Source of the DNA: Lantana camara
Lineage: Eukaryota > Streptophyta > Magnoliopsida > Lamiales > Verbenaceae
Direction: 5' to 3'
Length of the DNA: 64,000 nucleotides
Assembly: GCA_037501455.1 (NCBI GenBank)
Contig: CM074865.1
Location: forward strand, 34,392,501-34,456,500
Shown: one piece after another, positions 1 through 64,000 of the stretch
Layout of the letters: each line of letters opens with the position of its first letter
Numbering within the stretch: the stretch's first letter is position 1
Program-made: the position numbers and the translations under genes
Notes under the pieces: generated by a model
Told to the model about the DNA's origin: nothing
The model's database searches: none
Seen by the model: only the letters and a program-made list of their open reading frames with translations

Positions 1-842
1 TCTTCTTCAAGCTCCATTAATGGAGTTTCAAGCAATATTCAACAAACAACCAATTAAAATTCCAACAAATAAGCAACAAGGGAGCTTAAGCGAACAACAT
101 ACATCAATCTTAGAGAAATTAATTCAAAAATGAAGTCATGGAATCAAATTTTCATAGAAATGCACTATTCAACATCTTCTCCAAGCTCATGGAATCAAGT
201 AAATAAAACAACATTCAATTGGGTAGAAACAAAATTTGAGACGAGAGGAATTCATAGCTTACCACATATCGTTATTCAGACGAGAGACAAAGATGAAACT
301 TGAGCTCAAAGGGTGGGATAGGGAAAACCCTTCTTTTCCTTCCTCTTCTCTTGTAAAACATTGAGCAAGACTGAGAGAAGGAGAGAGTGGGTCAGTTTTT
401 AGGGAAAAAAGATGAAAGAAAATTGGTCTGATTCGGTTCAAGAAGGGTCCATTTCAATCAGTTTGAATTTTAAAATAGTAGGAGGTTTAAAAGGTTTCAG
501 AAAAATATGAGGCTTGTTCTATTGGATCCAAATTATCGAAACGAATCCAATGGCGAATTCGGAATTCGAAATCGAATTCCCGAGCTCAAGTTAGCAAAAT
601 AAAAAAACGGCTCACAAACCCTAATTATGATTAGGTCTCTAAACTTTCGAAAATGGACATTTGAGTTCAATCACATTTTAATTAAATTCTAAAGTAATAC
701 ATAACTTGAAATAAAATTCATGTTGACACGTAAAGCATGCGACGTCACGTAAGTCACATAATTGCAATTAAAATAATTAAATTACATAATTAAACCTACT
801 CGTGACTTCATACATGGATTGTCGAAGAGACAGGCTGTCACA
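1..842 (-). mobile_element. Partial Ty3/gypsy LTR, cut by the window edge
   Basis: Read on the minus strand this begins TGTGACAGCC at 842. It resembles the opening of solo LTR B (minus strand from 27029): both have a GTCGAAGA-type block, a CACGAGT-type block and an AT-rich tract. Positions 480-620 also match 26530-26720 of B. It is therefore the 5' part of an LTR of the same broad family, the rest lying left of the window. It interrupts the Copia gag that starts at 843. The open frame at 259-441 has no family features and is not called a gene. No TSD can be checked. Confidence 0.75.
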
Positions 843-1747
843 ACAGATATGAGATCCACAACTGGTATCAAGTAACCAAGAGTTAGAATTAATAGAATGA
901 TTTACTTCAACGAGAAACATACATTTCTTTAGAGTATCCTTGTACTCTTGGCAGTTTCTCCTCCAATGCCATGGTTTGCCACAATGGAAGCAAACGTCCT
1001 CTTTCTGATCACGTTTCTTCTTTTAGGCTTTTCCCTTCTTGATGCCTCCGTTGGGCCTAAGGGGTTTCTTCTTCTTTTGGGCTTTCTTGCCCTTGCTTTT
1101 AGAAGGATTAGAAGAAGATGGAGTTGTGACCATCATAACCTTGTTATCTTTCTTAATCGTGCTTTCTGCAGTCACGAGTTGACTAATCAACTCAGGTACA
1201 CTAGCATTCGCATGATTCATGTTAAAGTTCAGTATAAAGGGTTAAATAATGGTGGGAGAGAGGCTAGCAACAAGTCCACCGAAAGCTCCTCTCTCAGTGG
1301 CATATCCATGGAGGCAAGTTTCTCAGTAAGACTAAGAAACTTGAGTCCATACTGGTGGACACTTGAACCTTTCCTCATTCTCAAATGGAACAATTCCGTT
1401 GAGGTGTTATACCTTGTAACACACTCATGAAGACGGTAAAGTTGCTCATAGTGGTCATAAATCTCTCAAGCTTATTCCATTGATTCATGCTGTCTTTGCA
1501 TGTCCGGAGACATGTTAGCAAACATGAGACAATGGGCTTGGAGATTATCATCCTTCCACTTTTGGGTCACGTCTCGCTCAGCCTGGGTCGGAGCCTCTCC
1601 TTCTGGAACGGGCTCTGCCTCATAGAGAACATAAGTTCTCTTTTCGGAATCTAGAACAATTTTTAGATTCCTCAGCCAATCAGAATAATTGGGACCAGTC
1701 AACTTATTTGACTCGAGGATCGATACTAGAGGGTTTTTAGTTGCCAT
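843..1747 (-). pseudogene. gag: Copia E gag with start of protease, broken
   Basis: This is a decayed Ty1/copia Gag and protease start. It begins MATKNPLVSILESNKLTG at 1747 and is co-linear with the intact gag of Copia-1 (19566 downwards): N-terminal Gag domain, Ser/Lys-rich linker, zinc knuckle, then protease. The frame is broken between about 1470 and 1220. The zinc knuckle near 990-960 reads CGKPWHWRRNC, so a normally small residue is Trp. The protease motif near 862-880 reads DTS instead of DTG, caused by a C-to-T change on the plus strand, which should kill the enzyme. The homology stops at 843, where a gypsy LTR abuts. The rest of pol is absent from the window. Confidence 0.85.
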
Positions 1748-3243
1748 TTCAAAACACGTAGAGAATCACAGAATCTACGATCTAAATGAAAAACAGAGAA
1801 CTAGTGAGCATGCTAAATAATAACGATATACATGAGATTAGGTCTTTAATCTATGTTGCTCCTACTGTTTTTAGAAGATCTATAATTCCCTAAAGATCTT
1901 AGAGGAAACTTATTTTCCCAATGGGTACTAAGATCCTGAGCACTTTATCTTAGACCCACGACTCGCGGACATCCTCAATAAGGCCTTAGGTAGGTACGAA
2001 TTGCCATTTCCAACTCTGTGGAACCCTCAGTAATGTTTTTGCATCACCTATCTTTCAATATGGACCCACAACTCGTGCGACATCCATATTTATGTAGGCG
2101 TTAAGAAAGACCCATCAATCATAAGATCATGATCAAAACTTGGTTCGAACGACCCACGACTGGCGGACATTACCCTCCCCAAAATTACTCACGAAATATT
2201 GATCACTAAGTGTGATCAATCAGGAAGCTAAGAACTAATAGGTTTCACATAGCCACCCCATGACACATAGACAACAACTAGCTCTCCTATTAAACTTAAA
2301 TCCTATTGATGGAATGCTAGGAATTTAATTTAAAGCTTGCACCTCGAATTAAACACCTATTTTTGATAGTTGCTTAATATTTTTAAAGGAAATTTTTTAT
2401 TTAACCGTGGAGTTTTCCGGTTCGACCTCACCAACATATATGTTATCCAAATTTTAGTCTTGATTAATGAAGTTACAAATTAAATGCATTTCACACAAGC
2501 ACATTGTATATAACATGTCCTACTTCAGTGTTAAGCAGGACCCATCAATCATAAGATCATGATTAAACTTAGTTCGCATGATCCACGACTCGTGAGACAT
2601 CGTACTCCCCGAAATAATCACGAAATATCAATTGCTTTTATAGTGATTGATCAGGAAACTAAGAACTAATAAGTTACCCTACAACTAATGAGACAACAAC
2701 TTATTAAACTCAAATCCTATTGATGGAATGCTAGAAATTTTATTAAAGTTTGCATCTTAAATAAAACACCTATTTTCAAATATTGCTTAATATTTTATGG
2801 GATTTTCGAATATTGGAGAGTTGTCCATTTTTTACCTCACCAACATGTGCAGTTATCCATTTATAATTAGTCTCGTTTAATGCAATTTCACATAAATACA
2901 TTACACACAAGCAATTAGCAGATAACATGTCCTAGCATGATACTAATATGAGATGATCATGGGTTTCTTATTCTATGCACAATTATGGGAGTCACTCCAT
3001 AATTGCCAGTTCTAACATACATGCCACATAAACAGATATTACATAAGGGAGTGTAATAAAAATATTTAATGGTGCCCTATTCTATTACATTAATAGAATA
3101 AACCCTCCCTAACATTTTGAGGGGTCTTCACTTATAGCCACCTTCCTTGCTTCGTGGGTCCTTCTTATTCCATGAGTGCATTGACTCCAAAATGAAAATA
3201 AAATCTCACCAAAATCCACTCTCAAATTACATTAAAAGAAAAA
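1748..3243 (-). other. Untranslated leader of Copia E
   Basis: This stretch aligns with the Copia-1 leader (19567 to about 20690), including the sequence just upstream of the gag ATG and the scattered CCCACGACTCG(C)GGACAT-type motifs. It holds no gene. Part of it is duplicated in tandem: the block carrying CCCATCAATCATAAGATCA occurs near 2109 and again near 2540, with about 400 bp of similar flanking sequence. Homology to the Copia-1 leader ends near 3243, where unrelated AT-rich repeat begins. The LTR and PBS of this copy are not present. Confidence 0.75.
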
Positions 3244-3545
3244 GTCTTTAGAGTAAATTACATTTTTGGTCCCATAGGATTAGGCCTTTTGCAATTTTGG
3301 ACCCATTATTTTGGAATTAGACAAATTTAGTCCCATTGGTTTCCATTTGTTGCAATTTTGGTCCCGCCATTAAAAATTAGACGGAAACCGCTAAACATAG
3401 TAAGTTAATTACACTTTTGGTCCCATACGATTTGATTGTTCTCAATTTTAGTCCCACATTTTTTAAAATAGGCATATTTAGTCCCTTTCTTTTTATTTTT
3501 TGCAATGTTATTCCTTCCATCAATTTTTTTTGATGGAAATAGGTA
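3244..3545. repeat. AT-rich two-copy repeat of unknown class
   Basis: Two similar stretches follow one another: one begins TAAATTACATTTTTGGTCCC near 3255, the other TTAATTACACTTTTGGTCCC near 3405. Each continues with a CAATTTT-G/A-GTCCC block and a TTTAGTCCC block. Repeats of this wording are widespread in plant genomes, sometimes at ends of Mutator-like or other non-autonomous DNA elements. I see no matching inverted partner nearby and no TSD, so the class is left open. Confidence 0.45.
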
Positions 3546-3992
3546 TTGTTTGTCGTTAACTCTAATTTATTTTATTTTTTATTTTATTTTTTATACAACA
3601 AAAAAAATCATAAAATACACTTAACTTTTATTTCTAACTAAATATGATGAGGCCAAATCATGCTCAGATTAGCGCCGCACATGTGTCGTGATATGAAGGA
3701 CCCAGAGTTTTACAGCTCGTGGTAATGGGCTCGCAGAATTGACCCGGCCCATTCCCTCATCACATATCTAATCCAGACTTGTGCGCCTGTACTCGGGTTC
3801 ATACGCTCTATGCTCGTACCCCTAGGACTCGTGGCCATCCGCCAGGTGAACCCCTCTCGAGTATCACCAGCGCTCGGGTTCAGTGTTAGAAGGTACTATT
3901 CTCCCCGAGGGTCAATCCCAACTTAGTGAAGTCCCTGTTGAGGGCACTCTCAGAGGCGCGAGGAGCGTTGCTGGGTATCTCCACGCTCGTGG
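3546..3992. other. Unclassified gene-free segment
   Basis: An AT-rich run (3546-3645) is followed by about 350 bp of more GC-balanced sequence with repeated CTCGGGTTC and CTCGTGG words. I find no open frame with family features, no terminal repeats and no TSD. It ends abruptly where Copia C coding sequence begins at 3993. It may be part of an older element inserted into or joined to C. Confidence 0.4.
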
Positions 3993-4070
3993 GATAACAA
4001 AGTAATGATGGCCAGTTCCTTTTCTAAGTCTTCTAAAGGTAAAGGGAAGAAAGGTCCCAAGAAGAAGGGT
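3993..4070 (+). pseudogene. gag: Copia C gag, upstream piece
   Basis: Translated on the plus strand this reads DNKVMMASSF then SKSSKGKGKKGPKKK. It corresponds to the lysine-rich linker ahead of the Gag zinc knuckle in Copia D (minus strand near 53050). The frame is interrupted exactly by solo LTR B and continues at 27030; AAGGG flanks both sides of B. This fixes C as the older host of B. Sequence upstream of 3993 is unrelated, so the N-terminal half of gag is missing. Confidence 0.8.
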
Positions 4071-5363
4071 GTAGCACCCCGAGCGGTGGGTACCACATCC
4101 CCCGCACTAGAGTCCAACACGTGTAAAGAAATGAAACTCTTCACATATGTCAAACCATAGCGAACGGGTGAGAAATAAAAAACTTTCCTAAGCTAGGCAG
4201 TCTAGACCCTCAAATCAAAGTGCGTAAATAAACAAGTATAAGCGGAAGCGATTTAAATTCTAGCTATTTCAAACATATATAACATATGTATCAAAGTCGA
4301 GTCATAACATATTACATATTTACATGCCCACCTCGGGCCAAAATAATAAGTATCTAATAAGAGTATACATAACCATGTCCAAAAGTATCATAAGTACATA
4401 ACAAGATAAGACATATGCAAGAGACTCGAGCTATCCACAAGTAAGACGACTAAACCACTTGCCGCCTAGCTCAAGACTCCAAAAGAAGTACCTGCAACTC
4501 AAAAGAAAGGAAAAAAGAAAAACAACAACGAGGGTTACACCTAATGACTAGTGAGGGGCTAACACACTCACCCATATACATATAGAGCAAAGAAATTAAC
4601 AAAACAAGAGATAATCCATGAACCGAGAATGGTTTTTACAATCCAAAACATTACCCGTGATACTAGATATTAGTACTTAAAAGAAATTAAAAGCCGGAGG
4701 CCAAAGCAATCAATTTTAAGTGTTTAGGAATCCCTTCTCATTTCATAGACTCAAGAGATGACAAGAACTCGGTGAGTACAAGTTATCTCTAAACTTCCCA
4801 GGACATGACAAGACAAAAACCAAAGCAAAACAAGTCCAACCAAGCTTCAAGTGGAAAAGAGAGACGCGTTCCCTCAAATCCCATGTCAAGTACGTGCTCA
4901 GACGGGGGCTAATTAATCCTACCCAATCCTTTGATAGTGGTAGTCATCGGCTCAAGAGAACTCACTTTCCCCTCGACCTCCCTAGGTTGATTAAATCCTC
5001 TCAAATGGAAATATGCACAGGAGGTGCGTCCGGCGACCCCATGGCCGTTCCGGATGCTCCTTACCCATATTTCTAGGGCCCAAACAAGTCAAGAACAATT
5101 CAAGTACAAGGAGTCTATTTTTCAAGACCATTTCTCGCTACAAGATCAAACGTACCACAAGCCTTTTCAAAAACAAAACAAAATATAGTATATATACGTA
5201 TAAAAGCATTTTCAAAATCTTTCACAAGCGGGATAAGCCCTCAAGTACGTATTAAACACATATCTATCATATAGTACATATACTTCGCATGCGGGCTTCA
5301 AAACACATAGGGTTTTAGGTCGAAATAGATAAAAGAAACAGAAACCTCACCTTATAACGAAGA

Positions 5364-7817
5364 TGTAGCACCCGGAACGCTAGGCACCACATCCCCCGCA
5401 CTATAGGCTCAATTCACATATGAAACGGCAATCAATACATGAACCGAAACTATAGCGAACGGGAGACAATAAAAAAAAACGACAGCTAGGCGGGTACCCT
5501 CAATTAAAACCAAAACAACTCAGAGCAATAAAGTAGCGGAAGCAAAAGCGTTCAATACATATAGATACCATATTTACATATTTACTTATAGGTACCGACA
5601 AATCATACTATTACAATATCCATCCAAGTATAATTCAAGATTTACTACAAAATAACAAGTAACAACACAAGTACAAAGTATGAAGGTGCAGTGCTAGACC
5701 CGAATAAAAGACACGAGACCCTAATTCCCGCCTAGCACGAACCTGCAAAAACTGAAAAGTTGAGGTGCCAGTCCAAACGGACTGAGTGAGGGGTATAAAT
5801 AAATATATGCGCACTTACATGCAAGTCATAATCTCGGGTAATAATTTTAGAAAATCACAACACCAAAAGTAAGATAAAAAGGTACTATCGCCCGAGATTA
5901 CCACTAATTCAATTTATCAATTAATTCAGTTCAATACAATCAATATGTGGCCCGGCGAGTGAGGGCAATTCTCCAACCTTGCTCCGACCGTGTACAATCA
6001 ATCAAATTGTTAGGTGATTAGGTGATCAAGCAATTATTTACCGTACACAATTAGCAGTTTCAATGACTCCTTCTTCCTCCGGGTGATGGTGGGATTGCAA
6101 GGCCCCACCATCCAATCAGTCTGGGCAGAGGGTACATGAATCCCTAAGCCCGGAACTCCTTCCTCCCCTAATCTCCTAGGGGGTTCAGGGGTCATCCCAT
6201 TTGGTGAGGATAGCACTCGAGTTACCCGTCAGCCCATGCTTTCCCGGTTGGCTCGAGCCACTATCCTCGGGCCCACAGTGCAATTCAATACTCGCCCAAT
6301 ACAATCAATTCGTCAATCAATCAATTTTGTCAAATCATTTGAAAGTCATAAAGTTCGCAAACTATAGATATATATATACATTTTGGCCGAAATAGTCACA
6401 TAGGGGTTGTAAAGGTTCTATTTATCTAGAAATTAAACCTCACCTTGACAGCCAACCAAAAAGAAGCAAGAGAGCACCCTACTGAGCGGGCTCCTCGAAA
6501 CCGGGACCGTGATCTGTGCAACAAGGACAAGTGTGAAGTAAGACTCGACTCGAATGAACCAATTATGACGAACGGCAAAGTTATGCACCAGTATGTTATG
6601 CGATAACGATTTAATGAATGTCAAATACGAGCATGATTGTCAATAAACCAAGTTTGCAAAACAATATGCATGAAAACAAGGAGTGACATGCACGTGCCAC
6701 CAAAACACACTAAGCCGTGACACCCCCGTGTCACGGTACAGCGGACCAAAAGTGGGAAAAGGAAGGTGACACGCCCGTGTCACCAAAACAAGGCAAGCCG
6801 TGACACCCCCGTGTCACGGTACAGAGAAACCACACCAACCAACCTGCACCCCCGTGTCACCCAAAACAAAGCAAAGGTGACACTCCCGTGTCACCTGTGC
6901 GTGACAGAAAAACAGGGGAGAAAACAGGGGTTTCCATGCAAAACCAACCCAAACACCAAATTCAATCCAATAAAAATGCTCAAACACAACATATACATAA
7001 TATACTTCAACTATACAACAATCAAACCAATAAATATGTATCAAATCACCAAGAATTGAGCCCCAAAACCCCATAATTATTCATATATACCCACTCTTAC
7101 ATATCCTCATGTTTCATGCAAGAAATGAAGGAAATATGAGCTAACCATGCTTCTAATCATGGATACACATGAAAGCATCAAGCTAACATCAAACCCTACT
7201 CATATAATCAATCAAGAGATTCAATCCATTCTCATGTTATACATTGAAATGAAAGAAGAATGAGATGAGAATGAAGAGATGAAGATATTGATGCTTCTAG
7301 CTTCAAGGTTACTCAAAGTAGCTTGGATTATGAGATGAATTCTTCTCCTTCTCTTGAGGTGTAAAAATCGATCCTCACTAGGGGGGTGTGTGTGTTCTCT
7401 TGTATGAATGTATTGTATGAGAGTGTTGGAAGAGAGACATATACTAAATATATTATATCATCCACTAAACATAACACTTGCACCCAATTTGCAAACAAGT
7501 CCCTAGGTTATGTAAATGAATGCAATCAAGTATCATCCCTACCTAAAAGATCCATTAACTCCAATTCAAGTTATACAATTAAGTCCATAATTTCATGAAA
7601 TGATCAATTAAAGTCACATAATACAATTAAACACACTATCACTTAATTCATGAGTTTCACATTAAAATCAATTCATATAAATACATAGGAATGTATAAGG
7701 CACACAATAATATAATGAAATCATAATAAGCAAGTAAATATATAAACTTAAACTCCCAACTCCCGAAGACCCGCACGTGGCGTGCTTACCTGAACTTCCG
7801 GAATTTGGGGCGTTACA
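5364..7817 (-). repeat. 3' LTR of element A
   Basis: Minus-strand sequence runs TGTAACGCCCC to GGGTGCTACA, 2454 bp. It is uninterrupted and includes the pre-integration version of the Copia-1 target near 6450-6475 (AGCCAACCAAAAAGAAGCAAG). A hairpin array lies at 6683-6896. The small open frames inside it are also in the other LTR and have no protein features. Confidence 0.95.
6683..6896 (-). repeat. Array of GTGACAC/GTGTCAC hairpins in the A LTR
   Basis: Four perfect hairpins lie at 6715-6736, 6765-6784, 6798-6819 and 6875-6896. Each has GTGACAC and GTGTCAC arms around a four-base NCCC loop. Outer pairs differ but stay complementary: CC...GG, G...C, CC...GG and AG...CT. Degenerate versions occur at 6683-6700 and near 6846-6862. 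The array recurs in the second LTR at about 23945-24160. Confidence 0.8.
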
Positions 7818-7832
7818 ACTCTCCCCCCCTTA
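7818..7832 (-). other. Polypurine tract of element A
   Basis: On the minus strand AAGGGGGGGAGAGT directly precedes the 3' LTR start TGTAACGCC. This is the expected primer site for plus-strand DNA synthesis by reverse transcriptase. Confidence 0.85.
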
Positions 7833-7852
7833 GAAGAATCTGGTCCCCAGAT

Positions 7853-10800
7853 TCATTGGTCGGACGAAAATAACTCCGGGTGAAACTTCTTCATCTTCTC
7901 TTCCGGTTCCCAGGTCATCTCCTCAGATTTGTCACTTCGCCATAACACCTTCACCATAGAAATATTCCGATTCCTCAACTCTTGATACTTCCTGTCCAAT
8001 ATCCTGACCGGCTTCTGCACAAAAGATAAATTTGGTTCCAACTCCACTTCTTCAACGGGGATAATTTCGGTTTCATCCGGATAATACTTCCTGAGTTGAG
8101 ATACATGAAAAACATTGTGAATTCCGGTAAGATTAGGAGGTAGGTCCACTCGATAAACTACTTCTCCAATTCTCTCAATAATTTCAAACGGACCTAGATA
8201 ACGGGGATTCAACTTTCCTCCCTTTCCAATTCTAGAAAATCCCTTTCGAGGAGATACCTTCAAGAAAACCCGGTCCCCCACTTCAAATTTGAGATCCCTC
8301 CGGCGAATATCGACGTAACTCTTCTGTCTATCTTGTGCAGCTTTCATCCGTTGTTGTATAATCCGAACTTTCTCAATCATGGCTTCCACAACCTTCGAGG
8401 ATTTCTCAAGCTTTCTCCCTTTCTTGACTCCTTCCTGTTTTGACCATTTCCACTCTTCCAAATCAAAGAATAACGGCGATCTACATTTCCGCCCATATAA
8501 CAATTCATACGGAGCCATACCAATCGTTGCCTGAAAGATATTATTGTAAGCGAACTCCACCAAAGGAAGTTGATCATGCCACGAGGTTTGGAAATACAAG
8601 GCACAAGCTCGAAGTAGATCTTCCAAGTACCGAATAACCCTCTCCGATTGTCCATCAGTTTGTGGATGAAACGCCGTACTGAACTGAAGCTTTGTACCCA
8701 ACAACTCTTGTAACTCTTGCCATAACTTCGAAGTGAAACGGGGATCTCGATCCGAAACAATATTCATCGGAATACCATGAAGCCGTACAATCTCCCTGTT
8801 GTAAATCTCAGCCAACTTCCGAATCTTGAAAGACATTCTGACCGGTAGAAAATGAGCAGATTTTGTCAGACGATCCACAATCACCCAAATACCATCGAAT
8901 CCACCCTTCACTCTAGGTAACTCGGATATAAAATCCATCGTCACCTGTTCCCACTTCCACTCAGGAATAGGTAACGGCTGAAGAAGACCTCCCGGTTTCT
9001 GGTGCTCAGCTTTTACTTTCTGACAAGTGAGACAATGCTTCACAAACTCTGCTACATCCTTCTTCAATCCACGCCACCAATAAAACTGCTTGAGATCCTT
9101 GTACATCTTATTCCCTCCAGGGTGAATTGAATAAGCTGACTTGTGAGCTTCCTCGAGCAATACCTTTTTCAATTCATCGGGTACTACTACTCGGTTCTTG
9201 AAACAAAGAAGACCGGTTTCATCGAACCCAAATGGACTCTCCGGATCCTCTCTAACCTTAGAGACCAATCTCTGAACTCCCGGATCCTTTCCTTGAGCCT
9301 CAAACATTCTGTACTTCAAGTCCGGATAAATGGAGATATTGGAAACTCGAGCTCTAAACACAATAGGCTCAACTCCCTTACTTGTACCTATTTCCAAGTT
9401 CGAAACACCCACTTTCCTACTTAGAGCGTCGGCAACTACATTAGCTTTCCCGGGATGATATTTGATAACACAATCATAATCTTCTAGTCGCTCCATCCAT
9501 CTTCGTTGCCTCATATTGAGTTCCTTTTGGGTGAAAAGATGTTGGAGACTCTTATGATCGGTGAAAATCTCGAAGGACACTCCATACAAATAATGTCTCC
9601 ACTTCCCGAGTGCAAAAATCACGGCAGCAAGCTCTATGTCATGCATCGGGTAGTTCTTCTCGTGATCCTTCAACTTCCGTGAGGCATAAGCGATAACCTT
9701 GCCCTTCTGAGTTAATACACTTCCCAAACCTTCCTTCAACATGTCAGTATACACAGCATATCCCTCTGAACCCTCTGGAAGAGTTAACACTGGAACAGAA
9801 ACCAATCTCTCTGTCAAAACATCGAAGCTTCTCTCACATTTCTCATCCCAATCGTATTTCACATCCTTCTTAGTTAACCGAGTCAAAGGAGCAGCGATCT
9901 TAGAGAAATCTTGCACGAATCTTCTATAGTAACCCGCCAGTCCCAAGAAACTTCTGATTTCGGAGGCGTTCTTTGGTTTCTCCCACTTCAACACCGCTTC
10001 AATCTTCGAGGGGTCAACCTCTAACCCATTCCCCGAAATAATATGACCCAAGAAGAACACTCGGTCGATCCAAAACTCACACTTGCTGAACTTCGCAAAT
10101 AATTGATGCTCTTTCAATGTTCTCAACACCAATTTGAGATGCCTTGCATGTTCCTCGGCTGATTTAGAAAAAACCAAAATATCATCAATGAAGATTACAA
10201 CGAACTTGTCAAGAAACGGCTGGAAAATTCTATGCATCATGTCCATAAAAGCGGCGGGAGCATTTGTCAATCCAAAAGGCATGACCACGAATTTAAAATG
10301 CCCATATCTTGTGTTAAAACCCGTCTTCGGAATATCCTCCGCTCGAATTCGTAATTGGTAATACCCTTGTCTTAAATCAAGCTTCGAATATACTTTAGAC
10401 CCTTGGAGTATATCAAACAACTCCTCAATGTGTGGAAGAGGATACTTATTCTTAACGGTCATCCGATTAAGCTCCCGATAATCAATACACATTCTTAGAG
10501 TACCGTCCCTCTTCTTCACTAATAAAACTGGAGCACCCCATGGTGACGAGCTCGGTCTTACATACCCCACTTCCAAAAGACCATCCAGTTGTACTTTTAA
10601 TTCCTTCAATTCCGCCGGTGCCATCCTATATGGAGTCTTAGAATAAGGTTCGGCATCCGGATACAAATCAATCATAAACTCTATCTCCCTTTTCGGCGGT
10701 AACGAATCCAACCTCTCGGGAAACACTTCGGGAAACTCTTTAACTACCTCGGTTTCCTTCAACTTCACTTGATCCTTCGATTGATTAAGAATATAGGCTA

Positions 10801-10867
10801 CAAACCCCGTAGCCCCATCATGGACCAATTTCTGAGCTTCTGAAAAAGATAATAAAGGCACCGCCTT
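7853..10867 (-). pseudogene. pol: Element A pol: RT, RNase H, integrase, chromodomain
   Basis: About 1000 codons are open without a break. Counted from codon 10861: reverse transcriptase at about 75-250 with the catalytic FIDDILVF at 224-231; RNase H at about 330-450, ending in [14 protein letters not shown]; integrase zinc-binding region ([11 protein letters not shown] ... [12 protein letters not shown]) followed by the catalytic core ([30 protein letters not shown]); and a terminal chromodomain-like block with [15 protein letters not shown]. The protein would copy element RNA and integrate the DNA in the nucleus. It is in the same frame as gag, separated by TAG at 10868-10870. The usual second position of the RNase H DA/S motif reads TDML. 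Apart from the upstream stop the enzyme domains look intact, so this may be a recently inactivated or read-through copy. Confidence 0.95.
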
Positions 10868-10870
10868 CTA

Positions 10871-12334
10871 ACTTTGACCCGTAACCAACTCAGAACCCAA
10901 ACTAACTTTCTTGGCCCGACAATCAACGGTGGCGTAGTGCGTGTACAACCAATCCATACCCAAGATAGAACCATACCGAGACATAGACAACTCAATGAAA
11001 TCCATTGAGAAAACCCGACCCTATATACTCACCGGCACCTCTCGAAAAACCCGGTTAGTTTCTATACTACCACCAAAAGGAGTACTAACCACGTAGCATG
11101 CATCAGAATAAGTAACACACAAGGGCAATTTAATAGAAACATCACAAGAAATGAAGGAGTGAGTGGCTCCCGGATCAAATAAAGTGTGTATGTTGATGCC
11201 ATGAATGCAAATGGTACCTTCAACAACGGCAGCCGGGTCCACGTCTGCATCATGTTCCTCGCCTTCCAAGGCATAAGCACGGGCCCTAATCAACGGTCTC
11301 TGTCCCCCAGGTGGCGGATTACGTCGATCCGGACAAGTATCCACCATATGATCGGCAGCCCCACAAATTAGGCATAACCCTAGACGCCTTCGGCAATTAT
11401 CATAGTGATGTGTAGGTTGCCCGCAAAAAGTGCACTTAGGCTTCTCCGGTGGTGGCGGCATAACCGATGGCTGAGGAGCCTTCTGGACTGGCCCTTGTAG
11501 TTTAAACTTCTTCATAGGGCCCTTAAACTGAGGAGGAGCGGTATCATAAACCATCGGCCTCTTGCCGGCATTGTAACCCGATCTTGACCCGAAACCTGAA
11601 CCCTATCCCGTCCTAAAGGAAGACCTCCGTGCAACAACCGAGTCTTCAACCTTAAGAGCTTTGGTAGTGGCCTTCTTCCAAGTACTGGTGTTAACCGCTT
11701 CAATCGCCGCTTGAATGTCCGGCCTCAAACCTTGTACGAATTGCATAGCCTTGTGGAAGTCGTCGCTAGCAATGTTAGGGGCGTATTTGGAAAGCCTCTC
11801 GAACTTGGCTATATACTCCGAAACTGATCTTCCTCTTTGTTTAAGCTCAGTAAACTCCTTAAGTCTTCTAGTGCGCGAAGATGGCGGAATAAACTTATTC
11901 TTGAATTCTCTTTCGAATATCTCCCATGTAACTTCTTCCTCAGCGGCATCTAAAACAATCTTGGTGCTCTCCCACCAAGAATAAGCTTCTCCCTGGATGA
12001 GGGTAAGAGTACACCGGGCCTTTTCCCGAGACTCACATGGAATAAGTTCCCAAACTCGTTCAACTTCTTTAAGCCATTGCTCGGCTTGAATATCGTTCCC
12101 CTTTTGGAATCTCGGCGGATGTTGATTCTGAAATTCCCTTAAAATAACGGAAATAGGTGCTTGTTGTGGCGGTGCTGGAGGTACATAATCCCTTAGCCTC
12201 TGATCCATGAGTTGCACCATTGAATTTAAGAAATCTTGGGGTTTAGCTGGAGGTGGTGGAGGAGGGGTTCGATCACGCCGGTGATGACGTCGATGTCGAG
12301 GAGAACGATCCCGGTGATGTCGGTCACGAGCCAT
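10871..12334 (-). pseudogene. gag: Element A gag and protease with in-frame stops
   Basis: The likely start is ATG at 12334 (MARDRHHRDRSPRHRRHH), an Arg/His-rich N-terminus; an in-frame ATG also exists at 12361. A retrotransposon Gag domain follows (EQWLKEVERVWELI ... WWESTK ... FNKFIPPSSR-type region), then CCHC zinc knuckles (CTFCGQPTHHYDNC and CLICGAADHMVDTC). The aspartic protease has TLFDPGATHSFIS. Gag coats element RNA and the protease matures the polyprotein. TAG codons at 11603-11605 and 11021-11023 interrupt the frame, with a third at 10868-10870 before pol. There is no frameshift, so gag and pol form one continuous frame apart from these three TAGs. Confidence 0.92.
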
Positions 12335-12555
12335 CCTAAAATTCGAACACTTTACATGCATGTTTGATTAACAAGTGCAATGAGTGTAATTACAACACAC
12401 AATGTAATCCAACTACATAGTCACATAATCCAAGCACTTCAAATAGAATCAAATAAGTTCAAATAGGTTGCAAGACTCTCAAATAATCAATTAATCCTAT
12501 GCCGTACGACTTAGACTCACAAGACACGACACTAGAGCCGCGGTTTTGCAACCGG

Positions 12556-12567
12556 GCTCTGATACCA
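12556..12567 (-). other. Primer-binding site of element A
   Basis: The minus strand reads TGGTATCAGAGC, complementary to the 3' end of plant initiator tRNA-Met, a few bases inside the 5' LTR, which ends at 12576 on the plus strand. It primes minus-strand DNA synthesis. Confidence 0.92.
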
Positions 12568-14062
12568 CCTTGGGATGTAGCACCCGGAACGCTAGGCGCC
12601 ACATCTCCCGCACTATAGGCTCAATTCACATATGAAACGGCAATCCATACATGAACCGAAACTATAGCGAACGGGAGACAATAAAAAAAAACGACAGCTA
12701 GGCGGGTACCCTCAATTAAAACCAAAACAACTCAGAGCAATAAAGTAGCGGAAGCAAAAGCGTTCAATACATATAGATACCATATTTACATATTTACTTA
12801 TAGGTACCGACAAATCATACTATTACAATATCCATCCAAGTATAATTCAAGATTTACTACAAAATAACAAGTAACAACACAAGTACAAAGTATGAAGGTG
12901 CAGTGCTAGACCCGAATAAAAGACACGAGACCCTAATTCCCGCCTAGCACGAACCTGCAAAAACTGAAAAGTTGAGGTGTCAGTCCAAACAGACTGAGTG
13001 AGGGGTATAAATAAATATATGCGCATTTACATGCAAGTTATAATCTCGGGTAATAATTTTAGAAAATCACAACACCAAAAGTAAGATAAAAAGGTACTAT
13101 CGCCCGAGATTACCACTAATTCAATTTATCAATTAATTCAGTTCAATACAATCAATATGTGGCCCGGCGAGTGAGGGCAATTCTCCAACCTTGCTCCGAC
13201 CGTGTACAATCAATCAAATTGTTAGGTGATTAGGTGATCAAGCAATTATTTACCGTGCACAATTAGCAGTTTCAATGACTCCTTCTTCCTCCGGGTGATG
13301 GTGGGATTGCAAGGCCCCACCATCCAATCAGTCTGGGCAGAGGGTACATGAATCCCTAAGCCCGGAACTCCTTCCTCCCCTAATCTCCTAGGGGGTTCAG
13401 GGGTCATCCCATTTGGTGAGGATAGCACTCGAGTTACCCGTCAGCCCATGCTTTCCCGGTTGGCTCGAGCCACTATCCTCGGGCCCACAGTGCAATTCAA
13501 TACTCGCCCAATACAATCAATTCGTCAATCAATCAATTTTGTCAAATCATTTGAAAGTCATAAAGTTCGCAAACTATAGATATATATATACATTTTGGCC
13601 GAAATAGTCACATAGGGGTTGTAAAGGTTCTATTTATCTAGAAATTAAACCTCACCTTGACAGCCAACCAAAAAGTGTTGGAAAACAGGAATCAGAAAGC
13701 AGCGGAATTTAAAAAAATTTTCCCAACAAAAGGACCTTGAACTCGCAATCGTGTAACCAAATTCGTAGGGATAGAAAACTTACTTTTCTTTTGTTCTTTC
13801 TTGAAGCGTTTCAAGCCACCCAAGAACGCTCTTCTCGCGGCTTGATCCCCTCTCCTTGGTAAAGCTCGAATCTTCAAACTTCTAACTTGAAGCCTCTAGA
13901 GAAAGTCCACCAACTTGATCACAATCTAACTAGTAAGGATGCTAGTTCTCTAGTTAGTGTTTAGGCTTAACCTAGGGTTTAATTTAATCTTGGAGAAAGG
14001 AAGGTGTTCAACACATGAACCAAGAATTGTCAATTAGCTCTAAAGGGGAGCATGAGCTCCCC

Positions 14063-14070
14063 TATATATA
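14063..14070 (-). promoter_or_regulatory. Probable TATA box of the Copia-1 LTR
   Basis: TATATATA is followed on the minus strand by a perfect 7-bp hairpin (GGGGAGC/GCTCCCC, 14045-14062). It lies about 340 bp downstream of the G-box array in element orientation, as expected for a U3 promoter. The same arrangement occurs at 22217-22224 in the other LTR. Confidence 0.6.
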
Positions 14071-14410
14071 GGAAAGGGGAGGGGCGGCCGAAACTAGTCC
14101 CTTTTGGACTAGGATTTGGTTCCTCTCTCTCCTATTACTTGATCATCAAGTATTTTCCAACTTTGACTTTGAATTCTAATTCTAGTCAACTTTTAAGAGA
14201 GCTTAAAAATATCCAAACTATTTTTGGATAATTTTATACTTTATTTATTATAAAATAAATAACTTATTTTATCTAATTAATTAATTCATAATTAATTAAC
14301 TAGATTATTTTTCTCCAAAATTAGACTTTCTTTTTAATTCAAAATTAAACCAAAGTCTATTAAATAATTAACTAATTAATTATTTAATATATATAATATA
14401 TATATATATA

Positions 14411-14482
14411 CACACGTGTGTGACACGTGTCACAGTGACACGTGTCACTCACGTGAGCCACACGTGTGAATTCACACGTGTG
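14411..14482 (-). promoter_or_regulatory. Six palindromic G-boxes in the Copia-1 LTR
   Basis: CACGTG cores occur in six 10-bp palindromes: CACACGTGTG (14411), GACACGTGTC (14422 and 14437), CTCACGTGAG (14448), CACACGTGTG (14459 and 14473). Positions 14458-14483 form one perfect 26-bp palindrome centred on AATT. CACGTG is the G-box/ABRE-type core bound by plant bZIP and bHLH factors, so this is a plausible enhancer. The other LTR carries the same array plus an extra duplicated unit (about 22564-22674). Confidence 0.7.
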
Positions 14483-15628
14483 GAACCCTCTTGGCCCGAT
14501 TAACTCGTTTAATCAATTTCAAGCCTCAACTCATGTAACCAAGTTGTTGTGTGTGACCCTCTAGGTTCTCAATTCAATTAGCAGTGACCCTAATTAATTA
14601 ATTCACTAATTAATTAATCAGTCCACAGATTAAACGACCATAGTCTAGCAACAGGTGTTTAACCCCTAGCTGAATTGGAATGTTCGGATTCGACAGAACC
14701 TTTAAGTCATTGATTCATGTGAGATACAATCCTCCTACTTACTATCTCTCAACCAAGATCTAGGGCAAGGGAATAATCAGAACCCTAATAATCTGGTCTT
14801 AAAGCTAAGTGCATTTCATATCCATTTGATCTCAATCCAAGAAACCCTTTTCTTGATGTCTTGATCTACTGCCTTGGCCAAGGACTCCATATGGCATATG
14901 AATGACTTACACAATAAGAGATCACCTTGCATATGCAAGTGTAGGTCCTTTCTTGATTCTCATTCACTTTCATGAATCACTTGTGCAGCCCCAGCATAAG
15001 CCTTGAATCAGTTGTCTAAGGCGACACCCTTTAAAGCTTATACCTAAGACTACAGAGTTAACTCATAAAGTGACAAGGAACCTCAAGTCTAAGGATCAAT
15101 TAATCACATCAATGACTCGCGAGATATTTCCTAATCTGGAAGTTTCCATTTCCTGAAATAGAAACTTCCTTTCCCATTTAGGAATGTTCTCACACGGGGC
15201 ACCTCAGTGAACTTACTTATTAAAGTAAGCACCCTCATGTATCACGCACGTATCAACTATACACTTTGCACCTCCATGAAACAAGGTGGTCCTTCTTAAG
15301 GGCGTGATCCCACAAGCAAGCCTTAGAGGAGTCAGGTTGACACTCCCACTGTCTGTAGGACTCATCGGCTTGGAGTATTTTACTAATCATGACTCATGTG
15401 ATATAGGGCTCGTTTCATGAACCATTTCACCTAAATGGTAGAGTCCTAAAGTCATCAGGATTAGGGGAGTTCTCATACATGCACAGCTAAAGTAAACGCA
15501 TACCAAACAAGAGCATATAAAGAAGTGTTGCCTCAATTCGTTATTTTATTCAAAGATTGTCTGTGATTACAATAAGGAAAAGCACAAAGCGGATATACAA
15601 TCGGCTTTCTAGGGCACTATTCCTAACA

Positions 15629-15641
15629 ATCTCCCACTTGC
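15629..15641 (-). other. Polypurine tract of Copia-1
   Basis: GCAAGTGGGAGAT on the minus strand lies directly before the LTR start TGTTAGG. The same tract is kept in the decayed Copia D at 41567-41579. Confidence 0.8.
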
Positions 15642-15644
15642 CCG

Positions 15645-17220
15645 TCAAAGCCATTCTAAAGCTACTCTAAGTCCCATCTTCTGAAGATGACCTTGGAAAG
15701 CTTCTCGACTAAGGGGTTTAGTAAGTGGATCTGCCACGTTCTCTTCTGATGTGACCCTCTCAATTTGCACATCTCCTCTTTTGATAATATCACGGATTAG
15801 GTGATACTTCCTCATAATGTGCTTGGTCCGTTAGTGAGATCTTGGTTCTCTTGCTTGAGCAACCGCCCCAGTGTTGTCACAAAACACAGTAATGGGGTCT
15901 TTCATGCTGGGAACAACCTTCAACTCTTGAATGAAGTTTCTAATCCAAACACCTTCCTTAGCTGCATCATTTGCAGCTAAGTATTCGGCCTCAGTGGTCG
16001 AATCTGCAGTGGTTGTTTGCTTGGAACTCTTCCAACTCACTGCTCCGCCGTTTAGGCAGAAAATGTATCCTGACATTGACTTAAAATCATCTAAGTCAGA
16101 TGCAAAGCTTGCATCGCAGTATCCTTCGACAGTAAGATCTTTCTGACCTCCGTAAACTAAGAATAAATCTTTAGTACTTTTCAAGTACTTAAGAATATTC
16201 TTCACGGCAGCCCAGTGACCATCTCCAGGGTCAGATTGGAAACGACTCGTCACACTAAGTGCATAAGCCACATCCGGTCGAGTACATAACATTGCATACA
16301 TTATGCTACCTATTGCTGATGCATAAGGTGTATGAGTCATTCTCTCCTTCTCAAGGTTGGTCTTAGGACACATCTTCTTTGAAAGACATGTTCCTACACT
16401 CATAGGAAGGTTCTTAACCTTCGCTGACTCCATATTGAATCTCTTCAATACTTTGTCAATGTACATCGACTGTGATAGTCCTATTAACCTTCTAGATCTA
16501 TCTCTATAGATTTTAATTCCAAGGATATAGGACGCATCACCAAGATCTTTCATCTCGAATTGGTTCGATAACCATAACTTAGTCACTTTCATGTCATCCT
16601 TCGAATTCCCAATAAGAAGGATGTCATCAACATAAAGTACTAAGAATTGCACTGAGGTCTCCAATTCCTTTCTATACACACATGATTCATTCGAAATTTG
16701 GATGAAGCCAAACGCTTTGACCGATTCATCAAATCGAATGTTCCAATTCCTAGAAGCCTGTTTCAATCCATAGATTGATCTTTGGAGTTTGCAAACCTTT
16801 TGCTCACTCCCACTGAATGTGAAACCTATGGGTTGCTCCATATAAATGTCTTTGTCAATGTCACCATTGAGAAAGGCAGTTTTCACATCCATTTGCCATA
16901 TCTCATAGTCATAATATGCAGCAATGGCAAGCATGATCCGAATAGACTTTTGCATTGCAACTGGTGAAAAGGTTTCGTCAAAGTCCACGCCGGGTCTTTG
17001 AGTGAATCCTTTTGCAACCAGTCTTGCTTTGTAGGCTGCAATGCTTCCATCAACTCCAAGCTTTCTCTTAAAGATCCATTTGCAACCTATGGGTTTGACC
17101 CCATCAGGCAAATCTACCAAGGTCCAAACTTGGTTGGAGTTCATGGAATCCATTTCGGATTTCATGGCTTCTATCCACTGTTCAGAGTCAGAATCTGAAA
17201 GTGCCTCCTCATATGTTAAA
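15645..17220 (-). pseudogene. pol: Copia-1 pol, reverse transcriptase and RNase H part
   Basis: This is the C-terminal half of the copia polyprotein. It reads LTYEEALSDSDSEQW, then the RT domain (GCKWIFKRKLGVDGS, DVKTAFLNGDI, catalytic YVDDILLIGN), then RNase H (GYCDASFASD, ADSTTEAEYLAANDAAKE, DNTGAVAQAREPRSH). It is out of frame with the upstream half because of one extra A in the run at 17218-17221. A TAA at 15831-15833 replaces the Gln codon expected from Copia D (RSHQRTKH). Homology continues past it (RTKHIMRKYHLIRDIIKRGD) to a natural stop at 15645-15647 beside the polypurine tract. Both lesions are single-base events. Confidence 0.93.
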
Positions 17221-19566
17221 AGGATCATTATCCTTTTGAGAGATTTCATGGAAGAATCCATACCATCTCTCCGGCTGTCTAGGAGTACGTTCAGAACGCC
17301 TTAGAGGAGGATTTTCGTGTGTATCGAAATTCGTGATTGGTTGTGGTTGATCAGAGTGGGACGTTTCTTCAGTGGGTGGTGTGGGGTCATTTTGTACTTC
17401 TTCTAATTCTATGATCTTGCCCTTCTTTTCTTTAAGGAACGGTTCCTCAAGAAAAGTGGCATTTCTAGAAACAAACACCTTTTGTTCAGATTGATCATAG
17501 AAGTAGTATCCTATGGATTCCTTAGGATAACCTACAAAGTAGCATAAGTTAGAACGAGATTCTAATTTATCTCCCACTGTCCTCTTCACGTAAGCAGGAC
17601 AACCCCAAATTCTTAAGTAAGAATAACTAGGGATTTTACCATGCCACATTTCATAGGGCGTCTTGGGGACTGACTTAGAGGGAACAAGATTCAGAATCTT
17701 TGCTGCACTTTCTAGGGCATAACCCCAGAAGGAAGGTGGTAAGTCAGTAAAACTCATCATGGAACGAACCATATTAAGTAGGGTTCGATTCCTTCTCTCA
17801 GAAACTCCATTAAGCTGAGGAGTTCCCTGAGGAGTCCACTGAGAGATAATCCCATTATCTTTGAGATGATTAAGGAATTCTTCACTAAGATATTCGCCTC
17901 CTCGATCAGATCGAAGTGCTTTGATCTTGTGACCAGTTTGGTTCTCAACCTCCTTTTGAAATTCTAAGAATTTCTCAAAAGCTTCAGATTTATACTTCAT
18001 TAAGTATACATAACCATACCGACTAAAGTCATCAGTAAAGGTTATGAAATACTGATGATTGCTTATAGTGCTTACACTAAGCGGTCCACAAACATCAGTA
18101 TGGATCAAATCCAGAACCTTAGTGGCACGTTCCACAGTTCCTTTAAAAGGAACTTTGGACATCTTTCCTTTGAGACAGGATTCGCAAGAAGTTAACTCTT
18201 TGAGATCATTTTCAGAGAATGATCCTAAAGTGTTTATCTTGGTAATTCTGTTCTTGGAAATGTGTCCTAATCTAGCGTGCCATAAGGGAGCTGAAACTTT
18301 GTCATCTCTCTTACGCTTTGTTTCTCGTTGTATATTCATAATATTGATATTTTGAGTTAGGTAAAGTCCATTACTTAGAGTACCGATATGAACGGAAGAG
18401 TTGTTCCGTTTGATAAAGTATTTACCATTCTTAATATAAGTTTCATAACCTTCACAATCTAATATTGGAACTGAAATTATATTACGAATAATGTTCGGTA
18501 CATAAAGGACTTTGTTTAATACTAACTCAAAACTACCTAAATCTAATCTAATTGTGCCTAAAGCTCGAGCTTCAACGTTTGAGCCATCGCCGATCTTCAA
18601 GACACATTCTCCTTCTTTGAGTTGTTGGACTTCACTTAGCATCTGTACATCATTACAGATATGAGTCCCACAACCGGTATCAAGTACCCAAGAACTAGAA
18701 TTAATAGAAAGATTTACTTCAACGAGAAAGATACCTTTCTTTAGAGTAGCCTTGTACTCTGGGCAGTTTCTCCTCCAATGTCCCGCTTTGCCACAATGGA
18801 AGCAAACATCCTCTTTCTGATCACGCTTCTTCTTTTGGGCCTTCCCCTTCGAAATGCCACCAGTGGGCCTAAGGGGTTTCTTCTTCTTCTTTTGGGCTTT
18901 CTTGCCCTTACCTTTAGAAGGCCCTGAAGAGGAAGATGGAGCATTCACCATCAAAACCTTATTGTCCTTCTTGATCGTGCTTTCAGCAGTCACAAGCTGA
19001 CTAATCAGCTCAGCTACAGTAGCACCAGCATGATTCATGTTGAAGTTAAGGACAAATGGGTTGAATGATGGTGGGAGCGAAGCTAGCAACAAATCCACTG
19101 AAAGCTCATCTTTCAGTGGCATGTCCATGGAAGCAAGTTTCTCAGTAAGGGCAAGAAACTTGAGTCCATATTCATGGACACTTGAACCTTCCCTCATTCT
19201 CAAGTGGAATAATTCCTTTGAAGTGTTATACCTTGTAACACGTTCATGAGGGCGGTAAAGTTGCTCTAAGTGGTCGTAAATCTCCCAAGCAAATTCCATG
19301 GCCTCATGTTGTCTTTGCAAGTCCGGAGACATGTTAGCCAACATAAGACAACGGGCTTGGAGATTATCATCCTTCCACTTCTGAATCGCATCCCGCTCAG
19401 CCCGAGTGGGAGCCTCCCCTTCGGGACTAGGCTCCCCTTCGAAGAGAACATAAGTTCTCTTCTCAGAATCTAAAATGATTTTTAGATTCCTCAGCCAATC
19501 AGAATAGTTGGGACCAGTCAACTTGTTTGACTCGAGGATCGATACAAGAGGGTTTTTGGTTGCCAT
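17209..19566 (-). pseudogene. gag-pol: Copia-1 gag, protease, integrase part (first 785 codons)
   Basis: The frame opens at ATG 19566 (MATKNPLVSILESNKLTG), shared with copies D and E. Domains in order: copia Gag (about 1-200); Lys-rich linker; zinc knuckle CFHCGKAGHWRRNC (255-268); protease WVLDTGCGTHIC (DTG at about 296); GAG-pre-integrase LWHARLGH ... CESCLKGKM; integrase core (DLIHTDVCGPL, SDRGGEYLSEEF, NGVSERRNRTLLNMVRSMM). The frame ends prematurely at DNDPFNI because of a one-base insertion at 17218-17221, where homologous copy D reads DNDPLTYEKAL. Everything upstream of that point appears functional, so Gag, protease and integrase could still be made. Confidence 0.94.
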
Positions 19567-19773
19567 TTCAAAACACGTAGAGAATCACAGAATCTACGAC
19601 CTAAATGGTGAAACAGAGAACTAGTGAGCATGCTGAATTATAACGATATACAAAAGATAAGGTCTTTAATCTATTGTAGCTCCCACTGTTTTTCAAAGAT
19701 CTATAATTCCCAAAGATCTAAGAGGAACACGTTTCCCAATGGGTACTAAGATCCTAGGCATTTTACCTTGAAC

Positions 19774-20100
19774 CCACGACTCGCGGACATTCTAAGTAAG
19801 AACCCTAGGTAGGTACAACTTACCAATTCTAACACCTTTAGAACTCTTAGTAATTGTTTTTGCATCACCTATCTTTCAATATGGACCCACGACTCGTGCG
19901 ACATCCATATCTACTTAGGCGTTAAGCTAGACCCATCAATCATAAGATCATGACCAAAACTTAGTTTGAACGACCCACGACTCGCGGACATCGCCCTTGC
20001 TAAAATCGATCATGAAATATTGATCATTTAAAATGATTAATTAGGTAACTAAGAACTAATAAGCTCCACTAGCTATCCCACGACTCGCGGACAATAACTA
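19774..20100 (-). repeat. Four spaced CCACGACTCGCGG-type motifs in the Copia leader
   Basis: Copies lie at 19774-19786, 19888-19898 (as CACGACTCGTG), 19975-19987 and 20088-20100, spaced about 114, 87 and 113 bp. On the element's strand each can form a five-pair stem with loop AGT; one pair is G.U in the CCGCGAGTCGTGG form. Copy E keeps similar motifs in its leader. Confidence 0.6.
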
Positions 20101-21269
20101 GCTTTACTTACTAAACTTAAAACCTATTGATGGAATGCTAGGAATTTAATTCAAAACTTGCATCTCGAATTAAACACCTATTTGTTCGAAATTAGCTTAA
20201 TATTTAATGGGAATTTTCGAATCAACCGGAGAGTTGTCCGGTTCGACCTCACCAACATATATGTTATCCAATTTTATTAGTCTTGATTAATGCAAGTACA
20301 CTTAAATGCATTTCAAACAAGCACATAAACAGATAACATGTCCTAGCATGATACTAACATGTAATGATCATGGGTTCTACCTATCTTATGCGTGATATGT
20401 GGGAGCCACTCCACAATCACAAGTTCTAACATACATGCCACATAAACAGTTTAAATCACATAAGGGAAAGCGGTAACAAAATACGAGCCCTATCTCTATT
20501 ACATTTAACAATTGAGATTCCCCTCCCTAACATTTTGAGGGGTCTTCACTTATGGCCTCCTTGTTACTTGAATGTGGTCCATCTTACTCCATGGGTGCAT
20601 TGTCTCCAAAATGAAAATAAAACCTCACCACCTATCTCTACTCTCAAATTACAATAAAAAGAAAAAGACATAAAGTAATAAGGCTCAATCTTCATATTGG
20701 CCTTAGACAATTACACGGGGCATACCCCGACCTCAAAAACAGTAATATGGAAAGCCACATAATAAATCACATAACAGTACGCACATAAGTGAGGCTCCAA
20801 CCTCAATTGAAAAACGCAACTATAGGGCTCCAACCCCAATTTAAACCATCCATGTGCATAAATTAAAACCATACATAGATCTAAACCCATGATCACCTAA
20901 CATGCTTTTGCAAGAATTTAAATTTAACCAATAAATTAAAATTCTCGCTTTAAGCTCTAATAGCTTAAAACACGACTTGATGCGAGTCTTATTTATAAAA
21001 GTTTTCAATAAATCCCAATTTACCAAAACAAATAAAATTCCAATTAATTTCTGAAAATTAATGATTTTATCAAAGATGTATTTTCCCAAAATATAAACCG
21101 CTTCAATTTCTCAAAAATCCCAATTTTAAGTTTTATTTAAAATTAAAAATAAATATTCACAAATAAAATTTTTAAAATTAAAATAAAAAATTGGGACTGG
21201 ATTGCACGAAACACGAAAAGGCCGGATCGCGAAAACGGGACCCGTACGTTGAGAAGACCGCACGCACGA

Positions 21270-21527
21270 CTCGCGCGCGCTGCGCGCGCACGCTGCGCGC
21301 TGTTGCGCGCGGCTTTCCCGCAAGCATGCGGGCGGGGTGGGCGGCCAGTCTCGGCCGCCCTGGGCGGGCGCGCCTAGGCGCGCCCGGAAGGCTCCCGCAC
21401 AGGCGTGCGGGAGGTGCTGGGCTACCGGCCGGTCTGTCCCGGCCAGGCCTGGACGGTGACGGGAGGGCCTCCCGCACGGTTGCGGGAGGGTGGCGCGCGA
21501 AGCCCGCGCGCGCGACTCCTTCGCGCG
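21270..21527 (-). repeat. GC-rich tandem hairpin block in the Copia-1 leader
   Basis: Consecutive perfect or near-perfect inverted repeats: 21273-21288, 21295-21310 (GCGCGC/GCGCGC), 21317-21332 (CCCGCA/TGCGGG), 21339-21360 (GGGCGGCC/GGCCGCCC), 21366-21385 (GGGCGCG/CGCGCCC), 21392-21413 (CTCCCGCAC/GTGCGGGAG), 21427-21444 (GGCCGG/CCGGCC), 21468-21489 (CCTCCCGCA/TGCGGGAGG), 21493-21511 and 21509-21527. Most loops are 4-6 bases and stems differ from one to the next. Confidence 0.75.
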
Positions 21528-21815
21528 CGGGGTTTCGCGTGTTCATCGCGATCCGGGCTTTTGTTTCGTGTTTTCGTTCAAAAGCAAAACCAATCCAAGA
21601 AATCCAAAAACAGTTTATACAGTTTCAAATCTAAAATTGTTTTTCAAAAAATTAAATTTCATAAAACCAATTTTCAGAAACTTTCAGGAAAAAAAAATAC
21701 AGTTTCGTAATTCAGGCTTTCTAAAACAATTACAAATACTCAATCGCATCAAGCCTAAGAATTTCTACCAAATTCAGAATAATTGAGACGAATCAGAAAC
21801 ACGATTAACGAGGTG

Positions 21816-21827
21816 GCTCTGATACCA
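21816..21827 (-). other. Primer-binding site of Copia-1
   Basis: TGGTATCAGAGC on the minus strand, two bases inside the 5' LTR end, complementary to initiator tRNA-Met. Confidence 0.93.
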
Positions 21828-21829
21828 CT

Positions 21830-23719
21830 TGTTGGAAAACAGGAATCAGAAAGCAGCGGAATTTAAAAAAATTTTCCCAACAAAAGGACCTTGAACTCGC
21901 AATCGTGTAACCAAATTCGTAGGGATAGAAAACTTACTTTTCTTTTGTTCTTTCTTGAAGCGTTTCAAGCCACCCAAGAACGCTCTTCTCGCGGCTTGAT
22001 CCCCTCTCCTTGGTAAAGCTCGAATCTTCAAACTTCTAACTTGAAGCCTCTAGAGAAAGTCCACCAACTTGATCACAATCTAACTAGTAAGGATGCTAGT
22101 TCTCTAGTTAGTGTTTAGGCTTAACCTAGGGTTTAATTTAATCTTGGAGAAAGGAAGGTGTTCAACACATGAACCAAGAATTGTCAATTAGCTCTAAAGG
22201 GGAGCATGAGCTCCCCTATATATAGGAAAGGGAGGGGCGGCCGAAACTAGTCCCTTTTGGACTAGGATTTGGTTCCTCTCTCTCCTATTACTTGATCATC
22301 AAGTATTTTCCAACTTTGACTTTGAATTCTAATTCTAGTCAACTTTTAAGAGAGCTTAAAAATATCCAAACTATTTTTGGATAATTTTATACTTTATTTA
22401 TTATAAAATAAATAACTTATTTTATCTAATTAATTAATTCATAATTAATTAACTAGATTATTTTTCTCCAAAATTAGACTTTCTTTTTAATTCAAAATTA
22501 AACCAAAGTCTATTAAATAATTAACTAATTAATTATTTAATATATATAATATATATATATATACACACGTGAGTGACACGTGTCAATATATATATATATA
22601 CACACGTGTGTGACACGTGTCACAGTGACACGTGTCACTCACGTGAGCCACACGTGTGAATTCACACGTGTGGAACCCTCTTGGCCCGATTAACTCGTTT
22701 AATCAATTTCAAGCCTCAACTCATGTAACCAAGTTGTTGTGTGTGACCCTCTAGGTTCTCAATTCAATTAGCAGTGACCCTAATTAATTAATTCACTAAT
22801 TAATTAATCAGTCCACAGATTAAACGACCATAGTCTAGCAACAGGTGTTTAACCCCTAGCTGAATTGGAATGTTCGGATTCGACAGAACCTTTAAGTCAT
22901 TGATTCATGTGAGATACAATCCTCCTACTTACTATCTCTCAACCAAGATCTAGGGCAAGGGAATAATCAGAACCCTAATAATCTGGTCTTAAAGCTAAGT
23001 GCATTTCATATCCATTTGATCTCAATCCAAGAAACCCTTTTCTTGATGTCTTGATCTACTTCATGAATCACTTGTGCAGCCCCAGCATAAGCCTTGAATC
23101 AGTTGTCTAAGGCGACACCCTTTAAAGCTTATACCTAAGACTACAGAGTTAACTCATAAAGTGACAAGGAACCTCAAGTCTAAGGATCAATTAATCACAT
23201 CAATGACTCGCGAGATATTTCCTAATCTGGAAGTTTCCATTTCCTGAAATAGAAACTTCCTTTCCCATTTAGGAATGTTCTCACACGGGGCACCTCAGTG
23301 AACTTACTTATTAAAGTAAGCACCCTCATGTATCACGCACGTATCAACTATACACTTTGCACCTCCATGAAACAAGGTGGTCCTTCTTAAGGGCGTGATC
23401 CCACAAGCAAGCCTTAGAGGAGTCAGGTTGACACTCCCACTGTCTGTAGGACTCATCGGCTTGGAGTATTTTACTAATCATGACTCATGTGATATAGGGC
23501 TCGTTTCATGAACCATTTCACCTAAATGGTAGAGTCCTAAAGTCATCAGGATTAGGGGAGTTCTCATACATGCACAGCTAAAGTAAACGCATACCAAACA
23601 AGAGCATATAAAGAAGTGTTGCCTCAATTCGTTATTTTATTCAAAGATTGTCTGTGATTACAATAAGGAAAAGCACAAAGCGGATATACAATCGGCTTTC
23701 TAGGGCACTATTCCTAACA
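21830..23719 (-). repeat. 5' LTR of Copia-1
   Basis: 1890 bp. It differs from the 3' LTR by a 99-bp deletion at 23060/23061 (the ACTT at the junction is a microhomology) and by a duplication of about 37 bp in the G-box/TA region (about 22564-22602). Otherwise it looks identical by eye. Confidence 0.94.
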
Positions 23720-25084
23720 AAAAGAAGCAAGAGAGCACCCTACTGAGCGGGCTCCTCGAAACCGGGACCGTGATCTGTGCAACAAGGACAAGTGTGAAGT
23801 AAGACTCGACTCGAATGAACCAATTATGACGAACGGCAAAGTTATGCACCAGTATATTATGCGATAACGATTTAATGAATGTCAAATACGAGCATGATTG
23901 TCAATAAACCAAGTTTGCAAAACAATATGCATGAAAACAAGGAGTGACATGCCCGTGCCACCAAAACACACTAAGCCGTGACACCCCCAGTGTCACGGTA
24001 CAGCGGACCAAAAGTGGGAAAAGGAAGGTGACACGCCCGTGTCACCAAAACAAGGCAAGCCGTGACACCCCCGTGTCACGGTACAGAGAAACCACACCAA
24101 CCAACCTGCACCCCCGTGTCACCCAAAACAAAGCAAAGGTGACACTCCCGTGTCACCTGTGCGTGACAGAAAAACAGGGGAGAAAACAGGGGTTTCCATG
24201 CAAAACCAACCCAAACACCAAATTCAATCCAATAAAAATGCTCAAACACAACATATACATAATATACTTCAACTATACAACAATCAAACCAATAAATATG
24301 TATCAAATCACCAAGAATTGAGCCCCAAAACCCCATAATTATTCATATATACCCACTCTTACATATCCTCATGTTTCATGCAAGAAATGAAGGAAATATG
24401 AGCTAACCATGCTTCTAATCATGGATACACATGAAAGCATCAAGCTAACATCAAACCCTACTCATATAATCAATCAAGAGATTCAATCCATTCTCATGTT
24501 ATACATTGAAATGAAAGAAGAATGAGATGAGAATGAAGAGATGAAGATATTGATGCTTCTAGCTTCAAGGTTACTCAAAGTAGCTTGGATTATGAGATGA
24601 ATTCTTCTCCTTCTCTTGAGGTGTAAAAATCGATCCTCACTAGGTGTGTGTGTGTGTTCTCTTGTATGAATGTATTGTATGAGAGTGTTGGAAGAGAGAC
24701 ATATACTAAATATATTATATCATCCACTAAACATAACACTTGCACCCAATTTGCAAACAAGTCCCTAGGTTATGTAAATGAATGCAATCAAGTATCATCC
24801 CTACCTAAAAGATCCATTAACTCCAATCCAAGTTATACAATTAAGTCCATAATTTCATGAAATGATCAATTAAAGTCACATAATACAATTAAACACACTA
24901 TCACTTAATTCATGAGTTTCACATTAAAATCAATTCATATAAATATATAGGAATGTATAAGGCACACAATAATATAATGAAATCATAATAAGCAAGTAAA
25001 TATATAAACTTAAACTCCCAACTCCCGAAGACCCGCACGTGGCGTGCTTACCTGAACTTCCGAAATTTGGGGCGTTACAGAAGA

Positions 25085-27029
25085 GGGAACAAAAAGGGAG
25101 CAAAGAACGCCTAAGGTACAACTTCTTCGTCCACGGGAGGGTCCGCTGAACAAAACAATCAACGAAAGGTACTCTTAGACTCAATATGTCCCAAATAGAT
25201 ACTCAGCATAAGTATATGAACGGAAATGATGCATATGATATGATATGGATATGCACTTAGTTCATATTAAATCACTTCAATTCATAACCGGCATGGATTG
25301 CATATTTCCATCAAATTCACATTATAATTTCATAAGGAAGTGTATAAGTCCATAAACAACAAGTTAACACATCATTTAGGTCATAAACAAAGCGATGATC
25401 ATCAACAATGAACAAAGAAACGAGAACAGAAGGCATAACGCGTTGCATGAATGCATTCAACCTATACATGCGCCTAAAACACATAATAACTCATAACGGA
25501 AGTAATAACCCATAAAACATAGATTTAATGAAGCATAAAACATATAAATGAAGTAACAAGATCATACAACTTAAAAGAAAGCAAGAAAAAAACATATACA
25601 AGGCTGCGGGGGCATCGCGGCCGCAGCAAAAACCGTCGCGGCCGCACCGGGGGAGGCGTGGCTGCGACACCCTTCCAGGGGGTGTCTCTGCATGATGGTC
25701 ATGGCCGTAACCAAAAATGGTGCGGCCGTGCCACCCATCCAGAAGCAAAACTGCTGCAGCATTGCGGCCGCGACGAGGTTTGTTCCTCGCGCGATCACGG
25801 CCGTGCCACTTGGCGAAACAAGCTGAAAATCAACCAAGATAGGTCTAACATGCAGGGGAACAAGGGGAGCAAGGATTCAGCAGCTATGCAACACAAATAC
25901 CATGTAAAACCTCTCAAATTCGATGCCATAAAATCTGTAAAAATTGAAGGAAAGGAGAAGGGGAGTAAGTGATCAAATTTCATGCCCAAAACTCAAGCTT
26001 TCATGAATGCATCAATGGTGATCCATGCCATACACAACTACCATGATTTTGGGATGAAATAAAGAAGTCAAGGAGTTCAATTCAACAAGAATAATGTACA
26101 AATTCAGCCCCAAAGTGATGCTAACACATTGAATTCAAAAGTGACCATTAACACTTACTATTCATGTGTTGGTCCATAACCTACCCAAATCTCCATGAAA
26201 ATGCACAAAATAGGACTTAAAAGAATCACAAAGAGAATGGGAACACATTCATATACATACCTCTTGAATTGGTGAAGAAATGATCAAGTTTTGAGCTCAA
26301 ATCGGTGAAGCGGTGAATATTATCGAATTGCTTCTCTTGTTTCTTCAAGTTTTCAGCCACTTTTTCCTTCTCTTTTGCTGAAGTCCAAAATTAAGGGGTT
26401 AGGAGGGAGAAAATAGGCTAAACCATGGTTAGTTAGGCTCAAGTTTGGGTTCAAATGGTTAACTATAGAGTCAAGGGTGATTAATTTAGTCAAAGGTGAT
26501 AATTTTGTATTAGGGGCTCGGTTTGACGAAGTTTCGGGGGGTTCAAATAGGCATAGAAAAATATAAAGGTTTGTTCCATTGGCTCCAAATCATCAAAACA
26601 AGTCCAATGGTAGTGATAAAATTCGAATCCGAATTCTCGAGCTCAAGATACGCCGCCCGAAACCCATGGTACGCTAAAAACGTTTTAGGCCCTTTTCGGT
26701 TCCTCTCTAAACAAACGAACCAAAACACGAACAAACGAACTCAAAAACATAAAAAAAGAATTCTAACATGTTCGTAACACATATATCTCACACGTGGCAA
26801 GTTAGCACAAAAATCGAAATAAAAATTGAGCATGTATGGAGCAATTACCAAGACAACGAGCATATAGTTCATATATTCAAGTTCATAAATATATATAAAT
26901 AATTCAAAGAAAACAATTATAGCAATTAAACATTGAAATAAACATATAATTGCATAAATTAAATAATTAAAATGCAAGAAACGCACTCGTGATGTCATAC
27001 CTGTACGGTCGAAGAATCGGGGCGTTACA
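25085..27029 (-). repeat. Right portion of solo LTR B
   Basis: This is the continuation of LTR B after A, ending GGGGCGTTACA. It contains no gene. A cluster of GCGGCCGC or GGCCGTG words lies at 25617-25805, in the same kind of arrangement as in LTR H (55124-55320). Confidence 0.85.
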
Positions 27030-27778
27030 AAGGGATCTCTTAAACCCGATGGAGGGGTTAAAAAGAGAAATTGCCAAGAATAAAAGAGATCAGAGAGAGG
27101 ACGTTTGCCACCATTGTGGCAAGAAAGGGCATTGGAAGAGAAACTGCCAAGAGTACAAGGATACTCTAAAGAAAGGTGCATTTATGGCTGAAGTAAATCT
27201 ATCTATGGATTCTAGTTCTTGGGTACTTGATACCGGCTGTGGAGCTCATATCTGTAATGATGTACAGATGCTAAATGAGGTTCGGTAGCTTGAAGAAGGA
27301 GAATGCGCCTTTAAGGTTAGGAATGGATCAAGCGTTCAAGCTCAAGCCATTGGGACGTGTAGATTAGATTTAGGTTTCTTTAGTTTAGTTTTGAACAATG
27401 TCCTTTATATACCTTCTATTATTCGTAATATTAGTTCCATTGCAATACTTGATTGTGAAGGATTTGAAACTTTTTCTAGAAATGGAAACTTTTATCTTAA
27501 GAATAAAACTTCTGTTCTGTTTGGTACATTATCTATTGGACTTTACACAACTAAAGACACTAATATTTTGAATATACAACAAATAAACAAACGCAAAAGA
27601 GATGACAAGGTCTCGGCTTCTTTATGGCATGCACGTCTAGGGCATATCTGTAAAGATAGGATTGCCAAGTTAACTAATTTAGGATCATTCTATGATAATG
27701 AACTTAAAGAGTTAACTCATTGTGAATCATGTCTTAAAGGAAAAATGGCCAGGACTCCCTTAAATGGTAAAGTGGAAC
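27030..27778 (+). pseudogene. gag-pol: Copia C gag zinc knuckle, protease and pre-integrase region
   Basis: This continues the gag linker from 4070. It shows a zinc knuckle (CHHCGKKGHWKRNC), a protease with intact WVLDTGCGAHIC, and a GAG-pre-integrase domain (SLWHARLGHICKDR ... CESCLKGKM). A TAG at 27286-27288 follows NEVR; Copia-1 has an open codon there, but Copia D carries the same stop. After the stop the frame stays open for about 150 codons. Sequence ends at 27778, where the LTR of D begins, so the integrase core and RT are missing from the window. Confidence 0.9.
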
Positions 27779-28385
27779 TATTGGAAAATAGCAGAGTTTG
27801 CACAGCGGAAGTTCAAATTTTTTTCCAAAAGTAGATCTAAAAGACTTGCAATGTTCGTATCGTATCATAGGGTGTTTCAAGAAACTTACGTAGATAGTAG
27901 CTTTCTTGTGATGTCGATACCGCCTATCGAACACCCTTCAAGATGAAAGTCCCTCGAACGTCCTTTGATTAGATCCCAAAGTAGGCAATCCTCCAAAGCG
28001 TAACCACATCAGTCCTAGAACAAGATCAAGCTAGTGAGAATGCTAGTTCTATGGCTTGTGTTTGGCTAGGATATTTTACTTTGAAAACTTTTCTTTTATT
28101 TTCTAAAAAACAATTAACACTTCTTGAGTGTTGGTCTAAAGAGTAAGAGAAGTACCACCACTAGTATATATACTAGTGGGGTTCGAAAATCCCTAGGGTT
28201 CCCAAACCTAATGGACTTTGTTTTGTTGCTCACTAATTAACTAATTAATCATTAATTTTTAATTGAATAATAAATTCTTCACTTATTCTCCAAGTCTAAC
28301 AAGAGATACTTTCTCTCTATTACAATACGAAGTTTGACTTTTCAATCTTTACTTATTAAAGTCAAAAGTCAATTTATTTAATAAA

Positions 28386-30620
28386 GGGAAAATTGCAAAA
28401 TCGGTACACCAACTCCAAAATTTTAGCGTTTTTGGTACTGTAAATTTTTCGGCGAAAAAAAGAACCCGCAACTCTAAAAAATAAGCAAAAAAGTGCCAAT
28501 TTTGCCCAAATAAGCCAAAACCCTGCCGTGATCCGACCCGGATGCTGATGTGTCTTGCCGGAGTCACAGCTGGCCTATGAAGCCTTCCACATCAACAAAA
28601 AACCAATCCAACTCACATGCCACATACACAATAAACAAAGGGAAAATTGCAAAATCGGTATACCAACTCCAAAATTTTAGCATTTTTGGTACTGTAAATT
28701 TTTCGGCGAAAAAAAAAAACGCCCGCAACTCTAAAAATAAGCAAAAAAGTGCCAATTTTGCCCAAATAAGTCAAAACCTGGCCGAGATCCGACCCGGATG
28801 CTGACATGTCTTGCCGGAGTCACAGCTGGCCAACTCACATGCCACATACACCATAAACAAATTATTGTTGCCAAATAAGCAAAATTTATGGTGCAGGTCT
28901 TCCCAACATTCTCAGAACGATTGGTTCTTCATAAAAACACTTAGTATAATGATTGTCAAATTCTGAACAACATAATCTCAAAACTGAAACAAGAACAGAC
29001 AACTAGACATCTGCCACCGCCACAACCCCAAATCGCCACCATACCACCAACAATCTGTCTCCACCACCACACCACCCCAAATCGCCGCAACAATCTGGCC
29101 GCCATCAACACCACAACCCCAAATCACCACCGCACCGCCAACAATCAACGAACGATAAGCAGTCTCCCCCGTCGCGGTTTTTCAGAATCTCAAATTCTCC
29201 TCTGACGCAGCCATAAACGCTACAACCTTCGCCAGATCGGGGGTGAGATTGGGCATGGTGTGGGTGTCCAGCAACTAAAATCGTCACCAACTAAAATCGT
29301 CACCAACAATCTTGCCACCACCAACACCCCACACCAAATCGCCGCCAACAATCTCGCCATTCACCACTGCTAATCTTGCCACTCACCACCACCAACAATT
29401 TCGTGAGCAGATCTGATGGTTGTGCATTCCGATCTGATGAAGCAAAGGCTGGAATCTCACTTTCGGAAATGAGTTCACCTGTAGAGATTTTTGCAGGGGG
29501 TTTTCTTTTTCTGGCTATGGGTTTTGCTGGGGGTTGACGGCGGCGATGGCTACGTTCGCGAATCTGATGTGGGATAGAGAGGGGGGAGAGAGGGTGGATA
29601 GTGGTGACGGAACTAGCGGCGGCGGCGGTGATACTTTGTCTTCGACAGAGAATAACGTTCTGTCCTTGGCTACGGTGATGTAAATGTGCAGCGAGAAATG
29701 AGCTTTTTTTTTTATCTGTATATATACACGTAGTATATATATGCTGGGTGGGGTAGTTTTATTTTCATCTTTTTTTTTCATTTTATTTTCTGAATATATA
29801 TAAATTGAAGCATTTTAATAATTTATAAATTATTATTGTTTCCTTACTTATTGTGTAATGTTAATTAAAATATGTATACATCCAACAATAATAAAGTGTA
29901 AAGAACAATTTTTTAAATGTAAAAATATTAATAATCAAAATTAAAAATTACATAAAATTTCTTAATCTTTTTAATTGTATTTATATTGAAACAGTTCCAG
30001 TTTAATACTCATTTCAATTAAATTTTTTGATCACGAATATTTGATGAATTTTAAATTTACATGTGAAAAAAAAAATTTACCACAAAAATTTTTGCTTATT
30101 TGGCATCGATAATTTGTTTATTGTGTATGTGGCATGTGAGTTGGATTGGTTTTTTGTTGATGTGGAAGGTTTCATAGGCCAACTGTGACTCCGGCAAGAC
30201 AAGTCAGCATCCGGGTCGGATTTCGGTCGGGTTTTGGCTTATTTGGGCAAAATTGGCACTTTTTTGCTTATTTTTAGAGTTGCGGGCTTTTTTTTTTCGC
30301 CGGAAAATTTACAGTACCAAAAACGCTAAAATTTTGGAGTTGGTATACCGATTTTGCAATTTTCCCTTTGTTTATTGTGTATGTGGCATGTGAGTTGGAT
30401 TAGTTTTTTGTTGATGTGGAAGGCTTCATAGGCCAGCTGTAACTCCGGCAAGACACATCAGCATCTGGGTCGGATCTCGGCCGGGTTTTGGCTTATTTGG
30501 GCAAAATTGGCACTTTTTTGCTTATTTTTTAGAGTTGCGGGTTCTTTTTTTCGCCGAAAAATTTACAGTACCAAAAACGCTAAAATTTTGGAGTTAGTAT
30601 ACCAATTTTGCAATTTTCCC
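28386..30620. mobile_element. Non-autonomous Mutator-like element with doubled terminal repeats
   Basis: Ends are GGGAAAATTGCAAAATCGGT and its complement, flanked by the 9-bp direct repeat TTTAATAAA (28377-28385 and 30621-30629), the TSD length typical of Mutator-like elements. The terminal inverted repeats are about 500 bp (28386-28893 and 30081-30620). Each contains the terminal unit twice: a second GGGAAAATTGC starts at 28640 and its partner ends at 30366. No transposase is visible. The interior (28894-30080) is unrelated to the ends and includes a CCACC-rich tract, so it may be captured genomic sequence (Pack-MULE type). Confidence 0.85.
29546..29683 (+). CDS. Small open frame inside the MULE, doubtful
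   Basis: A 45-codon frame begins MATFANLMWDREGGERVDSG and continues with a Gly/Ser-rich stretch to TAA. It lies inside the MULE interior and could be the first exon fragment of a captured gene. No domain is recognised. The opposite strand is also open (29515-29781) with a Pro/Ser-rich translation, so coding cannot be decided from sequence alone. Confidence 0.2.
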   Translation: MATFANLMWDREGGERVDSGDGTSGGGGDTLSSTENNVLSLATVM

Positions 30621-31672
30621 TTTAATAAATAACTTAATTCATAATTAATTATTTTTTAGGTTAATTATTTTGAGAATAGTCTTAACAATTAATTCATAAT
30701 TAATTAAAAGACTAAAATTAATTAATTACAATTTAATTAATTAATTATAGAAAAGAATTCACGTGTAAAATAATTATACGTTGGAGCCATACGTGGAGCC
30801 ACGTGTGCGTGACACACGGCAGCCACGCAGGCCGTATGACACGTGGTAGTCACGTGTGCTTAACACGTGGCAGCAGTCCAAGTGTACATGCTTCCATTTC
30901 GATCAACAATTTGGTCCTTCGTTAATCCAATTAACATCCTACCAAAACCCTCGTATTCTGGCATTTGTGTGTTACCCTTTAGGTTCATTATTCGATTAGC
31001 AGTGACAGTAATTAATTAATTTCGATAATTAATTAACCACTTCACATATCACACTACAGTAATCTAGCAATGGGTGTGTGACCCCTAGCTAGCCGAATAA
31101 CAAAAAGAATCGAAGAACCTTTCAGTTACTGACAATCAGTGAGTACGATCCTCCTACAACTCCATCTCTCAATCAAGAATTAAGGCATGTGAATAAACTC
31201 AGAGCCTTGTTATTCTTGATCTTTAAAGTTAAGTTCATTTCATATCCATTTAGATCTCAATCCAGGAAAACCCCATTTCCTTGATGTCTTGATCTTATAT
31301 CCACCTTGGCCAAGGGTTTAATATTTAATGGACTACGAACAACTTAATCAGTAAGCGATCATTCTTGTTCTTAACAAGCGTAGGTCCTTTATTGATTCTA
31401 CTAATTCTACGTATGCCACTTGTGTAATCCCAACATAGGCCGTGGTTCAGGTGTCTATATGGTGACACCCTTTTGAACCTATATCAAAAATTACAGAGTT
31501 AGCTCATATGAGACATTATAGAATCTCAAGTCAAAGGATTATTAATCATGTCATTGACCTGTGAGATATTTCCTAATCTGGAAGTTTCTAGGAGACTTCC
31601 TTTCCCATTTAGGAATGTTCTCACGCGGGAAATCTCAGTGCTGAAGTTCTTGTAACAATCACCTTTATGTAT

Positions 31673-33989
31673 TGCAACATCCCGGCTTTTCAGCCTTACA
31701 GGTATGTCGTAACGAGTGAGCTTAGTGCAGTTTTAAAGTATTTATTAATGTTATTATATGTCTATTATATTGTTATATGTTAATTCTTGAATTAATATGA
31801 ATTATTTGTTAAGTGTTATATATGAATATTTGAACGTTTTTAACATTTTGAAATTGTTTTCTATCCGTTTGAGTTCCGACTTATTTCCAAATTTTTTGAA
31901 AATTTGATATGCATGAAATATATGTGTAATAAATTTGTCTATATGCTCGTTTTAGATTTTTGGACTTGTTTAATATGGTAGAGCACCATATTTTATTTGT
32001 TAGGGACTCGAGGGCCTAATTCGTTTTAGCGCGCCATGTGTTCCGAAATTTATATCTTGAGCTTGGGAATTTGGATTAGAATTGCAGGAGTGGCTCTGGA
32101 CTCATAACAAAATTTGTGAGCTTTTGAATCTAGCTTTGTAATTTTCTAAGTTTGTTTGATCCTCCGAATTTCGCCCGAAATGTGAATCTCGCTCGTGACT
32201 ACGACCTTTTACGGTTTTGGCCATAACTAATTCATTTCTTAACCAAATACCTTGATTCTTGAGCTAAATTAACCCTATTTAAGACATCTATATCTCTCCC
32301 TAACCTTGATTTCGAAATCAGCTCCAAGGAGAGAGAGAGAGAAGCAGCTGAAACCGAGAGAGAGGAAGAAGGGATTTTTGCACTATTCATCTTTGAGGAT
32401 TTCAAGCTCGTATCTTCTTCGATTCTTCTCCGATTCAAAAGGTATGAATATATTCTTGTTCCTTATCTCATTGGAGTTCTTTTAAGATTTGGTTTGTGCA
32501 TTTTCATGGAGGTTTGGGCATGAATAGTTAGGTTTTAACTTCAATTCTTGAATCCATGTTTTGAGTTCGTTTTTGTGTTAATTAGGGCATGAAATGTGAT
32601 TAAAATTGCTACATTTATGTGTATTTATGCTTGAATTTGATGTTCATGAAGTTTATGAAGCTCCACCATTGTTGAACCATGGAATTCTTGAAGGTTTTAT
32701 GAACTTTGTTGAGCTTAATCCTTGCCGCTGCTGTGAGTATATTTTGTGGGATGTTTGCTGCGTGTTTTGTCGCTTTCTTGGCTGTTGTTTGCTGCTGTGA
32801 GGTGCTGCTTTGTTGCTCTACTGCTGCTGCTGCTATGGAATGGAGAGGAACAGGGGAAAACAGTAACAGTCTCGTGAAGAAAAAGCTGTTGTGCGAGGTA
32901 ACGGGCGTTACGGTTTGGAAGGCTTTCGGGAGTAACTCCCGTTACTCCCTCCTGGGGTGCAGCTGTGTGTGTTAATGGGGGTTACCCGCATTTCTCTTGG
33001 GAAGGTTAACCCCCGTCACCCTGTTGGGTAGCAAACCCATCTCACATCGGAAGATTGGAGAAATTCCGTCCATATATAAGTGTTCACCTAACTCCATTAG
33101 TATGAGGCCTTTTAGGATTTACCCAAAAAAAAATCAGTGCGGGCTCGGCCCAAAGAGGATAATATCATACTAATGTGGAGTTGGGGTGAAGGAGCGTGCG
33201 GTCATAACAATTGGTATCAGAGCTTAGGTTCGGGGCTTATCGGAGTGGTGGACTGCATGTTATGTGAAGTTCCCGATGTGACAACAAGATCGGAAACCTA
33301 CCGGGGCACCTTGTGTCGAAAGTCTTCCTGACAAGTGGTGGTCAGGTAGCGGGTCCCGTTTGGTGTGACAGTGGTACAAGATGTTTGGTAGGTGGAGTGA
33401 CCTATGTTTGGCAAGTCAGGTGGTGTGACCTAGCAATTGGAGATCTGCGGTTGATGCCTTGTGTCGAAAGTCCCTTGATATTAAGGAGGTTAGGCGGCGT
33501 GTCCCGCAAAGGAGTAGCGGCGGTGCAAGATGGTTGGCGAATCAAATGGATTGACCCTGAAGGAGAGGTCACATGTGGTGTGGTCTTAGCCTCGTGTGAT
33601 ATCTCTTTGCTTCTTTTATGATATGAACGGCTTGTTAACATGTTATATGAAGTGTTATGCTCATTATATGAAATTTATGAATCCGTTTGACGTAAAATAT
33701 GTGATCTATGAGTGGACATGAATTTGTATGAGTTAAATGTCACCTTGTTACATTTCATATGCATCATTTGCATTCATATGCATTTGCCGAGCGTCAAATT
33801 GGTTCATTTTGAGTCTATGTATGTCTTTTATCCTTTGTTTTGTTCAGAGGTTCATTCCGAGGGCAACGAGATGGTCCTTTCAGCGTGCTTTGGTTTGCTT
33901 CCGTTCGGTTGGTTCGTCAAGGTGAGGTTTTCTTTCCTTTAGTTATTATGACCTATAACCCTACGTGAAATTTAAGCCCGCATGCTGCC

Positions 33990-34025
<36 letters not shown>

Positions 34026-35063
34026 GATACGTGTATGATATGTATTTGGTAGGAACTGGCCCGTTTGCTTTGAAACGTTTGAAAACGTTTTTATATATAC
34101 GTAAGTTATTTTAGTTTGTTCGTTTTGAAAAGGGTCGGTGTACGTGTTTTGAAATAGCGAGTTATGATTTGAAAATAAGTATGATTTTTTTTTTGAATTA
34201 TGGACTTTGAACTATAAAAGTTGGAACTGTGCCCCCGAAGATTGTACAAAGGAGCCCCGGGACGGTGTTGGGCCATCGGGTAACTCTCTAGTACGGTCTC
34301 CACTTAGAAAGGATCAACCCGGAACGCACTAGGAGGTTAGTGGGGGAAGGAGTCCTCAGGCGTGAGCATCATGAAACTCACGACCCACACTGTGTGAATG
34401 ATGGTTAGGGTAGGCCACCCTTCCATCACCCGGAGAAGAGGTAACCACTTTTTATAGAAGTAGTATCACAGGATAAAATATTTTAGAATATAAAAATTAC
34501 GCCCAGGTTCATGAATCTTCTTATTTTGAATACGCTCTGCTTCATGTATATGTACGTGTGAGTGTGCTAGCCCTCTCACCAGTCTTTAGGACTGACCCCT
34601 CCTCGTTGTCTTCTTTTTCCCCCTTTATTTCTTTGAGTTTGCAGGTGCAGGTGTTGGTTTGTGCTAGGCGGCTGTCTTTCGTTTGAGTCGTTTGAGTCCT
34701 TTAGTCGAGCCTTTTGCATCTCTTGCATCTTTACTTTTCTGTACTGGTATTATATATTAATATGTATAAGTTATGATTCAGAATTCGAACTTCGACCCTT
34801 GTAAGATTTATGTTGGCCCGGGATGGGCATGTTTGTAAGTATTTGGATTAGTTGGATATTATTTGTATGTTTGACGATCCTGATGCTTCCGCATGTATTT
34901 TGTTTTTGTCGCACACTCTGAATTTGGGTCTAGACCGCCTAGCTTAGGTGTGATTTTGTTTGTCACCCGTTCGGTTTTACTTGATGCGTGTGCGGAGTCT
35001 TTATTTTGTTAGACGTTTCGAGTTATGGTGCGGGGGATGTAGTGCTCTGCGCTCCGGAGTGCA
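31673..35063 (+). repeat. 5' LTR of element F
   Basis: It starts TGCAACATCCCGG. It aligns with 37731-41169 except that a TRIM remnant (33022-33587) replaces about 450 bp present at 39077-39525 in the other LTR. A (TA)n run lies at 33991-34021. Small frames here are not conserved between the two LTRs. Confidence 0.85.
33022..33587 (+). mobile_element. TRIM-like miniature LTR element, 3' end lost
   Basis: A 188-bp LTR (33022-33209) runs TGTTGGGTAGCAAACCC to GGTCATAACA, with a TATATAAG box near 33070. A PBS (TGGTATCAGAGC) follows at 33212-33223. About 365 bp of non-coding interior follow, containing CCTTGTGTCGAAAGTC twice. No second LTR is found; sequence returns directly to LTR F at about 33587. 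A deletion probably removed the 3' LTR together with the missing part of the host LTR. Confidence 0.75.
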
Positions 35064-35071
35064 TCCGAAAG

Positions 35072-35083
35072 TGGTGTCAAAGC
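35072..35083 (+). other. Mutated primer-binding site of element F
   Basis: TGGTGTCAAAGC, eight bases after the 5' LTR end, differs from the tRNA-Met PBS at two positions. Confidence 0.7.
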
Positions 35084-35269
35084 TCTTGGTTGCAAAACCG
35101 GAGCTCTTGTGTGGTGTTAGGTTTGTCTGGGTCGTTCGGCTTAGGGTTACGTGTTTGTTTGCATTCACTCTCTCACTTATGTAAATTATTTGTATTATAC
35201 ATGAACATGCACTTACTGATCGACTTGCACCTATACCTCTATTGTAATTTTTGTGATTTTTTGGAGTCA

Positions 35270-36151
35270 CTTATAGATCAGATAGCAACTTTGTTCCGGG
35301 AGTTTGGGGCTTTCAATCCTTCACATTTTCGAGGAGGTAATGATATTGAGGCCGAGGAATGGCTAGCGAAGATAGAGGGGATATTTCAAGTATGACCATG
35401 TAATCCTCAAAACATGGTCCGCCTAGTTACATTACTTCTACAAGGACGAGCAAAATTATGGTGGTCAAGAGTCACTCATCGAGTAGAGGCAACGCGAGAA
35501 GAATTGACTTGGGATGTGTTTGCTCGGGAATTCAGAAAGAGGTACACTCCGACCATTTTACAAGATCGAAGAATCGAAAATTTTGTCACTCTTAAGCAAG
35601 GGGACAAAACCGTTATGGAATATTTGGAGGAGTTCGAGAGGTTGGGTTCATACGTACTATCTATTACCAACGATGATCGGGTAAAGGCTAGATATTTAAT
35701 GGAAGGCCTTCGGAGCAAATTTAGAGAAGCTTTGATTGCAAGAGACACAAGTACATGGGACAATGCCGTCGAGAGGGCACTACGGATCGAAACTCAGTGG
35801 ATGGTAAGGAAAAGACATGAAGAAAATGCACCGGAGCAACCATTTGGGTTAGGTTCATGTTCCAACCTATGAGTGGAAGAGAAGCCGAGTCGACAAGGTA
35901 CACCGACCAAGAAAAGGAGTAGTAAGAAGAAGCCTAAGCCCTGGAAGACCCCACGATCAGAGAGAGAATTCCAACCGTGCGCCCATTGCAGGGGGACTAA
36001 TTACGCATTTGATGGATGTTGGGTTAGGTTAGGAAAATGCTACGCTTGTGGATCTTCAAAACATAAGCTTCCTGATTGTGACCGTTCGAGGGCTAATAAA
36101 CAAAGGAGGCGTGGGCTTCGAATTGGAGACCAAGGTGCACCCGGGAATTGA
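35270..36151 (+). pseudogene. gag: Element F gag, broken by two TGA codons
   Basis: A gypsy Gag domain is clear: FNPSHFRGGNDIEAEEWLAK, then WWSRVTHRVEAT, FRKRYTPTILQDRR and ARYLMEGLRSKFREAL. Two zinc-knuckle regions follow. The second is a good CCHC (CYACGSSKHKLPDC); the first has Tyr where His is expected (CAHCRGTNYAFDGC). TGA codons at 35393-35395 and 35870-35872 interrupt one continuous frame with no frameshift. Both fit CGA-to-TGA change, and the His-to-Tyr change is also C-to-T. The start codon is not certain. The frame ends at 36151 with no protease. Confidence 0.85.
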
Positions 36152-37200
36152 GGTAATTGCATTCATGGCATCCCATACATGCATATTTTAAATTTGGGGG
36201 AACCCACTTGTTTTCTCTTTTCTTCTCGTTGCTTCTTAGTGTTGTTTGTTGCTGCTTGATGTTGGTTGTTGTTGTTCTTTCGGTGTGAACTCTCTTCTTG
36301 AAGAGAGTTTTGGTTAGGTTGAGTGCTCGAGTGTTTGGTGAGTTGTGAGGGCCCAGTTTGGTGGACTTGTTGAAGACGCCTTGTTGAGGTACGGAGCTAC
36401 CTTAGGCATGGTTGTTGATTGAGTGTCGTGTGCTTTAGTGATTGCTTTTGAGAGGCCCGTTCGGGGCTCAACGGTATTTTTGGGTAATAGATTGAAGGCT
36501 AGCCCATTACATCCTTTGTAAAGTGATTGTTTAATCTGGGATGGTGCGACAAGCTATGTGGCTTACCTTTGGGTTAATCGGGGGGATCGAGCCAAGCTTG
36601 AGGAGATGAAGATCGAAGAAAGATTCTCTTGATGTTTCCTTGAATGTTGGAATTCGTTACTACTTGATAGGAACGTTGAGGTTATCGTGATCTTTATCTC
36701 GGAGTTTAACCTTGTTTGAAGATTCCCTACCGGATGGCTCTAGCGAGGTTGTTGGAGTTGAGGGCGTAGTTCGGTAAGCTCTTAGAAGGTAGTTCACTCA
36801 TTTGGGGTACTTCTTTGTTTAGTGCTTTTGTTCTATCTAGAGAAGAGGATGGAATCTTTTGAGTGAGAATAACTACAGTGAGCTACACAACTTAAGTATG
36901 GAAGTTTAATACCCTTCGCTGCTTCGAGAGTGTTCGTTCTTCTCCAGAGTTTCATGGTTGACGCCGAGTTTGATTTTTAATAAGGGTATAACCGACTACG
37001 CATCCGTGTAGAAGAACCGAGAATTATCTCAGAGTAGAAGTCTCTAGTGTTATCGGGATTTGACAAGAGATTCGTCTTTCTTTAGGCAGCCATCCCATTG
37101 ACATGAACGACAAACAAGAGACACGGTTTGATGGGGAAGAGGTGTTCGAAGAGTGCTGCCTTTGGGTACTCAAAACTACACTGCTACAATCGGGGCACTA
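36152..37200 (+). other. Non-coding interior of element F
   Basis: About 1 kb with no recognisable domain. It includes a TTG-rich tract (36200-36280) and a perfect palindrome with arms AACTCTCTTC/GAAGAGAGTT near 36288-36309. It may be heavily decayed pol or unrelated filler. Confidence 0.5.
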
Positions 37201-37239
37201 AGAAAGGCTTTGATTGCGCGTAGCTTACTGAATAGTGCG

Positions 37240-37515
37240 GTTTACACCTCTAGAAGTGCAAGCTCACGAGTCTTATCCTACTCTTGTTTCGAGTTTTTCC
37301 GAAGACTTGAAGAACCGGTATGATGTGATTGGCATGAGAAAAGATGTTGTGGACTTAGTTTAGCAATGTCCAATGTGCCATCGGTGGAAGGCCGAACATT
37401 ATGAACCGGTAGGTTTCTCCAACTACTTTCGAATTCTATTTTAGAAGTGGGAGCAAATGACCGAGGACTTCGTGTCCGATTTGCTAAGGCTATGGAGATT
37501 TCAATTAGAATTCGA
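37240..37515 (+). pseudogene. Integrase zinc-binding remnant of element F
   Basis: Translation gives QAHESYPTLVSSFSEDLKN, then GMRKDVVDLV, stop, QCPMCHRWKAEHYEPVGF and, after another stop, a WEQMTEDFVSDL-like piece. These correspond to the HHCC region and start of the integrase core in gypsy Pol (element [23 protein letters not shown] region, then [15 protein letters not shown]). RT and the rest of integrase are absent. Confidence 0.75.
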
Positions 37516-37716
37516 GAGGTTGCTTGTTTCAACGAGTTGACTTATTTTCTCTTAGCAAGTTTGTTCGTCGAGGTTCTGAGAGCCTCTTAGTTCGGAGAGA
37601 AGCCCGAGGAGTCTACCGTCTTCTTGGATCAGAGTGACGTAGTGGAAGCATGGAGTTGAGTTCGTTTTCAGAGTCGATCAAGACCCCGCTTTAGGACCTG
37701 GGGACAGGTCCTTTTG

Positions 37717-37730
37717 AAGGAGGGCAGTTT
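37717..37730 (+). other. Polypurine tract of element F
   Basis: GAAGGAGGGCAGTT precedes the 3' LTR. It nearly equals that of K (GAAGGAGGGGAGTT), supporting a family link. Confidence 0.75.
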
Positions 37731-40700
37731 TTAACATCCAAACTTTTTGGCCGTACAGGTATGTCGTAACGAGTGAGCTAAGTGCGTTTTTAAATTATTT
37801 ATTAATGGTATAATATGTCTATTATATTGTTATATGTTAATTCTTGAATTAATATGAATTATTTGTTAAGTGTTATATATGAATATTTGAACGTTTTTAA
37901 CCTTTTGAACTTGTTTTCGATCCGTTTGAGTTCCGACTTGTTTCCAAATTTTGTGAAAATTTGATGCATGAAATATGTGTGTAATAAATTTTTTTATATG
38001 CTCGTTTTACATTTTTTGACTTGTTTAATATGGTAACGCGCCATATTTTATTTGTTAGGGACTCGAAGGCCTAGCTCTTTTTAGCGCGCCTTGTGTTCCG
38101 GAATTTATAACTTGAGCTCCAAAATTCGGATTAAAATTTTAGAAGTGGTGCTGGACTCATAACAAAATTTGGGAGCTTTTGAACCTAGCTTTGTAATTTT
38201 CTAAGCCGGTTTGACCCTCTGAATTTTGCCCGAATCGTGAACCTCGCGCGTGACTGCCACCTTTTACGGTTTTGGCCATAAATAATTCATTTCTTAACCA
38301 AATACCTTGATTCTTGAGCCAAATTAACCCTAGTTAAGACATCTATCTCTCTCCCTAACCCTAATTTTAAACTCAGCTCCAAGGAGAGAGAGAGAAGCAG
38401 CTGAAACCGAGAGAGAGGAAGAAGGGATTTTTGTACTATTCATCTTTGAGGATTTCAAGCTCGTATCTTCTTCGATTCTTCTCCGATTCAAAAGGTATGA
38501 ATATATTCTTGTTCCTTCTCTCGTTGGAATTATTTTAAGCTTTGGTTTGTGCACTTTCATGGAGGTTTGAGCATCCTATGAGTTTGAGCATGAATAGTTA
38601 GGTTTTAGCTTCAATTCTTGAATCCATGTTTTGAGTTCGTTTTTGTGTCAATTGGGGCATGAAATGTGATTAAACTTGCTGCTTTTCTGTATATTTATGC
38701 TTGAATTTGATGTTCATGAAGTTTATGAAGCTCCACCATTGTTGAACCATGGAATTCTTGAAGGTTTTATGAACTTTGTTGAGCTTAATCCTTGCCGTTG
38801 CTGTGAGTAAATTTTGGGGGATGTTTGCTGCATGTTTTGTTGCTTTCTTGGCTGTTGTTTGCTACCGCGAGTTGCTTCTTTGTTGCTCTACTGTTATGGA
38901 ATGGAGAGGAACAGGGGAAAACAACAACATTCTCGCGAAGAAGAAGCGGCTGCGCTAGGTAACGGGCGTTACGGTTTGGAAGGCTTTAGGGAGTAACGGT
39001 CTTGGGGTGCAGCTGTGAGTGTTAACGGGGGTTACCCCCATTTCTCTTGGGAAGGTTAACCCCCATCACCCCTCACATTTTCAGCTATTAATGGCTGATG
39101 AGTGAGGGGCTTATGCTTGGCTTCTTCTTGCGTGATATGTGTTTACGTGTGTTTTCTTGATTCGTTTTCAATTGTATTTGATTCCTCCCACCCCGATTAT
39201 GATCCTAACATGTTAATATGTTCTATTATCTCATGTTTCGTTATTCGTTTTAATTTTATGGCCTTGTTTATTAGGTGTAGACGAAACTTGTTTGCATAAA
39301 CGTTTAAATGATACGTGTGATATTTCTTGCATCCATCGCCTCTCTTATGTATTTTAAACTCATGAATGGTTATGATATCTTATAATATGATGTATTATGA
39401 ACATTGTTCTAATATTATGGATTTATTCGACTTGGTTTCGATGCTTTGATATGTGAAATATGATATTATATGCTCTATTTGATCTCCAACATGCATGAAT
39501 GAATGAGTACCTTGTTTCTTTGCCTTGTGTGATATCTTTTTGCTTCTTTTATGATATGAATGGCTTGTTAACATGTTATATGAAGTGTTATGCTCATTAT
39601 ATGAAATTTATGAATCTGTTTGACGTAAAATATGTGATCTATGAGTTGACATGAATTTGTATGAGTTAAATGTCACCTTGTTGCGTTTCGTATGCATCAT
39701 TTGCATTCATATGCATTTGCCGAGCATCTAATTGGTTCATCTTGAGTCTAAGTATGTCTTTTGTTCTTTTTTTTGTTCAGAGGTCCGTTCCCAGGGCAAC
39801 GAGGTGGTCCTTTTAGTGTGCTCTGGTTTGCTTCCGTATGGTTAGTTCATCAAGGTGAGGTTTTCTTTCCTTTAGTTATTATGACCTACAGCCCTAAGTG
39901 AAATTTAAGCCTGCATGAGACCTACATATATGTATATATATAGATATAGATAGATATGTGTATGATAAGTATTTTGTGGGAACTGGCCCATTTGCTATGA
40001 AACGTTTGAAAATGCTTTTATATATATGTAAGTTATTTTATTTTGTTCGTTTTAAAAATGGTCGGTGTATGTGTTTTGAAATAGCGAGTTATGATTTGAA
40101 AATAAGTAAGATTTTTTTTTTTTTATCAATTATGAACTTTGAACTATGAAAGTTGGAATTGGGCCCCGGAGATTTGTACAAAGGAGCCTCGGGACGGTGT
40201 TGGGCTATCGGGTAACTCCCGAGTACGGTCTCTACTTAGAAAGGATCAATCTGAAACCCACTAGGAGGTTAGTGGGGGATGGAGTCCTTGGGCGTGAGCG
40301 TCATGAAACTCACGACCCATACTGTGTGAACGATGGTTAGGGTATGCCACTCTTCCATCACCCGGAGAAGTGGTATGTCTGTTTGATTCTGTTTTTGTTT
40401 GAATTATAAACTTGATTTTGATTGTGAACGGAGTTAGGTTGGCCAGAAACTTGTACTTGCCGAGTTGTGTGATTTTGTTTATGAACTTGATTCGTGAAAG
40501 AAGAGTGGACTTCTAATTATTAAAATTGGTTGATTTTGGCTTTCGGCCTTAAACCCCTTTTTATATAAGTAGTATCACGGGATCAAATGTTTTAGAATGA
40601 CAAAACCATGCTTGGGTTCATGAATCTTCTTATTTTGAATATGCTCTGCTTTATGTATATGTACGTGTGAGTGTGTTAGCCTCCCACCAGTCTTTAGGAC

Positions 40701-41169
40701 TGACCCCTCCTCATTGTCTTCTTTTTCCCCCTTTGTTTCTTTGAGTTTATAAGTGCAGGTGTTGGTTCGTGCTAGGCAGTGGTCTTTCGTTTGAGTCGTT
40801 CGAGTCCTTTAGTCAAGTCTTTTGCATCTCTTGCATCTTTACTTTTCTGTACTGGTATTATGTATTAATATTTATAAGTTATGATTCAGAATTTGAACTT
40901 CGACCCTTTTAAGATTTATGTTGGCCTGGTATGGGCATGTTTGTAATTATTTGGATTAGTTGGACATTATTTGTATGTTTGACGATCCTGATGCTTGCGC
41001 ATGTATTTTGTTTTTGTCACGCACTCTGAATTAGGGTCTAGACCGCCTAGCTTAGGTGTGATTTTGTTTCCGTTCGCCGTTTCTTGATGCATGTGCGGAG
41101 TCTCTATTTGGTTACACGTTTCGGGTTATGGTGCGGGGGATGTAGTGCTCTGCACTCCGGGGAGCTACA
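37731..41169 (+). repeat. 3' LTR of element F
   Basis: 3439 bp, starting TTTAACATCC (expected TGTAACATCC) and ending GGGGAGCTACA, followed by TSD TGTAT. It lacks the TRIM. No gene. Confidence 0.88.
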
Positions 41170-41566
41170 TGTATTATGAACGCATCATCGTACGCACTTA
41201 TCATTCCAAGAAACTGAATGATCCTTCAGAAGGAGATAATCACATAAGCAAGTCTCAACGGAGTCAAGGTCGACACTCCCACTGTCTGTCGAACTCATTG
41301 ACTTGGAGAAGTTTCTAATCCTCGCCTATGGAGTTAAGAACTTGTTTCATGTGTCGTTCCCATAAGGATAAATTTCTTAACGGCCTCATCAGATTAGGGG
41401 AGTTCAAAACATGCAAAACACAGTCAAACCCAAACAGACATAAACAAGCACATAAAGAAGTGATTGCCTATGAACAAAATCATCTCGTTTATTATTCAAG
41501 ACTGTTTGTCATTTTACAAGGAAATAGTAAAGCATAAAAGCTACATTAAGGGCACTATTCCTAACA

Positions 41567-41579
41567 GTCTCCCACTTGC
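41567..41579 (-). other. Polypurine tract of Copia D
   Basis: GCAAGTGGGAGAC on the minus strand, directly before the LTR, differs from Copia-1 at one base. Confidence 0.75.
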
Positions 41580-41580
41580 C

Positions 41581-43133
41581 CGCCAAAGCCATTCAGGAGC
41601 TAATCTAAGTCCCATCTTCTGCAGATGTCCTTCGAAAGCCTGTTGACTAAGAGTTTAGTTAGTGGATTTGCCATGTTCTCTGTCGATGTGACCCTTTCAA
41701 TTTGCACATCTCCTCTCTTGATTATATCACGAATCAGGTGATACTTCCTCAAAATGTGCTTGGTCCGTTGGTGAGATCTTGGTTCTCTTGCTTGAGCAAC
41801 CACCCAAGTGTTGTCATAAAACACTGTAACGGGGTCTTTAATGCTAGGAACTACACCCAGCTCGTGGATGAATTTTCTTACCTAAACACCATCCTTAGCA
41901 GCATCGTTTGCAGCTAAGTATTCAGCCACAGTGGTTGAATCTGCAGTGGTCGCTTGCTTAGAACTTTTCCAACTTACTGCTCCGCCATTCAGGCAGAATA
42001 TATATCCCAACATGGATTTAAAGTCTTCCATGTCTGATGCAAAGCTTGCATCACAGTATCCTCTAATGACAAGATCTTGCTGGCCTCCGTAAACTAATAA
42101 ATCCTTAGTTCTTCTCAAGTACTTAAGGATGTTCTTTACAGCAGTCCAGTGACCTTCACCAGGGTTAGATTGGAATCGGCTAGTTAAACTGAGTACATAA
42201 GCCACGTCCGGTCGAGTACATAGCATTGCATACATTATGCTTCCTATTGCTGATGCATAAGGAATTTTGGACATCCTGGACTTTTCAAGTTCAGTCTTGG
42301 GACACAGTTTCTTCGAAAGAACTGTTCTCGGGCCCATTGGAAGTTTCCCTCATTTGGAGTCTTCCATACTAAACCTTTTTAGTATTTTATCTATGTAAAC
42401 CGACTGTGATAATCCTAACAATCTCCTAGATCTATCTCGAGAGATCTTTATGTCGAGAATGTAGGATGCATCACCAAGATCTTTCATCTCAAATTGGTTC
42501 AATCACTAAGACTTTGTTACTTTCATGTCATCCTTCGCATTCCCAATGAGGAGCATGTCATCTACATAAAGTATCAGAAATTGAACTGAGGTTTTCAATT
42601 CTTTCTTGTACAGTCAGGACTCATTTGGATTTTGAATAAAGCCAAACGATTTGACCGCTTCATCAAACCGAGTATTCCAATTCCTAGAGGCTTGTTTCAA
42701 TCCATAGATTGAACGTTGGAGCATACAAACTTTTGTTCGCTCCCACTGAATGTGAAACCCATGGGTTGCTCCATGTAAATTTCTTTGTCAATGTCTCCAT
42801 TGAGAAAGGCAGTTTTCACATCCATTTGACATATCTCATAGTCACAATATGCAGTAATGGCAAGCAAGATCCGAATGGATTTTTTTTGCATTGCAACCGG
42901 TGAGAAGGTTTTCATCAAAATCTACACCTGGTCTTTGAGTAAAACCCTTAGCAATTAATCTTGCTTTAAAGGCTACCACGCGTCCATCTACTCCAAGCTT
43001 GTGCCTATATATCCATTTGCACCCTATGGGCGTGATCCCATCAGGTGGATCAACCAAGGCCCAAACTTGATTAGAGTACATGGAATCCATCTCAGATTTC
43101 ATTGCTTCTTTCCCCTGTTCAGAGTCCGAATCT
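41581..43133 (-). pseudogene. pol: Copia D reverse transcriptase and RNase H, decayed
   Basis: This is homologous to the Copia-1 RT/RNase H half. From high to low coordinate: GCKWIYRHKLGVDG, QMDVKTAFLNGDIDKEIYME, GSIMYAMLCTRPDVAY, GYCDASFASDMEDFKSM, ADSTTVAEYLAANDAAKDGV, QAREPRSHQRTKHILRKYHL. Several stops and frameshifts break it; for example the region between about 42340 and 42690 is not in one frame. The upstream half lies at 51315-53637, displaced by insertion of K. The Gln codon lost in Copia-1 is intact here. Confidence 0.92.
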
Positions 43134-43138
43134 AACAG

Positions 43139-46100
43139 TGTAACACCCCGCACGTGAGGCGCCACATCCCCCGCACTATGACCCGACACGTGTACGAAAT
43201 GGAGAGTCCGCACACGCACCAAGTCACAGCGAACGGGTGACAAACGAAAACGCACACACTAGCTAGGCGGTACCTAATCCTGTACAAAAGAAGATATGCG
43301 AAGCATGATAACGGAAGTAGTACGAAATGCCAACTTTCAAAAGCTTTCATACCTTAAACGCACAGTACCATACAAACATCAAAATCAACTAAACGGGTTC
43401 GACTAATCCAGCAAACCTGTCCTAACCTGTCCCGAGCAATCATATATTCACAACGGGTTCAACTAATCCAAGCACCTGTCCTAACCTGTCCCGAATTCCA
43501 TAAATTCAAATCATAAATGCAAACCTGCACAAACATATCTTATACAGAGTTTACGAACCATAAATCAGAATAAAATACTTAACAAACTGAAACGTGCAGA
43601 CACAGACTCGACAGACACGAGACACCGCCGCCTAGCACGAACTCCAACGAACACCAAAGCAACGCCTGCAAACTAAAAACATAAAAGGGGAGGGGTCAGT
43701 CCAAAGACTGAGCGAGGGGCTACACACACGCGCGTATATACATATACAGAGCACAACACATATCATAAAGGGGAGTTCGTGAACCAGGGCGTGGTTTTTG
43801 CATTCTAAAATATTTCACACGTGATACTAGATATAGGGGAGTAAAAGAGTTAGGCCAAAGGCCAAAACAATCCAAATTTTATTAATTATAAATCCACTCC
43901 CGTTTCCCGAACCATTTCCTAACAAACTAACTTAACAAAACAAACACACCAAGCAAATGTTCAGACAAAAGGGGAAAATGTGCACAGGAGTAATACTCGA
44001 CGCTCCGAGACTCCTTACCCACATCCTGATGATCATGCACAGGAGTAATACTCGACTCTCCGAGGCTCCTTACCCATAATCACCGGGCCCCCACGCAAAG
44101 CAGAGTCAAACCATCAAATCAGAGGGGAAATGTGCACAGGAGTAATACTCGACGCACCGAGGCTCCTTACCCACATCTCGATGACCATGCACAGGAGTAA
44201 TACTCGACTCTCCGAGGCTCCTTACCCATAATCACCGGCCCTACACCAACACACACAACACTCCCACACACGCACTCGCACACACACACCACCACTCACT
44301 CACAAACTCACGCACGCACTCACAAACTCACGCACGCCACGTTCATAATCATAATCATATCATAGTTTACACATTCGAATCAACACGAAACATATCACAA
44401 CGCACACATCCCATATACTCATTCTCAAACATAACACGTACAATCATACATATCGTACTTGCATATCTTATAACCAACATAACACCAAGTCACACATATT
44501 CGTATTGCACACGTATCTACATATATACGTAAGGCTTATATTCGTATGCAACATATAGGCACATATCAATAGGGTATAACTATAACCTAACCTCACCTGG
44601 TACCAAACACAGCCGAACACAAAGCAGAAGGTCCACCCCGGAACCTGCACGATTCACTTGTCACCACCCCGGGTGCACCTGAACCAACTGAACACACAAA
44701 ACAGACCACAAGGCTCAGACTCAACTCAGACAACCACACAGGGACGCACGGCAAATGCAATCACATAAGCAGGATTCAAATCCATATTAATTTCAGGCAA
44801 AACAAAACATTAAGGCATGTCCATAAGCACAATTAATGCAATTAAGGGGACTTAAAAGGCAATAGAATTCACAGATAACATTTCGTAAATTTATACGTAT
44901 TATAAAGCCAAACAAATCATATAATAACATGCTACAAATTCTATTTAAAGATCACGAAGTTACATATCAAATTCCAATTTACGTGATTAACATATTTATT
45001 TACCAAGTGACAAATTTGAAGTTCAATTAATTCAAATCACGCAAGTCTACATATCACATTTTATACAAAATTCACATAATAGCACGTTACGAATCCCTTT
45101 AAGCTTACGAAGTCATATATCAAATTCCAATTATGTTATTCAATATTACCAAGTTCATACAATTTATATGTTTAGTGAAATTACATATACACCCCCTTCA
45201 AGATAGCCAAATAGCTCAAATTCGATACATCGGAATTCAAATGGCATATCAAAGCATCAATATAATCCATAATTCATCTAATACATGATTTCGTACTCAT
45301 TGAAATACAATTCGATCGACAAATCAAGCTATTAGCAATTAAAACAATTAATTTCAAATATTCAAGTTATACAAAATAAATCACAACAAATCAACCGGAC
45401 ATCCGATTGACGAACGGGAAGTGGCGTTGGACTCACCACAAAGAAACGGACCTACTGTCCGAAAGTCGCCGGAATGCCGCCACCGTAGCCGACCGAACAG
45501 CCACCGGCCGCCACCGGAACACCGCCTCCGGTGGTCGGAAAAATCCCCGGAAGGACAGAAACGTGTGTCTCGGCCTGCTCGACAAAAACCCTCAATCAAT
45601 TTCAGAAAATACCAAACACGCCGGACTTCGTTGACGAAAAACCGAACCAAAATCCTAGTACGAAAACTGAAATTAAATACAAACCGCTAAATGAAATAAA
45701 ATCCGGACATACCGTTGGAAAGCCCGTAACGAGCTCTACGAAAGCCCCTAGCCAAAACCCGGAAAAAGTCACCGGAAAATCGGACCGCCGGTCCAGGCCC
45801 GGTCCGCCACCGGTTCGCCGCCGCCGGCCGGTTCTCGAGTCGGGGCCAACGCCATTCGCTAGTTTCCGTCGTTCTAAGCAACTTTCGTGAAGCGACCAAC
45901 ACCAAAACCGGCCCGGAAAAGGGCCCAAATCGCCGCCGAAGTTCTGCCGCCGCGCCACCACCGATTCCGCCGTCTCCGCCGCGATTCGCTCAAAAAGGAG
46001 GCCGGAAATGGAACGGGAAGGGTCAAAAACGTAGGGTAGGGTAGTGGTTGGCCGGCGAAAGTCGCCGGATCGCCGGCGACGAAGTGGTGGCGCCACCCGC

Positions 46101-46647
46101 CACTTTCAGGCCGCCGCTGTGCCGCCGTGGGTCGTCGGTTGGCTACGAAGTTGGTACGGTTGTGACGGGCTCGTCGAGCTGATGAATTTCGACTATTGAT
46201 TCGTCGAATTCCGTCGAGAAACGAGGGGGAACGAGCATGTGTGTGAAATCACACCTTCGAGTGTGTGAACAGTGCTGTTCGCTGGAGGAAGACGATGCAG
46301 GCTGAGGTCTGATCTTTTGGCACGAATTACGAGGATTCGGGGTATATATCTCGGGTCCTCGTACGTAAAAACGGTCGGAAGAACGGGCTAACGAAGTCAG
46401 AATTGAGCAAACTCAGAGTCTACGGACTCGTCTCGATGCCCCGAACGCGTTGAAGGGGTCAAAAAGGTCGAAAACTCAATCGAACGAGAAATGACCAAAA
46501 GACCCCTAAAAAGAGAAAATTACAAAAGGGCCCCTAAACTCTAAAAGAGTTCAAAATAGGGCCACGAAAATATAAAATCACATAATTAAACACATAAAAG
46601 GGTTGAAACGTGTCGTACCTCATAAATCGGGCGAGCGGGATGTTACA
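43139..46647 (-). repeat. 3' LTR of element K
   Basis: Plus strand runs TGTAACACCCCGCACG to GCGGGATGTTACA. It contains a two-level tandem repeat (43975-44240), CA-rich microsatellite (44235-44340) and a GC-rich block (45420-46150). Open frames in the GC block, up to 164 codons, occur on both strands and are not called genes. Confidence 0.93.
43975..44240 (-). repeat. Tandem repeat with nested inverted repeats in the K LTR
   Basis: Four units begin TGCACAGGAGTAATACTCGA and end GGCTCCTTACCCA (one has GACTCC). They are arranged as two pairs about 125 bp apart. Each unit has AGGAG/CTCCT outer arms and a CTCG/CGAG inner stem. LTR B has a related single unit near 5014-5072 (TGCACAGGAG ... GCTCCTTACCCA). 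The same array is in the other K LTR at about 48637-48900. Confidence 0.7.
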
Positions 46648-46661
46648 AACTCCCCTCCTTC
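46648..46661 (-). other. Polypurine tract of element K
   Basis: GAAGGAGGGGAGTT on the minus strand lies immediately before the 3' LTR. Confidence 0.82.
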
Positions 46662-46970
46662 AAAAGGACCTGTCCTCAGGTCCTAAGGTCAGATATTTAA
46701 TGGAGCTGAAACGAATTACACTTCAAGCTTCCGCTGCGCAACTCTGATCAAGGCGGACTGCAATCTCTGTAGGATACTTCTCCCTTGGCTGGCATCAACT
46801 CCCTTCATGGTGATTCGTTGTCATAGAGGTCCCACTGAGCACTTGACCGTTGGTCACTTCAACTCATTCGATCACCACTAGGCCACTGCACCCGAAGCTT
46901 GATACCGTCACGTCCTCGTTGCTTGCAAGCTGTCGTCTGGCCAAAAGTAACGCAACCGCAACAAACAAGA

Positions 46971-47309
46971 GAGAGAATCCCATCTCTCGACACACAAGCG
47001 AAGGAACCCCATCCCTCGGCACACAAAAGAGAAAACCCCGTTTCTCAACCTAAGTCTGATTGATTCCACATCTCTCAGACAATCTAGTTTGAGAAAATCC
47101 GGCATTTCTCAAACCCTAAATTCAAGGGAATCCAGCAGCCCTCGAATACCTAAGAACAAGAGAATCCAGCATCTCCTGTACACAAAACTCAGAAAGAATC
47201 CAACATCTTTCTGTCACGTAATATAGAGAGAATCCAGCATCTCTCTAACACACAAGTAGGAAGAATTAACATCCCCCTAGCACATAAATAGAGAGAATCA
47301 AATCTCTCT
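46971..47309 (-). repeat. Eleven-hairpin array with shared loop and different stems
   Basis: Hairpins on the plus strand: 46971-46988, 46999-47018, 47029-47046, 47054-47080, 47087-47114, 47121-47146, 47156-47179, 47190-47213, 47224-47247, 47257-47279 and 47290-47309. The commonest loop is AATCCAGCAT (ATGCTGGATT in sense RNA), with variants. Arms differ while staying complementary, for example GAGAAA/TTTCTC, GTTTGAGAAA/TTTCTCAAAC, CAGAAAG/CTTTCTG, TAGAGAG/CTCTCTA. Imperfect stems have A.C on the plus strand at 47002/47015, 47024-region excluded, 47124/47143, 47159/47176 and two in 47257-47279; all become G.U in sense RNA. The fourth hairpin also has a 2x2 internal mismatch. Confidence 0.85.
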
Positions 47310-47780
47310 CACTCAAGCACAAAAGCAAAATTAAAATCACAACAATTAGTAAGTATCACAATCGATAGATATATCACGTAATATCAAGGGTTAATCAAAT
47401 AAAGAATGCATGTATGCTCGTGTCATGCATGCTTAATGTACCGTTCACCGTAGTATTGGAAGCCTTGACCAAGAAAGGTGATTACATTGTTGCTAAAGCA
47501 GCCCTGTAGTTAAAACACTAAATTGGTGCATGAGGGTTAAGAATGCAAATGTAATGTGACATCTAAGTCATGTAAGCACAACAATAAAAGCAATTAAAGG
47601 CACATTGATAAAATGTTTGCACAATCATAATCATATTGCGCACTTAATCACATAACTCAGTACAATTCAAACTGAGGAAGCAAAATTACAGGCCAAACGG
47701 ATGCAATGTGCACATATTCCTACGCCGTACGACCTAAACTGACACGACACGAGTCCAGAGCACCAGTTCTGAACCTGGTA

Positions 47781-47792
47781 GCTCTGATACCA
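47781..47792 (-). other. Primer-binding site of element K
   Basis: TGGTATCAGAGC on the minus strand, eight bases inside the 5' LTR, complementary to initiator tRNA-Met. Confidence 0.92.
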
Positions 47793-47800
47793 CTTATAGA

Positions 47801-50800
47801 TGTAACACCCCGCACGTGAGGCGCCACATCCCCCGCACTATGACCCGACACGTGTACGAAATGGAGAGTCCGCACACGCACCAAGTCACAGCTAACGGGT
47901 GACAAACGAAAACGCACACACTAGCTAGGCGGTACCTAATCCTGTACAAAAGAAGATATGCGAAGCATGATAACGGAAGTAGTACGAAATGCCAACTTTC
48001 AAAAGCTTTCATACCTTAAACGCACAGTACCATACAAACATCAAAATCAACTAAACGGGTTCGACTAATCCAGCAAACCTGTCCTAACCTGTCCCGAGCA
48101 ATCATATATTCACAACGGGTTCAACTAATCCAAGCACCTGTCCTAACCTGTCCCGAATTCCATAAATTCAAATCATAAATGCAAACCTGCACAAACATAT
48201 CTTATACAGAGTTTACGAACCATAAATCAGAATAAAATACTTAACAAACTGAAACGTGCAGACACAGACTCGACAGACACGAGACACCGCCGCCTAGCAC
48301 GAACTCCAACGAACACCAAAGCAACGCCTGCAAACTAAAAACATAAAAGGGGAGGGGTCAGTCCAAAGACTGAGCGAGGGGCTACACACACGCGCGTATA
48401 TACATATACAGAGCACAACACATATCATAAAGGGGAGTTCGTGAACCAGGGCGTGGTTTTTGCATTCTAAAATATTTCACACGTGATACTAGATATAGGG
48501 GAGTAAAAGAGTTAGGCCAAAGGCCAAAACAATCCAAATTTTATTAATTATAAATCCACTCCCGTTTCCCGAACCATTTCCTAACAAACTAACTTAACAA
48601 AACAAACACACCAAGCAAATGTTCAGACAAAAGGGGAAAATGTGCACAGGAGTAATACTCGACGCTCCGAGACTCCTTACCCACATCCTGATGATCATGC
48701 ACAGGAGTAATACTCGACTCTCCGAGGCTCCTTACCCATAATCACCGGGCCCCCACGCAAAGCAGAGTCAAACCATCAAATCAGAGGGGAAATGTGCACA
48801 GGAGTAATACTCGACGCTCCGAGGCTCCTTACCCACATCTCGATGACCATGCACAGGAGTAATACTCGACTCTCCGAGGCTCCTTACCCATAATCACCGG
48901 CCCTACACCAACACACACAACACTCCCACACACGCACTCGCACACACACACCACCACTCACTCACAAACTCACGCACGCACTCACAAACTCACGCACGCC
49001 ACGTTCATAATCATAATCATATCATAGTTTACACATTCGAATCAACACGAAACATATCACAACGCACACATCCCATATACTCATTCTCAAACATAACACG
49101 TACAATCATACATATCGTACTTGCATATCTTATAACCAACATAACACCAAGTCACACATATTCGTATTGCACACGTATCTACATATATACGTAAGGCTTA
49201 TATTCGTATGCAACATATAGGCACATATCAATAGGGCATAACTATAACCTAACCTCACCTGGTACCAAACACAGCCGAACACAAAGCAGAAGGTCCACCC
49301 CGGAACCTGCACGATTCACTTGTCACCACCCCGGGTGCACCTGAACCAACTGAACACACAAAACAGACCACAAGGCTCAGACTCAACTCAGACAACCACA
49401 CAGGGACGCACGGCAAATGCAATCACATAAGCAGGATTCAAATCCATATTAATTTCAGGCAAAACAAAACATTAAGGCATGTCCATAAGCACAATTAATG
49501 CAATTAAGGGGACTTAAAAGGCAATAGAATTCACAGATAACATTTCGTAAATTTATACGTATTATAAAGCCAAACAAATCATATAATAACATGCTACAAA
49601 TTCTATTTAAAGATCACGAAGTTACATATCAAATTCCAATTTACGTGATTAACATATTTATTTACCAAGTGACAAATTTGAAGTTCAATTAATTCAAATC
49701 ACGCAAGTCTACATATCACATTTTATACAAAATTCACATAATAGCACGTTACGAATCCCTTTAAGCTTACGAAGTCATATATCAAATTCCAATTATGTTA
49801 TTCAATATTACCAAGTTCATACAATTTATATGTTTAGTGAAATTACATATACACCCCCTTCAAGATAGCCAAATAGCTCAAATTCGATACATCGGAATTC
49901 AAATGGCATATCAAAGCATCAATATAATCCATAATTCATCTAATACATGATTTCGTACTCATTGAAATACAATTCGATCGACAAATCAAGCTATTAGCAA
50001 TTAAAACAATTAATTTCAAATATTCAAGTTATACAAAATAAATCACAACAAATCAACCGGACATCCGATTGACGAACGGGAAGTGGCGTTGGACTCACCA
50101 CAAAGAAACGGACCTACTGTCCGAAAGTCGCCGGAATGCCGCCACCGTAGCCGACCGAACAGCCACCGGCCGCCACCGGAACACCGCCTCCGGTGGTCGG
50201 AAAAATCCCCGGAAGGACAGAAACGTGTGTCTCGGCCTGCTCGACAAAAACCCTCAATCAATTTCAGAAAATACCAAACACGCCGGACTTCGTTGACGAA
50301 AAACCGAACCAAAATCCTAGTACGAAAACTGAAATTAAATACAAACCGCTAAATGAAATAAAATCCGGACATACCGTTGGAAAGCCCGTAACGAGCTCTA
50401 CGAAAGCCCCTAGCCAAAACCCGGAAAAAGTCACCGGAAAATCGGACCGCCGGTCCAGGCCCGGTCCGCCACCGGTTCGCCGCCGCCGGCCGGTTCTCGA
50501 GTCGGGGCCAACGCCATCCGCTAGTTTCCGTCGTTCTAAGCAACTTTCGTGAAGCGACCAACACCAAAACCGGCCCGGAAAAGGGCCCAAATCGCCGCCG
50601 AAGTTCTGCCGCCGCGCCACCGCCGATTCCGCCGTCTCCGCCGCGATTCGCTCAAAAAGGAGGCCGGAAATGGAACGGGAAGGGTAAAAAACGTAGGGTA
50701 GGGTAGTGGTTGGCCGGCGAAAGTCGCCGGATCGCCGGCGACGAAGTGGTGGCGCCACCCGCCACTTTCAGGCCGCCGCTGTGCCGCCGTGGGTCGTCGG

Positions 50801-51309
50801 TTGGCTACGAAGTTTGTACGGTTGTGACGGGCTCGTCGAGCTGATGAATTTCGACTATTGATTCGTCGAATTCCGTCGAGAAACGAGGGGGAACGAGCAT
50901 GTGTGTGAAATCACACCTTCGAGTGTGTGAACAGTGCTGTTCGCTGGAGGAAGACGATGCAGGCTGAGGTCTGATCTTTTGGCACTAATTACGAGGATTC
51001 GGGGTATATATCTCGGGTCCTCGTACGCAAAAACGGTCGGAAGAACGGGCTAACGAAGTCAGAATTGAGCAAACTCAGAGTCTACGGACTCGTCTCGATG
51101 CCCCGAAAGCGTTGAAGGGGTCAAAAAGGTCGAAAACTCGATCGAACGAGAAATGACCAAAAGACCCCTAAAAAGAGAAAATTACAAAAGGGCCCCTAAA
51201 CTCTAAAAGAGTTCAAAATAGGGCCACGAAAATATAAAATCACATAATTAAACACATAAAAGGGTTGAAACGTGTCGTACCTCATAAATCGGGCGAGCGG
51301 GATGTTACA
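47801..51309 (-). repeat. 5' LTR of element K
   Basis: 3509 bp, the same length as the 3' LTR. Examples of the few differences: C/T near 49238, C/A near 51107, G/T near 50814. No gene is called. Confidence 0.93.
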
Positions 51310-51314
51310 AACAG

Positions 51315-53637
51315 TGCCTTCTCATATGTCAATGGATCATTATCCATTTGAGATGTTTGGTGGAGAAAACCATACCATCTCTCTGGTTGTCTAGGAATGT
51401 GTTCAGAACGTCTTATTTGAGGAGAATTTTCTCGTGTATCACTCTCCGGGATTGGCTGATGGTCGTTAGTCTCCAAACTAGGCATGGGACCTTGGTCTTG
51501 AATTTCTTCGAGTTCTGCGATCTTGCCTTTGTTTTCTTTAAGGAACGAGTCCTCAAGGAAAGTAGTGTTGCTTGACATAAAGACCTTTTGTTTAATAGGA
51601 TCGTAGAAATAATATCCTATTGACTCTCTAAGATATCCTACGAAGTTACTTAAGCTTGATCTAGCTTCAATCTTATCTCCTACTATCCTCTTCACGTAAG
51701 CAGGACAATCCCAAATTTTTAAGTAAAAATAATTAGGGATTTCGCCAAACCACATTTCAAATGGGGTTTTGGGTACAGATTTGGAGGGAACAAGATTCAA
51801 AAACTTAACTGCTGATTCTAAGGCATAACCCCAGAATGAAGATGCCAAATCAATGAAGCTCATCATGGAACGAACCATATCAAGTAGGAATTCATCACTT
51901 ACATGTTCCTTCTCTCCGAAACTCCATTTAATTGAGCAGTTCCCGGAGAAATCCACTGAGAGATAATTCCATTATCTCTAAGATGACTAAGGAATTCATC
52001 ACTTACATACTCGCCACCTCGATCAGATCGAAGTGTCTTTATCTTGTGACCGGTTTTTGGTTCTCAACCTCCTTCTGAAATTCAAAGAATTTCTCAAAGG
52101 CTTCGGATTTATACTTCATTAAGTACACATAACCAAAACGACTAAAGTCGTCTATAAAGGTTATGAAATATTGATGATTGTTTCTCGTACTTACACTAAG
52201 TGGTCCATAAACATCAGTATGGATTTAATTCAACACTTTAGTGGCATGTTCCACTTACCATCAAAAGGGAGTTTTGACCATTTTTCCTTTAAGACATGAT
52301 TCACAATGAGTTAACTCTTTAAGTTCATTATCATAGAATGATCCTAAATTAGTTAACTTGGCAATCATATCTTTACAGATATACCCTAAACGTGCGTGCC
52401 ATAAAGAAGCCAAGATCTTGTCATCTCTTTTGCATTTGTTTATATGTTGTATATTAATAATATTAGTGTCTTTAGTTGTATAAAGTCCATTAGATAATGT
52501 ACCCAGAAAAATGGAAGTTTTATTCTTCTTAAGATAAAAGTTTTCATTTCTAAATTTTTTTTCAAATCCTTCACAATCAATTATTGGAATGAAAATAATA
52601 CTACGAATAATAGAGGGTACATAAAAAACTTTGTTCAAAACTAAAGTAAAGACACGTAAATCTAATCTACACGTCCCAATAGCTTAAGCTTGAACGTTTG
52701 ATCCATTCCCAACCTTCAAGACATATTCCCCTTCTTTAAGCTATTTCCCCTTCTTTAAGCTACCGAACCTCATTTAGCATCTGTACATCATTATAGATAT
52801 GAGCTCCACAACCGGTATCAAGTACCCAAGAATTAGAATCAATAGATAGACTTACTTCAACGATAAACGCACCTTTCTTTAGAGTATCCTTATACTCTTG
52901 GCAGTTCCTCTTCCAATGCCCTTTCTTGCCACAATGGTGGCAAACGTCCTCTCTCTTATCTCTTTTCTTCTCGGCCTTTCTCTTTTTAACCCTTCCATCG
53001 GGTTTAAGAGATCCCTTCTTCTTGGGAAATTTCTTCCCTTTGCCTTTAGAAGGCCTAGAAGAGGAAGTGACCATCATTACTTTGTTATCGTTCTTGATCG
53101 TGTGTTCAGCAGTCACAAGTTGACTAATCAGCTCAGTGACAGTAGCAAGAGCATGATTCATGTTGAAGTTCAGTACAAAAGGATTGAATGATGGTGGAAG
53201 CGATGCGAGCAACAAGTCCACAACGAGTTCTTCACACAGTGGCATTTCCATGGAGGTTAATTTCTCGTTCAAAGATAAAAGAGCTCCTTAGAGGTTTTTT
53301 ACCTTAAAACACACTCTTTAGGGCAGTACAATTGCTCAAGGTGGTCATAAATCTCCCAAGCGTTTTCCATTTACTCGTGTTACCTCTGCATATCCGGAGA
53401 CATGTTAGCCGACATGAGGCAACGGGCTTGAAGATTATCTTCATTCCACTTTGCAATCGCATCACTTTTGGCCCGAGTTGGAGCCTCGCCTTCAATGACA
53501 GGCTCTCCCTCGAAGAGAACATATCTTCTCTTTTCAGAATCTAAAACTATCTTTAGATTCCGAAGCCAATCAGAGTAATTGGGCCCCGTCAACTTGTTTG
53601 ATTCGAGGATGGATACTAGAGGGTTTTTAGTTGCCAT
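51315..53637 (-). pseudogene. gag-pol: Copia D gag, protease and integrase, decayed
   Basis: It begins MATKNPLVSILESNKLTG at 53637. Recognisable pieces downwards: Gag to about 53380, then a break; Gag C-terminus, zinc knuckle CHHCGKKGHWKRNC and protease WVLDTGCGAHIY (53272-52760); pre-integrase LWHARLGYICKD ... CESCLKGKM (52638-52261); a damaged integrase core (52250-51960); and the integrase C-terminal region (MVRSMMSFIDLASSFWGYAL to DNDPLTYEKAL, 51956-51315). TAG at 52760-52762 follows NEVR, as in Copia C. A 19-20-bp tandem duplication lies just after it (52728-52762). Pol continues at 43133 beyond element K. Confidence 0.92.
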
Positions 53638-53914
53638 TTCAATTGTAAAGAATCACAGAACTACAACCTAAAAGAAAAACAGAGAAATCATGAGCATGCT
53701 GAATAATAATGATTATACATATATTTAAGGTCTTTAGAAATATGTTCTCCCACTATTTTTAGAAGGTCTATAAATCCCTAACGACCTTAGAAGAAACTTA
53801 TTTTCTCAATGGGTTCTAGGATCCCAAGCATTCTTAGTTTTGGACCCATAACTCGTGAGACATCCAAAGGTCAGGTAGGTACGAATTGCTGATTCCATCC
53901 CCATGGAATTCCTA
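53638..53914 (-). other. Start of the Copia D leader
   Basis: It aligns with the leaders of Copia-1 and E directly upstream of the gag ATG and contains one GGACCCATAACTCGTGAGAC motif. It is cut by LTR H at 53915. Confidence 0.8.
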
Positions 53915-55550
53915 TGTAACATCTCTATTTTTCGGCCGTACAGGTACGTCGTAACGAGAGTGTTAATTGCACTTTTAAATTATTTGATTATGCAACTATG
54001 TGTTATTTTAATGATTATGTGATTATTTGAAATTAATTGTGATTATTTGTTTAACTTATAACTTGAGTTTTAACGTTTATGTCTACATGATTTGGAATTT
54101 GCTATTTTCATGTCTGGATTTAATTCCGATTTTTGTGAAATCTTGGTATGCATGAAATATGTGAGTTATGAACGTGTTTTCATGCTCTTTATGTGTTTTA
54201 GAGTTTGTTTATTTTGGTTCTTGGCTCATTTTGTAAAACGGGATTTGTGAGGGACTCGAGGGTCTAACTAGTTTTAGCGCACCTTAGGTTCCGGGCGTCA
54301 TAAGAAGTTTTAGAGTCATAACGACGAAAGAAAACCAAGGAATCTAACTTTGTATTTTTCTAAGCCCGTTTGGATCTCCAAAATTTCACCGAACCGAGCC
54401 TCGCGTGTAACTTGGACCCCTTTGTACTCTTTTTGTCATAACTTGAGCATTTGTTGACCAAATTGAGTGATTCTTGGGCCCACATTCTCATGACTTAATC
54501 TCTTCTCCCATCCCCAGCCATTGATTTCGTTCCAAGCCTTACAAGAGAAGGAAAAAGGGGTTTTTTCTCCAGCAACCCGAAATCCAAAGGAGAGGAGAGA
54601 AGACACTATTCCTTTTTCATGTTTTGAGATCGTTACTCATCTGATTCGCCTCAAATTTGAAAGGTATGTCCATGAATGTTTTCTCCAGATCCTCCTCTTT
54701 AATTTTATACCTTATTTTCTGAAATCCATGGAGAATTAAATGAGTTATGAATAGTTTGATAAATAGTAAGGATTAGAGGCTTTCTTGATGAATTCGCTTG
54801 ATTCCTTGCATTTCTTTTGGATTTGATGCATCCTATTAGAACCTAAGACATCTCTTTTCACTTCTATGAACTTTTATTGCATGATAGTTTAGGAATTTTG
54901 AGGTTTCATTTGAAGAACATGAAGGTTTATGCGTGAACTCGAAAATGAATTTTGTTTCTTGCCTTCACCCCTTGATATGCAGCTGTTTTAGACCAGATTA
55001 TGAGCTCTTCTTACAGGAATTATGTATCCCGATCTTACCTCTAAGTGTTGGCATGAATTAGGAAGAGTTTTGGTTGGTTTTGTGGCTTTTTTGTTCGAGT
55101 TTTGGCCTACTGTTGCTGGTGTCGCGGCCGCAATCGCACCAAACTTGTTCTTGGTCGCGACCGCGGCCATGTTTTCCCCTTCTTTTTGGACTTAGGTCGC
55201 GGCCGCGACCTTACTCAGACCTTTCTTTGGTCCTGTCCGCAACCTTAGGTAGCTGGAGGTTCTATTTTGAGGTCGCGACCGTGACCATTTGTTGAACAAA
55301 ATGGGTAGCGGCCGTAACCCTTCGCTGCTTACCTGTGTGATTTGTTTCTTCTTTTGTTTGTGTTTCTCTTGCTCTTTTTGGTTCGTTTATGCTTCATATG
55401 TTATGTTAACATGTTATATTATGTGTTAGGTAGTATGTTATGAATTTGTGGCTTGATTTAAATGCTCGTTTCCAAGTTATGATCTCTTACGTTCTATATG
55501 CTATGTCACGTGCATTCTTGAATCAATGCTTCATTTATTCGCCTCGTATG
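53915..55550 (+). mobile_element. Gypsy LTR H, 5' part
   Basis: It starts TGTAACATCTC and continues with a GGCCGTACAGGTACGTCG block shared with LTRs B and F, reading on the plus strand. It contains an array of GCGGCCGC-type words (55124-55320). It is interrupted at 55551 by LTR L', so its length, internal region and TSD cannot be determined. Small frames within it have no domains. Confidence 0.75.
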
Positions 55551-55977
55551 ATGTAATGCCCCCACCCGTACCAGAACAAGAGGAGAGCGGCGTCTCAACC
55601 CCCGCACTGAAGCACCTCTCAAGTAATGGTGTCAGCCATCACTCAAGAAATACTCCAGCGAACGGCTGTCTATCTCAGAACTATACATGTAAACGATGTG
55701 GCTATGCAGCGGAAAATCAGAGTATTTTAAAACTTTTCAAAACATGTGCGTGATGGCATGTAACAAGCAAGAACATATTGATCGTGTAAGAGAGACTCGG
55801 CATATCAGAACATGTAACATATTCACATATAGGTAACGATATAGCAGAGTTCAATGTATCGGTAACAGAATAGCAGAAAGAGTATAACAAAGATACTCAA
55901 GTATTCAAAAACATATACAGAAGTATAAAGTGATGCAGCCATAAAACATATGCAGGACACAAAAAGGAAGTAATACT
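55551..55977 (-). mobile_element. LTR fragment L', an older relative of L
   Basis: It begins TGTAATGCCCCCACC and is clearly related to the start of LTR L (GAGAGCGGCG, CCCCGCACTGAAGCACC, AAGTAATGGTGT and GCAGCGGAAAATCAGAG blocks) but with many substitutions. L is inserted at 55978, so L entered a member of its own family. Confidence 0.8.
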
Positions 55978-56830
55978 TGTAGCGCCCCCACTTTGCTGGT
56001 AGAGAGCGGCGCCCCAACCCCCGCACTGAAGCACCCCTCAAGTAATGGTGTGAGCCATTACTCAAGAAATACCCCAGCGAACGGCATATCCATTAACGAT
56101 TAACAAATAGTGTTTAACTATGTGGCTTATGCAGCGGAAAATCAGAGTATTTTAAAACTTTTCAAAACATGTGCGTGATGGCATATAAACAAGCAAGTAC
56201 TGATCGTTAAGCAGAAGAGACTATTAACATTACTGTATCAATTGAACGTTGTCACGGGAGCGTAAGATAGCAATTGCAGCAGTATCCAAGTAGCAGAAGG
56301 ATTATTACAAAAGCATAAGGTAAAGTATCAATGCAGCCATATAACATATGCAGGACACAAAATAGATTAATAAAGTAAAGTCCTGACTCAAACAAAATGA
56401 ACACTCTAGAGCTTCAAGATACCTCTAGACTGCGGCTGCAAGACCTGAAACCATGAGGCCAGAAAACAGGTAGAGGTGTTAGTCAAAGTGACTAAGTGAG
56501 GGATATCTTTAAAAGAAAGTACTTAAAGTAAACGTTTGAAGTAAAGTTCATAAGGTAAAACCTTTAATGAAAAGCTTTGAAGAAGAACTTAAGAATAAGT
56601 TCAAGTGATAAAACCCTTTGATGCAATGCTATATGTAATGAGAGTTTTCAAAACACTTTCATGAATGCTGTCACACGCGCACACATATGCTATGATTTGG
56701 TTCATATGATTTTCATAAAACGGGATAAGGGTAGGGAACAACTTTGCAAGATATGAACCAACTTTATGAAAACATTGATGCCCGCAAGCTAGGCTTCTCC
56801 ATCCTTACTCCAGAAAACATGATTTGGTTG

Positions 56831-56990
56831 AGCATCGGACCAGGATCAACAATAATTCCACGTATAGTAGAGTATCGGACCAGGATCAACAATAACCCCA
56901 CATAAAGTAGAGCATTGGACCAAGGTCAACAACAACTCCGTACACAGTAGACTATTGGACCAAGGTCAACAACAACTCTTACCAACACAT
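56831..56990. repeat. 40-bp tandem repeat, 4 copies
   Basis: Each unit starts AG(C/T)AT(C/T)GGACCA or ACTATTGGACCA and contains a GGTCAACAA-type block. Period is exactly 40 bp over four units, with substitutions between units. Confidence 0.8.
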
Positions 56991-57303
56991 ACAAACATGC
57001 ACCATCCTCCACCAAGTTTCACTTCGGGGAGCGACCCCTAGGTGACCATTAACCATTGATTTGGGAATAGATTTGCGGTCCATTCCCGACAATTGTCCTG
57101 ACTTAACCAAACCTCCTGATTAAAGTCGGTATCAATCGCCTAGTGTGGCGGCCGGTATTAGTGATGTCGTTGGCGCTCACCTCCCGAGCATCACCTCTAC
57201 ACATAACCGCCGGGCCCATACCATTAACCATTGATTGCTTGCACCATTGATGACATCCAGAATAAATCCGAATGTATGAACCATTGAACATATGCATTGA
57301 ACC

Positions 57304-57535
57304 ATTGAACCATTGATGCATTACTTTGAAAACATGAACCTTTGATGCATTACTTTGAAAACATGAACCATTGATGCTATACTTTGAAAACATGAACCAT
57401 TGATGCTATACTTTGAAAACATGAACCATTGATGCATTACTTTGAAAACATGAACCATTGATGTTGTACTTTGAAAACATGAACCATTGATGCTATACTT
57501 TGAAAACATGAACCATTGATGCATTACTTTGAAAA
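57304..57535. repeat. 29-bp tandem repeat, 8 copies
   Basis: The unit is CATGAACCATTGATGCATTA plus CTTTGAAAA. Variants alternate GCATTAC, GCTATAC and GTTGTAC. Units are contiguous without spacers. Because 29 is not a multiple of three, the long open frames across it are repeat artefacts. Confidence 0.88.
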
Positions 57536-60103
57536 CATGTGCCTTTGATCAATGAATATGGATAGGTCTGGGTTCTTTGAAGAATCATCCCTTATAAAGG
57601 GTATTTCAAAACAAGAATGTAAAGCACTAGGCTTAGAGTCTCAAAACGATTGAATCATTAAGTATTCATGGTTCCAGTTGAAATAGTTTAACCTCACCTC
57701 ACCTATTAGTAACAGTAGGTAGGATAGATTATGCAGTGCCCTGGGGATTCCAGTGCTCAACCTTAACTCCTGTAAGTGTGTACTAAGGTGAGCTAAGACA
57801 CACTTCTATCATGATGCACATATAAAACAAGTACAGAACATGTAATGACAAGAGAGTAATACCATTTAAGGTATTAGAGAAGGATAACACACAAAGGAAT
57901 CCTTAAAGTGAGTTATCAATAACGTGGGACTATGATCTTACTATAATCGATTAGGAATTAATCAAATTATGAATCCTATCGCAAAACCTTAGGTTATAAA
58001 ACAAGTTCTCGAAAGAAAACACATTTTGAAATCACATTTTAGACCCCGGATTTGAAATCCCTAAGTGCAAATGTCTATTAAGAAAGCACAAGTTTTAATT
58101 CACTTTTACTATTCAAAAGCACTATTCACAGTTACTATTCCAGATTACTATTCACGGATTACTATTCACAGGTTACTATTCACTTGTCGGGTCAAAGGGT
58201 CGGGTCAAACCCACACACTAAACACACACTCATGCACACACACGAACACACACACGGCATGCACACACACACACCCTAATTCAATTATGATCTTGATTAT
58301 AATCTATAGTTCAAGTTCATGTTATTATAAGCAAGTGTGACCTAGGTTAAAGGCATAACCTATGGTTAAGAGGTCTAATTAAAGCATAACATCAAGTTAT
58401 GAAACACTATTCTATCTTAGGTTATAACATGTAACACTATCAAAGTGTATAACATATAATCAAAGCACTATTCCATTAATCCATATCATATCATAAGCTC
58501 AAGTCATAACATATGAGTCATGTAACATTGTAACAATGTAATAACATATCATAGACATAAGTCATAGCACATCAAGACCATTAATCATGTAACATTTATC
58601 AATTAAGACCATATAGTAACATGTAACAAGTTATAACATAATTGATCATAGGTTACTATTCCATTGCATAACATGCTTGAACATAAATTAAATATCATAA
58701 TCATGCATCAATTATCATCATATAATAGCTCCATAACATGATCATACCATATACTAAAGCAATTCATAACATTTCATAGCATATACTAAACAATTAAATC
58801 ATAATTCACTACTAACAAACATATCATAAAAACTATATAATAAATGCATAAAATAAAATCCTATATGTCTTAGGGAAGACCCTAAGACCCAACCTAAACA
58901 TAATATAAACATACCATAACATAAAAACATAAACTAAACTAAAACATAACATAAACTAAAGCATAAAAAATAAAACAACTAACCTAGCTAACAAAAGGGG
59001 GGGGAGACGGCAAGAGGGGGAGAGAGGGAGGAAGAAAGGGAGTTGTTAACACAACATTGAGCAAGGAAAATGAATGGCATGAGAGCTCTATTTATAGGTG
59101 TTGGGAAGCCCCTCACAATGGAAATAAACTTGAGGTAAGGGTATGAGAGCAAAAGTGGATGTCTTCTCTTGGAAGCTTCATCATTCATGAAACAAAAATA
59201 GGGGCTGCTGGAGGGTATTTCGGTAATTTCAGCTCCAAAACGTGAAGGAGAGTGTCTGGAAATATAACCATTCCATCCGGCCAAAAATTAGCTTCGAAAC
59301 GCATATTCATTCGTCGGAATCGGATTTACCGTTTGAAAGATACGTTAGTTTTAATGAATAAAAGTTTTGAGCTCGAAACTCGACATGAGTGAAAAACGAC
59401 TTTCTAGAATGATTTTCAAGTCCGGATTGTTTCCAAAATTCAAGAAATAAATCGAGAAGCGTTTTGAATCCAAAATCGACTATAAAACGTTTTACCGTTA
59501 AAAAGTTGAAAACGTAGAGTGAATAGTGAATTCTTACGTACAAGCGTACGCTTCAAAATTTCGAGCTAGGGTTTGAATCAAGAGTTGTAAAACATTTCAA
59601 AAATCTTGAAATAGCTCGAGTAATGCAAATCCGAAGAGAAAACATTTTCCGAATGAAAACCGTTCGTAGAAGGAATAGTGAACTAGGGTTTTCGTAAACA
59701 TTTTCAATAAAACGAAGTTCGGAATAGAGTTTCAAGTCAAGAATGATTTCAATAGATTCATCTCGACTCAAGGATCGATTTGACTGTAAACTTGGGTAGG
59801 AAAGATATCAGAATCAAAAGCTCATTTTTCAGAAGAATAGTAACTTTGGTCGGTAAGTTCCCAAAATGCCCTTATGGTTCAAGGAAGGTTTCCGGAACTT
59901 GGAAAGCAAGTTCAAAGGATAGGAAAACATGTGATATGAACCTCTAGGGTTCCATTGAAGCATTGGGTAATATAGGCTTGGGAAATGAATAGTAAACTGT
60001 ATCGAAGGTCAAGAATTCCCCCTTAAAACATGTCAAATCACATATGAGCACAAAGTTCATGTAAGAATGCAATGCATGAAGGTTTATAAAGTTGAATCAC
60101 GGT

Positions 60104-60430
60104 CTATAAACGCTTTACCAATGCCCTTAGTTTACCATTTTCATCCAGGCCCTGTTTTGGGCTGTTACAATCACCCCTCCTTAAAGAGAATCTGTCCTCA
60201 GATTCTTCTGCAAACAGTTCGGGGTAATGTTTCTGCATCTTATCCTCTGTTTCCCACATTGCCTCTTCTGTACCATGTTCCTTCCAAAGGACTTTTACCA
60301 AAGGAATCTTCTTATTCCTTAACTCCTGGAATCTTGTATCTAAGATCTTCACCGGTTTCAACACATAAGTCAAGTTTGGTTCTGTCGGTAATTCTTCCAC
60401 TGGTACTAGCTCTTTTTCATCCAAAACCAC
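60104..60430 (-). pseudogene. Element L pol C-terminus with chromodomain-like block
   Basis: The frame gives VKILDTRFQELRNKK, IPLVKVLWKEHGTEEAMW and ETEDKMQKHYPELFAE, matching the end of Pol in element A and the chromodomain-like tail of Tekay/Del-type chromoviruses. It then runs through the polypurine tract and into the LTR before stopping at 60104. Upstream (60430-60610) the reading continues in broken frames as [19 protein letters not shown] sequence, the segment after integrase. Confidence 0.85.
60170..60182 (-). other. Polypurine tract of element L
   Basis: AAGGAGGGGTGAT on the minus strand lies before the LTR start TGTAACAGCCC. It overlaps the pol tail. Confidence 0.78.
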
Positions 60431-61069
60431 TTGCGAATCTGAGATATATAGGATACATTGTGGATCGTTGTATGACTTGCAGGTAAATCCAATCTGTAAG
60501 TAGTTTCTCCAACTCGTTCCATTATCTGGAAGACTCCAACATATCTTGGGTTTAATTTACCACCTTTCTCAATTCGAGTGAACCATTTCTTCGGTATCTT
60601 TCACTCCATCACTGCTTCGACTTTGATGGATCTACTTTAACTCCGGTTTTGAAAATGATGTGTCCGAGAAATGTAACTCTTTCTAGCCAAAACTCGCATT
60701 TGCTGAACTTGGCATATAGCTTGTGATCCAGCAAAGTGCTCAGCACAATTCAGATATGCTCGGCGTGCTCCTCTAGTGCCTTTACAAACACCAAAACGTT
60801 GTCCAATTGTTTTTCTCAACTCTTCCAAGATGACTTCCTTCTTGTAACAATCCGAATTAACATGGTACTTAAACAACCAATCCATTCCAAGGATAATTCC
60901 ATATCTCGTCATAGGCAACTCAATGAGATTTGACGGGTAGTAGCAATTACCAATGCATATAGGGCAGCATTTATATACTTGATCCGTAACGACGTAAGTC
61001 CCCAAAGGAGAACTTACTTCAATTTTCATATGACAATTATTTAAGTGGAAATTATAATGCACACATAAA
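60431..61069 (-). pseudogene. pol: Element L pol remnants joined by deletions
   Basis: From high coordinate down: protease tail and linker (YGIILGMDWLFKYHVNSDC); then a jump near 60795 to RT C-terminal sequence ([56 protein letters not shown]); then a jump near 60610 to the post-integrase region ([14 protein letters not shown]). The RT catalytic core, RNase H and all of integrase are absent. Frames shift several times. The residual RT piece would not be active. Confidence 0.85.
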
Positions 61070-62269
61070 TTAGATGCAATGAAAATGTATGGCACCAGGG
61101 TCATATAAGACCTTAACTGGCGTGTTAAGAATGTGCACAATACCTTCCACATCAGACGAAGGATCAACCTCCTCATTACCATCCATTGCATATGCTCTGC
61201 CTTTAACCACTGGTGTGCTCGTCGTACCCACCACCGCTTTACCCTTGTCTTGAACCCCAAATCTTTTAATCCTGGTAGGACAATGTTCACGTATATGCTC
61301 AGGGGAACCACACCAATAACACTGACCATTCTTCTTACGACAATTTTCCTCAGTGTGCCCTTTACGGCTACAGTAGTCACAGACTATCTCCTCTTGAGTG
61401 GGCTGAGTTGTTTCATACTGCTGAGGTGCCCTTTGTTGTTGTTGCAGTGCCATCATTGGTTTCTTCCCGGTTCCTTGAAAGGAAGATCCGGCAGGTCGCT
61501 TTGTTCCCTGAAAAGTCTTAGGGCTAGAAGGCTCTTGACGACTAACGGTCATCCGGATATCCTTATGGGTTGCCTCGACCTTCAATGCTCTATCAACTGC
61601 TCTAGTGTAGGTCTCGTCATCCAAAGAAGCTAGTGCCCAACGGAGCTCAGGTTTCAGACCATCAATGAACCTTTTAGTCTTACGACGTTCATCACTCAGA
61701 ATGTGGGGTGCATACTTGATCAGCCTAACAAACTTAACTTCATACTCCATCACGTTCATAGATCCTTGGACCAAATTCATAAATTCAGCTTCTCTTGCAT
61801 CACGTGTTACCTGAGGAGTGTATTTCTGCTGAAACTCCTTCATAAACTCAGTCCAGTTTCCATCAATGTTGTTCTCTGTCCACATGTGTTGAGTATGCCT
61901 CCACCAGTTAAACGCCGCTCCTTCCATCAGAAATGCAGCATACTGAACTCGTTCACGATCTTCAGGGTTGATATCCATAGCTTCAAAGATCTTTTCGAGA
62001 CTAGTTAACCAATTTTCAGCCTTCAAGTCGTTGGGTTCGCCATAAAACTTAGGCGGGTTCATTCTTAGAAACTTTTCTAGTGTTTTCCCATTAGGAGAAT
62101 TGCAAGCCCTCACGAATTGTCGCAACACATCAGCTAAATCTGGAACTTCCTCCCTTCTAGGAGGTGGTGGCGTAACATCCCTTGGCGGTGTAAGATCCCG
62201 TTGTGGCGTGACTTCTCTTTGGGGTGGCGATGGTGGTACGCGATTACGTGGTGCTCTTCTTGGTGGCAT
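61070..62269 (-). CDS. gag: Element L gag with protease start
   Basis: An uninterrupted 399-codon frame begins MPPRRAPRNRVPPSPPQR. It has a Pro/Arg-rich N-terminus (1-45); a retrotransposon Gag domain (about 65-230: KFYGEPNDLKAENWLTSLEK, WWRHTQHMW, FQQKYTPQVTRDAREAEF); a Gln-rich linker; two CCHC zinc knuckles (CDYCSRKGHTEENC, CYWCGSPEHIREHC); and the start of the aspartic protease (VKVLYDPGAIH). The frame is lost just after the DPGA motif, where about one base of difference shifts it; the normal continuation (FIASNLCVHYNFHL) is in another frame. Gag itself looks functional, able to coat RNA even though the enzymes are gone. Confidence 0.9.
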   Translation of the reverse strand: MPPRRAPRNRVPPSPPQREVTPQRDLTPPRDVTPPPPRREEVPDLADVLRQFVRACNSPNGKTLEKFLRMNPPKFYGEPNDLKAENWLTSLEKIFEAMDINPEDRERVQYAAFLMEGAAFNWWRHTQHMWTENNIDGNWTEFMKEFQQKYTPQVTRDAREAEFMNLVQGSMNVMEYEVKFVRLIKYAPHILSDERRKTKRFIDGLKPELRWALASLDDETYTRAVDRALKVEATHKDIRMTVSRQEPSSPKTFQGTKRPAGSSFQGTGKKPMMALQQQQRAPQQYETTQPTQEEIVCDYCSRKGHTEENCRKKNGQCYWCGSPEHIREHCPTRIKRFGVQDKGKAVVGTTSTPVVKGRAYAMDGNEEVDPSSDVEGIVHILNTPVKVLYDPGAIHFHCI

Positions 62270-62442
62270 GATGATACTGAAGTTTCACGCATTTAGACAT
62301 GTGTATAATGCATGACAGTAAGGATGATTCACATAATTGGTAACCACGTATTCACATTTCCACGTAGTCACATATAATCATGAGAATAACACATTCCCAC
62401 AACAAGATATCAACAATAATCCATTATCACATTACCACATAG

Positions 62443-62591
62443 GCAAGAGCAACTTATAAGCATGAACAACATATCAACATTAATCCATTATTCCATTATC
62501 CATTATCCATTACCACATAAGCAAGAGCAACTTATAAGCATGAACAACATATCAACATTGATCCATTATTCCATTATCCATTACCATTGAC
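62443..62591. repeat. 78-bp tandem duplication in the L leader
   Basis: The stretch from GCAAGAGCAACTTATAAGC repeats at 62443 and 62521 with few differences. It is non-coding. The neighbouring sequence 62282-62850 has no gene. Confidence 0.75.
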
Positions 62592-62854
62592 AATTCATGA
62601 ACATGTGTAACATATCAAGTATGATAACAATAAATGAAATGGCATGATCGTATAACGGCCCTAATGGTATCTTGAAGCAACTCTAAGACTCATGCAATGA
62701 CAGTTAAGGAAAGCAGTAAACAGATATCCAACATAAAGCCGAATGTGTCATAAACGTGTAAGGTTTGGAAAAATTTTCTACATTAGGCCACATTTTTAAA
62801 CAAAATTTAAAATAAGGAAGACCCGATACCATCGAGTTGACTCCCATTCAAGCC

Positions 62855-63196
62855 TTACCATTCATCCAAACCAAGTGCAAAATACCTCTTGTGGTTCCAT
62901 GTCGTCTGAAATCCATCATCTGTGGTGCCAAAATTCGGGGATCTTCTACCAAAGCTATACATCCCCTTCGCCAAACAATCCTGTCCATGCCCTGCTAGAT
63001 CAGCCTCATCACTATCAGATCCATCATTACCTCCATTAGGCTGCTCCTAGTCCTGCCTCTGTTCTTTGGTTGACGCCAAGTGAGTACCTCCTCGGTGAGA
63101 AACAACCACAGTACGTGAAGCCTCGAACTGCTTGAAAAAGGCCTCGTCTATCTGCTGCTGGTTAGGATCGAGATGTGGCTAAACTGCCATGGCCAT
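62855..63196 (-). pseudogene. Extra leader open frame upstream of element L gag, two TAGs
   Basis: Between PBS and gag a frame of 113 codons runs from ATG 63196 to TAA 62855-62857, broken only by TAG at 63179-63181 and 63047-63049. It reads PHLDPNQQQIDEAFFKQFE, then SRTVVVSHRGGTHLAST, an acidic GSDSDEADLAGHG segment and a YSFGRRSPNFGTTDDG-type tail. No domain is recognised. The same frame is open upstream through the PBS to 63409. Two TAGs and no frameshift suggest a formerly translated extra protein, but this is inference. Conservation in related elements would decide it. Confidence 0.4.
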
Positions 63197-63301
63197 ACAG
63201 AGAACCACGGATATGAATGCCAGAAGATAGAACCACGCAACGTCAAACAAGCTTCCTTGATGTGAGCAATCCAGGTCAAGTCTCTTCTTACTTAACCTGG
63301 C

Positions 63302-63313
63302 GCTCTGATACCA
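63302..63313 (-). other. Primer-binding site of element L
   Basis: TGGTATCAGAGC on the minus strand, eight bases from the LTR start at 63322. Confidence 0.92.
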
Positions 63314-63321
63314 CTTCAGGC

Positions 63322-64000
63322 TGTAGCGCCCCCACTTTGCTGGTAGAGAGCGGCGCCCCAACCCCCGCACTGAAGCACCCCTCAAGTAATGGTGTGAGCC
63401 ATTACTCAAGAAATACCCCAGCGAACGGCATATCCATTAACGATTAACAAATAGTGTTTAACTATGTGGCTTATGCAGCGGAAAATCAGAGTATTTTAAA
63501 ACTTTTCAAAACATGTGCGTGATGGCATATAAACAAGCAAGTACTGATCGTTAAGCAGAAGAGACTATTAACATTACTGTATCAATTGAACGTTGTCACG
63601 GGAGCGTAAGATAGCAATTGCAGCAGTATCCAAGTAGCAGAAGGATTATTACAAAAGCATAAGGTAAAGTATCAATGCAGCCATATAACATATGCAGGAC
63701 ACAAAATAGATTAATAAAGTAAAGTCCTGACTCAAACAAAATGAACACTCTAGAGCTTCAAGATACCTCTAGACTGCGGCTGCAAGACCTGAAACCATGA
63801 GGCCAGAAAACAGGTAGAGGTGTTAGTCAAAGTGACTAAGTGAGGGATATCTTTAAAAGAAAGTACTTAAAGTAAACGTTTGAAGTAAAGTTCATAAGGT
63901 AAAACCTTTAATGAAAAGCTTTGAAGAAGAACTTAAGAATAAGTTCAAGTGATAAAACCCTTTGATGCAATGCTATATGTAATGAGAGTTTTCAAAACAC
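63322..64000 (-). repeat. 5' LTR of element L, cut by the window edge
   Basis: It repeats 55978-56656, apparently without change. The rest lies to the right of the window. Confidence 0.92.

Follow-up and report, generated by a model that had tools for sequence, protein, structure and literature searches.

The 64,000-nt stretch of Lantana camara DNA analyzed here (the window) carries a complete, non-coding LTR retroelement, K, whose internal region contains an array of eleven hairpins with arms that change in step from one repeat unit to the next. The explanation that we tentatively prefer, while holding it at somewhat less than an even chance, is that K is a LARD-like derivative in which the array has been kept by selection on RNA as a docking site for a helper.

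A young LTR element and its relatives

K was delimited by self-BLAST, with its boundaries and TSD read from the sequence. Its parts, and two other elements of the window with which it shares sequence, are as follows.

43139..51309, minus strand: K, complete non-coding LTR retroelement
47801-51309: 5' LTR of K, 3509 bp
43139-46647: 3' LTR of K, 3509 bp
46648-47800: internal region of K, 1153 nt
47781..47792, minus strand: primer binding site (PBS) of K, TGGTATCAGAGC, read from the sequence at the start of the internal region in sense
46648..46660, minus strand: polypurine tract (PPT) of K, AAGGAGGGGAGTT, read from the sequence at the end of the internal region in sense
43134-43138 and 51310-51314: TSD AACAG, 5 bp, on both sides of K
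31676-41160, plus strand: J, a decayed element with 3.4-kb LTRs and a gag remnant (Pfam match)
5362-13675, minus strand: A, a chromodomain gypsy element with gag, protease, RT, integrase and Chromo

It is clear from the comparison of its two LTRs that K is young and recently mobile. The LTRs are 99.69% identical over 3512 aligned bases in self-BLAST, a match that overruns the LTR ends by 3 chance bases and so gives 3509 bp, and there are 11 differences between them. The youth of K means that the array was carried by a recently mobile copy. The LTR divergence amounts to 0.16% change per lineage, from which ~0.24 mutations are expected since insertion across the 152 bases that form the stems of the ten regular array hairpins, so that the array, together with the five G.U pairs described below, was probably already present in the mobile source copy. 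K sits inside an element that we call copia-like from a reading of its frames, both flanks being homologous to 15236-19143 by self-BLAST. The primer binding site TGGTATCAGAGC is presumably of the initiator tRNA-Met type. The strongest sense-specific fold among the 5' LTR and internal region lies at 47713-47952, across the 5' LTR end and the PBS, and may be a structure around the primer site. Two overlapping 120-nt windows there have z -4.1 and -4.3 in sense, while the antisense values are +1.2 and +1.4. At the start of the 5' LTR (50953-51192), it is the antisense that folds strongly (z -4.7 and -4.9), and the sense folds weakly.

The first-pass annotation of this DNA, made from the letters alone, had described K as non-coding, and as far as tested this is borne out. 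The internal region is touched by 17 listed frames of at least 40 aa, the longest stop-to-stop frame being 91 aa. Three of these, all crossing the array, were scanned against Pfam and gave nothing at E 0.1, and an Rfam scan of 43139-51312 gave no match up to E 1. BLAST at E 1e-3 found no relative elsewhere in the window for the part of the internal region from ~90 nt past the PBS to 100 nt before the LTR. Together, the silence of Rfam and Pfam and this stretch without relatives between J-like ends favor the possibility that the region is leftover captured host or satellite sequence, without a role, which happened to be present in the element that founded a small family. We consider this decidedly improbable, as the array belongs to a recently moved copy and its arms pair much better than permuted ones.

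The ends of K point to its lineage. K and J match at 76% over 101 nt at the PPT, the final ~100 nt of the internal region, and at 71-81% at the LTR end and PBS, and K and A match at 77% over the 79 nt following the PBS. This sharing of the LTR end and of the PBS and PPT flanks is what would be expected if chromodomain Ty3/gypsy elements were the source of K. Pattern scans with the PPT stretch, the PBS stretch and a triple-loop pattern in genome contigs gave 0 matches, and a search with the gag of A found 2 relatives, on short contigs. The window has two further repeats of note. A 1.36-kb sequence with 99.4% identity links the 3' internal region of A (6457-7817) to a site beside another LTR-like repeat (23718-25079), and a pair of 679-bp repeats (55978-56656 and 63322-64000), 100% identical and placed around a gag frame at 61070-62284, probably marks a gypsy element that inserted very recently and is truncated by the end of the window.

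Eleven hairpins with covarying arms

The array occupies 46971..47310 on the minus strand, and its hairpins run in sense from H1 (47310) to H11 (46971) with a spacing of 29-34 nt.

47291..47310, minus strand: H1, 7 pairs
47257..47279, minus strand: H2, 8 pairs, 2 of them G.U in sense
47224..47247, minus strand: H3, 8 Watson-Crick pairs, loop UGCUGGAU
47190..47213, minus strand: H4, 8 Watson-Crick pairs, loop UGUUGGAU
47156..47179, minus strand: H5, 8 pairs including 1 G.U, loop UGCUGGAU
47120..47147, minus strand: H6, 9 pairs including 1 G.U, innermost C.U, loop UGCUGGAU
47087..47114, minus strand: H7, 10 Watson-Crick pairs, loop UGCCGGAU
47054..47080, minus strand: H8, 6 + 3 pairs flanking a 2x2 mismatch (plus-strand fold)
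47029..47046, minus strand: H9, 6 pairs
46999..47018, minus strand: H10, 7 pairs including 1 G.U
46971..46988, minus strand: H11, 6 pairs

The first-pass annotation had reported eleven consecutive inverted repeats, and all eleven are found at 46971-47310; every one except H8 has a continuous stem of 6-11 pairs and a loop of 6-10 nt when G.U is allowed. The five A.C mismatches that it had placed on the plus strand are likewise where it put them (47002/47015, 47124/47143, 47159/47176 and two in 47257-47279), and all five, which fall inside the uninterrupted stems of regular hairpins, are G.U pairs in sense; these ten stems have no other mismatch within them. Its statement that other mismatches occur only in hairpin 4 overlooked the C.U at the innermost pair of 47121-47146 (H6). 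The loop that it had described as common to the array holds in part: UGCUGGAU is exact in three of the eleven hairpins, differs by one change in two and by three in H8, and the loop is shorter in the other five.

Counted as Watson-Crick hairpins with a stem of at least 6 and a loop of 6-12, the array has 6, while 300 shuffles average 0.40 and never exceed 3; with G.U allowed its 10 hairpins are not unusual among shuffles (mean 6.5, maximum 10). High hairpin density by itself is not unique to the array, and it is exceeded elsewhere in the window at 14181-14520 and 22341-22680, with 10 Watson-Crick hairpins per 340 bp each. Those two intervals, AT-rich or palindromic, are dense clusters of Watson-Crick palindromes that include repeated ACACGTGT motifs, in a repeated LTR-like sequence.

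What sets the array of K apart is the relation between its arms. When the 3' arms are permuted among the eleven hairpins (positions 1-8 scored; the test was also run without H8), the true arrangement gives 68 Watson-Crick pairs vs 52.1 +/- 3.4, a value reached in none of 20000 permutations, and counting G.U gives 75 pairs vs 64.8 +/- 2.5 (3/20000), in agreement with the earlier claim that the arms change in step. Within H3-H7, seven of ten pairs have changed on both sides vs 2.7 in shuffles (reached by 2/500), and the covariation is lost when the partner register is slid by 1-3 columns. The true matching of columns also outscores 20000 random matchings in the ten hairpins other than H8, with some single off-diagonal cells scoring as high as true ones and positions 1, 8 and 9 contributing nothing. 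All of this covariation is measured between repeats within one copy of K, and the repeats share ancestry. The loops of H3-H7 are quieter than the arms: six of eight loop columns are invariant vs 2 of 20 in the arms (Fisher p 0.0018), and the mean pairwise difference is 0.10 in the loop vs 0.47 and 0.48 in the arms, while the loops of the remaining six hairpins are more divergent or shorter. A protein that binds the loop would be expected to leave such a trace, with the arms changing together while the loop changes less.

A serious rival, to which we likewise grant less than an even chance, is that the array is a palindromic minisatellite, that is, a 30-34-bp quasi-palindrome that was amplified in tandem and in which template switching, when DNA is replicated or RNA reverse-transcribed, copies arm onto arm, with no function of the RNA. 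According to the available part of PMC8794818, template switching can create and maintain perfect stems and multi-base compensations. In the array, it explains the outer arms better. At outer pairs 7-8, double transversions make up 21 of 28 pairwise changes, which suits template switching better than drift through G.U and counts against our preferred explanation, and long outer stems such as that of H7 resemble an arm copied from an arm. The core speaks the other way, as paired transitions that keep the purine 5' arm account for 53/53 pairwise double changes at pairs 1-6, with G-C, G.U and A-U coexisting at four of the six positions and with G.U but no A.C intermediates (core and outer counts are of non-independent events and cover the ten hairpins other than H8). 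Also against a minisatellite is the lower variation of the H3-H7 loops, as does the fixed orientation of the units: purines occupy the 5' arm and pyrimidines the 3' arm throughout the core of the ten regular hairpins, with the C of H6 as the one exception, and no loop in the array is the reverse complement of the common loop. Template switching can invert a loop, although such cases were rare in PMC8794818.

Tandem repeats are common in LTR elements, for example the minisatellites of Gmr9/GmOgre and the arrays between pol and the 3' LTR in Retand (available portions of PMC3305785 and PMC11963269), and this also favors the minisatellite. However, tandem repetition by itself does not bring hairpins, since 12 of 15 other tandem arrays, hand-picked from 75 TRF rows (one starting 50 bases ahead of its row), have no Watson-Crick hairpin with a stem of at least 6, and the remaining three have 1, 2 and 4. 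The repeat at 57276-57539, with a 29-bp unit in 9.1 tandem copies and no Watson-Crick hairpins of at least that stem length, illustrates the contrast to the array of K.

The first-pass annotation had taken the G.U pairs, through their strand bias, as an argument for selection on RNA, and the composition of the sense strand and the folding of the antisense rule this out as proof. The sense-strand loops and linkers of the array contain T 80, G 58, A 27 and C 16, and owing to this excess of T and G, a stem transition gives G.U rather than A.C with a probability of 0.75-0.78. Five of five G.U would then arise with a chance of 0.23-0.30 on the loop and linker composition and of 0.06 if base frequencies from elsewhere in the internal region are used (0.03 without skew), and is unremarkable. 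The antisense of the array folds more strongly than the sense, both globally (z -7.91 vs -4.55) and locally at a span of up to 34 (z -8.91 vs -5.85), and folding of the antisense as well as or better than the sense, here and in the LTR hairpin region, favors the minisatellite. When the full internal RNA is folded, the probability of a local stem averages 0.54 over the eleven hairpins for sense and antisense alike, with sense values as low as 0.03 for H1, 0.00 for H9 and 0.17 for H7, and in the array alone it averages 0.49 in sense and 0.63 in antisense.

These local probabilities are lowered because arms of different hairpins cross-pair. Such cross-pairing in the ensemble is what a GAGAG/CUCUC dimer exchange would require, and it favors a structural role of the RNA other than packaging (dimer exchange, protection or stabilization of the transcript, slowing of RT or hiding from silencing), as does the lack of any known protein partner. 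We nevertheless regard such a role as quite improbable, given that the arm-specific covariation favors pairing of each hairpin with itself. A kissing partner for the main loop was not found within K, which has no complement to it at up to 1 mismatch, whereas weaker loop types of the array do have one-mismatch complements there.

The proposal that the array or its loop would recur in a gag-bearing partner was not upheld in the window, where the best match outside the array had E 0.21 with a model built from H3-H7 (R1). That model, which found no array in J or A, is insensitive, scoring H1 at E 0.095, H11 at 0.39 and H8 at 0.98 and leaving H2, H9 and H10 unlisted. In viral contigs, none of 56 matches to a 16-base pattern has a second loop motif TGYYGGATT within 60 nt, and by our own estimate about 56 matches are expected by chance in that collection. 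A further pattern scan of viral contigs gave 29 stretches, several with more than one match.

Three-tier hairpins in the LTRs

A second set of covarying hairpins lies in the LTRs of K, with likely or possible counterparts in other elements of the window, including an LTR-like sequence, X.

48634..48903, minus strand: four three-tier hairpins in the 5' LTR of K (48841-48901, 48786-48846, 48689-48749 and 48634-48694)
43972..44241, minus strand: four three-tier hairpins of identical type in the 3' LTR of K, the counterpart of the 5' LTR set
5004..5075, minus strand: homologous three-tier hairpin in X (K-only model, 37.1 bits, E 9.3e-8; fold)
34237..34301, plus strand: probable homologous hairpin in a J LTR (E 0.038; other LTR, 40168-40235, E 0.26; hand alignment)
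13416..13480, minus strand: possible homologous hairpin in an A LTR (position and fold; other LTR, 6204-6268)

In each K LTR, a 118-bp unit is duplicated and each copy contains two ~60-nt hairpins, built of an outer stem, a tier of AGGAG with CUCCU and a tier of CUCGG with UCGAG. Six bases differ between the two 118-nt copies; two of them do not pair when copy B is folded, and the other four fall in three pairs. All three changed pairs remain paired in sense (one G-C to A-U and two between Watson-Crick and G.U), and two of them would be A.C in antisense.

The covariance model used for these hairpins was built from the four K sequences alone. The hairpin in X has an outer stem altered on both sides relative to K, and a large share of its model score comes from sequence held in common with K. 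Copia-like palindromes at 14409 and 22599 reach E 0.078 in the same model, between the two J matches, and the J hairpin therefore leans also on its position and on the hand alignment. The A hairpins score at chance level (E 4.6), and their possible homology is judged from position and fold. The distances before the LTR end are 842 nt in A, 833-1040 in K, 757 and 927 in J and 934 in X.

Over the 20 pairs of the K-J hand alignment, 110 of 120 cells pair in sense and 93 in antisense. The sense cells include 22 G.U, 5 A.C (all in J) and 5 other mismatches, and a count of 110 is reached by 4/720 permutations, of which one is the true order. At one inner pair, K has U-A where the two J LTRs have C-G and U.G. 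For the outer stem, all 56 cells pair across seven sequences (four from K, X, and one LTR each of J and A, J5 and A5), with 8 G.U and 0 A.C, and all eight positions have changed on both sides, p1 via J only and p2 via A only. This pairing is reached by 2/5040 permutations with the true order included, and by 1/120 with one row per type, for stems that were selected by eye since they pair, with A taken in by position, J3 left out for a register-shifting bulge (16/20 paired) and A3 left out as identical to A5.

The case for the LTR hairpins is one of covariation and not of stability. The 286-nt hairpin stretch of the K LTR has z -1.46, with 18 of 200 shuffles folding equally well, and at limited span the region has z -2.10 in sense vs -3.48 in antisense, with single K hairpins preferring either strand. 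The X hairpin has z -0.73 in sense and -2.38 in antisense, and in 91-nt pieces, the J hairpin is no more stable than shuffles. The three-tier hairpin is common to K and X and probably also to J, and is a candidate for a lineage-wide RNA element.

At sense position 2939 of the K LTR (~48374) and position 678 of the A LTR, a TATA-like stretch is followed by CCCCTC(G/A)CTCAGTC, and both elements have a short CAGUC...GACUG hairpin there, with loops of 4 and 6 nt, perhaps at a transcription start. The CTCAGTC block is common to K and A and has no match in J or X. Because the TATA-like stretch and this block lie downstream of them, by about 260 nt, the K LTR hairpins are probably in U3 and would stand at the 3' end of the RNA.

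Proposed helper docking and known systems

For the array, selection on RNA is a hair ahead of template switching, because the arms vary in step around a steadier loop and because changes in the LTR hairpins keep their pairs. We infer both this selection and the docking role, and the sequence of events that we propose is as follows. K would derive from a chromodomain-type Ty3/gypsy lineage in which ~1 kb of non-coding sequence has replaced the genes, and the array would have arisen when a single hairpin unit of 30-34 nt was duplicated in tandem. In the genomic RNA of K, the units may form a row of short hairpins that expose a G-containing loop of the UGCUGGAU type, and RNA selection would preserve both the loop and the pairing of the arms, even as the arm sequences drift. 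The array could then offer many docking points to a helper protein supplied in trans, with a helper Gag as the first candidate, and such docking would let the untranslated K transcript be packaged and copied. Packaging by a helper is a reasonable guess.

A bolder version, which we think unlikely, joins both sets of hairpins into a two-part RNA passport, in which the lineage-wide LTR three-tier hairpin in four copies and the eleven loop-presenting hairpins let K outcompete helper RNA for Gag. If it were true, multiplication of hairpins would be a route by which a retroelement parasite becomes super-packaged. The likelihood of both the docking and the passport reading is lowered because the antisense folds better for the LTR hairpins too and because J has A.C cells. 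For the question of how a helper chooses the RNA of LARDs and other non-coding LTR elements, the array offers a candidate signal that is easy to test, being discrete and regular and having a steady loop. The LTR hairpin, with a model match in X and a weak one in J in the same 64 kb, can be looked for in any other plant genome. The answer would be instructive either way, whether selection on RNA or palindromes synchronized by template switching.

The closest known kind for K is that of LARD-type non-autonomous LTR elements. LARDs have long LTRs, a gypsy origin and an internal domain of several kb, which in Sukkula measures ~3.5 kb. To our knowledge, no tandem array of covarying hairpins has been found in LARDs. 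K has the paired long LTRs with a TSD (3.5 kb, AACAG), the PBS and PPT and, as far as scanned, the lack of retroelement proteins of a LARD, and since its internal region is only 1153 nt (1.15 kb vs about 3.5 kb in Sukkula), we call it LARD-like and do not file it as a LARD. The available text of PMC7215508 describes the LARD core domain as protein-less, presumed dependent on other elements and specifying well-conserved RNA secondary structures, and K resembles such elements, for example Sukkula of barley, in being an LTR element with a core without proteins. The same text requires short LTRs of a TRIM, and K, with LTRs of 3.5 kb, was rejected as one. A retrozyme was also rejected, as it requires a hammerhead ribozyme in the LTR and the Rfam scan of K (43139-51312) had no match up to E 1.

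BARE-2 is of copia type and retains pol. As a Gag-less parasite of BARE-1, it is still packaged and has conserved dimerization and packaging signals, as far as the available part of PMC3735527 describes it; K is like it in having no Gag of its own and unlike it in that those signals are not described there as a hairpin array. The tandem repeats of Gmr9/GmOgre and Retand, like the array of K, are internal to an LTR retroelement and precede its 3' LTR, whereas these minisatellites belong mostly to coding elements, and covarying hairpins go unmentioned in the available portions of PMC3305785 and PMC11963269, the former being without the words hairpin, secondary structure, stem, palindrome, inverted and fold. 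Among the matches listed from the open-licence literature, there is no tandem array of covarying hairpins in a LARD-like element, which is no proof of novelty. A further parallel comes from the dispersed packaging signals of RNA viruses, which the available part of PMC6281560 describes as several sequence-structure motifs sharing one recognition motif. Whereas those signals are spread through the genome and bind coat proteins, and the array of K is regular and known from sequence alone, the two may be alike in principle, as multiple stem-loops that present a common motif.
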